Assembly: GCA_902381685.1 (NCBI GenBank)
Contig: LR698958.1
Location: forward strand, 1,932,833 to 1,996,832
Length of the DNA stretch: 64,000 bases
From: Lachnospiraceae bacterium
Lineage (GTDB): Bacteria; Bacillota; Clostridia; Lachnospirales; Lachnospiraceae
Direction of reading: 5' to 3'
A model generated the notes under the pieces. The model had not been told where the DNA came from, ran no database searches, and saw nothing but the letters and a program-made list of their open reading frames with translations. Below are positions 1 through 64,000 of the stretch, piece after piece. Position 1 is the first letter of the stretch. Each line of letters opens with the position of its first letter. Position numbers and translations under genes: made by a program.

Positions 1-272
1 TTCTCTACAAATCTGCTTAAGATTTCTACTCCGTCTTCAATGTCATCGTACCATACTAAATCTACCCCAAGATCTTTTTCCTGTGGGAACAATTTATTGA
101 TAACTAATTTGTGATTACCATTCACGTTTAAGTAAAGAGCTAAAAGTCTTTCTCCTGGGTGAATCCATTTTCCTGTCAAATAATAAATACTTGGAGGGTC
201 GGAAATAATCATCTGTGGCATTCCCTGTTCTTCCATTGCTTTTAAAATTCTACCTACTTTTCCTGCATCCAT
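1..272 (-). CDS. Xaa-Pro aminopeptidase (creatinase N-terminal part), truncated by window
   Basis: The first 90 residues of a minus-strand protein that runs off the left edge. The start ATG at 272-270 has an AGGAGG Shine-Dalgarno at 281-286, eight bases upstream. The N-terminal sequence (QMIISDPPSIYYLTGKWIHP, then GERLLALYLN) is the creatinase/prolidase N-terminal fold of aminopeptidase P and Xaa-Pro dipeptidases. These are cytoplasmic metalloenzymes that release the residue before a proline. The metal-binding catalytic half lies outside the window, so activity and exact subfamily cannot be judged. It has its own sigma-A promoter and is probably independent of the iron genes upstream. Confidence 0.8.
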   Translation of the reverse strand, partial: MDAGKVGRILKAMEEQGMPQMIISDPPSIYYLTGKWIHPGERLLALYLNVNGNHKLVINKLFPQEKDLGVDLVWYDDIEDGVEILSRFVE

Positions 273-323
273 TATGTATGCCTCCTATGTTTTATTGTGC
301 TTCTTTACTTGCACTATAAAGTA

Positions 324-352
324 ATTATAGTATCATTTTTACATTGTGTCAA
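324..352 (-). promoter_or_regulatory. Sigma-A promoter of the Xaa-Pro peptidase gene
   Basis: Minus strand TTGACA at 352-347 and TATAAT at 329-324 with a 17-bp spacer, both perfect consensus. Transcription would start near 317, about 45 bases before the start codon. Confidence 0.8.
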
Positions 353-360
353 CAAAGCAA

Positions 361-525
361 TTATTTCTTTTCTCCGTCGTCAAAACAACTTCCCATACAA
401 CTTTTACAGTTGCTTCCACAACCTCATGTACTCTCACCGTTTTTATGTTTTTTAATTTGATTTCTTATCACCAGCACAACAACAACTGCAATCAACCCGA
501 TAAGAATAATATCTGCCAAACTCAT
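361..525 (-). CDS. FeoB-associated Cys-rich membrane protein with in-frame UGA (putative selenoprotein)
   Basis: Small single-span membrane protein of 54 codons. An N-terminal hydrophobic helix (MSLADIILIGLIAVVVVLVI) is followed by a basic linker and a Cys-rich tail, the layout of the FeoB-associated Cys-rich family. Codon 34 (bases 426-424) is TGA. The frame stays open to TAA at 363-361, and the downstream part carries exactly the expected Cys pattern: GCGSNCKSC, then MGSC. The UGA sits where related proteins commonly have the first Cys of a C-G-C-G motif, which suggests selenocysteine rather than a stop. A small hairpin follows the UGA. It lies 40 bases after the DUF2325 gene, in the operon headed by DUF3793. 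Alternatives are a nonsense mutation or a sequencing error. Compare the Cys-only paralogue at 6813-6950. Confidence 0.6.
397..413 (-). promoter_or_regulatory. Candidate bacterial SECIS hairpin after the in-frame UGA
   Basis: Counting from the base after UGA, nucleotides 12-16 (CAACT) pair with 22-26 (AGTTG) around the loop GUAAA, extended by one G-U pair. The apical loop begins 16 bases after UGA and its first base is G. That fits the known bacterial SECIS consensus: loop 16-37 bases from UGA, with G in the first two loop positions. The stem is short, so confidence is moderate. Confidence 0.45.
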
Positions 526-565
526 TTTTACACCACCGTTTTCTTTATATCATAGCACAAAGATT

Positions 566-850
566 TTATGAAGCACACTCGTTTTGCAGAATTTCGTTCA
601 ACGCATTTTTGCTGCTTGTATGACATCGAACAATATTTGCATTACATTTCTGCGCTTCCGACACGGCGCAGCGCACCATCTTATGCGAAACGGTATTGGT
701 AAATAAAATAACTAAATCCGGACTACCAATCTGTTCACTTAAATTTGCCGTCATCTGCGTAAAGATTTTTGCCTTACATTTATATGATTTACAAAGTTTC
801 TTATACTGTCCAACCATTCGGTCATGTCCGCCAACAATAACTACACTCAT
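566..850 (-). CDS. DUF2325 domain protein
   Basis: A 94-residue cytoplasmic protein beginning MSVVIVGGHDRMVGQYKKLC, a short Rossmann-like alpha/beta domain typical of DUF2325. An in-frame ATG exists 48 bases upstream at 898, but the start at 850-848 is preferred. It has an AGGAGG at 857-863, and the upstream choice would overlap the DUF3793 gene. No biochemical function is established for the family. It sits between DUF3793 (11 bases upstream) and the small Cys-rich membrane protein, behind a DtxR-type operator, so a role in iron metabolism is inferred from context only. Confidence 0.75.
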   Translation of the reverse strand: MSVVIVGGHDRMVGQYKKLCKSYKCKAKIFTQMTANLSEQIGSPDLVILFTNTVSHKMVRCAVSEAQKCNANIVRCHTSSKNALNEILQNECAS

Positions 851-861
851 GTCAAATCCTC

Positions 862-1455
862 CTATCCTGCATAACTTGTCATAATTTCTTCCATGCAAAC
901 CCCATTATAAATAAGGGACAGCAATGTTTCTTTTGCCACTTCAAACTTGCGAAAGAGTTTTAATTTTTCCGTCATGTTCTCATATACTTTCCAGTAGCCT
1001 GCGTAGAGAAAATATTTTCCTTCGTTTTCCATAAATCCTCTCACGTCCTCAAGCGGATACCCTAAAAGCAGTCCCATTTCGTGCGGGAATTCTCCCCGCT
1101 CTTCCATATAAGTTGCATAACGCATCTGAAATGTTCTTAAAATTCTTCCAAACTGAAATACCTGATACCCTTCCTGCCGAAAAAATTGTCTGATCTCTCT
1201 TCGGCAAAGAAACTCTTCCAACTGCTTTCTTCTATAAAGAAGAAACGTAACTTTCTCTTTTGTCTGTAACATTTTATAGTAGGAAAGACCACTCTTTTCT
1301 ATTATTGCCGTAACCTGCCCTGCATTTTCTAATGATACGATGAGCAGATTGGAAACTTTTAACCCGGTAATTAACGGAGCGCACTGCAGCGCCAATTGTA
1401 TCTCTATATTTTTTAAATCCATCTCCCTTACAAGTTCAAATATCTCTCTGCTCAT
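862..1455 (-). CDS. DUF3793 family protein
   Basis: A 197-residue soluble protein with the recognisable DUF3793 signature GLLLGYPLEDVRGFMENEGK followed by YFLYAGYWKVY near the C-terminus. Function unknown. It is the first gene of an apparent operon (DUF3793, DUF2325, Cys-rich membrane protein). Its promoter (TTGACG, 17 bp, TAAAAT) is followed by the 16-bp inverted repeat GTTAGTCTTTTCTAAC that is also present at feoA, so repression by an iron-sensing DtxR-family protein is likely. The start ATG at 1455 has an AAGGAG six bases upstream. Confidence 0.75.
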   Translation of the reverse strand: MSREIFELVREMDLKNIEIQLALQCAPLITGLKVSNLLIVSLENAGQVTAIIEKSGLSYYKMLQTKEKVTFLLYRRKQLEEFLCRREIRQFFRQEGYQVFQFGRILRTFQMRYATYMEERGEFPHEMGLLLGYPLEDVRGFMENEGKYFLYAGYWKVYENMTEKLKLFRKFEVAKETLLSLIYNGVCMEEIMTSYAG

Positions 1456-1469
1456 CTTATCTCCTTTCT

Positions 1470-1485
1470 GTTAGTCTTTTCTAAC
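1470..1485. promoter_or_regulatory. DtxR-type operator upstream of the DUF3793 operon
   Basis: GTTAGTCTTTTCTAAC, an inverted repeat with GTTAG/CTAAC half-sites and a 6-bp centre. It lies between the promoter and the start codon. The same RTTAG-N6-CTAAC pattern recurs at 9161, 9685 and 46854. Confidence 0.65.
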
Positions 1486-1493
1486 TTTAATTC

Positions 1494-1522
1494 ATTTTAA
1501 CTAATTTTTAGTGTTACGTCAA
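1494..1522 (-). promoter_or_regulatory. Sigma-A promoter of the DUF3793 operon
   Basis: Minus strand TTGACG (1522-1517) and TAAAAT (1499-1494) with 17-bp spacing. The operator lies just downstream, at the expected initially transcribed region. Confidence 0.65.
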
Positions 1523-1633
1523 GATATAAATACTTATTTTTATTTATTATGTCCCGAAAACTCTATACTACTTCATAAAAACTCTTACTAATATATCCAA
1601 TTACACTCAAAGACATATGCTGTATAAACTAAA

Positions 1634-1666
1634 GAGGACATGAACTCTATCTAAGTCCATGTCCTC
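1634..1666 (-). terminator. Probable terminator after the 127-codon gene
   Basis: A 12-bp near-perfect inverted repeat (gaggacatgaac / gtccatgtcctc) with a 9-base loop, followed on the minus strand by a T-rich TTTAGTTT stretch. The rest of 1486-1689 holds the DUF3793 promoter and nothing else recognisable. Confidence 0.5.
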
Positions 1667-1689
1667 CTGTCTCTAATTTTTGTTATAGT

Positions 1690-2073
1690 TTACTTTTTCA
1701 ATATTTCAACAAGTTTATCCATATTGTTTAAATTAAAATAGCGAACCTTTCCATTCTCATCAAACTGTGCCGTTCCATTTACTTCAAACTTTTCATCATC
1801 TCCGTTTTTATGACTCACATGAAGTTTTGCATTAAACTCATCATAATCCTTTTTTTCATTTATTTTCATTTTCTCCATCTCAATATTACAGCCGTTTTCA
1901 TAGGACAGCATCATAATTTGATATGTACCCGTTTCCAAAAAAGTATTATACGCCTCTTCTGTCATCGAGTCCTTAAATCTTTCTCCCAGCCAACCGGACG
2001 ATGAAAAAATCGAAGAATCATTTTCAAACTCCTGATATTCCTCATCGCTGATAGGACTAAACAATTCTTTCAC
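1690..2073 (-). pseudogene. Hypothetical protein, probably lipoprotein remnant lacking its leader
   Basis: A 127-codon frame starting at a GTG, acidic and lysine-rich, no recognised domain. It resembles the mature part of a small exported Gram-positive lipoprotein. No signal peptide is in frame: upstream the frame reads NDEKNTKNTDNLKKVV and then meets stops. An out-of-frame ATG (MMKKIRKILII, then a stop) looks like the start of a lost secretion signal. No good Shine-Dalgarno precedes the GTG. I read it as a 5'-damaged gene, although translation from the GTG as a cytoplasmic protein cannot be excluded. It follows the ABC pair by 91 bases on the same strand. Confidence 0.45.
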
Positions 2074-2164
2074 TACTTTTTTGAGATTATCAGTATTTTT
2101 CGTATTTTTTTCATCATTTTATAATTATTATTCACTTTTACTCTGGTATTATTTTAAATCTTTC

Positions 2165-3799
2165 CTACATTCTGCTCACTTTATCTGCAATCGACATCGT
2201 CGATTTTCTGTGGGATACAAGTATGATTGTTTTATTCTCTTTTTCTTCCAGCAACGTCTTTAAAATAATTCCTTCATTTAAACTGTCGATATTACTTGTC
2301 GGCTCGTCCAAAAGGATAATCGGGGCGTCATGCAAAAATGCTCTCGCAATTCCGATACGCTGTCTTTCTCCACCCGAAACGGAATCTCCCAATTCTGCAA
2401 GTTTTGTGTCATATCCGAGCGGTAATGAAAGAATAAATTCATGAAGAGACGCTTTTTTCGCTGCCTCAATCACTTCTTCCCTTGTCGCATCGGCTTTTGC
2501 TATCTTAATATTGTTTTCAATCGTATCTTCAAACAGGAATGTTTCCTGCGTCACATAAGCAATCTGTTTTCGCAGTTGCTTTGTGTCAATTTCATTTACA
2601 TTTTGGTTTCCAAACAATACCTGACCTTCTTTTGTTTCATAAAAACGCATAAGCAGTTTTAAGATAGTTGATTTTCCGCAGCCGCTTTCCCCTAAGATTC
2701 CATGTATTGTATTTTCTTCTATCTGCAATGAGAAGTTTTCCAAAATATTTTTTTCCGCATTCGGATATCCAAATGTCACATCCGAAAGTTTGAGTTCTCC
2801 CTTAGGAACAGATACATTGCTTTCCACTTCCGCTACAACCGGCTCTTCCTCCAACAGATTTAACACACGGTTTCCGCTTGCCAGCGTCTGGTTCAGATTG
2901 TTCGATAATGCCGATAATGCTCCCGTAGGTCCGAAAGAACTCATCATCGCAATTGTACAGATAATGGTTTCCCCCGCCGGAACAAGTGCGGCGCTTGCAA
3001 GAAGCATCACAACACCCGCAAGTAAAATAACAATATCCGTACTCACTCTCTGACGTCCTTCCTGCTGCTTCAGTTTATCATTTACCTCTTCCAGTTCGTC
3101 GGTAAACTTATCCATTTTTTCTTTTCTGTCGTTCTCTTTTCCGTACTGCAAGATTTCATCTAATCCATACAGATTATCCAAAACCGTCGTGTTTAAGTTT
3201 CCGTATAATTTACGGTACTTCTGCCCGTATTTTTGCCCCGCTTTGCTGTTGATAATCGGAATAACCGCTCCCACTATAATATAGAAGAACAATGCGATTG
3301 CCCCTAAAAGCCAGTGATAGCGACCGATAAAGATAACCATAACGATAGAAGTCAGCACCGCAATGGCAATCGGTGAGATTGTATGTGCGTAAAATACTTC
3401 CAACAATTCTATATCGCTTGTAATAATGGAAATCAAATTTCCTTTTTCTTTGCCGTCCAATTTAGCAGGGGCTAATTTGCGAAGAGCTGAAAAAATCTGG
3501 TGGCGGATACTTGCCAGCAATTTAAAAGCGATATAATGGTTGCTTGCCTGTTCCGCATAACGCAATATCCCCCGCAGTACGGCACAGATAATCGCCAGCA
3601 CAAAAATCGTTGTCAGCGACATTGTCCTATCTATCCCCAAAACATTTCCAATTCCCATTCCGCCAAGTACCGTAATGAAAATCGCCATAAGATTACCGAT
3701 GCAGCCCATAAAAATTGCAACGAGCATCACCGTAATAAGCGGACGTATCATTCCGATAAGCCCGAGCATTACCTGACTTCCACTTCTTGATTTATTCAT
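2165..3799 (-). CDS. ABC half-transporter, CydC-like (second of heterodimer)
   Basis: A 544-residue fused permease/ATPase. Six membrane helices (about residues 10-290) precede a nucleotide-binding domain with Walker A GESGCGKST, signature SVSGGERQRIGIARAF, Walker B with catalytic Glu (ILLDEPTSN) and the switch His (SHRKS). It is exporter-type, CydC-like in architecture. It overlaps the upstream half-transporter by 8 bases, so the two should be translated together and form a heterodimer. The C-terminus stops only a few residues after the H-loop, shorter than usual, next to another damaged gene. The Fur-like box at the operon head points to haem, siderophore or iron-linked transport, but the substrate and direction are not shown by sequence. 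Confidence 0.75.
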   Translation of the reverse strand: MNKSRSGSQVMLGLIGMIRPLITVMLVAIFMGCIGNLMAIFITVLGGMGIGNVLGIDRTMSLTTIFVLAIICAVLRGILRYAEQASNHYIAFKLLASIRHQIFSALRKLAPAKLDGKEKGNLISIITSDIELLEVFYAHTISPIAIAVLTSIVMVIFIGRYHWLLGAIALFFYIIVGAVIPIINSKAGQKYGQKYRKLYGNLNTTVLDNLYGLDEILQYGKENDRKEKMDKFTDELEEVNDKLKQQEGRQRVSTDIVILLAGVVMLLASAALVPAGETIICTIAMMSSFGPTGALSALSNNLNQTLASGNRVLNLLEEEPVVAEVESNVSVPKGELKLSDVTFGYPNAEKNILENFSLQIEENTIHGILGESGCGKSTILKLLMRFYETKEGQVLFGNQNVNEIDTKQLRKQIAYVTQETFLFEDTIENNIKIAKADATREEVIEAAKKASLHEFILSLPLGYDTKLAELGDSVSGGERQRIGIARAFLHDAPIILLDEPTSNIDSLNEGIILKTLLEEKENKTIILVSHRKSTMSIADKVSRM

Positions 3800-5531
3800 A
3801 GGAAACCGCCCCCTTTCCGAATTGTTCTAATGCACTCTGCTGATTGAAAATTTTATAATAGTAACCGTTTTTCTCACAGAGTTCCTCGTGTTTTCCCTGT
3901 TCTACAATTCTGCCGTCTTTTAAAACGTAGATTTTATCTGCCGATACTACATTCGCCAACCTGTGGGAGATAAGCAACACTGTTTTTGTTTTTGCCAGTT
4001 CTCTTACCACTTCCATAATCTGATTTTCACTTTCCACATCTACATTTGATGTTGCTTCATCAAAAATGTAAATGGCACTGTCATGTAAGATTGCTCTCGC
4101 AAGGGCAAGTCTCTGCTTTTGCCCTCCCGATAAGTTTGACGCTTTCTCCTGCAAAATGTAGTCTAAGCCTCCGCTTTTTTCCACAAAGTCTAACAAATGT
4201 ACTTTTTTCAAAGCATTTCTCATTTCTTCTTCCGTGGCGTTTTCTTTCCCCATAAGAAGATTTTCACGGATTGTTCCCGCAAACAGATAACTGTCATGAC
4301 GGATTCGTGTCACTTTTTTCCGAAGCGCTTTCGGTGAAATCATCTGCAAATCAATCCCGTCTATCGTAACTTCTCCGCTGTCCGCCAAATAATCCCCCAT
4401 AATGATAGAAGTAATCGTACTTTTTCCACAACCGGATTCACCGACCAACGCCGTCAGTCCATGCCCTGCCCGTAATGCAATGCCTGACAATATCTGTTTC
4501 TCTTCATCATAAGAAAAATCTACTCCCGCAAATGCAATTTCATCTCCGGAAATTTCTTCTGCCTGTTCTTCTTTCTCTTCCTCCGTCAAATCAACAAGCC
4601 GGAAAATTTTATCCGCCGCCGCATTTCCGTTCATCGCAATATGGAAAAACGAACCGAGAAGTCGAAGCGGCAGGAAAAATTCTGCCGACACCATAATCAT
4701 AAAGAAGCACTGTACCAGCGATACGTTACCCGAGCGATACTCCAACACGCTTAAAATCATTCCAACACCCGCGCCGCCGTATGCGATTAAATCCATAATA
4801 CTGATAGAATTTAACTGCATAATAAGAACACGCATCGTCACTTTTCGGAATTTTTCCGCTTCCTCGTCCATCTTCTTTGCATAACGCCCGTCTGCCTCAT
4901 AAATTTTCAACGTAGTCAGCCCCTGCAGACACTCCAAAAAAGAATCTCCCATCTCCGTGTATGTTCCCCAATATTTTGCCAGCATTTTTTTTGCAAATTT
5001 CTGAACTGCCACAATAGAAAGGGGAATTAAAGGAACACAGACGAGAAGTACAATGGCGACTTTAATACTCATCGTTCCGACAACAAGAAACAGTGTAATC
5101 GGTGCAAGCATACTGTAAAAAAACTGCGGAACATATTTCCCGAAGTAAATTTCCAACTGCTCCACACCTTCGGTACTTATCTGTACAATTTCTGATGTCT
5201 GAAAATATTTTTTATATTGATTTCCCATACGCATCAGTTTCTCATATACCATCGTTCTAAGTTTCTTCTTCACTTCTTTCGACGCTTCAAAAGATAGTTT
5301 TGTGTTCCAAAGCGACATCACGCTGCGGATAAGAACTACAATCCCAAGTGTGACAAGCAGCGCCAACCTTTTTTCCCGCAAATCTTCACCGGAAACCATC
5401 GACTGTATAAATCCTGCTATAGTAAACAGAAAAAGAATGTTCGCAATAAGCATAATCCACTGACTGAAAACCATTTGCACAACCTTTTTCTTTGTATCTT
5501 TAAATTCTGAAAGTAATCGTTTATGAAACAT
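3792..5531 (-). CDS. ABC half-transporter, CydD-like (first of heterodimer)
   Basis: A 579-residue exporter-fold ABC protein: six membrane helices, then an ATPase domain with Walker A GESGCGKST, signature NLSGGQKQRLALARAI, Walker B/catalytic Glu (YIFDEATSN) and switch His (LLISHRLAN). Start chosen at 5531 (MFHKRLLSEF), preceded by GGAG in the end of the upstream gene. A longer frame begins at 5579 but lacks a better ribosome site. It overlaps the small membrane protein by 11 bases and the next half-transporter by 8, which indicates tight coupling. Both sites of the pair look catalytically complete. Related Fur-regulated pairs import siderophores or move haem, and CydDC exports thiols; which applies here is unknown. 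Confidence 0.75.
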   Translation of the reverse strand: MFHKRLLSEFKDTKKKVVQMVFSQWIMLIANILFLFTIAGFIQSMVSGEDLREKRLALLVTLGIVVLIRSVMSLWNTKLSFEASKEVKKKLRTMVYEKLMRMGNQYKKYFQTSEIVQISTEGVEQLEIYFGKYVPQFFYSMLAPITLFLVVGTMSIKVAIVLLVCVPLIPLSIVAVQKFAKKMLAKYWGTYTEMGDSFLECLQGLTTLKIYEADGRYAKKMDEEAEKFRKVTMRVLIMQLNSISIMDLIAYGGAGVGMILSVLEYRSGNVSLVQCFFMIMVSAEFFLPLRLLGSFFHIAMNGNAAADKIFRLVDLTEEEKEEQAEEISGDEIAFAGVDFSYDEEKQILSGIALRAGHGLTALVGESGCGKSTITSIIMGDYLADSGEVTIDGIDLQMISPKALRKKVTRIRHDSYLFAGTIRENLLMGKENATEEEMRNALKKVHLLDFVEKSGGLDYILQEKASNLSGGQKQRLALARAILHDSAIYIFDEATSNVDVESENQIMEVVRELAKTKTVLLISHRLANVVSADKIYVLKDGRIVEQGKHEELCEKNGYYYKIFNQQSALEQFGKGAVSYE

Positions 5532-5724
5532 TTTTCTTTGCTCTCCTTCCTCTCTTATACTGTGAAATATGCAGTACACATAAAATGCAAAACAGCACAG
5601 AAGATATTTTATGTACTGCGCTTATCCATACCCATGTCTGTAACACCGGAATCAGAAATCCGCTCACCGCCATAAGTATCATTGTTGCAATAAGCAATAT
5701 ATCCACTCTTTTATTCTTTCGCAT
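5521..5724 (-). CDS. Small two-helix membrane protein (DUF4405-like), iron-regulated
   Basis: A 67-residue protein with two hydrophobic segments (ILLIATMILMAVSGFLIPV and ISSVLFCILCVLHI) and His residues at the ends of the second helix, reminiscent of short DUF4405/cytochrome-b-like proteins that could ligate haem. Start ATG at 5724 has AAAAGGAG nine bases upstream; an upstream frame to 5805 runs through the promoter and is rejected. It is first in a three-gene operon with the ABC half-transporters, behind a Fur-like box. A role as a small accessory subunit of the transporter is inferred only from position and overlap. Confidence 0.55.
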   Translation of the reverse strand: MRKNKRVDILLIATMILMAVSGFLIPVLQTWVWISAVHKISSVLFCILCVLHISQYKRGRRAKKNVS

Positions 5725-5747
5725 TTCTTTTCTCCTTTTATATATTA

Positions 5748-5766
5748 TGTAATGATAATCATTTTC
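5748..5766. promoter_or_regulatory. Fur-box-like operator
   Basis: The 19-mer tgtaatgataatcattttc matches the classical Fur consensus GATAATGATAATCATTATC at 16 of 19 positions by eye. It lies at the start of the transcript expected from the promoter at 5774-5802, well placed to repress the ABC operon. Confidence 0.65.
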
Positions 5767-5773
5767 ATTTAAA

Positions 5774-5802
5774 AGTATATGAGAAAGAGGGTAAGTTGTC
5801 AA
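5774..5802 (-). promoter_or_regulatory. Sigma-A promoter of the small membrane protein/ABC operon
   Basis: Minus strand TTGACA (5802-5797), 17-bp spacer, TATACT (5779-5774). The Fur-like box begins about eight bases downstream. Confidence 0.75.
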
Positions 5803-5810
5803 CATAAAGA

Positions 5811-5845
5811 AAAAGCCTGCATAAACAAATTTACACAGGCTTTTC
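5811..5845 (-). terminator. Terminator after the degV-like gene
   Basis: Stem AAAAGCCTG/CAGGCTTTT with a 16-base centre, followed on the minus strand by TTTTTCTTT. It separates the DegV gene from the iron-regulated ABC operon. Confidence 0.7.
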
Positions 5846-5854
5846 GCACATTCT

Positions 5855-6691
5855 TTATTTCTTTTTCACAAAACTGATTGCAATGCAGGACGGTCCCACA
5901 TGTGTACCGATAATTCCTCCCACCGCATACATCGCATACTGCTTAATTCCATATTTCTCAACGGTTTCTTCCATAAATTGCTGCACAATCTCTTTATTTG
6001 AAGTGTATCCGAAATAAACCGGTTCTTTTTCATCTATCTCGTACGATTCAAATTCTTTCCAAAGACACTTCTTTCCGCCGTTTCTTCCTCTCGCCTTGCC
6101 CAGCATGACTAAAACCTTATCTTTCAGTTCAATAATCGGTTTGATCTGAAGCATATTACCGATAACTGCCAAAGGCGCAGGAATTCTTCCGCCCTTTTTC
6201 AAATATGTCAGCGTATCCAACATACCACATACGACTAAGCGTTTTTTCAGGTTATCCAGACAGGCAACAATCTCCTCAACGCTTTTTCCCTCCGCGCGCA
6301 TGGATACCGCACGCTGAACAAGAAAACGCTGTGTAATAATCGCCTGCTCCGAATCTACAATCCAAACTCTGTCGTATTCACTGATTTGTTTGGCAAGATT
6401 CGCGGCATTTACCGTTCCGCTTAATCCACCGGAAAGGGTGATGACTAATACGTCCTCCTCTTTCTCCTTTGCTTCACGATATAACTTCAGAAAATCTTCC
6501 GGTGATGGCTGGCTCGTCACAGGCAAATCTTTCTCCTTAGCCAGTTTCTCAAAAAATCTGCAAAAGTCTTCTTCTTTCTCCTGAATAAAATCTCCGTCCG
6601 AAAACTTAATCTGCAGAGATACCATTTCAACGCCCATCTCCCGCGCTTCCTGTAAAGTAATATCAGAAGCCGAGTCCGTAATAATCATCAT
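5855..6691 (-). CDS. DegV family protein (fatty-acid binding)
   Basis: A 278-residue cytoplasmic protein starting MMIITDSASDITLQEAREMG, the diagnostic DegV N-terminus (TDSASDI). It also has the TSQPSPEDF motif, the SGLSGT loop (GGLSGTVNAA) and the C-terminal THVGPSCIAI. DegV/FakB proteins bind a fatty acid and present it to the FakA kinase for phospholipid synthesis. FakA is not in the window. The start at 6691 is chosen because AGGAGGAG precedes it; an upstream frame to 6763 overlaps the promoter. Length is normal. Its own promoter and terminator suggest single-gene transcription. Confidence 0.9.
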   Translation of the reverse strand: MMIITDSASDITLQEAREMGVEMVSLQIKFSDGDFIQEKEEDFCRFFEKLAKEKDLPVTSQPSPEDFLKLYREAKEKEEDVLVITLSGGLSGTVNAANLAKQISEYDRVWIVDSEQAIITQRFLVQRAVSMRAEGKSVEEIVACLDNLKKRLVVCGMLDTLTYLKKGGRIPAPLAVIGNMLQIKPIIELKDKVLVMLGKARGRNGGKKCLWKEFESYEIDEKEPVYFGYTSNKEIVQQFMEETVEKYGIKQYAMYAVGGIIGTHVGPSCIAISFVKKK

Positions 6692-6735
6692 ATTTCTTCT
6701 CCTCCTACAACCGTCTATCCGTATAACAACGAATA

Positions 6736-6763
6736 AATATATCATATTGAGAAGAAAAAGCAA
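6736..6763 (-). promoter_or_regulatory. Probable promoter of the degV-like gene
   Basis: Minus strand TTGCTT (6763-6758), 16-bp spacer, TATATT (6741-6736). Moderate match to consensus. Confidence 0.45.
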
Positions 6764-6812
6764 TTAAAGATTTATAAACTTTCCGACAATCAGTTTCGAT
6801 TTATTTTATTTT

Positions 6813-6950
6813 CTAGTGACAATGTCCTCCACAATTTTTGCAATTTCCACCACACTGTAGTGATTTGCCGTTCTTTTTATCATGAATCATACTTCTTACA
6901 GATAGGCCGACCACTGCCAATACAATCAGTCCCGCTATCATTGTTCCCAT
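6813..6950 (-). CDS. FeoB-associated Cys-rich membrane protein (Cys-only form)
   Basis: A 45-residue protein: one N-terminal membrane helix (MGTMIAGLIVLAVVGLSV), a basic linker (HDKKNGK) and a C-terminal cysteine cluster CGGNCKNCGGHCH. This is the standard FeoB-associated Cys-rich membrane protein, probably a partner that helps ferrous iron pass through or leave FeoB, although its precise role is not settled. It starts 14 bases after the feoB stop with AGGAGG at 6957-6962, so it belongs to the feoB transcript. Too short to be noticed by length filters. Compare the UGA-containing paralogue at 361-525. Confidence 0.85.
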   Translation of the reverse strand: MGTMIAGLIVLAVVGLSVRSMIHDKKNGKSLQCGGNCKNCGGHCH

Positions 6951-6964
6951 AAATATGCCTCCTC

Positions 6965-9124
6965 TTATTTTTTCATTTCACGCTGTGGCCTGAACAGTAA
7001 ATATAGGAATCCTGCTATTAAGATAAACGCTGCTACCGTTCCAATTCCAAATACTCCGTTTGTGACAAGCATTCCAACCTGATATACGCAAAGAGAAACT
7101 ACGTATGCAAGTAATGTCTGGTATATGATTGCAAACCAAAACCATTTTGCATTATTCATTTCCCTTTTAATCGCCCCCATTGCGGCAAAACAAGGTGCGC
7201 AGAGAAGATTAAAAATAAGGAAAGAATACGCCGCCAGCGCTGTCATGCTCGCTGCAAGCTGCCCCCAGATTTCAATACCGTTATCCGCATTTACTTCCGC
7301 AAATCCAAACAGGATACCAAATGTACCTACAACGTTTTCTTTGGCGATTAATCCTGTAACTGCTGCCACTGCCATTTTCCAGTCACCCCAGCCAAGCGGT
7401 GCGAAAATCGGAGCAATCACGCCGCCGATTGCAGATAAAATACTGCTGTCCAACTGTTCCGGCTCAAGCATTTTGAATGTTCCGTCTATCCAGCCGAAGT
7501 TCATTAAGAACCAGAGCACAATTGTTGAGAGAAGAATAATCGTTCCCGCTTTTTTAATGAATGACCAGCCTCTCTCCCACATGCTTCTCAATACATTTCG
7601 CACTGTCGGCATATGGTATGCAGGAAGTTCCATAACAAACGGCGCCGGATCTCCCGCAAACATTTTTGTTTTCTTTAAAATAATTCCCGAGCAGATAATT
7701 GCAGCAATACCTACAAAGTAAGCGCTTGGCGCCACCCACCATGCTCCGTCAAATAACGCTCCGGCAATCAGTGCGATAATCGGAAGTTTCGCCCCGCACG
7801 GTATAAATGTTGTTGTCATAATTGTCATTTTACGGTCACGGTCATTTTCAATTGTTCTCGATGCCATAATCCCCGGAACACCGCAACCGCTTCCGATTAA
7901 CATCGGAATAAATGATTTTCCCGAAAGACCGAATTTGCGGAAAATTCTATCCATAATAAATGCAACTCTCGCCATGTAGCCACACGCTTCCAAAAATGCA
8001 AGGAAGAAGAAAAGTACAAGCATCTGTGGAACAAATCCGAGAACCGCTCCTACACCTGCAACAATACCGTCCAAAATAAGTCCCTGTAACCAGTCTGCGC
8101 AGCCGATGGCATTTAATCCGCTTTCTACTAAAGCAGGAATACTAGGTACAGTAATTGATTTTATTCCGAACAGATGCCAACCTTCTCCAAACACTCCGTC
8201 ATTCGCCCATGCTGTCGCCCAGTCTCCTACCGTCGTGACCGAAACATAGTAAACCAAGAACATAACTACCGCAAAAATCGGTAGAGCAAGCCAACGATTT
8301 GTAACAAAATGGTCGATTTTATCTGACGTAGTCATTTTTTCTTTTTTCGATTTTGTCAGACATTCCTCTATAATAGAAGAAATATAAATATACCTCTCAT
8401 TTGTGATAATGCTTTCCGTATCGTCATCAAACGCGTCTTCCATCTCTTTAATCTCTGCTGATACGTCAACATTTTTCTTCATCACGCCCGCAATCTTATC
8501 ATCTTTTTCTAACAATTTGATTGCAAAAAATCTTTCCTGTTCCTTTGGAACAATTCCCGACAGTTTATTTTCTACCTTTTCAATAATGTCTTCCGCCTCT
8601 TTTGAAAACTCGTGTATTCTTTCAGCGCTTTTCTTTTTCTGCGCGATGCCGACCGCTTTTTCAGCCGCCTTTGTAATCCCCTTACCTTTCAGCGCTGAGA
8701 TTTCCACAACTTCACAGCCAAGTTTCCTGCTTAATTTATCAATATGGATTTTGTCGCCATTTTTTTCCACAATATCCATCATATTTACCGCCATGATTAC
8801 CGGAATTCCAAGTTCCATTAACTGCGTGGAGAGATATAAGTTTCTCTCCATGTTTGTTCCGTCTATGATATTTAAAATGGCATCAGGACGTTCCCCTACC
8901 AAATAGTTTCTCGCCACAACTTCTTCCAGTGTGTATGGAGAGAGGGAATAAATTCCCGGTAAATCCATAATGATCACATCTTTATGCCCTTTTAGTTTTC
9001 CTTCTTTCTTCTCTACCGTTACCCCCGGCCAGTTTCCCACAAACTGATTCGCCCCGGTCAACGCATTGAACAGCGTTGTCTTACCACAGTTGGGGTTTCC
9101 CGCAAGTGCTATCTTTATTGCCAT
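6965..9124 (-). CDS. feoB: Ferrous iron transporter B
   Basis: A 719-residue FeoB. The N-terminal GTPase domain carries G1 GNPNCGKTT (residues 9-17), the DLPGIYSLSPYT switch/G3 region and the G4-like NMMD. A linker helical domain follows, then the polytopic membrane domain with gate motifs GSGCGVPGIMASRTIEN and FIPCGAKLPI and a second GATE region near APIFAPLGWGDWK. It imports Fe2+ across the cytoplasmic membrane. Length is typical for Firmicutes. Two feoA genes lie upstream and the Cys-rich partner downstream. A DtxR-type operator sits 37 bases before the start, so feoB can be controlled separately from feoA. Confidence 0.97.
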   Translation of the reverse strand: MAIKIALAGNPNCGKTTLFNALTGANQFVGNWPGVTVEKKEGKLKGHKDVIIMDLPGIYSLSPYTLEEVVARNYLVGERPDAILNIIDGTNMERNLYLSTQLMELGIPVIMAVNMMDIVEKNGDKIHIDKLSRKLGCEVVEISALKGKGITKAAEKAVGIAQKKKSAERIHEFSKEAEDIIEKVENKLSGIVPKEQERFFAIKLLEKDDKIAGVMKKNVDVSAEIKEMEDAFDDDTESIITNERYIYISSIIEECLTKSKKEKMTTSDKIDHFVTNRWLALPIFAVVMFLVYYVSVTTVGDWATAWANDGVFGEGWHLFGIKSITVPSIPALVESGLNAIGCADWLQGLILDGIVAGVGAVLGFVPQMLVLFFFLAFLEACGYMARVAFIMDRIFRKFGLSGKSFIPMLIGSGCGVPGIMASRTIENDRDRKMTIMTTTFIPCGAKLPIIALIAGALFDGAWWVAPSAYFVGIAAIICSGIILKKTKMFAGDPAPFVMELPAYHMPTVRNVLRSMWERGWSFIKKAGTIILLSTIVLWFLMNFGWIDGTFKMLEPEQLDSSILSAIGGVIAPIFAPLGWGDWKMAVAAVTGLIAKENVVGTFGILFGFAEVNADNGIEIWGQLAASMTALAAYSFLIFNLLCAPCFAAMGAIKREMNNAKWFWFAIIYQTLLAYVVSLCVYQVGMLVTNGVFGIGTVAAFILIAGFLYLLFRPQREMKK

Positions 9125-9160
9125 ATCGTTTCTCCTTTAAGTTTGTTTTTTCTTGTTTTT

Positions 9161-9176
9161 ATTAGTTTTAACTAAC
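9161..9176. promoter_or_regulatory. DtxR-type operator upstream of feoB
   Basis: ATTAGTTTTAACTAAC, a near-perfect palindrome with the same half-sites as the boxes at 1470, 9685 and 46854. It lies in the 68-base feoA-feoB gap. I see no strong -35/-10 pair here, so it may act on read-through or on a weak promoter. Confidence 0.6.
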
Positions 9177-9192
9177 CCGTAGTTAAAAAAAA

Positions 9193-9414
9193 TTACTCTA
9201 CTTCTATCATTTCTGCATCTGCTTTTCGTATGGACAATTCATATCCTCTGACTGTAACTTCAATCGGATCACCAAGCGGCGCTACTTTTCTTACGAGAAC
9301 TTCCACCCCTTTTGTAATTCCCATATCCATAATTCTTCTCTTTACCGGGCCTTCCCCATGTAATTTCTTCACCTTGGCAGTTGCCTTGCAAGGTATTTGT
9401 TTTAATGTTTTCAT
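9193..9414 (-). CDS. feoA: FeoA domain protein (second copy)
   Basis: A 73-residue SH3-like FeoA protein. It has the pattern GEGPVKRRIMDMGITKGVEV, VLVRKVAPLGDPIEVTVRGY and LSIRKADAEMIEV, matching the FeoA consensus. FeoA is a small cytoplasmic protein thought to modulate FeoB GTPase or channel function. It lies 14 bases after the other feoA and 68 bases before feoB on the same strand. Confidence 0.93.
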   Translation of the reverse strand: MKTLKQIPCKATAKVKKLHGEGPVKRRIMDMGITKGVEVLVRKVAPLGDPIEVTVRGYELSIRKADAEMIEVE

Positions 9415-9428
9415 ACTCTCGTCCCTTC

Positions 9429-9641
9429 CTATACCATAATTTTATTTGCCATGTCTCTTCCGATGGCAACTCTGGAATTTTTCACATTTACAATCAGATT
9501 TCCACCTATTTCCGATACAACCGTAACTGTTCCTCCCGTGACAAATCCGAGATTTTCAAGAAATCTTCTTGTCTCTTCTTTACCGCCCACTTTTTTAATT
9601 ATCGTTTCCTGTCCTGTACTCATCATTGATAATGGCATCAT
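9429..9641 (-). CDS. feoA: FeoA domain protein (first copy)
   Basis: A 70-residue FeoA-type SH3-like protein (RRFLENLGFVTGGTVTVVSE, GGNLIVNVKNSRVAIGRDMA). It is the first gene of the feoA-feoA-feoB cluster. Paired feoA genes are common in clostridia. The promoter -10 is embedded in a DtxR-type operator, so it should be repressed when iron is replete. Confidence 0.92.
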   Translation of the reverse strand: MMPLSMMSTGQETIIKKVGGKEETRRFLENLGFVTGGTVTVVSEIGGNLIVNVKNSRVAIGRDMANKIMV

Positions 9642-9684
9642 TACACCCTCTTCTTTCTGATATTGATAAACATTTTCATCTATC

Positions 9685-9700
9685 GTTAGTATACTCTAAC
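9685..9700. promoter_or_regulatory. DtxR-type operator covering the feoA -10 box
   Basis: GTTAGTATACTCTAAC. The minus-strand -10 TATACT (9693-9688) lies inside the inverted repeat, an ideal layout for metal-dependent repression. Confidence 0.75.
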
Positions 9701-9716
9701 CACAGTACACTGTCAA
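9688..9716 (-). promoter_or_regulatory. Sigma-A promoter of feoA-feoA-feoB
   Basis: Minus strand TTGACA (9716-9711), 17-bp spacer, TATACT (9693-9688), overlapping the operator. Confidence 0.8.
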
Positions 9717-9731
9717 TAACTTTATCCGAAT

Positions 9732-9760
9732 TTGTTTTTTTCTTCTTTATATGTTATACT
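9732..9760 (+). promoter_or_regulatory. Promoter of the DtxR-family regulator gene
   Basis: TTGTTT (9732-9737), 17-bp spacer, TATACT (9755-9760), divergent from the feoA promoter. The -35 is weak. Confidence 0.5.
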
Positions 9761-9811
9761 TACAAAGACGAAATCGAACACAAAATTTTATAGACAAAGG
9801 AGAATTTATTG

Positions 9812-10177
9812 ATGAAAACAGCAATTAATGAATCTGCTGAAAACTATCTTGAAACAATATTAGTGTTAAGTAAAACCCTTCCTGTTGTCCGTTCTGTAGA
9901 TATAGCAAATGAACTGGGATTCAAAAAGTCCAGCGTAAGTGTGGCAATGAAAAATCTTCGTGAAAAAAATCAGATTACAGTTACTGATGCGGGATTTATT
10001 TATCTTACAGATGCCGGGCGGGAGATTGCGGAGATGATTTATGAGCGACATGAATTACTTACCGCATGGCTTATCAGACTTGGCGTACCGGAAGAAATTG
10101 CATCGGAGGACGCCTGCAAGATGGAACACGTTATCAGTAAAGAGAGTTTTGAGGCAATTAAACGACACGTGCATTAA
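9812..10177 (+). CDS. DtxR-family metal-dependent transcriptional repressor
   Basis: A 121-residue regulator: winged helix-turn-helix (about residues 10-65, VDIANELGFKKSSVSVAMKN as recognition region) and the metal-binding/dimerisation domain. Candidate ligands are His in YERHELL and the DACKMEH triplet. The Cys-x-x-Glu-His arrangement matches the iron sensors DtxR/IdeR (Cys102, Glu105, His106) rather than the Glu of manganese-sensing MntR, so Fe2+ is the likely effector. It lacks the C-terminal SH3 domain, as many short clostridial members do. ATG 9812 has AAAGGAG nine bases upstream. Divergent from feoA, it is the obvious candidate to bind the four RTTAG-N6-CTAAC boxes. Confidence 0.88.
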   Translation: MKTAINESAENYLETILVLSKTLPVVRSVDIANELGFKKSSVSVAMKNLREKNQITVTDAGFIYLTDAGREIAEMIYERHELLTAWLIRLGVPEEIASEDACKMEHVISKESFEAIKRHVH

Positions 10178-10210
10178 AAAGGGAATACCTTCAAAGAATG
10201 GAGAATGCAT

Positions 10211-10610
10211 ATGAAAAAATCTTTCAAAAAATTTTATCATTATTTTCTTTTCTATTCTTTTGATTACTGGAGTTTTGTGTATTGTACAATTCATGTATCA
10301 TTCTTTTAAAACTCCGAAGATTGAGAAGAAATCACATACCTTATATGGCTTTTTGCTAACAGATAAAAATCAAGAACGCTTACCCGTAACAGCAACTATT
10401 GATTTTGAAATAGGAACATATCCTTTTCAAAATGAGAAAACATCTATACAAGGTAAAATAACCGTTTCATATGCACAAAAAGAGATATATACCACCGACT
10501 TCTACAGCCATAATCTTGAGAGAAAATATATATCCATTGAAGATATTTCTAAACAAAAAAGTGTTGCAACTGTTTTTTCAGTTTGCAACACTTTTTATTA
10601 TGGATTATGA
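10211..10610 (+). pseudogene. Decayed small membrane or exported protein gene
   Basis: A + strand remnant. ATG 10211 (MKKSFKKF) is out of frame with the following hydrophobic stretch FIIIFFSILLITGVLCIVQF. Skipping a single base in the A/T runs near 10225-10235 would join them into a normal signal-anchor protein. The main frame (from TTG 10260) continues with an extracytoplasmic-looking sequence and at its 3' end runs straight through the hairpin terminator of the opposite operon, ending KSVATVFSVCNTFYYGL. The natural C-terminus has therefore been lost too. No recognised domain. A functional short protein from a non-ATG start is possible but less likely. Confidence 0.5.
10555..10596 (-). terminator. 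Bidirectional terminator at the end of the fibre operon
   Basis: A 14-bp perfect stem (AAAAAGTGTTGCAA / TTGCAACACTTTTT) around a 13-base loop, with A/T tracts on both sides so it can work on either strand. It lies immediately after the last gene of the SipW-type operon. Confidence 0.85.
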
Positions 10611-11212
10611 TGATTCTTTCTTTTTAAAACATATACAATCGTTGCTGCACAAAGCACAAGGATTCCCATACTCATCGCTATCGGGAAATCATCTCCCGTT
10701 TTTATAGGTTTTGAATTAATATCTTTCCCATCTTCCTGTGCAATCACTGTCCATTCTGTATTGTATTCTTTTTCTGCAATTTCATTGCCAACCGTCACAG
10801 GCACTTCCAATGTAACCGTCACTTTAACTGTCGAGTTACCTTTAAATTGTCCTAATCTTATTTGATTAAATGACACTGCACTCTGACTGATTTCTCTTCC
10901 GTCCTGCTTTACAGAAAATTGCATATCTTTTAACAGTTCCTGTTCGTCTTTGCAATCTGCCTCCAGAAATAAACTGGTTTCTTTTGTTAAATCTTTTGTC
11001 TGAATGATAATTTCCTGTTCCACACTATCACCCGGCATTAATCCTTTTAATTCTTTAAACAAATCATTCTCTGATATGTTCTTTAAATCAAATGTTTTCT
11101 TCTGTCCATTATAAATAATGGTCGGCGTTTCTTTCGCATATGCTTCTCTCGGAACAAACAATAACGCAAGAATGCATACAAGGAATGCAGTTTTCCACTT
11201 ATTTATTTTCAT
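10598..11212 (-). CDS. Membrane-anchored surface protein with KTGD tail, last gene of fibre operon
   Basis: A 204-residue exported protein. It has an ordinary Sec signal peptide (residues 1-26, ending EAYA), an extracellular beta-rich domain (about 27-165) with no recognised family, and a C-terminal tail SKPIKTGDDFPIAMSMGI, a membrane helix and a KRKN charged end. The tail looks like a sortase signal but lacks a canonical LPXTG. Unlike the three SipW-type proteins of the operon, it has a normal leader. It overlaps the upstream gene by 14 bases. As the only member with a wall or membrane anchor signal, it may fix the fibre or adhesin to the envelope. That role is inferred. Confidence 0.6.
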   Translation of the reverse strand: MKINKWKTAFLVCILALLFVPREAYAKETPTIIYNGQKKTFDLKNISENDLFKELKGLMPGDSVEQEIIIQTKDLTKETSLFLEADCKDEQELLKDMQFSVKQDGREISQSAVSFNQIRLGQFKGNSTVKVTVTLEVPVTVGNEIAEKEYNTEWTVIAQEDGKDINSKPIKTGDDFPIAMSMGILVLCAATIVYVLKRKNHHNP

Positions 11213-11801
11213 TTCTCACTGCCTCCTTTAATTCTTTTGTTTCAGAATCGACTACTACCTTTTTCCATGCATCAGACACCGCTCTTTCCGGCTCCGCCTG
11301 AATGGACTGTGTGGAAATATCCACAACCAGTTTCTCTCCATCTTTCTTCTTTACTTCTTTACAATTTTTGATAAATTGTACGGATTCACCATTTTGAAGA
11401 GGTTTGCGGTAATAGTAAATTCCGTCTATCTCCAGCCAGTTATCCTTAAACCCATCTGGAAATTCTAAAGTATAATCTTCGCCTTGTTCCGGAACATTTA
11501 TTGATATATTATCTGTTTTTGTTTCTGCTTCCGAATCTTGTTCTTTCCCCTTCGATGTTTCATAGTAAACAGAAAGATTACATCTGACATATACCGGCAT
11601 ATTTCCCGTATTTGTAACTCTTACATTACTTTTGACCTGTCCGTCAAAATTTTCTTCAATCTTGGCGCTTACTTTCCCTACGTCAAATTGGTTAGTCAAA
11701 TTACCTTTACTCTGTAAATATGCGATGGTAACACCTGCTATTATGACAGTCAAAAGGAGTAACGCAATCGATATTTTTTTCCCTATTTTCTTTTCTTTCA
11801 T
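11199..11801 (-). CDS. SipW-dependent TasA/camelysin-like minor fibre subunit
   Basis: A 200-residue protein. The N-terminus has a basic patch, a hydrophobic core (ISIALLLLTVIIAGVTIAYL) and directly after it GNLTNQFDVGKV, the hallmark N-x-F-x-x-G-x-V of SipW-dependent leaders. The mature part is a beta-sandwich type (VRVTNTGNMPVYVRCNL), as in TasA and CalY fibre proteins. It sits 14 bases after the giant adhesin gene and overlaps the anchor-protein gene. I infer secretion and processing by the SipW-type peptidase encoded at the head of the operon, and a structural or adaptor role in a surface fibre. Confidence 0.7.
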   Translation of the reverse strand: MKEKKIGKKISIALLLLTVIIAGVTIAYLQSKGNLTNQFDVGKVSAKIEENFDGQVKSNVRVTNTGNMPVYVRCNLSVYYETSKGKEQDSEAETKTDNISINVPEQGEDYTLEFPDGFKDNWLEIDGIYYYRKPLQNGESVQFIKNCKEVKKKDGEKLVVDISTQSIQAEPERAVSDAWKKVVVDSETKELKEAVRNENK

Positions 11802-11815
11802 AGCGTATCACTCCT

Positions 11816-14800
11816 TTATTTCTGATAAATATTTTTCTTTCTGTCCGCACCGTCAAGCCATTTCTCATTTACGCGCTCGTTCCGAATAACAACCTCTTCC
11901 TCTGCACCGATGCGAATTGCAATATTGCCCTGCCCGTCCACGTTGGAGGTTGATTTTATATTGTCTCGCCAGTTCCAGTCTAAGTTTTCTGCTATCTGAT
12001 ATTCTCCTACCGGAAGATGTACCGTTGTTGTTCCTTTACCGCCACTTACGTCTATCGGTATTCTTCTTGTTTCTTTGGAATCTTTTTTCACAACATCAAT
12101 ATATACAACACCGTCTTCGTCTGCATTTACATATTCTTTTGTCAGTTTTAATTTTCCAAAGAATTCATGCAATGCATCTCCATAAGTATCTGTGTATACA
12201 GGTCCCTGACTCGCCTCGACATATGTACTGTTTCCGTCTTCAGTGATTGTTGTATACATCTTTGTAGGCAGTTCTGTGATTGGAATAGATTGTTTCTTAT
12301 CCTCCGCCGGATTCCAAACCTGTCGTTCTGTATGCAGCGTTAAATTCGGCTGGGTATACTCTTCTTTAAACAATCCGTTCAGCATATACGCCCCCTTCTG
12401 TGCCAAAGGATTTTCTTCCGGAAGACTTGAAACATGGAATTCCACTTTGTCCGTATAATCACTATGCTGGGAATCCTTTGCTGTTGTCTTTACAATACAC
12501 GGGTAAAGTTCCATATCCGCTGTAATTAGCGTATTTTTAAATGTATCCCATGTTATCATCTTGTCATCGGATTTCCACTGCCATTCTATAAACGTTCCGC
12601 TGTTCCCCAGCAGTTCGTTCATTTTCAAAATCGGCTCTGTATCAAGTACATCTCCATTTTCATTGACAAAACTTCTTGTTCCCTCTTCCACATTTACTTT
12701 ACAGATTGGATTTCCTTCCATATCGTGGTAAGTTACGACATTAGCGCTATTAAATACCGCCGTGTATGTTTTTTCTTCAAACAACTGCTCCGGTTTTAAC
12801 TTCACAACCATTTTATCCGACACCTTAGTTCCCATGCTGCCGTCGTCTTTATAATCTGTATACCAGCCTTTGAACACATATCCGTCGTATTCATATGCTT
12901 CCAACTGCATAGAACCGTCAGTGTTTCTTACTAACTTACGATATTGCTCAGGCTTACCACCCTCTCCCGCGATAACGGTATCAATATTACTGTTTACCTT
13001 AATCGAAGTTTTTACAAATACCGGCCACAAATCCATAAACTGTTTAACAACAGCATCTTTGGAAACAAATGAAATTTTTGAAGCGTCTAACGCTTCTTTT
13101 GAAGCGAATTTCCAAACATGCCCTGCCTGTGGTTTTTGTTGTGTCCAGCCCGCAAAGTACGACTGTTCTACATCTGCAATTTTGTCAAAGTCCGGATTCG
13201 GTGATACACCAAGTCGTTCACCCATATCTTTGACAACAGGATTTATAGTGTCATTATCATTCATGTGATAAAGAACTAATACAGGGCTATAAACTGCAAT
13301 AAACTTATATGATTTTCCTGCGACAATCTCACCGGTGTATACATATTCCGAACCGTTTGATACAGTTTTCAGTATCTGCTGCTCTCCATCTGTTTCACAA
13401 ATCAGAGACATCAATTCATATTTCTTACCATCTGGCTCTGATGAAAGTACGGATACTTTTCCGCTTTCTGCGGTTACCGTCACTTTTGCCTTTCCAAATT
13501 CGTCCGGTAATTCCTCAACCGTATAACTTGGTTTGTTCGGCAAATTGATTCCGCTCGGAAGATTTTCAATCTGATGAATATTCGTTGTTGTTGTCACATC
13601 ATATTTTGCATATACCGGATATAAATCCATTGTTTCTTTTACTTTTAAACGTTCGTCCAGATAAGAAGAATGTTCCCCATCATATTCTTTCAGCAAATAC
13701 GGCTCTGCTTTTTCAACATTCGATGTACAATATTCCTCTTTCGCATCGTAAATATAATTCCACTCTGCGCTGTCTTTTGCGACTTCGTTTCCTGAAATCC
13801 ACCCAAGAAATTGGTAGCCGTTCCGTTTCATCTGTTCATCTGTCGGAGATGCCTTGCGTTCCAATTTCCCTGAAATTTTTCCGCCGTCCTCCGTATCAAC
13901 AGAAACATCAGTTCCGGAAAGCGGATACTTATATTGATGTTCATTATCCGGCGACATAAATATCGCGTCGTCATAGCGTCTCTGTACAGTTGTTTTTACA
14001 TTTCCCATTTCGTCATGGAAAACAACATCTGTACTAATCATTGCACACCCTTTATATACATCTATAACCGCTTCCCAAAGGTTTCCCGTATCCATCGGAT
14101 TATTCTTATATGTCCAACCATCTTTTGATTTTACTCTCTCTAAAGTCCAAAACTGAAAATGGTATCTTGCATCATCAATCGGCACATATTGAAACTGATA
14201 ATGTATGGAACTGCCTGTAGGCACATTTTTTATCTCGCCTGCATTCGGGAAATCTGAATTTACTGAAATGGCATAGTCATTATTTACACTATTTCCGAAA
14301 GGTAAATTGTGCGAATAGACCTTTATCGGCTCAGTAATCTTCATGTCCTCTTTGTAACTCTCATTGCAATCACCCTGATCTGCATGTTCAATATGCTCTT
14401 TTCCCCAGCCAATAACCTCTTCCATACAATAAGCCGGTCCGGCAATATTTTGGAAGCCTTCTCCGTAAGTGTGTATAACCTTTGTATAAAATTTAGACTC
14501 TGCAAATTCATCTCCATTATCCTGTTCAAATGCTTTCGCCCAATACTCTACTTCATAATTAAACCTTGCCACATATGTAACCTTTTCCGTCAAGTCCGGC
14601 ACTTTATACCTGTACTCTCTGCTAACACATACTTCCGTTCCATCAGCCTGTTTTTTATACCAGCCACGGAATTGGTATCCCTTCGGGAATTCTTTCGTTC
14701 CGCCTTCCGCTTCAACGTCAATATAGACATTATTTTTATCTGATTCTACGAGTGTTCTTCCAACACCCTCTCTTAGCGTCACATCTGGATTTTCATCTTG

Positions 14801-16825
14801 TTCATTTCCTTCAAATTCCGTCAGAACATTAGCCAATGAGTTAATATAGATTGGGTACAACTTCATCTCTTTCTTTACTGCTGCACCATTCGGGTAAAAT
14901 TCCCCCTGTTGTTTAATATCTTTTAATTGTGTAGAAGTAATAGCCGAGTATCCTTTTTCCTCCTCAGAAGGATTTGGAATAGTTGTCCAACCATAGAATT
15001 TACTTCCCTCTATTGGATTTGGCATATGTTCTTTCAGAGCTGCATCATATTTATACCACTCATCTGCTACTGTTGTCTTACCATCTAACTCATAGAATGT
15101 TACTTCCGCTTCCACTCCGGCTGCAAATAAATCCCTGTCCTGAATTGAAACTTTCTTAGGATTTTCAACTCCTTCCAATTTCGCTCCGTCATTCTGTGTA
15201 AGCGCAAGAATCTCTTTCATGTCGGAAACTTCGTGTTTCTCCATGTTTGCTTTTTTATACCAATTCGTTAATCTGTAACGGTCATTTAATTCCATTGTTA
15301 AAGTAACCGCCTGTTCTTCTCTTGGGTGTACGCCTTGAATGGCAAAACTTAACGGGTCACTTGTTTCTGCAGGAACATTTACCAACGCCGTCTTGTCAAT
15401 TTTCACTTTGCCTGCTCCCGGAAAATCAAAGGTTGCCATTACTGATTTTCCATGAACAGGAATACCCAAGTCATAATCCATTACCCATTTATTATAGTGT
15501 GTTTTTAAGTTTAAATATGTCTGGCGCGGCTCATCACCTATAAAATCATAGAATTTGGATTCCCAAAAGTCTATATCCTCATATGTGGCGTCATCTCTTG
15601 GACCATGTACCTCATTATCATCATTATCACCCACTGCCCTGATAGATACACCACTGGCAATTGCGCTTGGCTTAAAGTAAGAATAACTCACTTCACAATC
15701 GCTATCCACTATTCGTGCAATCCCACTCAGATTAACATTATGCTGTATAATCGGTATAACCAAAACTGCATTGTACTGTTGTGAAGAAATATCCCCTGCA
15801 TAATGGCATCTCACAATTTCAGAATTTCCACGCAACGCACCGGTAATTCCTCCGGCATATCCGGCAATACCTGAACCAACTGCCACATAGTTTGCCACAT
15901 CAAAGGAAACTTTAGCTGTGCTAAAACAGTCAATAATATGACATCCATTATTCACTCCGCCAATAATTCCCCCTGCATATACAGATTTTCCGCCTAATGC
16001 ACCTACCGCAATTTTATAATCATTTCTGACAACCGTGTTGCGTAGCTCTCTGCTATCGCCTTCCCCTTCATAGTTGGCGCGGGCACGGCAATATTCTATT
16101 GTGGAACTTGATGCCCAACCGACAAGACCTCCCATATAAAGACCTTCTCCACCGACACCGGTAACGCCTGAAGTGGAGTTATTAACTACTTCCGTTCCAC
16201 TTACTTCACAGTTATATAGCAGGGAATTTTCCACAATTCCGGCAATACCGCCACCTGAAAACCCACCGTTTGTCACAAGAGAAATAACGTTATTCGCAGG
16301 TGATATTTTCAGTTTACTGTTTAACACCGTAATATTTTCCAATTTTGAGTTTTCCGCATAACCTACAATAACTCCACCCTGGAAAATACAGTCTAAATCC
16401 GCATTTTCTACAATCAGATTTTTAATTGTAGCATTTTCTATAAAAGAAAACAGCCCACTGTTAGCATCTTTAATAATGTTTGGATCATATTTTAAACCTT
16501 TGATTGTATGCCCCTGACCATCAAAAGTTCCCTGAAACGGCAAATCTTTTGTACCGATTGTCAGATGTTTAATTCCATAGTGATCCAAAATGCTCTGTTC
16601 TATCTCACCAATCTCAATATCTTCCGTTAAAACGATAGTTTGATCTTTAAAATCAAAACTTTGACTTGCCGCCGCAAATACAAGCAACTCATCAAAACTG
16701 CTAATCTTTCTCACCGGCTCTTCTGCTTTTACCGTTGTGGCAAATCCGGAAAAAATCGGCAACAGCATCGCCAAAACCAATATACCTGCTATATACTTGC
16801 GCACACTACTTTTTTGCTTGTCCAC
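11816..16825 (-). CDS. Giant surface adhesin with GLUG and InlB-type repeats
   Basis: A 1669-residue secreted protein. The signal peptide (about 1-35) ends near TTVKAEE. Residues about 100-400 form a right-handed beta-helix-like region with GLUG-type repeats (GGGIAGIVENSLLYNCEVSG, GGLVGWASSSTIEYC, GGIIGGVNNGCHIIDC). Residues about 500-1450 contain many InlB B-repeat/Listeria-Bacteroides modules, recognisable by FRGWYKK, FLGWISG and FKGWYTDY. The C-terminus (about 1530-1650, LKLTKEYVN...GEYQIAENLDW) resembles a Cna-B stalk domain. There is no LPXTG or KTGD anchor, so attachment is likely through partners in the operon. Its start is 1 base from the end of the preceding gene. Probable fibre tip or adhesin. 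Confidence 0.75.
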   Translation of the reverse strand: MDKQKSSVRKYIAGILVLAMLLPIFSGFATTVKAEEPVRKISSFDELLVFAAASQSFDFKDQTIVLTEDIEIGEIEQSILDHYGIKHLTIGTKDLPFQGTFDGQGHTIKGLKYDPNIIKDANSGLFSFIENATIKNLIVENADLDCIFQGGVIVGYAENSKLENITVLNSKLKISPANNVISLVTNGGFSGGGIAGIVENSLLYNCEVSGTEVVNNSTSGVTGVGGEGLYMGGLVGWASSSTIEYCRARANYEGEGDSRELRNTVVRNDYKIAVGALGGKSVYAGGIIGGVNNGCHIIDCFSTAKVSFDVANYVAVGSGIAGYAGGITGALRGNSEIVRCHYAGDISSQQYNAVLVIPIIQHNVNLSGIARIVDSDCEVSYSYFKPSAIASGVSIRAVGDNDDNEVHGPRDDATYEDIDFWESKFYDFIGDEPRQTYLNLKTHYNKWVMDYDLGIPVHGKSVMATFDFPGAGKVKIDKTALVNVPAETSDPLSFAIQGVHPREEQAVTLTMELNDRYRLTNWYKKANMEKHEVSDMKEILALTQNDGAKLEGVENPKKVSIQDRDLFAAGVEAEVTFYELDGKTTVADEWYKYDAALKEHMPNPIEGSKFYGWTTIPNPSEEEKGYSAITSTQLKDIKQQGEFYPNGAAVKKEMKLYPIYINSLANVLTEFEGNEQDENPDVTLREGVGRTLVESDKNNVYIDVEAEGGTKEFPKGYQFRGWYKKQADGTEVCVSREYRYKVPDLTEKVTYVARFNYEVEYWAKAFEQDNGDEFAESKFYTKVIHTYGEGFQNIAGPAYCMEEVIGWGKEHIEHADQGDCNESYKEDMKITEPIKVYSHNLPFGNSVNNDYAISVNSDFPNAGEIKNVPTGSSIHYQFQYVPIDDARYHFQFWTLERVKSKDGWTYKNNPMDTGNLWEAVIDVYKGCAMISTDVVFHDEMGNVKTTVQRRYDDAIFMSPDNEHQYKYPLSGTDVSVDTEDGGKISGKLERKASPTDEQMKRNGYQFLGWISGNEVAKDSAEWNYIYDAKEEYCTSNVEKAEPYLLKEYDGEHSSYLDERLKVKETMDLYPVYAKYDVTTTTNIHQIENLPSGINLPNKPSYTVEELPDEFGKAKVTVTAESGKVSVLSSEPDGKKYELMSLICETDGEQQILKTVSNGSEYVYTGEIVAGKSYKFIAVYSPVLVLYHMNDNDTINPVVKDMGERLGVSPNPDFDKIADVEQSYFAGWTQQKPQAGHVWKFASKEALDASKISFVSKDAVVKQFMDLWPVFVKTSIKVNSNIDTVIAGEGGKPEQYRKLVRNTDGSMQLEAYEYDGYVFKGWYTDYKDDGSMGTKVSDKMVVKLKPEQLFEEKTYTAVFNSANVVTYHDMEGNPICKVNVEEGTRSFVNENGDVLDTEPILKMNELLGNSGTFIEWQWKSDDKMITWDTFKNTLITADMELYPCIVKTTAKDSQHSDYTDKVEFHVSSLPEENPLAQKGAYMLNGLFKEEYTQPNLTLHTERQVWNPAEDKKQSIPITELPTKMYTTITEDGNSTYVEASQGPVYTDTYGDALHEFFGKLKLTKEYVNADEDGVVYIDVVKKDSKETRRIPIDVSGGKGTTTVHLPVGEYQIAENLDWNWRDNIKSTSNVDGQGNIAIRIGAEEEVVIRNERVNEKWLDGADRKKNIYQK

Positions 16826-17400
16826 TATTTTGCCACCTCCTCGGGCCAGCCTTCAACCGCGAATACATTTTTGCTGTTATTTTCACTTTGTACCGCCTGC
16901 ACTTCCGCTTTAAATTCAATATCGCTTCCCGCATATTCGCTGGTCAATCTATTCACATCAAACTCTATTCCCCGCATTAAATCTTCTGTCGTTTTATTCG
17001 GCTCTAAGACGTCTGTATAATAAATCCAGCCATCTTTCTCCCGCCACTTCTCATCTGCAAATTTGTAATTTACATAATCTTCTGCCGGAAATATCTCTTG
17101 ATTCTTTTTCCCTGTTGTGTTCAATTTCACTCTGACGTATACCGGGTGATTACAAACATTTTTCACTTTAATAATCCGGGATACATCTTCATATTTTAAT
17201 AATTCTTCTTTACCATCTTTTACTTCTACTTCTTTACCATTTTCATCTAATGTGTGATTGATTAATTGTACTTTCACATTACCAAATGTGATTACATTAT
17301 CTGTCTTAATTTTTCTTATTAAAAATGCCGAGGAAGAAAAAATTCCCAAGCATAAAATTAAGAACAAACCCATCACAACTCTTTTCCTATTCTTTGTCAT
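16825..17400 (-). CDS. SipW-dependent TasA/camelysin-like protein (minor subunit)
   Basis: A 191-residue exported protein with leader VVMGLFLILCLGIFSSSAFL, followed by the SipW-type motif DNVITFGNVKVQLI. The mature part carries paired beta strands (IIKVKNVCNHPVYVRVKL, WIYYTDVLEPNKTTEDL), typical of the TasA/CalY superfamily. The stop overlaps the adhesin start by one base, so translation is coupled. Likely an adaptor between the main fibre subunit and the adhesin, which is an inference from gene order. Confidence 0.65.
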   Translation of the reverse strand: MTKNRKRVVMGLFLILCLGIFSSSAFLIRKIKTDNVITFGNVKVQLINHTLDENGKEVEVKDGKEELLKYEDVSRIIKVKNVCNHPVYVRVKLNTTGKKNQEIFPAEDYVNYKFADEKWREKDGWIYYTDVLEPNKTTEDLMRGIEFDVNRLTSEYAGSDIEFKAEVQAVQSENNSKNVFAVEGWPEEVAK

Positions 17401-17460
17401 TTCTTCCTCCTCGTTGATTATTATTTCATTATTATTGTCTTATTCTTGTATGCTTAATTA

Positions 17461-18159
17461 CTATTTGATTCCAAATGCTGCTTTAGCTGCCGGAATAACT
17501 ACGTTTGCTTCGTCAATTACTTGTCCTTCTCCATCAAACATCTGATGTTGGAATGAATGTACTTCGATTGCTCCGGCCTTTGTTCCATCTGCTGTCATGA
17601 AATCATCTCCGGTTGCAGTATCTTTCGCTACTACATCGCTAAATAACGGTGTAGTTGTCCATACATTTTTTGTTGCCTGGCTTCCATCTAAACCTGCTGT
17701 ATATTTGAAGATTCCGCCTACATATTCTCCGTCTGTTCCTGTTGTAGTTGCTTCTACTGCTTCCCAGCCATCGTTAATTGTGAAATATACCTTGTTGTCG
17801 TTTTTCATTGTATTGTTAACGTACACATAAACATAGCATTTTTCGCTTCCTGCTCCAACACCAACATATGGATTTTTTACAACTGTTTCTCCCGGGAAGA
17901 TTTTAGAATTTGCTACCCAGTCTGGTTCATATAAATTTCCGTTTAATTTTGACTCGTCCTTATCAATCGGTTTGTCATCAGGACCACCGTCCGGCTCTGT
18001 AGGGTCAATTGGGTTGATATTACCAACTGTAAATTGGTTTGATAATGAATCGTGAGTTGTTAACCATGCAACAGTTCCCCCTATTAATAATACACATGCC
18101 AATAATGTTGCAATAATTGCTGTTCGTTTTGTCTTACGACTTGTCTGTTTTCTCTCCAT
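17461..18159 (-). CDS. SipW-dependent TasA-like major fibre subunit
   Basis: A 232-residue protein with a textbook SipW-type leader: a basic N-terminus, then AIIATLLACVLLIGGTVAWL, then SLSNQFTVGNI. The mature domain (VVKNPYVGVGAGSEKCYVYV and later strands) fits TasA/camelysin proteins, which polymerise into matrix fibres in Bacillus. It overlaps the signal-peptidase gene by 26 bases, exactly the sipW-tasA arrangement, and is the first substrate gene, so it is probably the abundant subunit. Whether it forms fibres here is untested. Confidence 0.78.
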   Translation of the reverse strand: MERKQTSRKTKRTAIIATLLACVLLIGGTVAWLTTHDSLSNQFTVGNINPIDPTEPDGGPDDKPIDKDESKLNGNLYEPDWVANSKIFPGETVVKNPYVGVGAGSEKCYVYVYVNNTMKNDNKVYFTINDGWEAVEATTTGTDGEYVGGIFKYTAGLDGSQATKNVWTTTPLFSDVVAKDTATGDDFMTADGTKAGAIEVHSFQHQMFDGEGQVIDEANVVIPAAKAAFGIK

Positions 18160-18682
18160 AATCTCTTCTCCTTTTGTAAATATAATGAATTGTTGAGCTA
18201 ATCAATACCATTGCAAGAAGCGTAATAATAATTGCCTTACCGGTTGTTGTTCTTGCGAATAAGTAAATATAGCCTAGTATAGGAAGGGAAAATTTTACCT
18301 TTCCTATAATATGATCAAAATCAACGGGGTTTGCATCGTTGATTTGATTACCGTTAGAATCTTTATTGTGAATGCCGTATGTCTTTACCTGCCGATTTGG
18401 TTCATCAATTTCACGTATTCGATGAGTCGCTACAACCTTGTCATCTAAATAAAAACTAATGTCATCTCCGACCTTTAATTCTTCCGGATTCACTTTTTGA
18501 ATATATACAATAGAGCCAACTTTATATTTTGGCACCATACTGCCACTTGTAATTACATAGGGATTTAAACCGATGAGCCTTACTCCGCCTAATGCAAAGA
18601 TGAGAACTATACAAATAATAAAAAAGAATTGAGAAATATACTTGAAGATGTGATTAAATATGTTGCTTTTTTGCGTTTTCAT
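18134..18682 (-). CDS. sipW: Type I signal peptidase, SipW/ER-type
   Basis: A 182-residue membrane peptidase: N-terminal helix (ISQFFFIICIVLIFALGGVRL), catalytic Ser in SGSMVP, and a His in THRIRE replacing the usual lysine base, the signature of the SipW/eukaryotic-type branch. A second C-terminal membrane helix (TGKAIIITLLAMVLISSTIH) follows. Start ATG 18682 has AAGGAG ten bases upstream; a longer frame to 18706 is less likely. It heads the operon and should cleave the three SipW-type leaders encoded downstream. Confidence 0.85.
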   Translation of the reverse strand: MKTQKSNIFNHIFKYISQFFFIICIVLIFALGGVRLIGLNPYVITSGSMVPKYKVGSIVYIQKVNPEELKVGDDISFYLDDKVVATHRIREIDEPNRQVKTYGIHNKDSNGNQINDANPVDFDHIIGKVKFSLPILGYIYLFARTTTGKAIIITLLAMVLISSTIHYIYKRRRDYGEKTDKS

Positions 18683-18813
18683 TTCGACTCTCTCCTTCAC
18701 TTCCACATGATAAATAACAGAAATGTTTCTTCTGTACGATTCCTTATGAGAGTCTTGTTATACTTCTTTTCTCTCTAAAAAATTTGATTATCAGTTTTTT
18801 CTGCTATATATAT

Positions 18814-18842
18814 ATATTACGACTATTTTATTTATTTTTCAA
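18814..18842 (-). promoter_or_regulatory. Probable promoter of the fibre operon; AT-rich upstream region
   Basis: Minus strand TTGAAA (18842-18837), 17-bp spacer, TAATAT (18819-18814). The gap from 18683 to 19114 is strongly AT-rich (long T runs, a TATATATATA stretch). Apart from this promoter and a roughly 125-base leader I see no gene or clear operator in it; such DNA could bind nucleoid proteins or regulators. Confidence 0.5.
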
Positions 18843-19114
18843 CTTCATTCGACAAAAATGTTATTTTTTATAGTTTTTTTATAGTTTTTTAATGCTTTTT
18901 TGTATTTTTTCGCATTTTACTATTCTATATTTTTCTTTTTATTTCAGTTTTAATTTTATTACTTATTTTTATTAAATACAACCTTTTTATTTACATTATC
19001 TGCTTTTAAAATTTATATTCTGTTTTTTTCGATTATTCAATTTACACAACTTTTAATTCTTCTTTTCTTATAATGCCATATTTTTCTCTTCGTTTCCACA
19101 AGATTAAGAATAGT

Positions 19115-19148
19115 CAAAAAAAGACCATTGGAACATCGTCCAACAGCC
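19115..19148 (-). terminator. Terminator after the YoaK-like gene
   Basis: A 10-bp stem with three wobble pairs (GGCTGTTGGA / TCCAATGGTC), a 6-base loop and TTTTTTT on the minus strand. Confidence 0.65.
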
Positions 19149-19158
19149 TTTATATTTT

Positions 19159-19821
19159 TTATCTTCTTTTCTCCCAATCCACGAACATCATAATAAATCC
19201 GATAAACAAAATCCCCGAACATATCACTATCGCCTTTTCCCGCAGCACCTCAACGAATACATTTCCCAGTATTGCCCCAAGAACAAAGCATAGAATCACT
19301 CCGTAATAGAGAAAACCTTTTTTTAATTTTTTCTTTTCTTTTGTGTGCCAATACTCACACATATTTTGTGTAGCACTTCTCAAATTACCGATACACATTG
19401 TTGTCGCAATTCCGTTTCCGTGTATTTTGCGAAAACTTTCCACCTGTATCCCGCAGGCAAAGGAAGTCAGGCTGTTAGCAGGAAGATTATATTCCTGCGG
19501 GATAAAACATACCCCCACCAGCACAAACGCCTCGATTAAGATAGAAATCTGTCTCCAATGCAGAAGACTTTTTTCTTTTAACTTGAGCCGAATCATATCC
19601 GAAAGGGCTATCCCCACAACAAACGCCACAACGGGAACGGCATATCTCAGGGCGACGCTCCAGTTTTTTTCCGACAGATGAATACCGAGCAACAAAATAT
19701 TCCCTGTCTGCGCATTTGCGAACACTTTCCCTCTGCACATATAGGAATAAGCGTCCATAAATCCTCCGGCAATGGCGAGAACCACGCCCAGTCTGATTGA
19801 TTCCGACATCTGCTTTTTCAT
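19159..19821 (-). CDS. YoaK family (DUF1275) membrane protein
   Basis: A 220-residue polytopic membrane protein. The N-terminus RLGVVLAIAGGFMDAYSYMC and the motifs FANAQTGNILLLGIHL and ASGIQVESFRK-like (FACGIQVESFRKIHG) identify the YoaK/DUF1275 family. Function is not established; some members are listed as putative transporters. Six or so hydrophobic segments are visible. It begins 19 bases after the nucleobase permease stop, so it is probably co-transcribed with it. Start ATG has AAGGAAG upstream. Confidence 0.85.
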   Translation of the reverse strand: MKKQMSESIRLGVVLAIAGGFMDAYSYMCRGKVFANAQTGNILLLGIHLSEKNWSVALRYAVPVVAFVVGIALSDMIRLKLKEKSLLHWRQISILIEAFVLVGVCFIPQEYNLPANSLTSFACGIQVESFRKIHGNGIATTMCIGNLRSATQNMCEYWHTKEKKKLKKGFLYYGVILCFVLGAILGNVFVEVLREKAIVICSGILFIGFIMMFVDWEKRR

Positions 19822-19840
19822 TTTTACACTTCCTTCTTCA

Positions 19841-21181
19841 CTACTGTCCCAGTTTCTCTACCTCCATATTTTGCGGAAGTAAAATACTTAACAAAATAGA
19901 AACGACAAATACGATGGCTACGCAGTTTCCACCAAAAATATCTCTCACAATCTGAGGGAAAATTCTCCAAATATCCGCCTCGCTCGCTGTCGTAAAACCA
20001 ATTCCAATAGCGAGGGAAATTGCGGTAATAATTACATTTCTCTGTGAAAATCCTGCTCTCGCAAGCATCTGCACACCACTTACCATGATAGTACCAAACA
20101 TCATAATTGTACAGCCACCCAAAACAGATTCAGGCAGTGAAGAGAAAAAGTTTGCAATCGGCGGGAAAAATCCTGCAAGAATCATGCAGAGCGCTCCCAT
20201 CATAATCGTAAATCTGTTGACTACTTTTGTCATTGCAACAAGTCCTACGTTCTGACTGAAAGACGTAATCGGCGGACAGCCAAAAAGTCCTGTCACTGAA
20301 CTTAGGAAACCGTCACAGGCAAGTGAACCTGAGATTTCCTTTTCCGTTACTTCTCTTCCAAGACCTGTCGCCACTACTGCCGATGTGTCCCCGATTGTTT
20401 CCGCAGCAGATACCATAAATATAATAAATACCGCTATAATAGCATTCAGATTAAATTCAGGCGTCACCGGAAGTATTCTCGGAATCGCAACCATTCCTCC
20501 GTCAAAAACTCCCGATAAATCTACAACACCGAGGGCGAGCGATAAAATATATCCGACTGCCAGTCCAAATAAAACTGACAGTTGTTTCCAAAATGATTTT
20601 GCAACAATGTTAAACAGCAGACAGGCAACTAATGTCACTGTTCCTATCAGAAGATTTTTTGCCGAACCAAAGTCTTCCGTGTACCCTCCCCCAAAAGAGC
20701 GTACTCCTACAGATAAAAGAGAATAACCAATGGTTGTCACGACAATTCCGGCAACAAGAGGAGTAATGATTTTTCTCCAATATTTTGCAAGAAGTCCCAA
20801 CGTTCCTTCCAAAATACCGCCCACAATAACTGAGCCTACCACTGTCGCATATCCGTATTCCGTACCAATGTAAGATAACAAAGTAACAAAAGTAAAACTG
20901 ACTCCCATTACGATAGGAAGCCTTGCTCCCACTCTGCCGAGGGGATATAACTGAATCAGCGTCGCAATTCCCGCCATAAACATGGCATTCTGTAATAAAA
21001 GCGCCTGTTGTTTCTCACTCACTCCCGACGCTGCCGCAATCAATATAATCGGCGTTAAGTTTGCCACAAACATAGCCAAAATGTGCTGTAAACCAAACGG
21101 AATGGCTTTCGCAACGGGAACACGCCCGTCCAATTTATAAATATTTTCCACACAGACTTCTTTTTTCTGTTGTTCTTTCAT
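19841..21181 (-). CDS. Nucleobase:cation symporter (uracil/xanthine permease family, NCS2)
   Basis: A 446-residue transporter with 12-14 hydrophobic segments. Typical NCS2 motifs: PFGLQHILAMFVANLTPIIL at the start, the helix-8 region VSAAETIGDTSAV, and the QNVGLVAMTKVVNRFTIMMG segment with the conserved Gln/Asn. These import purines (xanthine/urate) or uracil with protons or sodium. The SAAETIGDTSAV sequence leans towards the xanthine/urate branch, but specificity is uncertain. Start 21181 has GGGAGG eight bases upstream; the longer frame to 21217 runs through the rpoC terminator. No separate promoter was found in the 49-base gap after rpoC, so partial read-through is possible. Confidence 0.88.
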   Translation of the reverse strand: MKEQQKKEVCVENIYKLDGRVPVAKAIPFGLQHILAMFVANLTPIILIAAASGVSEKQQALLLQNAMFMAGIATLIQLYPLGRVGARLPIVMGVSFTFVTLLSYIGTEYGYATVVGSVIVGGILEGTLGLLAKYWRKIITPLVAGIVVTTIGYSLLSVGVRSFGGGYTEDFGSAKNLLIGTVTLVACLLFNIVAKSFWKQLSVLFGLAVGYILSLALGVVDLSGVFDGGMVAIPRILPVTPEFNLNAIIAVFIIFMVSAAETIGDTSAVVATGLGREVTEKEISGSLACDGFLSSVTGLFGCPPITSFSQNVGLVAMTKVVNRFTIMMGALCMILAGFFPPIANFFSSLPESVLGGCTIMMFGTIMVSGVQMLARAGFSQRNVIITAISLAIGIGFTTASEADIWRIFPQIVRDIFGGNCVAIVFVVSILLSILLPQNMEVEKLGQ

Positions 21182-21195
21182 CTGTTTCCTCCCTT

Positions 21196-21228
21196 TAAAA
21201 AGAGCCAAGTGAATCACTTGGCCCTGTT
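21196..21228 (-). terminator. Terminator after rpoBC
   Basis: A 9-bp perfect stem GCCAAGTGA/TCACTTGGC with a 1-base centre (effective loop 3-5 bases), followed on the minus strand by TCTTTTTAAA. It lies just after the rpoC stop. Confidence 0.8.
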
Positions 21229-21230
21229 TT

Positions 21231-24200
21231 TTATTCCTCTATTGTTTCAAATTCCTCTGTCAATTCTTCTACATTATCTGCAAGATTAGAATCTTCAAAG
21301 TCTTCTGCGTCATCAAACTCGATTTCCTGTTTCTTTCCTGTGTCTAATGTTACGTCACGGTATTTTCTCATACCCGTACCTGCCGGAATCAGTTTACCGA
21401 TAATAACATTTTCCTTCAGACCAATCAGTGGATCGACTTTACCTTTGATTGCTGCTTCCGTAAGAACTTTTGTTGTCTCCTGGAAAGAAGCGGCTGACAG
21501 GAATGAGTTAGTTGCAAGAGAAGCTTTTGTGATACCGAGCATAACAGGTTCTCCTGTTGCCGGCTCTTTACCTTCTGCAATTAATTGTTCATTCACATCA
21601 TCAAAATCAAGTACATCTACCATTGTTCCCGGTAAGAATTCAGAATCTCCGTTTTCTTCAATACGGATTTTCTTCAGCATCTGACGAACAACGACTTCGA
21701 TATGTTTATCATTGATTTCTACACCCTGAAGACGATATACTCTCTGCACTTCCTGAATCATGTAATCCTGTACTGCGCGTAAACCTTTAATCTTCAGAAT
21801 ATCGTGAGGATTTACACTACCTTCCGTCAGTTCATCACCTGCTCCCAATACTGCTCCGTCCTGAATTTTAATTCTTGAACCGTAAGGGATTAAATATGCT
21901 TTTGATTCACCTGTCTCATTGTTTGTAACAATAATCTCACGTTTTTTCTTTGTATCATTAATTGTGGCAGTTCCGCCGAACTCTGTAATAATTGCAAGTC
22001 CTTTTGGCTTTCTTGCCTCGAAAAGTTCTTCGACACGAGGAAGACCCTGTGTAATATCTCCACCGGCTACACCACCTGTATGGAATGTACGCATGGTCAA
22101 CTGTGTACCCGGTTCACCGATAGACTGTGCGGCAATGATACCAACAGCCTCACCAACCTGAACAGGTTCTCCTGTTGCCATGTTTGCACCATAACATTTT
22201 GCACAAACACCGATGTGTGATTTACAAGTTAAGATTGTACGGATTTTTACTTCTGTAATCGGACCGCCGTCTTTGTTTACACCGTATTTCATAACCTGTT
22301 CGGCACGTTTTGGTGTAACCATGTGGTTTGCTTTTACAATAATGTTTCCGTCTTTATCATAAATCGTCTCACATACATAACGTCCTGTGATACGTTCCTG
22401 TAAACTCTCAATCTCTTCGTTCCCGTCCATGAATGCTTTTACATACATACCCGGAATTTCTGCACCTTTTTCCACACAGTCAACTTCACGGATAATCAAA
22501 TCCTGTGATACGTCAACAAGACGTCTTGTTAAGTATCCTGAATCGGCTGTACGAAGAGCAGTATCGGAAAGACCTTTTCTTGCACCGTGGGCAGACATGA
22601 AGTATTCCAATACGTCAAGACCTTCACGGAAGTTTGATTTGATAGGAAGTTCGATTGTACGACCTGTTGTATCAGCCATCAAACCACGCATACCTGCCAA
22701 CTGCTTAATCTGTTTGTCAGAACCACGGGCTCCCGAGTCAGCCATCATAAAGATATTGTTGTATTTATCCAAACCGTCTAACAGCGCTTTTGTCAGGGCA
22801 TCGTCAGTGTTTTTCCATGTTTCTACAACCTCTTTATAACGTTCTTCCTCTGTGATCAAACCACGTTTGAAGTTCTTTGTAATTCTGTCTACAGTATCCT
22901 GTGCGTTCTGGATAAGTTCCGGTTTCTGAGGCGGCACGGTCATCTCGGAAATAGATACCGTCATCGCTGCTCTTGTGGAATATTTATATCCTGTCGCTTT
23001 AATTTTATCTAATACTTCCGCTGTCACTGTTGCACCGTGTGTATTGATAACTTTTTCAAGAATCTGTTTGTTCTGTTTCTTTCCTACAAGGAAGTCAACT
23101 TCCAATAACAATTCATTTCCCGGAATGCTTCTGTCAACGAATCCTAAGTCCTGTGGAATGATTTCGTTAAATAAGAAACGTCCCAATGTAGATTCTACGT
23201 TACCTGTCAATGTTCTTCCGTCAGGAAGTTTCTTCGTCACGCGGACAGTGATGCGTGAATGAAGTGTGATAACTTCGTTTTCATACGCTAAAATTGCTTC
23301 ATTTAAGTTCTTGAAAAATTTACCTTCCCCTTTTACTCCCGGTCTCTCCTGAGTTAAGTAGTAAATACCAAGTACCATATCCTGTGAAGGAACGGCTACC
23401 GGACCACCGTCAGAAGGTTTCAAAAGGTTGTTTGGTGATAATAACAGGAAACGACACTCAGCCTGCGCTTCTACGGAAAGAGGAAGATGGACAGCCATCT
23501 GGTCACCGTCGAAGTCAGCGTTGTATGCAGTACATACAAGCGGGTGAAGTTTGATTGCTTTACCTTCTACAAGAATCGGCTCAAATGCCTGAATACCAAG
23601 TCTGTGAAGAGTAGGGGCACGGTTCAGCATAACCGGGTGCTCTTTGATAACGTCTTCTAATACGTCCCAAACTTCTGTCTGAAGTCTCTCAACCATTTTC
23701 TTGGCATTTTTAATGTTGTGTGCCGTTCCATTTGCCACAAGTTCTTTCATAACGAAAGGTTTGAATAACTCAATAGCCATTTCTTTTGGAAGACCACACT
23801 GGTAAATCTTAAGTTCCGGTCCTACTACGATAACGGAACGTCCTGAATAGTCAACACGTTTTCCAAGTAAGTTCTGACGGAAACGTCCTGATTTACCTTT
23901 TAACATATCTGATAAGGATTTTAACGCTCTGTTACCAGGTCCTGTTACCGGACGTCCGCGTCTTCCGTTATCAATCAAGGCATCTACTGCTTCCTGCAAC
24001 ATTCTCTTCTCATTGCGAACGATAATGTCCGGTGCGCCTAATTCTAAAAGTCTTTTCAGACGGTTATTTCTGTTAATAATTCTTCTGTATAAATCATTTA
24101 AGTCAGATGTGGCAAAACGTCCACCGTCCAACTGTACCATCGGACGTAAATCCGGTGGGATAACCGGAATTGCATTCAGAATCATCCATTCCGGTTTGTT

Positions 24201-24884
24201 TCCTGACTCACGGAATGCCTCAACAACTTCCAGACGTTTTACGATTCTTGCACGTTTCTGTCCTGTTGCTCCTTTTAATCCGCCCTGCAATTCATTGTAT
24301 TCTTTATCTAAATCAATTTCCTGTAACAATTCCTGAATGGATTCAGCGCCCATACCTACACGGAAAGCGCTTCCCCATTTTTCTCTTGCTTCCTGATATT
24401 CCTGCTCAGATAATACCTGTTTATACTGTAAATCTGTTTCACCTTTATCTAATACAATGTAAGATGCGAAGTACAATACTTTTTCCAATGTTCTTGGAGA
24501 AATATCAAGGATTAAGCCCATACGGCTTGGGATTCCTTTGAAGTACCAGATATGTGATACCGGAGCGGCAAGGTCGATATGACCCATACGCTCACGGCGA
24601 ACACTTGCTTTTGTTACTTCTACTCCACAACGGTCGCAGACAACCCCTTTATAGCGGATTTTCTTATATTTTCCACAGTGGCATTCCCAGTCCTTGCTTG
24701 GTCCGAAAATTCTCTCGCAGAAAAGACCGTCTTTTTCCGGTTTCAATGTTCTATAGTTAATTGTTTCCGGTTTTGTTACTTCACCTCTTGACCATTCTAA
24801 AATCTTCTCAGGTGATGCCAAACCAATCTTAATAGCATCAAAAGTCATTGGCTGGTATGTTGCTTCATTATTTGTTGCTGACAT
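21231..24884 (-). CDS. rpoC: RNA polymerase beta' subunit
   Basis: A 1217-residue RpoC. The N-terminal zinc-binding cysteines lie in [20 protein letters not shown]. The absolutely conserved catalytic Mg motif NADFDGDQM is present, as are the bridge/trigger region [20 protein letters not shown] and the second zinc cluster ([13 protein letters not shown]). Length is normal for Firmicutes. It lies 14 bases downstream of rpoB and ends in an acidic tail. Part of the essential cytoplasmic polymerase core. Confidence 0.99.
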
Positions 24885-24898
24885 ATAGGCACTCCCTT

Positions 24899-27800
24899 CT
24901 ATTCTTCGTCAAGAATTTCATCAAATTCGATATCTTCAGGTTCTTCTTCAATATCTATCAACTCGTCGCCTTCAAATTCTTTCTGGCTAAAGCCGTGTTC
25001 TCCGTAAGATTCATCTTCCGGAGCATAAGTTCTATCTCCCTCAATAATTGAGTGTAAATCGGTTTCACCGTAATCTATTGTCTCCATAATTTCTACTTCT
25101 GTATTGTCGTCACGAAGTACTCTCACATCAAGTCCGAGTGACTGTAACTCTTTCAGAAGTACCTTGAAGGATTCAGGGATACCCGGTTCAGGAATATTTT
25201 CACCTTTGATGATTGCTTCGTATGTCTTCACACGTCCGACAACATCATCGGATTTCACTGTCAGGATTTCCTGTAATGTGTAAGATGCACCATAAGCCTC
25301 CAATGCCCAAACTTCCATCTCACCGAATCTCTGTCCACCGAACTGCGCTTTACCACCGAGCGGCTGCTGAGTTACCAATGAGTAAGGACCTGTTGAACGT
25401 GCATGGATCTTGTCATCAACTAAGTGATGCAGTTTCAGGTAGTGCATGTGTCCGATAGTTACAGGGCTGTCAAAATATTCTCCCGTTCTACCGTCACGGA
25501 GTCTTACTTTACCGTCTCTTGAAAGAGGAACACCTTTCCATAATTTTCTATGTTCTCTGTTCTCTGACAGATATTCCAAAACTTCCGGTAATAATTCTTC
25601 TTTATGTTTTGCTTCAAACTCTTCCCACTCTAAGTTGACATAGTCATTTGCCAGGTCGAGTGTATCCATAATGTCAACCTCGTTTGCACCGTCAAATACA
25701 GGTGTTGCAATATTAAATCCTAATGCTTTTGCAGCAAGACTTAAGTGGATTTCAAGCACCTGTCCGATGTTCATACGTGAAGGCACACCAAGTGGGTTCA
25801 ATACGATGTCCAAAGGACGACCGTTTGGCAGGAACGGCATATCTTCTACAGGTAATACACGGGAAACAACACCCTTGTTACCGTGACGTCCGGCCATCTT
25901 ATCTCCTACGGAAATCTTTCTCTTCTGTGCAATGTAAATGCGAACTGCCTGATTTACACCAGGTGATAATTCGTCACCGTTTTCTCTTGTAAATACTTTC
26001 GCATCTACAACGATACCGTACTCTCCGTGTGGCACTTTCAGTGAAGTATCTCTTACTTCTCTCGCCTTCTCGCCGAAGATTGCACGAAGTAATCTTTCCT
26101 CTGCCGTCAGTTCCGTCTCTCCCTTAGGAGTTACTTTACCGACTAAAATATCACCTGCGCGAACTTCAGCACCGATACGGATAATACCTCTGTCGTCAAG
26201 GTCTTTCAACGCATCGTCACCGACACCCGGAATATCTCTTGTGATTTCTTCAGGTCCGAGTTTTGTATCACGCGCTTCTGCTTCATATTCTTCAATGTGG
26301 ATTGATGTATATACATCGTCCTGTACTAATCTTTCGCTTAATAAAACGGCATCTTCGTAGTTGTAACCTTCCCATGTCATAAATCCGATCAATGGGTTTT
26401 TACCAAGTGCCATTTCACCGTTTGATGTAGAAGGTCCGTCTGCGATTACCTGACCTGCTTCCACTCTCTCACCTTTGACAACGATCGGTCTCTGATTGTA
26501 GCAGTTACTCTGGTTACTGCGAAGGAATTTTGTTAATTTATATGTTTTTCTTGTTCCGTCATCGTGTTTAACAGTAATTTCTTTTGATGTAGAACGGTCT
26601 ACCACACCTGCCTGTTCGGCAACGATACAAACCCCTGAATCGACAGCGGCTTTTGTCTCCATACCTGTTCCGACAACCGGCGCTTCCGTCATAAGAAGAG
26701 GTACTGCCTGACGCTGCATGTTTGAACCCATAAGCGCACGAGTCGGGTCATCGTTTTCAAGGAAAGGAATCAGCGCAGTCGCTACGGAGAATACCATCTT
26801 AGGTGATACGTCCATGTAGTCAAATGCTGTTTTTTCGTATTCCTGTGTCTCTTCACGATAACGACCTGATACATTCTTGTGAATGAAGTGTCCTTCTGCA
26901 TCAAGAGGCTCATTCGCCTGCGCTACATGGTAGTTATCTTCCTCATCTGCCGTCATATAAACAACTTCTTCTGTTACAACAGGGTTTTTCGGATCTGTTT
27001 TATCAATCTTACGGTATGGCGCTTCCACAAATCCGTACTCATTAATTCTTGCGTAGCAGGCAAGAGAGTTGATCAATCCGATGTTAGGACCTTCAGGAGT
27101 CTCGATCGGACACATTCTTCCATAGTGTGAGTAGTGAACGTCTCGAACCTCGAATCCGGCTCTGTCTCGTGAAAGACCACCAGGTCCAAGTGCTGATAAA
27201 CGTCTCTTATGTGTCAACTCACCAAGTGGGTTGTTCTGATCCATAAACTGTGACAACTGAGAAGAACCGAAGAATTCTTTCACCGCTGCCGTTACCGGTT
27301 TAATGTTAATGAGTGATTGAGGAGAAATTCCTTCCAAATCCTGAGTTGTCATTCTCTCACGAACAACTCTTTCCAATCTGGACAAACCAATTCTGTACTG
27401 GTTCTGTAATAATTCACCAACCGCACGGATACGTCTGTTTCCTAAGTGGTCAATATCATCATCTGTTCCGATACCATATTCCAAGTGGATATTGTAGTTG
27501 ATTGACGCTAAAATATCTTCTTTTGTAATATGTTTCGGAATCAGTTCGTGAATATTTCTGCGGATTTCTTCTTTTAATTCGTCAATGTCGCCGCCTGTCT
27601 CTTCTAAGAGGTCTGCCAATACAGGATAGTATACTAATTCTGCAATTCCCAATTCTTTCGCATCTACATCTACTACGCTCTCTAAATCTACCATCATGTT
27701 AGAAAGAATTTTGATGTTGCGTTCTTCGCCTTTCACCCATACAAATGGAACGGCTCCGTTCTGAATTGCTTCCGCTAACTCTCTTGTGATTACCTGGCCT

Positions 27801-28729
27801 TCTTCCACAATCACTTCGCCTGTAATTGCGCTCACAATATCCTCTGCTGCGACCTGACCCGTAATACGGTTTTTCAACGCTAATTTCTTATTGAATTTAT
27901 AACGGCCTACTTTCGCTAAATCGTAGCGTCTTGCATCAAAGAACATGCTTGTAATTAAACTTTCCGCACTGTCCACCGCAAGAGGCTCGCCCGGACGAAT
28001 CTTCTTATATAACTCCAAAAGACCTTCCTGATAACTCTCTGCCGTATCTTTTCCAAAACTTGCCAAAATCTTAGGTTCTTCACCGAACAAATCTAAGATT
28101 TCCGCATTTGTACCAAATCCCAATGCACGAATCAGCACTGTAATCGGTACTTTTCTCGTTCTATCTACACGTACATAGAAAACGTCATTGGAGTCTGTTT
28201 CATATTCTAACCACGCTCCACGGTTTGGAATTACTGTGGAAGAATATAATTCTTTCCCAATCTTATCATGAGCAATCGCATAGTAAATTCCCGGTGAACG
28301 CACTAACTGACTTACGATAACACGTTCTGCTCCGTTGATAACGAATGTACCTGTCTTTGTCATCAGCGGTAAATCTCCCATGAAAATCTCATGCTCGTTA
28401 ATCTCATCTGTTTCTTTATTATAAAGTCTTACTTTCACCTTAAGCGGTGCCGCATATGTTGCATCACGTTCTTTGCATTCCTCAATTGTGTACTTTACAT
28501 CATCTTCGCATAATGTAAAATCAACAAATTCCAGACTTAAGTGACCGCTGTAATCAGCAATCGGAGAAATATCTTCAAATACTTCTTTTAATCCGGCATC
28601 AAGAAACCATTGATATGAATCTTTCTGAACTTCGATTAAGTTAGGCATCTGAAGCACTTCTTTTTGTCTAGAATAGCTCATGCGAGAACTTTTTCCATTT
28701 GTGATGGGACGAATTCTGTTTTTCTCCAT
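24899..28729 (-). CDS. rpoB: RNA polymerase beta subunit
   Basis: A 1276-residue RpoB starting [20 protein letters not shown]. The rifampicin-pocket region reads [20 protein letters not shown] followed by [14 protein letters not shown], wild-type-like at the Asp, His and Ser positions. The C-terminal clamp region [18 protein letters not shown] is intact, followed by a long acidic tail. In most relatives it directly follows rplL. Here it has its own promoter, because a beta-galactosidase gene and the opp operon lie between. Confidence 0.99.
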
Positions 28730-28859
28730 TGACGTTTCACTCCTTGTATATTTATTTGGCTCTCATGTTATTTTCCTCGTAATATACAATGAAAAACGGC
28801 TTTTCTGCCGATTTCCATCGCATTATGTGGGCATGATTTTCCACAATAGTGCATTTTTA

Positions 28860-28888
28860 ACTGTATCATACGGTTTCGGGCTTGTCAA
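28860..28888 (-). promoter_or_regulatory. Sigma-A promoter of rpoBC
   Basis: Minus strand TTGACA (28888-28883), 17-bp spacer, TACAGT (28865-28860). This gives a leader of about 125 bases before the rpoB start. Confidence 0.75.
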
Positions 28889-28916
28889 GAGGTTTTTTTA
28901 CAACTATAAAAAAGTT

Positions 28917-28954
28917 TGCAAAATAAGACGGCCGGTATATAACCCGACCGCCTT
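28917..28954 (-). terminator. Terminator after the anchored beta-galactosidase
   Basis: A 9-bp GC-rich stem (GGCGGTCGG / CCGGCCGTC with wobble pairs), then TTATTTTG on the minus strand. It begins a few bases after the stop codon and precedes the rpoB promoter. Confidence 0.7.
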
Positions 28955-28959
28955 TTATT

Positions 28960-31900
28960 TTATCTGTCTTTTCTTCTTCTCTTAACGAAAATACCGCCGA
29001 TGCCTGCTGCCGCTGCTGCGAATAATGCACCCCAAAGAGCGATTGGGGCTGTATCTCCAGTCTTCGCTGCTCCGTGTGATCCGCCTGCGCCCGAACCGTT
29101 TCCATTTCCACTTCCGTTTCCGTTTCCATTTCCACTTCCGTTTCCGTCATCTGTCGGTGGAATTGGAGGCTGCGGATCAGGATCAGTCGGTTTGTCAGGT
29201 TCTTTTACATCGTCCATTGCAGCACGCAATGTCTTGATTTGCTCAGCAATCTGTTCTTTCGTTGCTTCCTTATATAAATCTTTCGCTTTTGCAATCTCGT
29301 CTTGAAGTGTCTTCCATGCGTCCTCTTTATAATCGTCCTTGTCAAGTTTCTCTGCCTCAGACACTAAAGTCTTCAATTCAGAAATATCTACAAGTACTTT
29401 TTTTACATTTTCTTTGCTAAGGCTTTCGATAGCCTTTTCCACTTCATTCTTTGTTGCGTCCGCTTTTTTAAGAACGTCTTCCGCAACTTTTACAAGCGCT
29501 TCATATTCTTCATAAGATTTTGCCGTATAGTTTACTTCATCGTAGTTCAAATCAGCAATTGCTTTTCTCAATGCACTGATGTCAACAAGCGCATCTTTTT
29601 CTTTGTTGATTTTGTCAACAAGATTTGTAATATCTTCTCCGGTTGCGTCCGGATTGTTTAACATTTCTTTTGCATCATCAATCAAATCTTTGTATGCATT
29701 CCAACTGCCTTCTGTATAACAGTTTTCTTCTTTTTGTTTCTCGGCAAGTTCTTCATACTCTTTGATTGCATCAATCAGGCTCTTTCTGTTTTCATCTAAT
29801 GGAATCAGTTTTGCAAATGCGTCTTTCAAAGATTCCATCATTTCATTTACCTGATCTTTCGTTGCATTGTCATCATTTGCAAGTGTAAGCGCCTCTTCCA
29901 CAACTTTTTGAAGTGCGTCATAACTGTCTTTTACATAGAGGTTGGCATCTAATTTTTTATACTCTTCTGCTTTTGCACGTAACTCTGCCACATTTGCAAG
30001 TGCAGATTTTGCTTCGTTCAATGCCAATACCGCTTTGTCAACTTCGTCCTGTTTTGCACTTTCTTTCTCAAGAACCGCTTTTCCGCTTTCATATGCTGTT
30101 GTGTAGTCAGCGAAAGTCTTTTTAGAGTAGTCCGCACTGTTTTCTGCAATTTTTTCGTATTCCTGAATTGCTTTTTCCAATTCCGTGAAAACGACTTCAT
30201 TGACAAGTTTTGCGTCTGCCCATACTGCATGGTCATTTCCGTCTGAACCGTTTGTCTCTGCGATAAGAGAAACTGTTTTTGCTCCTCTGATGGCCACATT
30301 TACAGGAACAGATGTCTTGAATTTAACAGCGTCTTTGCGGAACACTTCTTTTCCGTCCACTTTGACAACAAAGTTTACTTCTCCGTTGCCGCCCTGCTCT
30401 TTTCCAATACCCGCAACTGCCTTAAACATTGTTGCGTCCAGTCCCTCTACGTTCACGGTTACTTCTGAAGGCGCATGAGAACCCACACCTTTGTCAAATT
30501 TAGTTGCTTTACCGTCAACCCATACACCGAGTTCACCGCCACAAGTACATGTATCACGCATATTTGCGCTGTATCCTGCTTTATCAACCGTCCAGTTCAT
30601 ATCGCTGATGTACATTTGGTCTACAAGTTCAAAGTTAATTGTGTAAACTTTTTCAATTCCGTATCCTGAAGTTGCACGGATTGTCGCTACAGGTTTTTCC
30701 AATGTAGGCTGTGTAATCTCAACTTTTACGTCTTCTGCGTTTTTCACAACATCTACTTTAGGAAGTTTCACATCTTCTTTATTAAAGAGTTGATGTGTAT
30801 ATTCTGTCTTAGATACTTCAAATCCTTCTAATGCTTTTCCGTCTAAAGTAATGTTTTTAACAGGCATTGTAGAATTCACATCAAGTTTGCTGTTTTCCAT
30901 TCTTTCTTTTACAAATGCGTTTGCATCTGCCGCTGCTTTTGTAATCGGTGTAATTCTGAATGTCTGTGTATATGTCTGGCCTTTCTGCAAAATGTACTGT
31001 CCTAAAGGTCCAGGACCGCAACTTGCATTTCCAAGTCCTCTCTGTGCCGTACCTACGCTCAGAACAACATCTTTTGTCTTAGGAACCTGATATGGGTGTC
31101 CAAAATCATTCCATACTTTGTGAATGTCTTCTGAAGTATAGTGCAATGCACTCATGTTCATTGTATCTTCTGCGGCAACCATAATACCTTTGCCGTTTTC
31201 ACCTTTTGTCAGTGTAGCCCATCTTACGTCACTTCTGTTGCCGTTTTCCTGCGGTCTTACATATTTGTCTTCAAACATGTTTTCAACAGTATCTTTGTAA
31301 ATGCTTACTCTTGCTCCGGTCTTTCTGTCCACATAGTTTTCCTGTGGTCCTCTTCCGTAATAAGTAACATTTTCATATCCTTCCGGCACAACCATTCTCA
31401 TACCTACCTGAGCAATATCGCCTATCGCACTGCTGTTTGAAGGAGTGAAACTGTTTGTCACAACAATATCTCCGTTAGCATAAATCTGATAGTCGATTAC
31501 ATTCGGAGAATCAATGCCTTCAATTGTTCCTTCCACATGAACATTGACTACTTTATCCTTTGTTTCAACTTTACAGTCTGTTACTTTGAAGTTTGCCGCT
31601 GCATTTTTCATTGCATCTGTAAAGTTAGGGTCATTGCTTATTCTTGCTCTCCAGTAGTCCGGTTTCGGTCCGTCTTTCAACAGAACCTCGTCGTTTACCA
31701 TATAGTTTGTGATGTATCCCGTTGTCTTGTCGATTGTTACAGAGAATTTATCTCCGTCTTTTTCACTTCCGCTAAGAACAAGGTTTTTCTCACCGTCTTC
31801 TACTTTAATGTTATCTGCATCTTCCACATCGATGGTAGGACGTGCCGTTTCGTTTTCATAAGAAAGCTGTAACTGCTCGAATGCAATCTCGCTTCCCTTC

Positions 31901-34900
31901 TTTCCGCCGTATGCTCCTGCCCAATCCTGATTTTCTTTTAGTGTTGCGTTAAATTCCAAAATATAGTCAGAGCCTTCCACCGCTTTAATTTCAGGGAAAT
32001 CTTTTAATTCGATAACTTTCTCTGCTCCGGCTTCGACGTCTTTCTCTTCGTCAGAGAGTGTGCCTTCTTTTACAATACCGTTATCTTTCAATAACTTCCA
32101 TGTAATATCATATTTCTTTAAGTTTGTATTTAAAAATTCATTTACAATACGAACTTTTCCGTCTTTTGCTTCTCCATCATCATAGAAAGAAATTTCCTGA
32201 TGTACTTTCTTTACTTCGTACAACTCAGGTGAAGGAGTTCTGTCCGCATTTATCAGACCGTTACAGCAGAAATCTCTGTCTGTTACTTTCTCGCCCCAGT
32301 CTCCGCCATATCCGAAGAAAGTAGTTCCTTCCGGATAGTCAGTTCCCTCTGCGACAATCTGATCATCTTTGAAGTCCATAGAATATACAACTTCACTGTC
32401 TTTCGGCTGATAATCCGGATTTGGATTTGCCACGTTTAAAACGCGAACGCCGTCAATCAGACCGTTAAACTGTCTTCCTGAATATTCAGGGTCTTCTCCG
32501 ATACCGATTTTAAATGGTTCGGTATCTACTTTTTCTCCCTTGGTAACATCTTTTTCACCAATTTTTGTGCCGTCTACATATAAGGTATATTTTCCATTCT
32601 CGTATGTTCCAGCAACGTATGTCCACTTGCCAATCTTATCTTTCGGGAATGGCGCTGTCAGTGTTCCTGCGCTCCAGCCGTCAACGAAAAATTCAATTTT
32701 GTCATCTGCTCTCGTAATCTTCAAATTATAACCGGAGTCGCCTTTGGCTATAATCGCCTGATCACTTCCTGTTCCGCCGTTGTATTTTACCCATGCACCC
32801 AGTGTGATTGCTTTGCTGTTCGCTGATTTATTCGGAACAAGTACATAGCCGTCAAGCGCTTTGTCTTTCTGTCCGTCTGTCAATGTTCCTTTAATTGCAG
32901 ATTTCGTTCCATCATCATTTTTTACATAGTAGTCTGTCTTGTTGACTGCATTTGTCAAAATAGACTGGTCCATCCAATCCCAAATAAATCCGCCCTGTGC
33001 GTTGTCATATTTTCTGAATACGTCCCAGTATTCTTTGAAATTACCAAGTCCGTTTCCCATGGAATGTGCGTACTCAGATTGAATGTACGGCGTTTTGTTA
33101 TTTGTATTTGTAACATGTCCTTCCACAGAAGATACACCCCAGTACTGTGAAGAGTAGATATCTACCATAGAATTTTCACGGTCGCCTTTTGTATAACGGT
33201 TATCACGTTCATATTTTCTCAGTCTGGACGGGTCTCTCTTTAAAATCCATTTTGTTGAATTATTGAAACAATAGTTTTCGTCCATTGTGTGGTCTTTATA
33301 TGTGGATTCGTTTCCAAGTGACCAGATTACAACTGAAGCATGGTTTTTATCACGCTCTACCATGTTTATTGTTCTGTCCATGACAGACGCATTCCATACC
33401 GGTGCACCAGACGGTATATCCGCACCGTTTTCAAAAGAACCCTTGTGGGATTCAATGTTCGCCTCATCACACATCATCAGTCCGAGTTCATCTGCCAGCG
33501 CATAAGTATACGGGTGATTCGGATAATGCGAAGTACGGATTGCATTTACGTTAAACTGTTTCATCGTCATTAAGTCTGTGCGAATGTCCTCTTTTGTAAG
33601 TGCACGTCCGTCCACGTTATCTGTCTCGTGACGGTTTGTTCCTCGGAACATAATTTTCTTGCCGTTAATCTGTGCCTGTTCCTGTCCTTCTTCGTTGATG
33701 TCCACCTTGTCGATTTCACGGAAACCAACTCTCTGACATGTAGTTTCAATTACTTTTCCGTCTTCATCTACAAGTTGAATTAAGAGACGGTATAAATTAG
33801 GTGTATCTGCAAACCATTTCTTTGGATTTACCACTTCTTTAGAACCGGAACCTCTCTGACCTTTATCGTCAGCGCTTTCCTCAACTGTCGCTTTTCCCGC
33901 TTTTACGTCCACATCGAAAGAAAGTGGAGAATCCCAAACTTTCTTATCACTGTCCATCTCGTACAAATCTGCCTTAACGGTATATTTACCCGAAACATTT
34001 TTATCGAGACTTCTAATATCAGCGTCCAATGTCAATGTTGCATTTTCATAGTTCTCATCAAGGTCTGTCTTTACAAAGTAATCACGGATTTCTACTTTGT
34101 CTTTAGAATATAAATACACATCTCTGAAAATACCGCTCAGACGAATGAAGTCCTGATTTTCAAGATAACTTCCCGTTGACCAGCGGTATACTTCCACTGC
34201 GATTGTGTTTTCTCCCTCTTTCAGGTAATCTGTGATGTTAAATTCATCTGCCGTATAACTGTCCTCGGCATATCCCACTCTCTCTCCATTTACATAGAGA
34301 TAGAATGCGGATTCCACACCCTGGAAGGATACGAAAACTTCACGTCCGTCCCAATCTGCCGGAATCTCAAATGTTCTTTTGTACTGTCCGACACTGTTTT
34401 TCACTGTCGGCGCAACAGGTTTGTTCTTTCCGTTTGTGTTATATTCAACTTTCTCATAGTTTGCCCACGGATATGTTTGGTTTACATAAATTGGTTTGTC
34501 GTATTTAAAATTGCCTTTCTCATCTTTTTGAGTCTGGATATTGCTTGGAACCTGAATCTTATCCCAGCCTTCCGTGTTCCAATCTTCCTTATAATTCTTT
34601 GCGTCTTCCCCTCTCTTTGTATTTAACCTGTCGGCAGGTTTCTCCGCATACTTAAAGTTCCATTCACCGTTCAGTGTCTTGTACCACTTAGAACCTGTCT
34701 CATCTACATTGTCCAAGGCAGATTTTTCATTTTTCAAAGCCTTCTCTGCAGATTCATAAGGTGTAAATGTCGCTCTTGCGGCTTCACGGTTGACTTCCAC
34801 CGTTTCAATTTGGTCGTACCACTCTTCACCTGCAAATTGCTTATCCGCTGCTTTTGCCTCTAATTCCAGTCCGTCCATACCAAGCACCGGAGTAACAACT

Positions 34901-34947
34901 AACGCGCCTGACAAAAGTAATGACACGAGCCGATTCCTTTTCTTCAT
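28960..34947 (-). CDS. Cell-surface GH2 beta-galactosidase, LacZ-like, multimodular
   Basis: A 1995-residue secreted enzyme; start 34947 (MKKRNRLVSLLLSGA) has AAAGGAGG nine bases upstream. In order: signal peptide; GH2 sugar-binding and Ig-like domains (about 80-430); a TIM barrel with acid/base Glu in VVIWSLGNES and nucleophile in YIQSEYAHSMGN; a LamG/concanavalin-like domain inserted after GGFIWDWMDQS; the beta-galactosidase small-chain domain (YYGRGPQENYVDRKTGA); an NPCBM-type carbohydrate-binding module (MYISDMNWTVDKAGY...); five FIVAR helical repeats; a Gly/Ser/Asn-rich linker; and the tail AAKTGDTAPI, membrane helix, KRRRKDR. It should remove terminal beta-galactose from extracellular glycans. 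Linkage preference is not readable from sequence. Confidence 0.92.
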   Translation of the reverse strand: MKKRNRLVSLLLSGALVVTPVLGMDGLELEAKAADKQFAGEEWYDQIETVEVNREAARATFTPYESAEKALKNEKSALDNVDETGSKWYKTLNGEWNFKYAEKPADRLNTKRGEDAKNYKEDWNTEGWDKIQVPSNIQTQKDEKGNFKYDKPIYVNQTYPWANYEKVEYNTNGKNKPVAPTVKNSVGQYKRTFEIPADWDGREVFVSFQGVESAFYLYVNGERVGYAEDSYTADEFNITDYLKEGENTIAVEVYRWSTGSYLENQDFIRLSGIFRDVYLYSKDKVEIRDYFVKTDLDENYENATLTLDADIRSLDKNVSGKYTVKADLYEMDSDKKVWDSPLSFDVDVKAGKATVEESADDKGQRGSGSKEVVNPKKWFADTPNLYRLLIQLVDEDGKVIETTCQRVGFREIDKVDINEEGQEQAQINGKKIMFRGTNRHETDNVDGRALTKEDIRTDLMTMKQFNVNAIRTSHYPNHPYTYALADELGLMMCDEANIESHKGSFENGADIPSGAPVWNASVMDRTINMVERDKNHASVVIWSLGNESTYKDHTMDENYCFNNSTKWILKRDPSRLRKYERDNRYTKGDRENSMVDIYSSQYWGVSSVEGHVTNTNNKTPYIQSEYAHSMGNGLGNFKEYWDVFRKYDNAQGGFIWDWMDQSILTNAVNKTDYYVKNDDGTKSAIKGTLTDGQKDKALDGYVLVPNKSANSKAITLGAWVKYNGGTGSDQAIIAKGDSGYNLKITRADDKIEFFVDGWSAGTLTAPFPKDKIGKWTYVAGTYENGKYTLYVDGTKIGEKDVTKGEKVDTEPFKIGIGEDPEYSGRQFNGLIDGVRVLNVANPNPDYQPKDSEVVYSMDFKDDQIVAEGTDYPEGTTFFGYGGDWGEKVTDRDFCCNGLINADRTPSPELYEVKKVHQEISFYDDGEAKDGKVRIVNEFLNTNLKKYDITWKLLKDNGIVKEGTLSDEEKDVEAGAEKVIELKDFPEIKAVEGSDYILEFNATLKENQDWAGAYGGKKGSEIAFEQLQLSYENETARPTIDVEDADNIKVEDGEKNLVLSGSEKDGDKFSVTIDKTTGYITNYMVNDEVLLKDGPKPDYWRARISNDPNFTDAMKNAAANFKVTDCKVETKDKVVNVHVEGTIEGIDSPNVIDYQIYANGDIVVTNSFTPSNSSAIGDIAQVGMRMVVPEGYENVTYYGRGPQENYVDRKTGARVSIYKDTVENMFEDKYVRPQENGNRSDVRWATLTKGENGKGIMVAAEDTMNMSALHYTSEDIHKVWNDFGHPYQVPKTKDVVLSVGTAQRGLGNASCGPGPLGQYILQKGQTYTQTFRITPITKAAADANAFVKERMENSKLDVNSTMPVKNITLDGKALEGFEVSKTEYTHQLFNKEDVKLPKVDVVKNAEDVKVEITQPTLEKPVATIRATSGYGIEKVYTINFELVDQMYISDMNWTVDKAGYSANMRDTCTCGGELGVWVDGKATKFDKGVGSHAPSEVTVNVEGLDATMFKAVAGIGKEQGGNGEVNFVVKVDGKEVFRKDAVKFKTSVPVNVAIRGAKTVSLIAETNGSDGNDHAVWADAKLVNEVVFTELEKAIQEYEKIAENSADYSKKTFADYTTAYESGKAVLEKESAKQDEVDKAVLALNEAKSALANVAELRAKAEEYKKLDANLYVKDSYDALQKVVEEALTLANDDNATKDQVNEMMESLKDAFAKLIPLDENRKSLIDAIKEYEELAEKQKEENCYTEGSWNAYKDLIDDAKEMLNNPDATGEDITNLVDKINKEKDALVDISALRKAIADLNYDEVNYTAKSYEEYEALVKVAEDVLKKADATKNEVEKAIESLSKENVKKVLVDISELKTLVSEAEKLDKDDYKEDAWKTLQDEIAKAKDLYKEATKEQIAEQIKTLRAAMDDVKEPDKPTDPDPQPPIPPTDDGNGSGNGNGNGSGNGNGSGAGGSHGAAKTGDTAPIALWGALFAAAAAGIGGIFVKRRRKDR

Positions 34948-35047
34948 TTCCTTCTCCTCCTTTTTGTTAATAATGTACACTTTTTCAAACCAAACACAAA
35001 CCTTTTTAGTAATTCTAATACTTTTCCTTGAAAATTTCTATAGTATT

Positions 35048-35072
35048 ATGAAATTTTTATAATAAATTTCAT
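35048..35072. promoter_or_regulatory. AT-rich palindrome upstream of the beta-galactosidase gene
   Basis: ATGAAATTT, seven bases, AAATTTCAT: 9-bp perfect arms, about 100 bases before the start codon. It could be an operator for a sugar-responsive regulator; none is encoded nearby. I found no clean -35/-10 pair in this gap. Confidence 0.4.
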
Positions 35073-35101
35073 GATTTTAAATTTTTTTCCGTTTTTTTCG
35101 A

Positions 35102-35139
35102 CAAAAAACAGAGTTACAACACTTGTAACTCCGTTTTTG
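35102..35139 (-). terminator. Terminator after oppF
   Basis: Stem GAGTTACAA/TTGTAACTC with a 3-base loop and flanking C/A-rich and T-rich arms. The minus strand ends in TGTTTTTTGT. It separates the opp operon from the beta-galactosidase gene. Confidence 0.8.
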
Positions 35140-35156
35140 TCTATCACTCTATTCCT

Positions 35157-36107
35157 TTAGTATAAATGACATGCCACAAAATGATTTGGTCTTACCTCTT
35201 TCAACTCCGGCGATGTCGTTCTGCAGGCTTCTGTCGCTTTCGGACAACGTCCGGCAAACGGACAGCCTGGTTTAGGGTTGATTGGACTCGGTACGTCCCC
35301 CGATAAAAGTTTTCTTTCTTTTAAAGATTCTTTTTCAGGATCCGGTATCGGTACCGCGTCCAATAACGCCTGACTATATGGGTGCAACGTGTGCTCGTAG
35401 ATTTCATCACTATCCGCGAGTTCCACGAGGTTGCCTAAATACATAACGGCAATTCTGTCCGAAATATATTTTACAATGTTCAGGTCGTGGGCAATAAACA
35501 TATATGTAAACCCATGTTCTTCCTGAAGATTTTTTAACAGGTTAATAATCTGGCTCTGAATAGAAACATCGAGAGCGGAAATCGGTTCATCACAAACGAT
35601 AAATTCAGGTTCTACCGCTAATGCACGGGCAATCCCGATACGTTGTCTTTGTCCACCTGAGAATTCATGAGGGAAACGGTTAGCGTGTTCTCTGTTCAGT
35701 CCAACTGTTTCAAGTAATTCGTATACACGTTCACGTCGTTTCTCCTTCGTATACATATTATGAATTTCCATACCCTCTTCAATAATGCTTCCTACTGTCA
35801 TACGAGGATTTAATGAAGCATATGGGTCTTGGAAAATAATCTGTGCTTTCTTAGAATATTCATAACGGTCTTTTGTTCTTTTTACGCTTACTTCCTCACC
35901 GTTATAAGTAATTTTTCCTGAAGTTGCACTATATATCCCCATTACCGTACGTCCAAGTGTAGATTTTCCACACCCCGATTCACCTACGACACCGAGAGTT
36001 TCTCCTTTATAAATATCCATGCTTACGTTATTTACCGCAACCAATGTCTGTTTACGTCCCACATGGAAATGTTTTGATACGTTTTCTAGTGTGATTAATT
36101 TCTCCAT
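35157..36107 (-). CDS. oppF: Oligopeptide ABC transporter ATPase OppF
   Basis: A 316-residue ATPase: Walker A GESGCGKSTLGR, signature FSGGQRQRIGIARAL, Walker B FIVCDEPISALD, and the C-terminal oligopeptide/dipeptide extension with GCPFAGRCPKATEAC. With OppD it powers uptake of short peptides. It starts 2 bases after the oppD stop and ends the operon. Confidence 0.93.
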   Translation of the reverse strand: MEKLITLENVSKHFHVGRKQTLVAVNNVSMDIYKGETLGVVGESGCGKSTLGRTVMGIYSATSGKITYNGEEVSVKRTKDRYEYSKKAQIIFQDPYASLNPRMTVGSIIEEGMEIHNMYTKEKRRERVYELLETVGLNREHANRFPHEFSGGQRQRIGIARALAVEPEFIVCDEPISALDVSIQSQIINLLKNLQEEHGFTYMFIAHDLNIVKYISDRIAVMYLGNLVELADSDEIYEHTLHPYSQALLDAVPIPDPEKESLKERKLLSGDVPSPINPKPGCPFAGRCPKATEACRTTSPELKEVRPNHFVACHLY

Positions 36108-36109
36108 TG

Positions 36110-37108
36110 CTAATTTTCCTCCTTTTTATCTGGAAAATCCGGATGCAAACGCCAGCATGAAGCCTTATGACCTTCTCCCAAGTCAAATACAGGAGGCTGG
36201 TTTTTCTTACAAATCTTCATACATTTTTCACAACGGCTTGCAAAAGCACACCCCTGTGGCGGAGCATATAAATCCGGTGGTGTTCCCGGAATAGAAACAA
36301 GTTCTTCATCTTTCTTTGTATCTACCGTAGGAAGACTCTTTAACAATGCTTCTGTATATGGATGAGCATAGCGATAGAAAATATCACCCACTGTTCCTTC
36401 TTCCACAACTTTACCTGCATACATAACAGATACACGGTCAGCAAGATTAGCCACAACACCTAAGTCATGCGTAATCAAAATAACTGCTGTCTTTGTTTCT
36501 TTTCCTAACTCTGCAAGTAATTTCATAATCTGAGCCTGAATTGTTACGTCCAACGCAGTTGTCGGCTCATCAGCAATCAATAACTTCGGTTTACAAGCTA
36601 AAGCCATTGCAATCATAGCACGCTGACGCATACCACCTGAAAATTCATGCGGATACTGATTTACACGTTCTTCCGCATTCGGAATCTGTACCATGTTCAA
36701 CAGTTTAATTGCTTCCGCCTTTTCTTCTTCTTTAGAAATTTTTTTATGTTTCTTCAATGTTTCCGTCAACTGTTTTCCAACTTTCATTGTCGGATTTAAA
36801 CAAGTCATCGGATCCTGGAAAATCATGCTGACTAACTGTCCGCGAATTTCCTGCATTTCTTTGTCGCTCATTGCAACAATATCTTTTCCGCATAAATCAA
36901 TGCTTCCTTCTTTAATTCTTGCAGGTGGCATTGGATTTAATTTCATAATTGTCTGAGCAGTTACACTCTTACCGCAACCACTTTCTCCAACGACTGCAAG
37001 CACTTCCCCTTCATCTACATGAAGGGAAACACCTCTGACTGCATGAACTTCTCCTGCATATGTATCAAAGGAAACGTGCAAATCTTCTATATTTAAAATA
37101 TGTTCCAT
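36110..37108 (-). CDS. oppD: Oligopeptide ABC transporter ATPase OppD
   Basis: A 332-residue ATPase: Walker A GESGCGKSVTAQ, signature FSGGMRQRAMIAMAL, Walker B LLIADEPTTALD, and the OppD/DppD C-terminal domain with a cysteine cluster (GCAFASRCEKCMKICKKNQP). It lies 6 bases after oppC and 2 before oppF. It forms the cytoplasmic ATPase heterodimer of the Opp importer. Confidence 0.93.
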   Translation of the reverse strand: MEHILNIEDLHVSFDTYAGEVHAVRGVSLHVDEGEVLAVVGESGCGKSVTAQTIMKLNPMPPARIKEGSIDLCGKDIVAMSDKEMQEIRGQLVSMIFQDPMTCLNPTMKVGKQLTETLKKHKKISKEEEKAEAIKLLNMVQIPNAEERVNQYPHEFSGGMRQRAMIAMALACKPKLLIADEPTTALDVTIQAQIMKLLAELGKETKTAVILITHDLGVVANLADRVSVMYAGKVVEEGTVGDIFYRYAHPYTEALLKSLPTVDTKKDEELVSIPGTPPDLYAPPQGCAFASRCEKCMKICKKNQPPVFDLGEGHKASCWRLHPDFPDKKEEN

Positions 37109-37114
37109 TTCTAG

Positions 37115-38116
37115 TTACCTCCTTAATTTAGGGTCAAATGCATCTCTTAACTGGTCACCCAACAAGTTGAACGAAAGCATCGTAATACAGATGAATATCG
37201 CAGGAACTATCAAAAGACTCGGATACATCTGGAATGTCAAAATACCATCATTCGCCATAATTCCCCATGAAGCTTTCGGCGGTGCAATACCAAGACCTAA
37301 CATAGACAAGAAGGCTTCTGTAAAGATAACTGCCGGAATATCCAATGTAATGTTTACGATAATAACACTTAAAATATTCGGTACTAAATGTTTAGAAATA
37401 ATTCTAGCCGGTTTTGCTCCCATTGATTTGGCAGCGATAACAAATTCCTGTTCTCCAAGGCTCACTACCTGCCCACGAACAAGTCTTGCCATACCGGTCC
37501 ACCCCGTCAGAGAGTAGGCAACGATAATCGTTCCGATTCCTCGAGGTAATACCGTCATCAAGAGAATAACGATAATCAAATATGGAATACCACTGATGAT
37601 TTCCACAATACGCATCATCACATTATCAACTGCTCCTCCGAAGTAACCTGAAATACCACCATAAATAACACCGATAAAACAGTCAATCAACGCTACGACA
37701 ATCGCAACTGTAAGCGAAACTCTCGCACCCATCCAAACACGGACAAATACATCACGACCAAGAGCGTCTGTTCCGAAAATGTGTGTCTGCCCTGTTACAG
37801 GGTCTTCGCTCATTATCGGTTGATTTGCAAATGCAACATTCTGTGATGAATAATCAAACGGGCTAATCATTGGAATAAAAATAGATCCAAGTAATAACAA
37901 TAATAAAAGTATAAGACAGACAACAGCCACTTTACTTTTCTTTACACGATTAAACGCATCTTTCCAAAAACTAACAGACGGACGTGCAATGGATTCCATG
38001 CTCTCTGCATCTGTTCCGATATGTTCAAACGCTTCTGCAGGAATTTTCCCGCTGACATCATATGCTTTACGTGGCATCTGTGCTACTTCCAATGCCTTTT
38101 CTTTTTTCACTCTCAT
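37115..38116 (-). CDS. oppC: Oligopeptide ABC transporter permease OppC
   Basis: A 333-residue permease with an N-terminal cytoplasmic extension, six membrane helices and the EAA loop (EQEFVIAAKSMGAKPARIIS). The frame opens at a GTG (38134), but ATG 38116 is preferred because AAAGGAG sits at the right distance in the end of oppB. That start is 4 bases after the oppB stop. Partner of OppB in the membrane channel. Confidence 0.92.
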   Translation of the reverse strand: MRVKKEKALEVAQMPRKAYDVSGKIPAEAFEHIGTDAESMESIARPSVSFWKDAFNRVKKSKVAVVCLILLLLLLLGSIFIPMISPFDYSSQNVAFANQPIMSEDPVTGQTHIFGTDALGRDVFVRVWMGARVSLTVAIVVALIDCFIGVIYGGISGYFGGAVDNVMMRIVEIISGIPYLIIVILLMTVLPRGIGTIIVAYSLTGWTGMARLVRGQVVSLGEQEFVIAAKSMGAKPARIISKHLVPNILSVIIVNITLDIPAVIFTEAFLSMLGLGIAPPKASWGIMANDGILTFQMYPSLLIVPAIFICITMLSFNLLGDQLRDAFDPKLRR

Positions 38117-38120
38117 TGTA

Positions 38121-39074
38121 CTACTCCTTTCCACCAGTCAATTTTACTCTTGGGTCAATGAAACCGTAAATTAAGTCTACGACAAGGTTTGCTAAAATTA
38201 AGAATGTACCATAGAAAATCGTAGTACCGGCAATGACTGGGTAGTTATTTGTCTGTACACACTGTACGAAGTATTTTCCAAGACCCGGAATAGCAAAAAT
38301 ATTTTCTGCAACGAACGCACCTGTTAATACAGAAGCAACCAATGGTCCCATTACTGTAATGACAGGCATAATCGCATTACGAACTGCGTGTTTCCAAATA
38401 ATTGCTTTCTGACTTAACCCTTTTGCTTTCGCTGTCTTAATATAATCTGAATTCAATACATCAAGCATACTTGTACGCATCAAACGGCTTATCGTTGCCA
38501 TTGAACCAAACGCCAACGCAAACGCCGGAAGAATTTTAGAATTTTCCGATCCCCAACCTAAGATTGCAAATACTTCTACACCTGTAGCTTCATATAACTT
38601 TAACCCTAAGAAATACTGTAATACCGAACCAATAATAAATGACGGAACAGATACACCTACAAGAGCAAAGAACATTGAAGCACTATCCCAAAATGTTCCT
38701 CGTTTTACAGCTGCAACTACTCCTAATAAAATACCCATAATAAATGCAAAAATTAAAGCACGCATACCAAGTTCAAATGATACCGGAAACGCCTGTGCAA
38801 TAATATCTGTAACCTGACGTCCATCAGGAAGAGAAACTCCTAAATCTCCTTTAAATACATTCCCTAAGTAAATAAAAAATTGAACAAGTACCGGTTTATC
38901 CAAACCATACTTTTCAAATAACGCTGCTTTTGTTGCCTCCGGAATAGCCTTACCGCCTGAGAAAGGATCTCCCGGTAACATATGCATCAATGTAAATGTG
39001 AATCCAATCAGAACAACAATTGTAATGAACGAATATACAATTCTTTTTAATATAAATTTAACCCGATTCGACAC
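38121..39074 (-). CDS. oppB: Oligopeptide ABC transporter permease OppB
   Basis: About 317 residues, six membrane helices, with the OppB N-terminus VKFILKRIVYSFITIVVLIG and EAA loop NSDYIKTAKAKGLSQKAIIW. Start choice is uncertain. An ATG at 39092 has no ribosome site, and the next ATG (39083) touches the AAGGAG at 39084-39089. That AAGGAG is ideally spaced for the GTG at 39074, which I chose. A large hairpin ends 13 bases before the 39092 codon and could limit translation. Confidence 0.88.
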   Translation of the reverse strand: MSNRVKFILKRIVYSFITIVVLIGFTFTLMHMLPGDPFSGGKAIPEATKAALFEKYGLDKPVLVQFFIYLGNVFKGDLGVSLPDGRQVTDIIAQAFPVSFELGMRALIFAFIMGILLGVVAAVKRGTFWDSASMFFALVGVSVPSFIIGSVLQYFLGLKLYEATGVEVFAILGWGSENSKILPAFALAFGSMATISRLMRTSMLDVLNSDYIKTAKAKGLSQKAIIWKHAVRNAIMPVITVMGPLVASVLTGAFVAENIFAIPGLGKYFVQCVQTNNYPVIAGTTIFYGTFLILANLVVDLIYGFIDPRVKLTGGKE

Positions 39075-39104
39075 CTGTTTCATCTCCTTCATTTCTTTTT
39101 CTTA

Positions 39105-39174
39105 TTGCTTATGTAAGGTACAAAGTATCTTCCTGTACCTTTCTATTGCCGTTCTTTGTACTTTACATAAGCAA
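39105..39174 (-). repeat. Long inverted repeat upstream of oppB
   Basis: Arms 39105-39125 and 39154-39174 match at 20 of 21 positions (TTGCTTATGTAA...TACAAAG), with a 28-base loop. In the oppA-oppB mRNA this would be a strong hairpin just before oppB. Confidence 0.7.
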
Positions 39175-39250
39175 CAGGAAGAACTTGCATGGTTCTTCAT
39201 GTCACTTTAATAACCGTTATAAGTGTACAGGTACGGCTTTTCGGAATAAA

Positions 39251-39291
39251 GAGGAGTTGTTCCCTCTTTTTAACGGGGAACAACTCCCTCT
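39251..39291 (-). terminator. Hairpin after oppA (attenuator or mRNA-stabilising stem)
   Basis: Stem GAGGAGTTGTTCCC / GGGGAACAACTCCCTC, about 14 bp. The minus-strand T tract is weak (TCTTTATT), so partial termination between oppA and oppBCDF is likely. Such hairpins often let the binding-protein gene outproduce the rest. Confidence 0.65.
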
Positions 39292-39329
39292 TTTTTCCTA
39301 TCCTATATTCACTTTAGTAAGATTAAAAA

Positions 39330-40982
39330 TTATTTAATCTTAGCACCATCTGTAAAGTCAAATTCCTGGAATCCTGTACGAGTCATTCCTTCAAGTTTAT
39401 CAGATACTGTGTATGTTACTGACTGGAAGTATAATGGGAATACTGCCGCGTCTGTCTGGCATACCAATTTTTCTGCAGCCATTAACATTTCCTGACGTTT
39501 TACTTTATCAACTTCTTTAGTTGCATCTGCAATTAATTTGTCATATTCAGGGCTTGAATATTTACCATAGTTGTTACCGTTTCCTGTTGCAAACATATCT
39601 AAGTATGTCATTGGGTCATTGTAGTCCGGTGACCAACCTGCAAATACGATATCAAATTCACCTGCATCCATTGCTGCCAATTTTGCTTTAAATGGCATTG
39701 GTTTGATTTCTACCTGAATTCCTAACGCTTTTTTCCACTGTTCCTGATAGAAAGCGCCTTCTTTCTGAGCCCCTGCACTATCTTCTGTTGTGTATGAAAT
39801 CTTGAAGTCTTCTGCTTTCATTCCGATTTCTTTTAATCCTTCATCAAATAACTGTTTTGCTTTTTCAGGATTGTATTCTGTAATATCACCAAGTGTTTTT
39901 GCGTAACTGTTTCCATCTGCTCCTGCGATAGATGTCGGTACAATGCCTGTTGCAGGTTCAGCGCCTGTTTTAATTACATTTTTACAAACAGAATCTGTAT
40001 CAAGTGCCATTCCAAGTGCCTGACGAATCTTTGGATTGCTTAATTCTTTTTTCTGTGTATTGAACTGTAAGTACCAGTTACTGTTATCAACATATGTTGT
40101 TAATTTCATACCTTCTTTTTTAGCCTGTTCCAACTGTTCACCAGCAATGTTGATACTGTCAATCTGTCCTGCTTTAAAAGCATTCATACGAGCATTTCCA
40201 TCTCTTAACATTAAGTATTTAACTTTTGGAATACTTACATTCTTCGCATTATAGTGTTCTTCATTTTTTGCTAATGTGATGTGATCATCGTGTACCCACT
40301 CTTCGATTTTGTAAGCACCGTTTGTAACGATCTTATCAGCATCTTTTGCGTAGTTTTCAGCGCCGATTTCTTCATAACCTTTCTGGTTCATTGGATAGAA
40401 AGATGAGAATGAGAATAAGTGTAATGCATATGGGATTGGATTAACAAATGTTACTTCCAATGTGTAATCATCTAATGCTTTTACACCTAATTCTGAAGGG
40501 TCTTTCTTGCCATCAAATACTTCCTGACCATTTAATAAGTTCTGGTATACGATAAATCCATAAACAGAACCTGTATCTTTTTTAGAAATTGTCTGATATG
40601 CAAACACGAAATCGTGTGCTGTTACAGGTTCTCCGTTAGACCATTTCGCATCTTGTCTGATTTTCATTGTGTAAGTTTTTCCGTCTTCACTTACCTTTGT
40701 ATCTTCTGCAAGGTCAGGTACCGGTTTATCATCTTTGTCAAGTTTGTATAAACCTGAGATAACCATTCTTAAGATGTTTCCTGAAGGTACATCAGATGTT
40801 TTAATTGAGTTCAACTCAGCTGGTTCTGTTCTAATATCAACAGTTACCATGTCTTTGTCTTTTGTTCCCGGAAAACTTCCTGCTGTTTTGGAGTCTCCGC
40901 CTTTGTTTCCACCGCCACAGGCAACAACTGAAAGTGCCATTGCACCTGCGAGGCATAGTGCTACGAGTTTTTTCATTTTCAT
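39330..40982 (-). CDS. oppA: Oligopeptide-binding lipoprotein OppA
   Basis: A 550-residue extracellular solute-binding protein of family 5. Lipoprotein leader MKMKKLVALCLAGAMALSVV, with the lipobox cysteine in VVACGGG. Family motifs: KMRQDAKWSNGEPV-type segment (MKIRQDAKWSNGEPVTAHDF), PKIRQALGMALDT and GWSPDYNDPMTYLDMF. It captures peptides for OppBCDF. Strong ribosome site (AAGGAGG). Separated from oppB by 237-255 bases containing two large hairpins. Confidence 0.94.
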   Translation of the reverse strand: MKMKKLVALCLAGAMALSVVACGGGNKGGDSKTAGSFPGTKDKDMVTVDIRTEPAELNSIKTSDVPSGNILRMVISGLYKLDKDDKPVPDLAEDTKVSEDGKTYTMKIRQDAKWSNGEPVTAHDFVFAYQTISKKDTGSVYGFIVYQNLLNGQEVFDGKKDPSELGVKALDDYTLEVTFVNPIPYALHLFSFSSFYPMNQKGYEEIGAENYAKDADKIVTNGAYKIEEWVHDDHITLAKNEEHYNAKNVSIPKVKYLMLRDGNARMNAFKAGQIDSINIAGEQLEQAKKEGMKLTTYVDNSNWYLQFNTQKKELSNPKIRQALGMALDTDSVCKNVIKTGAEPATGIVPTSIAGADGNSYAKTLGDITEYNPEKAKQLFDEGLKEIGMKAEDFKISYTTEDSAGAQKEGAFYQEQWKKALGIQVEIKPMPFKAKLAAMDAGEFDIVFAGWSPDYNDPMTYLDMFATGNGNNYGKYSSPEYDKLIADATKEVDKVKRQEMLMAAEKLVCQTDAAVFPLYFQSVTYTVSDKLEGMTRTGFQEFDFTDGAKIK

Positions 40983-41123
40983 AATTTTCTCCTCCTTTTT
41001 TCCTTTACCTCTTTAAAGTGGCATTATAGTAGAACTTCAACGAGAAGTCAAGTGAAATCGTGAAAGTTTTTTATTTTTTTACCACTTTGTGAACTGTAAT
41101 GTATTTTTATTCATTTTTAATGT

Positions 41124-41152
41124 ATTTTATAACATAATATACGATAAGTCAA
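41124..41152 (-). promoter_or_regulatory. Sigma-A promoter of oppABCDF
   Basis: Minus strand TTGACT (41152-41147), 17-bp spacer, TAAAAT (41129-41124). This leaves a leader of about 130 bases before oppA. The 40983-41283 gap otherwise holds only the rplL terminator. Confidence 0.7.
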
Positions 41153-41230
41153 TAGTTCATATTCATATTTATAAAATCAATTAGAAAAGACCTACTCAGG
41201 AGTGAAAATTCGCTTTTATTTTTTCACGCA

Positions 41231-41270
41231 CAAAAAAAGACGCCTGAGAAATAATTTTCTCAAGCGCCTC
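41231..41270 (-). terminator. Terminator after rplJL
   Basis: A 12-bp stem (GAGGCGCTTGAGAA / TTCTCAGGCGTC, one bulge/mismatch), then TTTTTTTG on the minus strand. Confidence 0.85.
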
Positions 41271-41283
41271 TTTAAGACAGAAA

Positions 41284-41661
41284 TTATTTTAAGTTAACTT
41301 CTGCTCCTTCTGCTTCTAATTTTGTTTTGATTTCTTCAGCCTCTGCTTTAGTAACACCTTCTTTAAGTACTTTTGGTGCTCCGTCTACAACTTCTTTAGC
41401 TTCTTTTAATCCAAGTCCTGTGATTTCACGAACAACTTTGATTACTTTAACTTTAGAAGCACCTGCAGATACTAATTCAACGTCAAATTCGTCTTTTTCT
41501 TCTGCTGCTCCTGCTGCATCTCCACCTGCTGCTGCAACTACTACACCTGCTGCTGCAGATACACCGAATTCTTCTTCACATGCTTTTACTAATTCATTTA
41601 ATTCTAATACTGATAATTCTTTGATTGCTTCAATCATTTCAGCTGTTGTTAATTTTGCCAT
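41284..41661 (-). CDS. rplL: 50S ribosomal protein L7/L12
   Basis: A 125-residue protein. N-terminal dimerisation helices ([20 protein letters not shown]), an Ala/Gly hinge ([18 protein letters not shown]) and the C-terminal factor-binding domain ([20 protein letters not shown]). Start 41661 has GAGGAAAA upstream; a longer frame to 41676 includes that site. Multi-copy stalk protein that recruits translation factors. It follows rplJ by 43 bases. Confidence 0.98.
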
Positions 41662-41704
41662 TTGATTTTCCTCCACTAATTCTTATTTTCTTTAAAATTT
41701 TTGA

Positions 41705-42241
41705 TTACTCCTCAACCGGAGCCTCTGCTGCTTCTTCAGCCGGAGTTTCTACTGCCTCTCCGTCCTGTTCAGCGATTTGTTTAATAACACGAGCAAAGTT
41801 TGTAATTGGTGACTGGATACTTCCAAGTAATTTTGAAAGTAATTCTTCTCTTGAAGGGATCTTTGATAATTCCTGAATACCGGCAACATCATAAACCGCT
41901 CCTTCAACAACCCCACCTTTTACTTCTAACGCTTTAGCGTCTTTTGCAAATTTGCAAAGAATTCTTGCCGGCGCTGTTGCATCGTCTTTAGAAATTGCTA
42001 AAGCACTTGGTCCTTCTAAGTATTCTTCAAGACCTGCAAATTCAGTTCCTTCAAAAGCTCTTTTCATCATTGTGTTTTTGCAAACTTTGTAGATAACACC
42101 TGCTTCTCTCAACTGTTTACGTAATTCTGTATCTTCTGCTACAGTTAAACCACGATAGTCAACTAATACTGCTGACTGAGCACCTGCGATGTCTTCTGCG
42201 ATTGCCTGTACGATTGGTTGTTTTAATTCAACTTTTGCCAC
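41705..42241 (-). CDS. rplJ: 50S ribosomal protein L10
   Basis: A 178-residue L10 (AKVELKQPIVQAIAEDIAGA; YRGLTVAEDTELRKQLREAG; KNTMMKRAFEGTEF) with a C-terminal acidic extension. It starts with GTG at 42241, with AAGGAGG upstream. It anchors L7/L12 at the ribosomal stalk base. Preceded by an L10 leader for autogenous control. Confidence 0.97.
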   Translation of the reverse strand: MAKVELKQPIVQAIAEDIAGAQSAVLVDYRGLTVAEDTELRKQLREAGVIYKVCKNTMMKRAFEGTEFAGLEEYLEGPSALAISKDDATAPARILCKFAKDAKALEVKGGVVEGAVYDVAGIQELSKIPSREELLSKLLGSIQSPITNFARVIKQIAEQDGEAVETPAEEAAEAPVEE

Positions 42242-42254
42242 GAATGGTGCACCT

Positions 42255-42404
42255 CCTTATAGATTTTGTTTGCACCGCCGATAATAAAAAAATCTCTTCG
42301 TCCTCAGACAAAGAGATTGCGTAAATTCAATGTTAGAATTCATATCTCCTCGGTAGGCGTTCTCAACTTATGCCTTACGGCACCTACTGTCTTCGGCAGT
42401 TACT
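42255..42404 (-). promoter_or_regulatory. Ribosomal protein L10 leader
   Basis: The transcribed region before rplJ contains the characteristic stems: the CTCGGTAGGCG-type hairpin near 42350, the AGTAGGTGCCGTAAGGCA segment near 42375-42395, and a T-rich hairpin (AATCTCTTTGTCTGAGGACG) near 42290-42315. This fits the conserved Firmicutes leader bound by L10-L12 for feedback. Confidence 0.8.
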
Positions 42405-42409
42405 ATAGT

Positions 42410-42438
42410 AATCTAACATATTTTTTTACCAATGTCAA
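42410..42438 (-). promoter_or_regulatory. Sigma-A promoter of rplJL
   Basis: Minus strand TTGACA (42438-42433), 17-bp spacer, TAGATT (42415-42410), immediately before the L10 leader. Confidence 0.75.
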
Positions 42439-42456
42439 CCACTGAAGATAATTTTC

Positions 42457-42485
42457 TTGACTTTATTTTCGCTTTATATTACACT
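42457..42485 (+). promoter_or_regulatory. Sigma-A promoter of the amino-acid symporter gene
   Basis: TTGACT (42457-42462), 17-bp spacer, TACACT (42480-42485). Divergent from the rplJ promoter, with 18 bases between the two -35 boxes. Confidence 0.7.
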
Positions 42486-42576
42486 TGAACATATTTTCAG
42501 AGAAAGTATGTTTCTTAAGTGAATATCCCCCTTTATCATGCTATCGCTCTGGATAACAAAAATTAAGGAGGACAAT

Positions 42577-43983
42577 ATGATGTTAAATCAATTTTTATCA
42601 AGTCTGAATGACTTTCTTTACAGTTACATTTTAATTTTTCTGCTTGTCATAGCAGGTCTTTATTTTTCTTTTCGTACAAAATTTGTACAATTCCGATTAT
42701 TCAAAGATGCTCTTCACGCTCTTAAGGAAAAATCGGAAAACAGTGGAAGTAAAAAGTCTGTATCGTCTTTTCAGGCACTTATGATTTCCACCGCCTCCCG
42801 CGTCGGAACAGGGAATATTGCCGGAATCGCAACCGCTATTGTCGCGGGAGGTCCGGGCGCCGTATTCTGGATGTGGGTTATGGCACTCATCGGCGGAGCG
42901 TCCGCATTTGTGGAAAGCACGCTGGCACAGGTTTATAAGGTAAAAGACGGCAAGGATTTCCGAGGCGGCCCTTCTTATTACATCGAACAGGCGCTGGGAA
43001 AACGATGGCTGGGCGTATTATTTTCCATACTGCTTATCGCATGTTTTGCCTACGGGTTCAACGGCCTGCAGACATACAACATGTCTTCTGCTTTAGAGTA
43101 TTACATTCCAAATTACAACGAAAGCATTTTGCCCGCAGTTGTCGGATTGGTAATCGCTCTTGCCACTGCCTTTGTTATTTTCGGCGGGGTACACCGCATC
43201 AGTTTTATCACTTCCGTTGTCGTGCCGATCATGGCAGGAATTTATATTCTTATGGGAATTGTGATTACACTGATGAATTTTAATCAGATTCCGGAAATGT
43301 TCTCTCAGATTTTGGAAGGTGCATTTAATTTCAAGGCAATTTTCGGGGGATTTGCCGGAAGTACCATTCTAATCGGGATTAAACGGGGACTTTTCTCAAA
43401 CGAGGCCGGTATGGGAAGCGCTCCAAACGCCTCTGCCACCGCATCGGTTTCACACCCTGTAAAACAGGGAATGGTGCAGGTTATTTCCGTGTTCATCGAC
43501 ACACTTCTAATCTGTACGACAACCGCTTTCATTTTACTTCTCTCAAATGTTGAGGGAGCAGCGGGGAAATTAGACGGCATTCCTTATGTGCAGGCGGCTC
43601 TTCAGGCAAATGTAGGGGAAATCGGTATACACTTTATTACCTTTTCCATTTTCGCTTTTGCATTTACAAGTTTGATTGGAAATTATTATTACGCAGAATC
43701 AAATATTCTTTTTATTAAAGACAACAAAATTTTGTTAAACCTTTTCCGTGTATCCTGCTTAGTTGCAATCTTTCTCGGTGCACAGGCGGACTTCGGCACT
43801 GTTTGGAATCTCGCAGATGTGCTGATGGGATTCATGGCAATTGAAAACATTCTCGTCATCTTTGTACTTGGCGGTATTTCCTTCAAAGTACTTGACGATT
43901 ATATGCGACAGAAAAAACAGGGATTGAATCCGGTGTTTAAGGCTGAGAATATCGGGCTGAAGAATACGGATTGCTGGAAATAA
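42577..43983 (+). CDS. Alanine/glycine:cation symporter (AGCS family)
   Basis: A 468-residue transporter with about 10-11 membrane helices and AGCS motifs: SSFQALMISTASRVGTGNIAG, AVFWMWVMALIGGASAFVES and KRGLFSNEAGMGSAPNASAT. It imports alanine or glycine with sodium or protons. Start 42577 (MMLNQFLSSL) has AAGGAGG 6 bases upstream; a longer frame to 42538 is unlikely. It is on the + strand, inserted between rplA and rplJ, which are normally adjacent. It ends in the strong palindromic hairpin at 43991-44047. Confidence 0.93.
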   Translation: MMLNQFLSSLNDFLYSYILIFLLVIAGLYFSFRTKFVQFRLFKDALHALKEKSENSGSKKSVSSFQALMISTASRVGTGNIAGIATAIVAGGPGAVFWMWVMALIGGASAFVESTLAQVYKVKDGKDFRGGPSYYIEQALGKRWLGVLFSILLIACFAYGFNGLQTYNMSSALEYYIPNYNESILPAVVGLVIALATAFVIFGGVHRISFITSVVVPIMAGIYILMGIVITLMNFNQIPEMFSQILEGAFNFKAIFGGFAGSTILIGIKRGLFSNEAGMGSAPNASATASVSHPVKQGMVQVISVFIDTLLICTTTAFILLLSNVEGAAGKLDGIPYVQAALQANVGEIGIHFITFSIFAFAFTSLIGNYYYAESNILFIKDNKILLNLFRVSCLVAIFLGAQADFGTVWNLADVLMGFMAIENILVIFVLGGISFKVLDDYMRQKKQGLNPVFKAENIGLKNTDCWK

Positions 43984-43990
43984 TGTGAAA

Positions 43991-44047
43991 AAACTGTGAA
44001 AGGGGACGTAGTAAAATCGAACTTTACTACGTCCCCTTTCACAGTTT
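43991..44047. repeat. Palindromic hairpin, GGACGTAGT family (copy A)
   Basis: A 25-bp perfect inverted repeat (AAACTGTGAAAGGGGACGTA... and complement) with a 7-base loop, 7 bases after the symporter stop. It lies between convergent genes and could terminate the + transcript; the T tract is short. Near-identical to copy B at 48418. Confidence 0.85.
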
Positions 44048-44052
44048 CGTCA

Positions 44053-44094
44053 CAAAAAAGAACTATTGCCATACCGGAGTATTTGCAATAGCTC
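44053..44094 (-). terminator. Terminator after rplKA
   Basis: A 10-bp stem (GAGCTATTGC / GCAATAGTTC) with a 15-base loop, followed by TTTTTTG on the minus strand. Confidence 0.75.
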
Positions 44095-44127
44095 TCTGTT
44101 CGTTCTATTTATTCTCGATGTAATTTC

Positions 44128-44817
44128 TTACAGTTTAACCGGATTTAATTTTACTCCAGGTCCCATTGTAGATGTTAAAGTTACACTTCTTAAGTACTGT
44201 CCTTTAACAGCCGCTGGTTTTGCTTTGTTGATTGCATCGATAAGCGTCTGGAAGTTGTCCGCTAATTGTTCTTCTGTGAAAGAAGCTTTTCCAACTGGCA
44301 CGTGGATAATGTTTGTTTTGTCCAATCTGTACTCAATCTTACCTGCTTTGATGTCGTTGATTGCTTTTGTAACGTCCATTGTAACTGTACCTGCTTTTGG
44401 GTTTGGCATTAAACCTTTTGGTCCAAGTACACGTCCAAGACGACCTACAACACCCATCATGTCCGGTGTAGCAACTACTACATCGAATTCAAACCAGTTT
44501 TCGTTCTGAATTTTTGGAATTAAATCTTCTGCTCCTACGTAATCTGCTCCTGCTGCTTTTGCTTCTTCTGCTTTAGCGTCTTTTGCAAATACTAAGATAC
44601 GAACTGTTTTACCTGTTCCGTGTGGTAATACTACAGCACCACGGATCTGCTGGTCTGCGTGACGTCCGTCACAACCTGTTCTGATGTGTGCCTCGATTGT
44701 CTCATCGAATTTTGCAACTGCTGATTTTTTTACTAATGCGATAGCTTCTTCTTTGTCGTAAAGGTTTCCTCTATCGATTAATTTAGCAGCTTCTGTATAT
44801 TTCTTTCCTCTTTTCAT
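44128..44817 (-). CDS. rplA: 50S ribosomal protein L1
   Basis: A 229-residue L1 ([60 protein letters not shown]). Start 44817 has AGGAGG nine bases upstream; a longer frame to 44862 is rejected. It lies 60 bases after rplK. Binds 23S rRNA at the L1 stalk. Confidence 0.97.
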
Positions 44818-44877
44818 TTCAAATAACCTCCTAGTGGTAATATCGGGAGCGAGCCCTCCCACATTCTATGTTTACAA

Positions 44878-45303
44878 TTATTCTGTTACTGTTACACCCA
44901 TGCTTCGACAAGTACCTGCTACCATACTGATTGCCGCTTCAATTGTAGCAGCGTTTAAGTCCGGCATTTTCATCTCAGCGATTTCCTGTACCTGCGCTTT
45001 TGTAATTGTAGCAACTTTGTTTTTATTTGGAACACCTGAACCTGATTTAATGTTGCAGGCTTTCTTGATAAGAACTGCTGCAGGCGGTGTTTTTGTTACA
45101 AAACTGAAACTTCTGTCATTGTAAACTGTGATAACAACAGGGATAATTAAGTCACCCTGATCTGCTGTTTTTGCATTGAACTGTTTTGTAAATTCAACGA
45201 TATTTACACCGTGCTGACCTAAAGCAGGACCAACAGGTGGTGCTGGAGTTGCCTTTCCAGCAGGAATCTGCAATTTAATATAACCTTGTACTTTTTTTGC
45301 CAT
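44878..45303 (-). CDS. rplK: 50S ribosomal protein L11
   Basis: A 141-residue L11 ([53 protein letters not shown]). Normal length, AAGGAGG before the start. Binds the GTPase centre of 23S rRNA. Follows nusG by 53 bases, the conserved order. Confidence 0.98.
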
Positions 45304-45356
45304 GTTTGTGTACCTCCTTGTGGTATTTGCGGGGATTTCCCTCCCACTTATTCTTG

Positions 45357-45872
45357 TTACATTTTCTTAACTTCTTTAAAACTAATTTCAACTGGTGTTT
45401 CACGACCAAATAACTCAACATTGATAGTCAGACTCTGTTTCTGAGCATTCATTGCCTGAATGACTCCGACTGTTCCTTCCCATGCTCCAGCGGTAACCGT
45501 AACTGTATCGCCTTCTTCAAAGTCAACAACAATCTCTTCTTTCTGGATACCTAACGGAGCCATCTCCTCGTCTGTAAGAGGAACCGGTTTTGACCCCGGG
45601 CCAACAAATCCTGTTACCCCTCGTGTGTTTCTCACAACGTACCATGTATCATCATTCATAATCATATGAATCATAACGTATCCCGGAAACATTTTCTTGG
45701 AAACCGCTTTCTGTACCCCGTTCTTCAGTTCCACTACATCTTGCATTGGGACTCTTACTTCTAAAATCTGGTCTTCCAGGTGTCTGTTTTCAATTGTCTT
45801 ATCAATGTTTGCTTTTACTTTGTTTTCATACCCTGAATAAGTATGAACTACATACCATTTTGCCTCTGACAT
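45357..45872 (-). CDS. nusG: Transcription termination/antitermination protein NusG
   Basis: A 171-residue protein with the NGN domain ([58 protein letters not shown]) and a C-terminal KOW domain ([20 protein letters not shown]). It binds RNA polymerase. Follows secE by 32 bases. Confidence 0.98.
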
Positions 45873-45904
45873 AAAAACTCACCTTTCATTATTATTAACA
45901 GTTA

Positions 45905-46111
45905 TTATTTAATCAAGAAATCGACTCCGTATTTTACGATTACATCAATTACTGAAATTAATGCTGCCAACAATACCGAAACGGCAACAACCGCTGTTGT
46001 CTCTTTTGCAAGTGTTTTTTTGTCTGGCCAAATAATTTTCTTAAATTCCGCTTTAAGACCTTTGAACCAGCTCTTCTTCTGAGCCTTTTCTTTACTAGAC
46101 TTTTCGCCCAT
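45905..46111 (-). CDS. secE: Preprotein translocase subunit SecE
   Basis: A 68-residue single-span protein with the SecE motif FKGLKAEFKKIIWPDKKTLA followed by one membrane helix. ATG 46111 has AAAGGA nine bases upstream; the GTG at 46129 would place that site inside the gene. Small stabilising subunit of SecYEG. It lies 24 bases after rpmG. Confidence 0.95.
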   Translation of the reverse strand: MGEKSSKEKAQKKSWFKGLKAEFKKIIWPDKKTLAKETTAVVAVSVLLAALISVIDVIVKYGVDFLIK

Positions 46112-46135
46112 ACTGTCACGTCCTTTCACAAACGA

Positions 46136-46285
46136 TTATTTCGTTTCTTTGTGTAATGTGTGTGTTCTACAGAACTTGCAGTATTTCTTTGTTTCCATAC
46201 GATCAGGATGTGTTTTCTTATCCTTTGTCATATTGTAGTTACGTTGTTTACATTCTGTACATGCCAATGTTATTCTTGTGCGCAC
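46136..46285 (-). CDS. rpmG: 50S ribosomal protein L33
   Basis: A 49-residue L33 with a GTG start (46285-46283) and GAGGTGG upstream: (V)[20 protein letters not shown], then [17 protein letters not shown]. Both CxxC pairs are present, so this is the zinc-binding form. First gene of the rpmG-secE-nusG-rplK-rplA run. Confidence 0.95.
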
Positions 46286-46389
46286 AACTTCCACCTCGCT
46301 TTTTATATTCTTGTTTCATAGTTACTGGTAGTTTGCGAGACTACCTAATTTTAGGCATAAAAAAAAGACCTACTTCCATTCGCCTGTTT

Positions 46390-46418
46390 AGTTTATCACA
46401 CAGACGAATGCTCGTCAA
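46390..46418 (-). promoter_or_regulatory. Promoter of rpmG-secE-nusG-rplKA
   Basis: Minus strand TTGACG (46418-46413), 17-bp spacer, TAAACT (46395-46390). An 11-bp inverted repeat overlaps it (CATTCGTCTGT / ACAGGCGAATG) and is followed by TTTTTTTT (46363-46370). The same DNA may therefore also terminate incoming minus-strand transcripts. The roughly 95-base leader contains a small GGTAG/CTACC hairpin. Confidence 0.6.
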
Positions 46419-46450
46419 GTCTTATTCTTTGTTTTTCATAGGCATATCCC

Positions 46451-46819
46451 CTATATTTTTTCTTTTTTTGTCTGAATTTTTGTAAAGAAATAAATATATT
46501 TAAAACCGATTAAAATAAGGATAAAAATTCTCCCATATATATTCTGCATCATTATCATGGCGATAATAAGCATAAAAGATGCAGGAAGTAAAACACACCA
46601 CTTTGTTTTCAATGTCATGCTTCTGTCTTTTACAAAACTATCCAAATGTTTCTTATACAATTGTGTTCCCGTAAACCAATTATGAAAACGTTTAGAACCT
46701 TTTGCAAAACAAAAAGATGACACGAGAAGAAATGGCGTTGTCGGTAAAACCGGAAGAATAACGCCCAAACCGCCGATTGCCATTGTTACAAAACCGATAG
46801 TAATCCAAATAATTTTCAT
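46451..46819 (-). CDS. YbaN family (DUF454) inner-membrane protein
   Basis: A 122-residue membrane protein. The N-terminal helix and motif GLGVILPVLPTTPFLLVSSF, FAKGSKRFHNWF and the C-terminal double hydrophobic segment identify DUF454/YbaN. Function unknown. Its promoter -10 is covered by a DtxR-type operator identical in pattern to those at feoA/feoB, so it is probably an iron-starvation-induced gene. ATG 46819 has GGGGAGG upstream. Confidence 0.85.
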   Translation of the reverse strand: MKIIWITIGFVTMAIGGLGVILPVLPTTPFLLVSSFCFAKGSKRFHNWFTGTQLYKKHLDSFVKDRSMTLKTKWCVLLPASFMLIIAMIMMQNIYGRIFILILIGFKYIYFFTKIQTKKEKI

Positions 46820-46853
46820 TTCTGCCTCCCCGAGTAACTCTTGACTATTTTTT

Positions 46854-46869
46854 ATTAGTTTATTCTAAC
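46854..46869. promoter_or_regulatory. DtxR-type operator at the DUF454 promoter
   Basis: ATTAGTTTATTCTAAC, matching RTTAG-N6-CTAAC. The minus-strand -10 TAGAAT (46867-46862) lies inside it, exactly as at feoA. Confidence 0.7.
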
Positions 46870-46890
46870 TCAAGGTGCATCACCTGTCAA
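46862..46890 (-). promoter_or_regulatory. Sigma-A promoter of the DUF454 gene
   Basis: Minus strand TTGACA (46890-46885), 17-bp spacer, TAGAAT (46867-46862). Confidence 0.75.
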
Positions 46891-46911
46891 CAAAAAATTC
46901 AGAACTCCTTG

Positions 46912-46940
46912 TTTACTTTCCATTCTATTAGACTTATAAT
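46912..46940 (+). promoter_or_regulatory. Promoter of the phospholipase D-like gene
   Basis: TTTACT (46912-46917), 17-bp spacer, TATAAT (46935-46940). Confidence 0.65.
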
Positions 46941-46987
46941 GTTCTAATCACTTAAAATTGGGAATACAAAGGAGAATGAATATATTT

Positions 46988-48412
46988 ATGGAAGAAAAAA
47001 ATTTTATGCTATTTAAACATTTGTCTATCGGAAAAATTTTGTTGTTTTTATTTCTTATTTATGTTGCACTTTTAGTCGTCCCTTACATTTCACACAAAAA
47101 AGTTCCCACTTCTTATCGCGAGAATTTCAACCCAAATTCCTTTTACAGTGATATCACGGGAAACGAACGGGTTGCTTACATCAACGATAATAATGATGCT
47201 CTTCTCTACCGACTTCATATGATTGAAAATGCAAAAGAAGAAATCATTTTATCTACTTTTGACTTCAACCCTTCCCAATCCGGAAAAAATGTCATGGCTG
47301 CACTTATTCAGGCATCAAAACGCGGTGTTTCCGTTAAGGTAATCGTTGACGGCTGTCATGGTTTCATCGATATGTATGGAAATGACTATTTTCAGGCGCT
47401 TGCCTCTTACCCAAACATTTCCGTTCGCATTTATAACACAATCAATCTATTGAAGCCATACGACATACAGGCACGGCTTCATGACAAATATGTAATTGTT
47501 GATAACAAAATGTATCTGCTCGGTGGACGAAATACAACAAACTTATTTTTAGGAGATTACTCCTCTTCAAAAAACATTGACCGCGAACTGTTCGTCTACA
47601 ATACAAAGGAAGATAAAAATTCTTCTCTTTCCCAGTTACGCACTTATTTCGAGAGTGTATGGGTATTGCCGGACAGCAAAGATTACCTTTGTCAGAAAGA
47701 AACTGACAATGTAATAAAAGCAAAAAATGTTTTGGAAGACAGATATAATTATTTACGAAAAACTTATGAAAAAGCATATTGTGAGTGGGACTTTGAAGAA
47801 TTGACTATGCCTACTAATAAAATCACTCTTCTAAGCAATCCAATTGAAACAGAGAACAAAGAACCTCTTCTTTGGTATTCTTTACAACAATTAATGCTTG
47901 AATCAAAAAATGTTACGATTTATACTCCGTACATTATTTGCGGAAAAGAAATGTATCAAGGGCTTGAAGATTTAAAAGCCAAAAATATTCCCGTGGAAAT
48001 CATCACAAACGATGTCGCAAGTGGTGCAAACCCTTGGGGCTGTACGGACTACCTAAATCAAAAAGAAAAAATTTGGAAAACGGGAGTGAAAGTTTATGAA
48101 TTTATGGGCGAATATTCCTGTCATACGAAAGTGCTTTTGCTTGATGACCGCATGAGTATTGTCGGTTCATATAATTTTGATATGCGAAGCACTTATCAGG
48201 ATACAGAATTGATGCTCGCTGTTGATTCTCCTGAATTAAATGCAATTATCCGAAAGGAAGCTGAGAGAGATAAGACTTACAGTAAAACAATGGGAGATGA
48301 CGGCAAATATATTTATGGCGATAATTATAAGAAAAAAGATTTAGGAATTGGAAAGAAAATTTTCTATGGGGTACTTAGAATTGTAGTTCTGCCAATAAGA
48401 AGATTTTTGTAG
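46988..48412 (+). CDS. Phospholipase D/cardiolipin synthase-like membrane protein
   Basis: About 474 residues. An N-terminal membrane helix (ILLFLFLIYVALLVVPYI) precedes two PLD domains with complete HKD motifs: ARLHDKYVIVDNKMYLLGG and YSCHTKVLLLDDRMSIVGSYN (His-x-Lys-x4-Asp in both). It should be active in phosphatidyl transfer or hydrolysis. The single N-terminal helix and longer C-terminus differ from classical Cls, so I do not assign cls. The frame opens at 46958; ATG 46988 was chosen with AAAGGAG 13 bases upstream, slightly far, and 46976 is too close to that site. Divergent from DUF454. Confidence 0.8.
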   Translation: MEEKNFMLFKHLSIGKILLFLFLIYVALLVVPYISHKKVPTSYRENFNPNSFYSDITGNERVAYINDNNDALLYRLHMIENAKEEIILSTFDFNPSQSGKNVMAALIQASKRGVSVKVIVDGCHGFIDMYGNDYFQALASYPNISVRIYNTINLLKPYDIQARLHDKYVIVDNKMYLLGGRNTTNLFLGDYSSSKNIDRELFVYNTKEDKNSSLSQLRTYFESVWVLPDSKDYLCQKETDNVIKAKNVLEDRYNYLRKTYEKAYCEWDFEELTMPTNKITLLSNPIETENKEPLLWYSLQQLMLESKNVTIYTPYIICGKEMYQGLEDLKAKNIPVEIITNDVASGANPWGCTDYLNQKEKIWKTGVKVYEFMGEYSCHTKVLLLDDRMSIVGSYNFDMRSTYQDTELMLAVDSPELNAIIRKEAERDKTYSKTMGDDGKYIYGDNYKKKDLGIGKKIFYGVLRIVVLPIRRFL

Positions 48413-48417
48413 AAACT

Positions 48418-48464
48418 GTGAAAGGGGACGTAGTAAAATCAGATTTTACTACGTCCCCTTTCAC
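48418..48464. repeat. Palindromic hairpin, GGACGTAGT family (copy B)
   Basis: A 23-bp perfect palindrome (GTGAAAGGGGACGTAGTAAA... and complement), 6 bases after the phospholipase gene. Its left flank AAACTGTGAAAGGGGACGTA is identical to copy A at 43991. Confidence 0.85.
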
Positions 48465-48703
48465 GATTACCCCCGTCCCTTTTCTAAAAATCCCCCGTCC
48501 CTTTTTAACTATAAATCTATAAATCTATATATCTTCTTCTCCAACCACACAAAAACCTTGGAATATGCTTTAAATCAGAAGAAATTATTCAAGTTATTTA
48601 TGTTATTTTTAAGCAGAACGGAAAACCTACAGTTTTACAGGCTTTTCCCACTTAATCTAGAAAAGGGACAGGGCTTCCAGAGATTAGGGACACGGTAAAT
48701 TGT
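48465..48703. other. Intergenic degenerate repeat region
   Basis: No gene is visible. It contains CCCCCGTCCCTTTTC and CCCCCGTCCCTTTTT in tandem near 48471-48515, and an AAAAGGGACAGGG segment near 48660, so short GGGAC/GTCCC motifs in both directions bracket an AT-rich core. It looks like debris of the same repeat family that forms the flanking hairpins. Confidence 0.5.
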
Positions 48704-48746
48704 AATTGGGGACGTAGTGATTTATAAAATCACTACGTCCCCAATT
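48704..48746 (-). terminator. Hairpin of the GGACGTAGT family (copy C), terminator of the GH51-like gene
   Basis: A 20-bp perfect stem (AATTGGGGACGTAGTGATTT / complement) with a 3-base loop, directly after the stop of the GH51-like gene. Confidence 0.8.
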
Positions 48747-48748
48747 AA

Positions 48749-51700
48749 TTATTTCCTCTTCTTAAGTAGAAGTGCTATAACTGCTCCTGCTCCCGCAATT
48801 GTTACTGCAAACGGAAGAATCGGTGCTTCATCTCCTGTTTTCACAGGTTTATTAGTTGTATCTGGTTTTGTATTCGGTTTGTTGCTTGGTTTTTGCTGAG
48901 GTTTACCATCCGGTTTATCATCTGGTTTATTATCCGGTTTGTTATCAGGATCATTATTCGGTTTTTCCGGTTTGCGTTTCAAGTTTTTAATGGCTGTTTC
49001 AATTGCTTCTGCCATTTTATCTACTTCTGCCTGTTTTGTAATATCTAAATCACGGACAACCGCTTTAATCGCTTTTTCCACCTCGCTGAAATCAACATAC
49101 TCATCTTTATTCAAAGCATCCGCTTTGCTGATTGCTTCATCTACCTTTGTATAATCTGCTTTTTTCAAAACAAGTTTATTCTGAGCATCTGTTAATTCTT
49201 TAAGAACTTCAGCAACTTCTGTCTGAGTAGCAAACATATCATTTAAAATAGTTTCTGCTTTATTTAAAGTTTCTTCGATAGATTCAAAATTAGTATAGTT
49301 ATTTTTATTCAGACCATTAATTTCATCAACTTTATTCTGTAAATTTGTTTTATCTACATTGTTACAAATTTTTGCTACAACAAATGAATGTTTTGGTAAC
49401 GTAATACTCTGGTTTTCTTCCAATACCATTTCTGTTTTGTTAATTTTTACATTGTCTGGTTTTTCCAATGAATTTTCGTCTGTAATTGTTTTTGAACTTA
49501 ATGTCTGTAACTCAACTTTACGTCCTGTTAAGTCGTAGTTCGGTATATTTAAAGTAACTTTTCTGTCATTTTGACGGTCAACGTTTACCATAGCCACATA
49601 AACATTTCCAGAAGCGTCTTTACTTGCAAGAGCAGATAAAGTTTTTACTCCATTGTTCATTGTTGGCACACGATTAAACTGAGCATCTACGATGTTTTCT
49701 CCAAATCCTGCATTTAACATTTCAAATACATGAGCCGATGGTGTAGAGAAGAACTTAAATTCTCCTTCTCCTGTTTTTGTATCTGCCCCTTTCTGAGGAA
49801 CAACCTGAATAACAGCCTGCTGTGTTGGTCCAAGTGAATCTCCACCATCACTGTACCAGTCTGACAGACAATGTTTCTGGATGTAAGGGCTTCCTAAACG
49901 CACATATTCCATCAATACTTTTGCAATGTATACGGCATGAGTTTGTGAACGAACTTGAAGTTGTCTATTGTTATAAATACCATATTCACTAATAACAGGT
50001 ACTTTTCCTTTTGGCATTAAATTCGCAAATTTCTTCACATGGTCTACACCTTTTGTTTCTGCCTTTTTCATCGCTTCATCATAGAATGCTTCAGGAGTCC
50101 CTGTTGCCCCAACCGTACCTGAGTATGGATGAATTGTCATTCCGTCATACCAATCATTTGCATTTAAATTATTCATACGAGTAATAAATCCTTCAGATTC
50201 AAAACTTGTATAAACTTTTGCCTCGTGTGATGTACCTTCGATTTCATTGATTTTATCTGTTGTATTTTTAATTGCCTTTGATACATCAAGGAATCCATCT
50301 CTTTTCACGCTATATGTAGCATATACATTCTGGTTTGCATCCGGAATTTTACCGTGTTTTCCATCACCGAAGTGAATTGCTCCTGTACTGTAATCAACAA
50401 CACAGTGTTTATCATTTGCTCCTGAATTTGCAAAAGAATCTACAACTTTCCATGGTTGTAAATTTCCATCCACACCTACAAAAACTTCCACTCCATCATT
50501 AACTGCTCTAAATTCAGGGTCAGCAACAATTTTGCCGTTTTCCATTTTTCCAGGGTTTCCATTTGCATATCTTAAATATCTAACTAAATTCGGCTTTCCA
50601 TTTGTTTTTGATGCCTCTTTATTCCAGTTTTCTTCATCAACAGCGTATCTCTGTATGAATTTAGCAACTCCGCCTTCTGTGTAGGCTTTCTCTGCGCCAC
50701 CTTCCACATATTCTGTCCAGTAACCCTGTGAACTTGTTCCATCAGCAGCTTTTCCAAATGCCTGCTGCATTTCGTTTCCGATTTCAAAATAACGTACATT
50801 GTACGGTTTCTCATGTCCGTTATTCGCACGAACCTGCGCCCAGTCGATACCACCATTTGGGTTTGTTCCTACTTTAGCGTTTAAGTATTCTACCAAATCA
50901 GCTGCATCCATTTTACTTCCACGGCCTAAACTGTATACATATACAATTTCTGAATCTACGTCATCTGCAAAGTCTGCAATTTCTTTAATTCCAAAGTTCG
51001 GTTCAATACCACCTTGATTACGATTATTGTAAAATCCATGAATCTGTTTTTTACGATTTTCTTTTGGACCTAAAGTTGTTTTCCAGTTGAATAAGTTTGA
51101 AATCGTTCCTCCCGGATAACGAATTGAACCAAATCCTGCATTTTCATATAACTCTTTGAAATCCTCTTTAACTTTCATTGCCTTAGAGTCAAATGTTCCA
51201 TATCCGTTGAAAGCGTAACGGTGGTTAATACCAAAAATAGATTCCGGCTCAATTGTACGATTTACTTCATCTAAGTTTAATGTTAAACTTACTCGATTTA
51301 ATTCTTCTGCCTTTTCATTGTATAACGCCTTTGCTTCCTCATCAGTTAAGACTTTATTGTATACACAAAATTCGTCTACATCTCCACGCATTGGATGTGG
51401 ATCTGTACTTCCCGATGTTTTATGTGCTCCTAATCGCAACGCAAGTTTTTCATTTATTACATTGCTTCCTAAATCCTGTTCACTGTCTTTCTCACCGTTA
51501 ATATAATATTTAACTTTTTTTGCATTCTGATCAAATGTTACAGTAATATGCTGCCACTGTCCCTTTGCCACAGTTTTTGTAGATGCAACATCCTGGCCGT
51601 TAAGATATGTATTATATTTTCCATCACCCTTAAGAGTTAATATAGAACGCCCCTCTCCTTCGTGCTGCAATAATACAGTAGGTTTATTCCCCTCATTTGC

Positions 51701-52045
51701 TACAACAGATGTATCATAACGATACCACATAGAGAAAGATGTTGAACCGCTTCCCGTATTAATATAATCATTTAATCTCAAATAATTATCTGTTCCGGCT
51801 CCGAAACGAAGAACCTTTCCGAAAACTGCATCTCCACTTTCTACTATTTCCACTTTTCCATGTAATGTTGCAGTTGTCTTATCTCCTTCGCTACTTTTCA
51901 GTGAGTCAAAGTTCCAATAATCTTTTAATCCATTTGTCAAATCCATTCTTTCAGGATTTTTTGCATATGCCGGCAATGCGCTTGGGATAATCATCCCAAA
52001 CGCAAGTGCTGAGCATAATAATGTTTTTAACGCTCTACTTTTCAT
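48749..52045 (-). CDS. Cell-surface GH51-like (clan GH-A) glycosidase with LamG domain
   Basis: A 1098-residue secreted enzyme: signal peptide (1-28), LamG/concanavalin domain (about 35-240), then an (alpha/beta)8 catalytic domain. The latter has RYPGGTISNLFNWKTTLGP (309 on), acid/base candidate Glu425 (RYFEIGNEM) and nucleophile candidate Glu687 (VPVISEYGIY), as in GH51/GH39-type enzymes. Residues about 515-590 form an extra beta module (see findings). A beta-sandwich (about 780-885), helical FIVAR-like repeats (about 890-1035) and a Lys/Pro/Asp linker follow, then the tail KPVKTGDEAPI, helix, KKRK. Best guess is alpha-L-arabinofuranosidase-type activity, but the true substrate could be a galactoside or another host glycan. 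It lies 14 bases after the GH20 gene and is co-transcribed with it. Confidence 0.75.
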   Translation of the reverse strand: MKSRALKTLLCSALAFGMIIPSALPAYAKNPERMDLTNGLKDYWNFDSLKSSEGDKTTATLHGKVEIVESGDAVFGKVLRFGAGTDNYLRLNDYINTGSGSTSFSMWYRYDTSVVANEGNKPTVLLQHEGEGRSILTLKGDGKYNTYLNGQDVASTKTVAKGQWQHITVTFDQNAKKVKYYINGEKDSEQDLGSNVINEKLALRLGAHKTSGSTDPHPMRGDVDEFCVYNKVLTDEEAKALYNEKAEELNRVSLTLNLDEVNRTIEPESIFGINHRYAFNGYGTFDSKAMKVKEDFKELYENAGFGSIRYPGGTISNLFNWKTTLGPKENRKKQIHGFYNNRNQGGIEPNFGIKEIADFADDVDSEIVYVYSLGRGSKMDAADLVEYLNAKVGTNPNGGIDWAQVRANNGHEKPYNVRYFEIGNEMQQAFGKAADGTSSQGYWTEYVEGGAEKAYTEGGVAKFIQRYAVDEENWNKEASKTNGKPNLVRYLRYANGNPGKMENGKIVADPEFRAVNDGVEVFVGVDGNLQPWKVVDSFANSGANDKHCVVDYSTGAIHFGDGKHGKIPDANQNVYATYSVKRDGFLDVSKAIKNTTDKINEIEGTSHEAKVYTSFESEGFITRMNNLNANDWYDGMTIHPYSGTVGATGTPEAFYDEAMKKAETKGVDHVKKFANLMPKGKVPVISEYGIYNNRQLQVRSQTHAVYIAKVLMEYVRLGSPYIQKHCLSDWYSDGGDSLGPTQQAVIQVVPQKGADTKTGEGEFKFFSTPSAHVFEMLNAGFGENIVDAQFNRVPTMNNGVKTLSALASKDASGNVYVAMVNVDRQNDRKVTLNIPNYDLTGRKVELQTLSSKTITDENSLEKPDNVKINKTEMVLEENQSITLPKHSFVVAKICNNVDKTNLQNKVDEINGLNKNNYTNFESIEETLNKAETILNDMFATQTEVAEVLKELTDAQNKLVLKKADYTKVDEAISKADALNKDEYVDFSEVEKAIKAVVRDLDITKQAEVDKMAEAIETAIKNLKRKPEKPNNDPDNKPDNKPDDKPDGKPQQKPSNKPNTKPDTTNKPVKTGDEAPILPFAVTIAGAGAVIALLLKKRK

Positions 52046-52059
52046 TTTTTCTCCTCAAA

Positions 52060-55000
52060 CTATCTTCTCTTCTTAAACAGAAGTGCTATTGCCGCTCCAA
52101 GTCCTGCAATTGTTGCTGTCAATGGTAGAATTGGCGCTTCATCTCCTGTTTTTACAGGTTTATTTGGTTTTGTATTCGGTTTCTGATTTGGTTTATTATC
52201 AGGTGTTTCCGGTTTTTGTGGTTCTTGTGGATCTTGTGGTTCTTCTGTATCTGCTTTTACAAGTTGAGCCTGTGCGTCTTTTAACGCATTTAATGCATCT
52301 GCAATTTCTTTTTCTGTTGCATTTTCATTAAGATATACTTCCTGTGCGTCTTTTAATGCATCTGCAAATACTTTCCAACTATCCGCTGTGTAGTCTTTTT
52401 CTTCCAGTTTTCCTGCTGCTGCTAAAGCATCACTTAAAGCATCTTTTGAAGGTTTTTCCGGTTTTTGTTCTTCTACCTTTTCAAAGTTTGCAGTTAAAAC
52501 CACTTTTTCTGTTACTTCAAATGTGTACGCTGCATCTGTGCTTACTTCCGCTCCGTTTACTGTCCAATTTACAAATTTGTATCCTTCTTTTGCTTCTGCT
52601 GTTACAGTTACATTTTCGCCTTTGTTAAATTCTCCGCCTCCGGAAACTGTTCCCATTGCTTCATCTGATGACTGTACTGTTACTGTATATTTTTCTACAG
52701 GATCAACAGGCGCATCTGTTTTTTCAAACTTTGCTGTCAAAGCAGTGTTTCCTGTTACTTTGAATGTATATTCTGCTGCATCAGAAACTTTTGCTCCTAA
52801 AGAATTGTACCATCCCGCAAATTCATATCCTGCATTTGCAATTGCTTTTACAGTTACATTTTCGCCTACCGCAACATCTTTACCGCCTTCTACTCTACCG
52901 CCTTCTTCTGCCTGTACAAATACAGTGTATGTTCTCTGTGGTGCATTTGCCATATCAAATTCTGATACAGTTACCCAACCATCACTTGACTGTGTTGCTA
53001 CAAATTTTACTGCAAATACTTCCTGTTCATCGAATGTAAACGTTTTCTTTGAAGCATCATTTGCAAATTTCTGATCTTTTGCAACTTCTTTCCATGCACC
53101 GTCAGCAGAATTTTTCACATATAATGACGCTCTTGTTACATATCCACTATTTGTATCTGTTCTCGGTGTGAATGAAAACTGATTAATTGTATATCCTTTA
53201 TGGAAATCAATTTCTGCCCAGATTTCATCTTTATTTCCTTTTTTACCGTCAATGTTTTCTACTTTATCTGCAACGCCTTTCCAGTTTGAGTGCCAGTGTG
53301 TATTTGCTTTTTTATCAAATGCCTTTGTGATTTCTCCTTCTTTATCGCCACCATTTAATGTTTCTGAGTTTGTCTTACCTGTCCATGCTGATTTGTTGTA
53401 CTCATCTTTTACTTCCGGCGCTGTTGTCACAACAACATTGTCGATTTCTGCTTCGATTGAATCAGATTTTGAACCGATTCTTTCCAATGGAAGCGCAAAT
53501 GTTGCATGAGAAATATTATCTTTCTTTACCATATTATTATGGAAGAATCTACCTTTTGCATCGCTGACAAATTGTCCGTCCACATACAATTTCGCACTCT
53601 GCTGGCGAACGACAATCTGAATGTTCACCTGTTTTCCAACAGGAAGTTCATAGTCAAAGTAGTAATCATATAATTCTCTTGTAAATCCAAGTTTTCCATT
53701 GTTCATCACACGAATATCATGTGTTCCGTATGGCGCTGTTTCTTCAAAAATAATATCGCCCGGTTTTGAAGGTTTATCTAATTTGATGTCAAATGAAAGT
53801 GCATTTCCATTTCCCAACTGTTCAATAGGAGATGTTACATAACTTTCTTTATCTTTCAAATGTAGTGCTCCGTCTTTTACTTCCGCATTTTTACCATTTT
53901 CAAGGTTACGTTTGTTTTCAGAAGAGTCATTTAAATTTCCTTCAAATTTATACTCTGCATAATTATCGCCTTTTTTATCTTCCTGATAATATGGATTTGT
54001 ATTAGGACCTGTTCCTTTATCCTGAGCAAGTTTTGCTAATTTATCGGCAGTTCCCTTTTCTTTACCTGTTGCTGCCCATGTTTTTTCTGCATAGAATGGT
54101 AAAGCGTCAAAGAATCTCCAGTATAAATCTGACTCTGTCAAACCTGAAGCATTCTTATCAATGTTATCACTCCAAATTGCAAATACCGCTCCTAACATCT
54201 GGTCATCCCCTGAAGGAACAGACTGATAACCGTTACGTTTTGTTTTTACTTTGCTCGCTTCAAAACTGTCAAAAACTCTGTTTACATTTAGTAAGTCACC
54301 GTAAGCATCTTTTCTAGTCTTACTTCCGTCCGGAACCATATAACCATAGTTATCAATTGTATTAATTAATTTATATCCCATGTTATACATTTCAATTCCG
54401 TCCGCCCAATCACTAGACCAAAGATTCATCTCAACATTTTCAATTGCTTCCTGTTTAATCGGTGTTATAGGATTGTCTTTAATCCATGTCAAACCTCCCC
54501 ACATACGAACCGGATTCGTTTCTTTCACATGAGGAACCAATTTGTTTACAAAGTCACGGTAAGATTTATAATTGTATAAAAACTCATCTGCACCGATATG
54601 TACTGTTGTATCTTTATCAAATGTCGGATTTGCCCCTTTTGTATAATCATCAAAAATTTCTTCAATTTTATCTATTGCTTTTTGATTTGTTAAATCAAAA
54701 TGGTCAACTAACGGACGGTTAGCATTTAATGAAGAAACTTGATTTTTTACCATTAATTCAGGCCAAACTTTTGTAAATGATGTTGCATGAGCAGGTACGT
54801 CAATCTCTGGAACAACTTTCATTCCCAACTCACGTTCTTCCTGAATAAATTTCTTAAACTCTCTCTTAGAAATAGAATAATCTTTCGCTGTAGGAGATTC
54901 TCCTTTATCATTTGTTAAACTTGATTCCAAACGGAATGCTTCATACGCCTTAAACGCTTCATTTTCCTTATTATGTTTACCATAATTTTCTAAGAAAATA

Positions 55001-56832
55001 TAGTTATCTGATAAATGTGCTTGGAAGTCATTCATTTTGTAATAGCGCATTGTCCTTGTAATTTCTTTCATCATCTCTAAAGAAATCGGTTTTCTTGCTA
55101 CGTCAAGCAATAAACCACGAGTCTGGAAACGAGGATAATCACGCATCTGTCCTACTTTGTATTCTTTACTATTCTCTTTGTACATCTGTAAAACAGTCTG
55201 CATACCGTACATATTTCCCGTTACACTTACAGAATCCACATTGATGCGGTCTTCCTTGATGTCCATTGTGTATCCTTCTTCTCCAAGAAGTTCATCAGGC
55301 GCTTTCAATGTAAAGTTAAATGCGTTTGCCTGTGCTTCCCCTTTAGAAACTGTCAATGTTTTTCCCGAGAAATCTTTATAGTCTTTTACAAACTCATCTA
55401 CAATCGGTTTTAACTTTTCATCATTGTAAACAACTTTTGTTAATTTATCTGTGCTTACTTTTTTGTCTGAATTAGAATACCATTCTTGAATTTCCGGAAT
55501 CACAACCGGTTTCGCATTCTTTCCTTCTACCGTTTCGTGAAGCCCTTTTACAGTGTAATCATAATCACCTGTAACTTTTTTATTTCCTTTACTATCGGAA
55601 ACTTCAAAAGAAACTTTCACTAACTTATCTGTCAACGGATGCTGTACTTTTCCGTCTTTTGCAATAATCTGCTCGAAGTCTGCGCCGTTGATTTTAATGG
55701 TAAATCCTTGCGGCACTGTCGGTAAGGTAAATGTTTTCGCATCTTTTTCTACTGTTCCACCTTTTAATCCCGCAATGACACTGTCCAACGTATCATCTGT
55801 AGGCTGTTGTGCCTGTTCGTTAGAGTATAATTCGATTTCTTCTATACTAATGTTGTTGTAACCGTTGTTAGAAGAGTCTTTAACAAGCACATCAAAATCA
55901 CTTAATTCAATCTTTGTTGCGCAAATCGGTTCTTCAAATGTGTAAACTAAGTCTGTCTTGTACCCCTCTTTACCTGTTTCCTGTACATTGTTTACTTTAA
56001 CAGTTTTTTCCTCGCCATTGATGTCTGTGTATTTCAAATTAAATCCTTTTACATTTGAAGGGGACGGCGCTACGTCACGGTTAAACAATTTCACTTTCAT
56101 CTGTTTAACCACTGTCGGTTTCGCCAACTCGGCTTTCACCCACTGGTTCTGATATGTATGTGCCTGACTTGCCCAGCGGTTTGGTTTTCCATATTTGCCG
56201 TCATTCAATTTATCAGCACCAAACTTATCCACTTCTTTTGAAGATGCTGTTACACTTTTTGCTGTACGCATATGGTTTTTATTTTCTGTCGCTTCAATAT
56301 CTTGAGCATACACTTCAATCTCACGGATTCCTACATTCACCCAATTTATCTTGCCACCATCAGCATCTAAAATAGTCACTTTTACTGCTTTTGCTTTCTT
56401 AGCTTCCGGCAATGTAATTGTTTCTAATTGTTTTGCTCTATCTGTACTGTTTTTATATACTTCTTCATACTGGTCTTGTTCATTTTTAATTTCTACTTTA
56501 AACTTTTTAATATTCTGTCCTGCATCATCTCTCTCGAAATGTACGTTAATCTGTTTTACTGTCTGAACACCGTCTAAAGTCACTTCAATATGTTCGTTTT
56601 TTGCCTTGTTCTGATCTGTTCCCCACCATGTTTCAAGATTACCGTCAACTGCCTTTGAAGGCGCTGTTTTTTCCGGCTGTCCTGCCGGCTTCTCATAACT
56701 AGATGCAGAAGTTGGTCTGTTTAATGCTAAATTCATCTGTGTGGCTGCCTGTACAGGTCCCATATCAACCAATGCTACATTCATAATCATGGCAGCTGAT
56801 AGCAATCCACTTACTACTTGTTTCTTTTTCAT
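52060..56832 (-). CDS. Cell-surface GH20 beta-N-acetylhexosaminidase, multimodular
   Basis: A 1590-residue secreted enzyme: signal peptide (1-30), two discoidin-like F5/8C domains (about 32-178 and 185-338), a GH20b-like domain (about 440-560), and a GH20 catalytic barrel (about 565-930) with RGLLLDVARK, the substrate loop PEIDVPAHA and the catalytic pair Asp749-Glu750 in VHIGADEF. Then come a LamG-type domain (about 960-1140), a third F5/8C domain (about 1160-1310), two bacterial InlB-like repeats (GYEFAGWYN, GYKFVNWTV), one FIVAR module, a Pro-rich linker, and the tail KPVKTGDEAPI, helix, KKRR. It should release terminal GlcNAc/GalNAc from extracellular glycans by substrate-assisted catalysis. 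A TATAAT -10 near 56882-56887 lies upstream. Confidence 0.9.
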   Translation of the reverse strand: MKKKQVVSGLLSAAMIMNVALVDMGPVQAATQMNLALNRPTSASSYEKPAGQPEKTAPSKAVDGNLETWWGTDQNKAKNEHIEVTLDGVQTVKQINVHFERDDAGQNIKKFKVEIKNEQDQYEEVYKNSTDRAKQLETITLPEAKKAKAVKVTILDADGGKINWVNVGIREIEVYAQDIEATENKNHMRTAKSVTASSKEVDKFGADKLNDGKYGKPNRWASQAHTYQNQWVKAELAKPTVVKQMKVKLFNRDVAPSPSNVKGFNLKYTDINGEEKTVKVNNVQETGKEGYKTDLVYTFEEPICATKIELSDFDVLVKDSSNNGYNNISIEEIELYSNEQAQQPTDDTLDSVIAGLKGGTVEKDAKTFTLPTVPQGFTIKINGADFEQIIAKDGKVQHPLTDKLVKVSFEVSDSKGNKKVTGDYDYTVKGLHETVEGKNAKPVVIPEIQEWYSNSDKKVSTDKLTKVVYNDEKLKPIVDEFVKDYKDFSGKTLTVSKGEAQANAFNFTLKAPDELLGEEGYTMDIKEDRINVDSVSVTGNMYGMQTVLQMYKENSKEYKVGQMRDYPRFQTRGLLLDVARKPISLEMMKEITRTMRYYKMNDFQAHLSDNYIFLENYGKHNKENEAFKAYEAFRLESSLTNDKGESPTAKDYSISKREFKKFIQEERELGMKVVPEIDVPAHATSFTKVWPELMVKNQVSSLNANRPLVDHFDLTNQKAIDKIEEIFDDYTKGANPTFDKDTTVHIGADEFLYNYKSYRDFVNKLVPHVKETNPVRMWGGLTWIKDNPITPIKQEAIENVEMNLWSSDWADGIEMYNMGYKLINTIDNYGYMVPDGSKTRKDAYGDLLNVNRVFDSFEASKVKTKRNGYQSVPSGDDQMLGAVFAIWSDNIDKNASGLTESDLYWRFFDALPFYAEKTWAATGKEKGTADKLAKLAQDKGTGPNTNPYYQEDKKGDNYAEYKFEGNLNDSSENKRNLENGKNAEVKDGALHLKDKESYVTSPIEQLGNGNALSFDIKLDKPSKPGDIIFEETAPYGTHDIRVMNNGKLGFTRELYDYYFDYELPVGKQVNIQIVVRQQSAKLYVDGQFVSDAKGRFFHNNMVKKDNISHATFALPLERIGSKSDSIEAEIDNVVVTTAPEVKDEYNKSAWTGKTNSETLNGGDKEGEITKAFDKKANTHWHSNWKGVADKVENIDGKKGNKDEIWAEIDFHKGYTINQFSFTPRTDTNSGYVTRASLYVKNSADGAWKEVAKDQKFANDASKKTFTFDEQEVFAVKFVATQSSDGWVTVSEFDMANAPQRTYTVFVQAEEGGRVEGGKDVAVGENVTVKAIANAGYEFAGWYNSLGAKVSDAAEYTFKVTGNTALTAKFEKTDAPVDPVEKYTVTVQSSDEAMGTVSGGGEFNKGENVTVTAEAKEGYKFVNWTVNGAEVSTDAAYTFEVTEKVVLTANFEKVEEQKPEKPSKDALSDALAAAGKLEEKDYTADSWKVFADALKDAQEVYLNENATEKEIADALNALKDAQAQLVKADTEEPQDPQEPQKPETPDNKPNQKPNTKPNKPVKTGDEAPILPLTATIAGLGAAIALLFKKRR

Positions 56833-56930
56833 ATACTTTTCCCTTTCTCTTTCTATTTTACATAACTTTTCACTATCTATGGATTATATCAAACATCACC
56901 GCTATATGATATATGATAAAATATACAAAA

Positions 56931-56969
56931 AAAGGACGTAGTGTTTGGTTATTTTTCACTACATCCTTT
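56931..56969 (-). terminator. Terminator hairpin of the GGACGTAGT family (copy D)
   Basis: A 13-bp stem (AAAGGATGTAGTG / CACTACGTCCTTT) and TTTTTTTG on the minus strand, after the smaller GH20 gene. The core matches copies A-C. Confidence 0.85.
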
Positions 56970-56975
56970 CAATAT

Positions 56976-58736
56976 TTATCTATTTTCTTTGCGTTTTCTT
57001 GCGTAGAACATTCCTGCTAGACCTGCTGATACAACTAACATCATAAACCATAATGTCATATTTGTTGTGTCACCTGTTTTGATTGTATCAGATGTACCAT
57101 CTGTTGTATTTCCACCGTTTGTTGTCCCATTTGTTGTTCCGCTTGTAGTAGGTGCTTTTTTCTCTAATGCTGCAATAGCATCTTCAATTGCTTTTGCCAT
57201 AGCGTCTACTTCTTCCTGTTTTGTAATATCTAAATCACGTTTTACTGCTTCGATTGCTTTCTCTACTGCTGAGAAATCTTTGTAATCTGCTTTGTTTAAC
57301 GCTTCTGCTTTAGCGATTGCTTCATCTACTTTTGTATAATCTGCTGTTTTGTAAACTAAAGCATCGATTGCTGCATAGATTGCATCTGCATATCCGTCAA
57401 CAACTTCCTGTTCTGTCACTCTTTTATTTCTTACAACAGCATCTTTTGCTGTGTTAAGAGCATTTACTGTTTCTTCTGTATATATACTTAAATCAGAAGG
57501 GATTTTAGAGATTGCTGCATCTACTTTTGTATAATCTGCTGGACGAATCAAATAATCTTTGTGTTTTTCAGAGAACTGATCCATAAGTGATAAAACTCTG
57601 TCCATATCATGTTCTACACTTGGAACATCGCACCATACAGCTTGCATACTTCCGATAATTGGTGTATTTTCTTTATCGCCTGCAATCTGTCTGAACGACA
57701 CTGTTTGAATCTTCTCTACAACACCATTGTATGGATACGGAACACCTTGTCCATTAATTTTTCCATCGATATTTCCTAATACCCAATACCAAGCATCATT
57801 TGTATTTAAAATTTTGTGTCCTTTAGAAGCAAGATATGAAGGTTTTGCCACATAAAATTCCCACCAACCTGCTGTCCAGTAAGAAATAATAATATCTTTA
57901 TCAAACGTTCCGAACTGGTCATCGTTGTTGTAGTAAATACCGTCGTTGAAACATAATGGTGTCATTCCCGCATCTTTAATCATTCCTGCTACTTCGTTTA
58001 CATATTCTACGAATTTAGGATAATCTCCTGTTCCCTGTAAACGACTCCAGCCATTATAGTATCCTTCTTTACTTGAATCGATGTCATTTGCATATTCATC
58101 ACAACCGAAGTTGAAAATTTCACATTTTCCTGAGAAATATGAAACATATTTACTTAACAATGTTTTATTGAAAGCCATTGCTGTTTCATTGTTTAAATCA
58201 ATTGTTCTTGTAGAAGTTTTCCCACCGTAACTATACTCAGGATTTTCGATTCCTAATTCTTTCATGGCATTTAAAATTCCGTCCATATGCCCAGGTCCGT
58301 TAATAACCGGAATAATTCCAACATTCAACTCTTTTGCATATGATAAAATTTCATTCATTTCAGATTCTGTTAAAACATTTCCATTCGGATCATTATGGTA
58401 AAGATTATTCCCTACTTTGATAGCATTGATAACCTCTTCACTGCTGTAAGAAACTCCTTCTACCTCCATAGACATATCATCTAAAACAAATCTTAATGCA
58501 TCATTTCCTAATAAAATCTGAACATCTGTGTAACCGTTCTGGTATGCTTTATTAATAATTGTTTTTAACTGGTCTTTACTAAAGTATTTTCTTCCCGCAT
58601 CGATTGAGAAAACACTTTTCAATTTCTGTTCTTCTGCTGCCTTAACTGTTGCTGCCTCGCCAGTAGTAAGACTTGCTCCGCTTAAAACGACACCGAAAGC
58701 AAGTGTTACCGCAAGTAATTTTTTCATAAATTTCAT
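56976..58736 (-). CDS. Cell-surface GH20 beta-N-acetylhexosaminidase (StrH-like catalytic domain)
   Basis: A 586-residue secreted enzyme. The signal peptide (about 1-34) is followed by the GH20 barrel (about 40-400): FSIDAGRKYFSKDQLKTIIN, GIIPVINGPGHMDGIL and the catalytic Asp213-Glu214 in FNFGCDEYAND. Sequence style resembles the streptococcal StrH catalytic modules. Then two helical FIVAR-like segments (about 395-530), a Thr/Gly linker and the tail SDTIKTGDTTN, helix, RKRKENR. It has no carbohydrate-binding modules, unlike its larger neighbour. Own promoter and terminator. Likely removes terminal GlcNAc exposed after galactose removal. Confidence 0.88.
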   Translation of the reverse strand: MKFMKKLLAVTLAFGVVLSGASLTTGEAATVKAAEEQKLKSVFSIDAGRKYFSKDQLKTIINKAYQNGYTDVQILLGNDALRFVLDDMSMEVEGVSYSSEEVINAIKVGNNLYHNDPNGNVLTESEMNEILSYAKELNVGIIPVINGPGHMDGILNAMKELGIENPEYSYGGKTSTRTIDLNNETAMAFNKTLLSKYVSYFSGKCEIFNFGCDEYANDIDSSKEGYYNGWSRLQGTGDYPKFVEYVNEVAGMIKDAGMTPLCFNDGIYYNNDDQFGTFDKDIIISYWTAGWWEFYVAKPSYLASKGHKILNTNDAWYWVLGNIDGKINGQGVPYPYNGVVEKIQTVSFRQIAGDKENTPIIGSMQAVWCDVPSVEHDMDRVLSLMDQFSEKHKDYLIRPADYTKVDAAISKIPSDLSIYTEETVNALNTAKDAVVRNKRVTEQEVVDGYADAIYAAIDALVYKTADYTKVDEAIAKAEALNKADYKDFSAVEKAIEAVKRDLDITKQEEVDAMAKAIEDAIAALEKKAPTTSGTTNGTTNGGNTTDGTSDTIKTGDTTNMTLWFMMLVVSAGLAGMFYARKRKENR

Positions 58737-58822
58737 TTTGCTTTTCTCCTTTTGTTGTCTTTTAAATTTGAATTAATAAGTTACTTTTTCCCTTCCCTCC
58801 TTTTTGCGAAAATAACGTTCTG

Positions 58823-58851
58823 ATTATAACATAGGATTATATGTTTTTCAA
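58823..58851 (-). promoter_or_regulatory. Sigma-A promoter of the 586-residue GH20 gene
   Basis: Minus strand TTGAAA (58851-58846), 17-bp spacer, TATAAT (58828-58823). Confidence 0.7.
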
Positions 58852-58861
58852 ATACTGTTTA

Positions 58862-58895
58862 AAAAAATCCCGTTCCATTTCTGAAACGGGATTTT
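58862..58895 (-). terminator. Terminator after the edge GH2 gene
   Basis: Stem AAAATCCCGTT / AACGGGATTTT with an 11-base loop region, then TTTTTTT on the minus strand. Confidence 0.85.
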
Positions 58896-58914
58896 CCTAT
58901 CTAGTTTTTACAAC

Positions 58915-61900
58915 TTATCTCTTTTTTCTTTTGTAAACAACGATACCAACGATTGCTACAACTGCAACTACCATTAACACAACAATCATTGTGATTGGTG
59001 CCTGATCGCCTGTTTCAATGCTTGTCGGTGGTGTTGGAGGATTCTGTTCTTCAGCCTTTCCTTCATCGTTTAAGCGTTTTGTTGCATTGATTAAGTCTGA
59101 AAGTGCATCTTTCAATTCTTTTTCTGTTGCATTTTCGTTATCTAGCACTGCTTTAGCCTGTGCCATTGCATCTTCGTAAACTTTCCAGTTGTCTTTAGAA
59201 TAGTTTCCTTCTTTGTAGTATGCTAAGCATTCATCATAGAATTTCTGTAATTTTGCACGAAGTTCATCGCGGTCACCATTTTCATCTGGATTTGGATTTG
59301 GGTTAGGATTTGGTGTTACCGATTCCTCTTTTAATCCGTTAATTCCGGTATTTAAGTTATCTAATGCTGACTGTAACTGAGCGTCTGTAGCATTTTCATT
59401 CGCTAATGTTTCTTCCGCTGCTTTTAATGCTGCTTTAAATGCACTATAACTATCTGCTGTGTATCCGTTTGAAGTAATTGTCTGAGCAAATTTTACTCTT
59501 TCTTCTAATGCTTTTCTTACAGTAGATTCCTGTTTTTCTGTTACATTTACTTTAACTTCTGTTGTTTTACCTTCATAAGTTACTGTTACAACTTCGTCAG
59601 TTTCTTTTAAGGCTGTTTCCAAAGAAGGTGCAAATGTAAATTTATCTTTTATCTCTGCTGTGTAAGCAACTTCTGATGATGTATTGTCACTATAGAATAC
59701 ACTTAATACTAATCCTTCCGGATTGAATGTATCACCTACATGGTAATCTGTTTTTGGTGATGTTTTTACTGCAATGCTTGTTAAAACTACAGGGTTCTTT
59801 TCGATTGCAAAAGTAGTTTCCAATGTTCCTGAGTATTTTCCAATACCTGTTACAATTGCTTTTGCAGTACCTTCTTTTGTATTATCTGCGTAACTTACTT
59901 TGTAATCAATACCGTATGTTAAGGCTTTTCCATTCTGTTTTACAGTTACCTGTGGTTCTACAGGATGTTTTTCATCTACAACATCTACTTTCTGTTTTGC
60001 AATAGGGTCGATTGTTACTTTGTTTGCTTCATCAGAAATATCTGTTGTTTCTCTGTTCATTCTTAAACGTAACTCAGCAACTGCCATGTGTTTGTCAGCA
60101 CCTTGATCAGTATATGTATGTACACCAATCAGTTTGAATGCTTTTGCTTTTACCGGTTTTGTAAATTCAATCAATGTCCAATCTGCTTTATCTTGTGAAA
60201 TAGTTCCTTCTGCACATACGTCTGACTCATTAAATGTTGTGCCGTCCACACTATATAAAACTTTATATTTTGTTACACGGCCATTTCCACCACCATATAC
60301 ACGAGGATGATAATTCATCGCATCAATTGTCGCTGCTTCTTTTAATGTTAATGTAATTTCACGTTTCGCAATATCGCTTGCTGTTGCACCATTACGCCAG
60401 TTTGTATGCCAATGTGTATTTACATCTCCATCCAACACATATCTAACATCACCTTCATGAGCATCCGGACTTGGTAATGAGAACGGCGCTGATGGTGTAA
60501 TGTCTTTGTTTGGATAGTATACATCAGGATCTTTATCATTTAAGAAGATTGTAAATGTATTTGTTGTTTTGTGATCTTCTGATTCAATGATAATTTTAAT
60601 CTGATTGTTTTCGTTCTTTGGAAGAACTGTTACTGCCGCATTATCTTTTGCTTCCGGTGTAACGTCTGCTACAAGTGCAGATGTTGTGTATTTTCCTGAT
60701 GCAAGTTGTTGTTTTGTCAACTCTACACCATTTACAGTTAATTTGCCTAATTCTGCAGTTGTATTTGTTTTAAAGGAAGTTGTTGCTTTCTTTAATTCAA
60801 TTTCTGTAATACCGGTACATGGTTTACGACCGTCTAACTGTTCATCTTTATTTGTCAATTCAAATTTAATAAATGTTGCTGAAACCGGTGCATCTAATTT
60901 ATAAGTATACGGCTTAATACCATCTTTTGCTGTACCGATTTGTTCTTTTGCCTGTACTTGAGTCCAAGGACCATTTTTTGTTTCTGCTACATAAATCTTT
61001 GTTTTATTCGCATCTGGGAATCTCGCACTATAACTATCTTCAAAGAAATGAATAACAATTTCTCCAAGAACTACCTGTGTATCATATCCCATTATAATTT
61101 CTGCTTTGTTATCATTTCCCTCATTTGAGTTTTTATAGTTTGTCCATACACTCTTATTCGTTCCACCCTCGTTATTTGCATTTTTACCTGTATTGCCGTC
61201 TTTAATTGCAGGTAAGTGGTCTGATTGCATATTCTCAGGAATGTCCTGTTCAAGAACAACTGCTGCACCTGAAATACTATCTCCAAGAGCAACATCTTCT
61301 TTTGCCACACGCACTGTTGCAGTAACTGTTACCTCTTTTCCTAATACATTTGCTGTTCCATTTACGATAACTGTGCCAACTTTATTATAAGCAGAGGCAT
61401 CTTTTTCTTCCCATTTCACAGGGAATGAAACATCTAACACTTCTCCGTTACTTAAGTAAGCTGTTCTCGATTCTGGTAATGTAGGTGTCGTTCCTACAGG
61501 TACAGCTGTAGAGTAATTTAATAATCCACCGACTTCATCAATCATATTCACTCTGACAGATACTTCTCCAGCATTCTCTACAGTACCTTTGACTGTAAAT
61601 GCACCCGCTTTATTTGTCTGTTCATCTGAGATTGTATTCCATTTAACCGGTTTCTGTTCTTTTGTTCCGTTAGAATATCTGACTTCGATTGTTTTCGGTA
61701 AACTTGGTTTATTTCCAACTTTTACATAATAGTTCTTTTCCATAAAGAAACTATCCACTACAACCTGCTGTTCTCCACCTGTTGTATCTGCTGTTGTATT
61801 TAAAGTAACTGTTTTTTCTCCTAAACCTTCTGCTGAAACTTTAACCTTAATCTCTCCAGCATTCTTTGTAGACTGTACAATCGCAATACCTGAACCATTG

Positions 61901-64000
61901 TAAACTCTACGTTCTTTGCCCTTATAAGAGTCATGGTCTGTCTGCCAGCCGTTGTCTAATCCAACTAAAGTTCCGTTACCTGTTACTTCAACTTTCACTT
62001 TATCATCTGCATTTGGTACAATGTTACCCTTTGCATCTACTACATCAATCTGTAAGTAAGACAAATCTGTACCGTTTGCCTTGATTTCATTCCGGTCTGC
62101 TTTTACCTGTAATTTTGCTTCTTTTTCTGCTGTTGTTACAGAAGAACGTCCTTTTGTATCTGTAATCGGCTTACCATTTGCATCAAAAGCTCTTGCTTCT
62201 AATGTTCCTGCTTCATATGGAACTTTCCATGTACGATAAAGTTTATTGCTTCCCTTAACAACCTGATAACTATGTTTTGCTTTTTCTGTTGTTCTTGTTT
62301 CTAATTCCTGTGCTTCTCCGACTTTCTTTGCTTCTTTGCTTCCTGCTGGAGTCAACCATAATTCTACTTTTGGAGCATCTGAATATACAACAACTTCTGC
62401 TTTATTCTGATTGTCTAAAATAATTTCATCTCTATTCCAAGTAGGTAATACATGAAGTGTATTTACATCATCATTCCACTGACTCTGATATAAATAATAA
62501 GAGTCTTTTGGCATTCCGGCTGTATCTACAATACCGAAGAACGAGTTCTTTGGTGAAGGCCATTTACCTACTACTCCCGGATTTGTTCCATTCCAATGTG
62601 TTGGTTCACCGATATAGTCAAATCCTGTCCACACATATGTTCCAGCCACAAAGTCACGAGTAATAACATCATACCAAGCATCACTTGCAAATGCACCCCA
62701 GTTTACTTTTGAAGTGTCATAGGAACTTAATTCTTGCGTATTGTTATCTCTGTCTTTTGTATGGTACACTCCACGACTGTTTACAGAAGATGCTGTTTCT
62801 GAACCATAAATTTTCCAATTCGGATGCAAGTTTCTTAATCTATCATAACTATTCCCATCAGAGTAGTTTGTTCCTGAAACTCCACCTGCCTCTGTAATCT
62901 TATCAGCAATCTTAGAGTGTTCTCCATTAACACCTTCATTTTTAACTGCATTACTTCCGATAGTCAATTCTCTAGTTTTATCAACTGCCTGTGCCCATTT
63001 AATCATATTTGGTGTTCTTTCCAAGAATCCACTCTTATAGTTTCCTTCTTGGATTTCATTTCCTAAAGACCACATAATCACAGATGGTGCATTACAATCT
63101 CTCTTTAAAGTAGCCTTTAAAGAAAATTCAGCCCATGTCATTGTAGGTGTAGCACCAATAAGTTTATTATTTTCACCAACTTGTTTTTCAAAGTATTTTG
63201 CAAAGTCTTCTGTATTTCCATTTTTAGCATGATGCCAACCGTCGAAGATTTCTTCTACAACTAAAATACCTTTCTCATTACAAATATCAATTAAGTGCTG
63301 TGCTGCCGGGTTATGTGTTACACGGATAGAGTTACAACCCATTTCCTGTAATATTTCAACCTGACGTTCAATTGCACGGCGGTTTGCCACTGCACCTAAA
63401 GCACCTTGATCGTGGTGCATACAAACACCTTTTAATTTTACAGGTTTTCCGTTTAAGTAAAATCCTGTATCTTTGTCAAATTTTGTATAACGGAAACCAT
63501 ATTCTGTGTCATATGTATCAACAACTTTATCTCCCACTTTTACTTCTGTGCGTACAGTGTAAAGATTTGGGCTTTCAATATCCCATAATTTAGGGTTACT
63601 TACAGTAAATTCAGCGTTAATGTCTGCTTTGCCATTTGGCTGAATTGTTGTTTTCTGTGTTGTTGTTTCACCGATAACATTCTTAGAGTTACCTTTTTCA
63701 AAAACTTTGTGTGTTAAAACAACGTCTTTTGCTTCTTTTCCGTCATTTTCCACTGTTGTTTTTACTGTTGTTTTTACTGTTGTCTGATTTGTTGCAAGTT
63801 CAGGTGTTTCTACCTTTGTTCCGTTTAAAGCAACATTTACAGCATCTGTAACTGTTAAGTTTACACTCCTGTAAATACCACTTCCTGAGTACCAACGGCT
63901 TGAAGGTGTTTTGTGGTCAACCTTAACTGCGATAACATTTTCTTCACCGAATTTGATGTGGTCTGTCAAATCGAATGAGAATGGTGTGTATCCGTATGGG
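58915..64000 (-). CDS. Cell-surface GH2 beta-galactosidase (BgaA-like), N-terminus outside window
   Basis: About 1694 C-terminal residues of a secreted GH2 enzyme; signal peptide and part of the first domain lie beyond the right edge. Visible: the GH2 jelly-roll end, Ig-like domain, TIM barrel with acid/base Glu in VIMWSLGNEIQEG and nucleophile Glu in IYGSETASS, and TYVWTGFDYIGEPTHW. Then C-terminal GH2 domains (about 480-770 of the visible part), two Ig-like repeats with RYSNGTKEQKPVKW and TAYLSNGEVLDVSFPVKW, two F5/8C-type discoidin domains, two further Ig-like domains, two FIVAR modules split by an NPNPNPNPNPDE linker, and the tail TSIETGDQAPI, helix, YKRKKR. The architecture resembles pneumococcal BgaA, which removes beta-1,4-galactose from N-glycans and mucin; specificity here is inferred. 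Confidence 0.88.
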   Translation of the reverse strand, partial: PYGYTPFSFDLTDHIKFGEENVIAVKVDHKTPSSRWYSGSGIYRSVNLTVTDAVNVALNGTKVETPELATNQTTVKTTVKTTVENDGKEAKDVVLTHKVFEKGNSKNVIGETTTQKTTIQPNGKADINAEFTVSNPKLWDIESPNLYTVRTEVKVGDKVVDTYDTEYGFRYTKFDKDTGFYLNGKPVKLKGVCMHHDQGALGAVANRRAIERQVEILQEMGCNSIRVTHNPAAQHLIDICNEKGILVVEEIFDGWHHAKNGNTEDFAKYFEKQVGENNKLIGATPTMTWAEFSLKATLKRDCNAPSVIMWSLGNEIQEGNYKSGFLERTPNMIKWAQAVDKTRELTIGSNAVKNEGVNGEHSKIADKITEAGGVSGTNYSDGNSYDRLRNLHPNWKIYGSETASSVNSRGVYHTKDRDNNTQELSSYDTSKVNWGAFASDAWYDVITRDFVAGTYVWTGFDYIGEPTHWNGTNPGVVGKWPSPKNSFFGIVDTAGMPKDSYYLYQSQWNDDVNTLHVLPTWNRDEIILDNQNKAEVVVYSDAPKVELWLTPAGSKEAKKVGEAQELETRTTEKAKHSYQVVKGSNKLYRTWKVPYEAGTLEARAFDANGKPITDTKGRSSVTTAEKEAKLQVKADRNEIKANGTDLSYLQIDVVDAKGNIVPNADDKVKVEVTGNGTLVGLDNGWQTDHDSYKGKERRVYNGSGIAIVQSTKNAGEIKVKVSAEGLGEKTVTLNTTADTTGGEQQVVVDSFFMEKNYYVKVGNKPSLPKTIEVRYSNGTKEQKPVKWNTISDEQTNKAGAFTVKGTVENAGEVSVRVNMIDEVGGLLNYSTAVPVGTTPTLPESRTAYLSNGEVLDVSFPVKWEEKDASAYNKVGTVIVNGTANVLGKEVTVTATVRVAKEDVALGDSISGAAVVLEQDIPENMQSDHLPAIKDGNTGKNANNEGGTNKSVWTNYKNSNEGNDNKAEIIMGYDTQVVLGEIVIHFFEDSYSARFPDANKTKIYVAETKNGPWTQVQAKEQIGTAKDGIKPYTYKLDAPVSATFIKFELTNKDEQLDGRKPCTGITEIELKKATTSFKTNTTAELGKLTVNGVELTKQQLASGKYTTSALVADVTPEAKDNAAVTVLPKNENNQIKIIIESEDHKTTNTFTIFLNDKDPDVYYPNKDITPSAPFSLPSPDAHEGDVRYVLDGDVNTHWHTNWRNGATASDIAKREITLTLKEAATIDAMNYHPRVYGGGNGRVTKYKVLYSVDGTTFNESDVCAEGTISQDKADWTLIEFTKPVKAKAFKLIGVHTYTDQGADKHMAVAELRLRMNRETTDISDEANKVTIDPIAKQKVDVVDEKHPVEPQVTVKQNGKALTYGIDYKVSYADNTKEGTAKAIVTGIGKYSGTLETTFAIEKNPVVLTSIAVKTSPKTDYHVGDTFNPEGLVLSVFYSDNTSSEVAYTAEIKDKFTFAPSLETALKETDEVVTVTYEGKTTEVKVNVTEKQESTVRKALEERVKFAQTITSNGYTADSYSAFKAALKAAEETLANENATDAQLQSALDNLNTGINGLKEESVTPNPNPNPNPDENGDRDELRAKLQKFYDECLAYYKEGNYSKDNWKVYEDAMAQAKAVLDNENATEKELKDALSDLINATKRLNDEGKAEEQNPPTPPTSIETGDQAPITMIVVLMVVAVVAIVGIVVYKRKKR

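Follow-up and report, generated by a model that had tools for sequence, protein, structure and literature searches.

Among bacterial systems for ferrous-iron uptake, Feo is described as the most widespread, and the available text of the same source leaves it as an unanswered question whether translation of PF12669 peptides yields functional products at all (PMC8749426). Prokaryotic selenoproteins were reviewed in 2026 across 119 families (PMC13188914); in the available part of that review neither PF12669 nor FeoB is listed in the selenoprotein table, and the term FeoB has zero occurrences in its text, as it has in the available parts of deep-Sep (PMC12013277) and of PMC9312934. A literature search, with subscription papers mostly and bioRxiv preprints wholly outside its scope, returned no paper joining FeoB-associated with selenoprotein or FeoB with selenocysteine and in-frame UGA, none joining F. 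umbilicata with selenoprotein, and none in which DUF3793, DUF2325 and FeoB were paired. The original prediction for the locus described here knew of no described case of a FeoB-associated protein containing selenocysteine (Sec); none was found in the literature searched, and a report outside that literature may exist.

The locus lies in a 64-kb window, by which we mean the whole stretch of DNA that was analysed, and the window comes from a bacterium of the gut that belongs to the Faecalimonas group. With the single TGA of the minus-strand frame at 361-525 read as Sec (U), the translation is MSLADIILIGLIAVVVVLVIRNQIKKHKNGESTUGCGSNCKSCMGSCFDDGEKK, followed by the stop codon. The gene and the two elements discussed with it are the following.

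361..525, minus strand: candidate Sec gene, encoding a PF12669 membrane protein of 54 residues whose codon 34 would be Sec (translation with TGA as U, and Pfam)
424..426, minus strand: in-frame TGA, putatively read as Sec (codon 34; translation, and Cys in the matching column of relatives)
397..413, minus strand: SECIS-like hairpin with stem GCAACU/AGUUGU and loop GUAAA (rule-based search)

The encoded protein begins with a single hydrophobic helix, which is followed by a basic stretch and then by the cluster U-G-C-G-S-N-C-K-S-C-M-G-S-C, and the window copy is free of any lesion besides the TGA at codon 34. The UGA-spanning protein matches PF12669 end to end, scoring 46.1 bits with X at the U position and 43.8 bits with C there (cut-off 27), whereas the 33-residue stump scores 28.9 bits, so the segment past the UGA contributes 15-17 bits. 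The translation and these scores bear out the claims that an in-frame TGA at 426-424 starts the Cys cluster and that the frame stays open beyond it with the Cys spacing of the family. Four features by which bacterial selenoproteins are recognised were found, namely family homology (PF12669) on both sides of the window UGA, Cys at the UGA position in homologues, a bSECIS-like hairpin downstream and a UGA-containing homologue in another organism (G010, described below). Comparison with relatives supports the predicted Sec-containing FeoB-associated Cys-rich protein, and we hold with high confidence that 361-525 is best read, by a wide margin, as a Sec form of PF12669.

In a ten-row alignment (A3), whose Cys relatives were picked for the Gly-Cys motif and in which repeats can slip by one unit, the U34 column holds Cys in eight of the nine other rows, and this is what the proposed comparison of homologues at the UGA codon yielded. 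One of the eight is the row of G010, which contributes a neighbouring Cys and has its own TGA two codons on; the ninth row, with Leu, is the window's own Cys paralogue (6813-6950). The prediction had taken this paralogue as the standard version of the protein, but for the U position it proved a poor template: the canonical first Cys comes two residues after the window UGA, and at the UGA position itself the paralogue has Leu. In many PF12669 proteins of the fetched loci, C-G-C-G stands in place of the window's U-G-C-G, and in those of L096, L124, L130 and L171 the C-G-C-G-x-x-C spacing is exactly that of the window protein. It is these C-G-C-G members of PF12669 that are the fitting Cys counterparts of the window protein.

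A second UGA form occurs in G010, one of ten genomes in the genus set. Its gene, with the translation MVDWIIGIGVAVLVVLIIRQQFRKKRNGQSGCGUGGCSGCAGTCPTDRKDQN, keeps the whole Cys cluster and, like the window gene, lies upstream of an Xaa-Pro peptidase gene, between it and what we take to be rpoC. Anchored on the shared Asn-Gly, its U falls two residues later than that of the window protein (C-G-U vs. U-G-C), in a register that is uncertain by one unit because such Gly-Cys repeats can slip when aligned. The ten genus genomes hold 13 PF12669 matches, two of them with an inner stop: the TGA of G010 and a TAG in G008 that lies in a match overlapping another match. Across the family, tRNA-Sec is found in 59 of 397 sampled genomes; 58 of these, together with G002, G005 and G009, form a set of 61 tRNA-Sec-positive genomes with 79 PF12669 matches and one inner stop (the G010 TGA), and with G001 added this stays the single inner stop among 81 matches in 62 such genomes. 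No UGA form of PF12669 was found in G001, G002, G005 and G009, where tRNA-Sec and SelB are present. Among the matches listed for the alignment A2 query, TGA lies within the cluster only in G010; these searches covered 383 order, 351 class and 335 near-relative genomes in overlapping sets, and weaker Sec forms may be absent from the matches listed for A2 and for a further genome search, the latter lacking even the TGA match of G010. Eight other TGA matches (G455, G569, G607, G164, G583, G555, G962 and G158) have no TGA inside the Cys cluster, the TGA being a stop after the cluster in seven of them and lying beyond a TAG in G555, and for a further TGA match in G021 the Pfam-domain match has no stop inside. 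The Sec form is very rare within PF12669.

Truncated relatives were recovered in a search over 5.8 billion database proteins. The four window-type relatives are each 33 residues long and end in ...NG(K/E/V)ST just before codon 34, that is, at the UGA codon in all four; they stand for 50 contigs (43 for P0003), and two of the four are only 76% identical. Among six G010-type relatives, four end at ...NGQSGCG and stand for 660 contigs (615 for P0008), and one of these four is named by NCBI as an F. umbilicata FeoB-associated protein; the remaining two appear to be a chimera and a frameshifted contig. Among NCBI-named entries, the truncated protein is carried by F. umbilicata and by two MAGs, one of a Faecalimonas sp. 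and one of a Lachnospiraceae member. Judged from these records, the stop is fixed and old and not an error, and in the database relatives it is presumably TGA. The random stops that would mark decay were not seen among the readable relatives, whose N-termini are intact and which end at a shared codon position; the cluster is whole in G010 and the loss of the gene in G001 is clean. The truncated entries would represent a class of mis-annotation, in which a Sec codon read as a stop leads databases to cut the protein short. As for viral sequences, 33 stretches of viral contigs matched a pattern and none was a relative, and megablast of window positions 300-1500 against phages gave no match.

tRNA-Sec scores above the Rfam cut-off in five of the ten genus-set genomes, including G001 and G010, and SelB scores above its cut-off in the same five. 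G010 has selD, selA and selB by NCBIfam match along with tRNA-Sec; G001 has tRNA-Sec (Rfam) and selB by NCBIfam match, preceded by frames that by eye resemble the selD and selA of G010. The selD of G001 has an N-terminal in-frame TGA in the stretch TKTAGUAAKIGP (L167, around 3900-4100), and in both genomes prdA, which in G001 matches its model, is followed by a gene with an inner TGA that we take, from its position, to be prdB-like. The lack of Sec machinery that would have spoken against the prediction is not seen in these two, the nearest genomes analysed. No tRNA-Sec was found within the 64-kb window, in which Rfam matched only a ribosomal protein L10 leader (42278-42414, 81.4 bits). Because relatives have tRNA-Sec, selA, selB and selD, and a selD and prdB that contain TGA, the clade of the window very probably decodes Sec, and we infer that Sec is inserted in the window organism as well. 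Among 29 non-overlapping window ORFs of at least 150 aa, none ends in TGA (19 end in TAA and 10 in TAG), so TGA is a rare stop in the window; it ends 5 of 47 such ORFs in the G001 loci and 3 of 29 in the G010 loci, although some of the ORFs so counted may be interrupted at Sec codons. Elsewhere in the window, 28960-34980 and 48749-63969 encode large proteins of several domains, anchored to the membrane at the C-terminus, that we presume, by reading, to be secreted glycosidases.

The hairpin described in the original prediction, with loop GUAAA, 16 bases after the UGA and with G first, has the geometry claimed for it: its loop opens with a G at the 17th base past the UGA (16 bases between), on a 6-bp stem of -5.1 kcal. 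By the rule-based search it falls within the bSECIS limits quoted in the available text of PMC13188914 (a loop of 3-9 nt, a stem of 4-16 bp, G at one of the first two positions of the loop, and 16-37 nt from the UGA), as does the hairpin of G010, at base 33. At minimum energy (-16.4 kcal, z -5.3) the stretch folds differently, into a longer hairpin whose loop of 17 nt opens at the same G. As evidence the geometry is weak: in a search that allowed loops of up to 14 nt, an equal or better hairpin was present at 4.7% of 2000 random TGAs for the window and at 5.75% for G010, and 5 of the 30 TGA codons that end ORFs of at least 100 aa also have one. Ranked by minimum energy against 1000 random TGA stretches, the 56 bases of the window come within the top 1.1% and the stretch of G010 within the top 9.8%, and the 67-nt stretch of G010 is no better than its shuffles (z +1.1). 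Rfam at a lax threshold on 350-440 gave two matches far below gathering scores and no SECIS family. The hairpin is compatible with Sec insertion, not decisive for it, and weak when taken alone.

The surroundings of the candidate Sec gene contain the following features.

862..1455, minus strand: DUF3793 protein, first gene of a probable operon (Pfam PF12672, 171.9 bits)
566..898, minus strand: DUF2325 protein, with an ATG start at 853 (Pfam PF10087, 120.7 bits)
324..352, minus strand: promoter TTGACA-17 bp-TATAAT, serving the Xaa-Pro peptidase gene that comes next (sequence match)
3..272, minus strand: start of the gene for an Xaa-Pro peptidase (Creatinase_N; Pfam, and tblastn on 116 fetched loci)
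6813..6950, minus strand: Cys-only PF12669 paralogue adjoining feoB (Pfam, 59.9 bits)
6965..9124, minus strand: feoB, 719 aa (ORF), presumably so from our reading
9193-9414 and 9429-9641: ORFs upstream of feoB that we likewise take to be FeoA-like

The DUF2325 gene lies 40 bp upstream of the candidate Sec gene, and from this spacing the two are probably in one operon. The TTGACA/TATAAT promoter, both boxes of which are present at the same spacing in G001, starts at the ninth base beyond the stop codon of the candidate Sec gene; with the promoter of the next gene right after it, this gene is therefore probably the last of a DUF3793-DUF2325-Sec operon. It is not directly beside feoB, and it lies 6.3 kb from the Cys copy that is, so only its family and its surroundings connect it with Feo. 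Between the upstream regions of feoA and DUF3793, no shared words of 9-14 bp were found.

The window FeoB protein matches 80 of the 116 fetched loci, nearly all loci having been fetched as PF12669 matches, and adjacency to feoB is typical of PF12669 genes, not defining. An Xaa-Pro peptidase gene is the neighbour common to the window Sec gene, the G010 Sec gene and the Cys PF12669 genes of five further genomes, with feoB also in four of these five fetched loci; DUF2325 is found in three further fetched loci, all with feoB. Loci in which DUF2325, DUF3793 and Xaa-Pro genes recur by PF12669 or feoB are L095, L067, L096, L099 and L070; L068, L034 and L047; and L101 and L116. Because Xaa-Pro and DUF2325 genes recur by PF12669 or feoB in other loci, the Sec copy seems to occupy a fragment of a feo neighbourhood that has been displaced, and the recurrence in family genomes suggests an uncharacterised feo-linked gene set.

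A DUF3793 query on the genome collection gave one relative, L001, from a Faecalimonas sp. MAG (genome G001, the nearest to the window among those analysed), whose DNA matches to the window are 77-92% identical. The DUF3793, DUF2325 and Xaa-Pro genes are kept there (L001 1-2766 and 8892-8900), and approximately 190 bp are missing between the last two, corresponding to the Sec gene minus its last few codons; the absence is a clean deletion, not decay. L001 spans the stretch that in the window carries feoB and contains no FeoB match; a separate gene matching FeoB, accompanied by a PF12669 gene, lies elsewhere in G001. The joint absence of this feoB copy and the Sec copy is only a hint, because it concerns one lineage with several differences. 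The same G001 stretch is also without the window's TasA-like cluster; at 10598-18706 the window holds several genes that we take, by reading, to encode TasA-like secreted proteins, and a presumed signal-peptidase-like gene (18134-18706), resembling SipW/TasA matrix loci.

Were the UGA a true stop, the 33-residue transmembrane stump would be functional and the rest of the frame a remnant, as might be supposed from the 33-residue form held in databases and from the conserved N-terminus. Such a stump would be without the Cys cluster that names the family, yet both the window and G010 keep Cys with family spacing past the stop, relatives have Cys at the codon itself, and the UGA of G010, two codons on with respect to the NG motif, still lies inside the same Gly-Cys motif; we consider this explanation improbable. 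We give still less weight to a young pseudogene, produced by a recent nonsense mutation (TGC or TGT to TGA) of a redundant paralogue. One base turns Cys into TGA, a Cys paralogue is present in the same genome and the gene is lost in G001, but the same stop codon is found in proteins 76% identical and in 50 contigs, the window copy has no other lesion, G010 has a second UGA form, and the relatives decode Sec.

That none of the 29 window ORFs of at least 150 aa ends in TGA could also be taken to favour a sequencing error or the reassignment of TGA to an ordinary amino acid. The 33-residue database copies from 50 contigs speak against an error, and a sense TGA would make many frames seem to end at TGA, which none of the 29 does, while TGA does end ORFs in the loci of G001 (5 of 47) and G010 (3 of 29). 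We regard this last explanation as the least credible of all, barely worth entertaining.

With 361-525 read as a Sec form of PF12669, SelB with Sec-tRNA-Sec would decode the UGA of codon 34 with help from the hairpin that closely follows it. A single-helix membrane protein would result, with its cluster, U-x-C-x3-C-x2-C-x3-C, predicted on the cytosolic side because the positive residues RNQIKKHK follow the helix. There the cluster may bind Fe2+ or another soft metal, or form a reversible selenenyl-sulfide (U-x-C), and it could relay iron from the FeoB system or redox-gate it. A more tentative proposal, to which we give somewhat less than an even chance, is that two related gut species each carry Sec in the same Cys-Gly-Cys motif at different positions, making a U-x-C/C-x-U selenenyl-sulfide switch, with either partner as the selenol, at the cytosolic exit of an Fe2+ transporter, for redox gating or metal relay. 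If the Sec reading is true, it adds a new selenoprotein family and brings selenium chemistry into Feo ferrous-iron uptake. It also bears on whether PF12669 peptides are translated, because an exchange of Cys for Sec is only sensible in a cluster that is translated and does chemistry.

Within the same clade, UGA frames are seen in the prdB-like genes of G001 and G010 and in SelD of G001; these proteins are unrelated to that of the window, and PrdB and SelD serve as positive controls for Sec decoding in the clade. Among described selenoproteins, the thioredoxin-like Sec.1/Sec.2 and the SO_0444 family Cu/Zn efflux proteins share UGA decoding and a U-x-C/C-x-U pair, some with a link to metal transport (available text of PMC13188914); none of the UxC/CxU selenoproteins in that available text is listed as PF12669, and no sequence relation is claimed. 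The PF12669 Pfam family resembles the window protein in length, single hydrophobic helix, basic stretch and Cys cluster, and differs from it by the putative Sec at one cluster position and in gene location, the window gene having DUF2325 and Xaa-Pro as neighbours and not following feoB directly. Also close in form are the C-G-C-G members of the family (for example, in G271, G338 and G605), which share the cluster but have Cys in place of U and no UGA, and of which the copies in G271 and G338 adjoin the Xaa-Pro gene, like the candidate Sec gene of the window.
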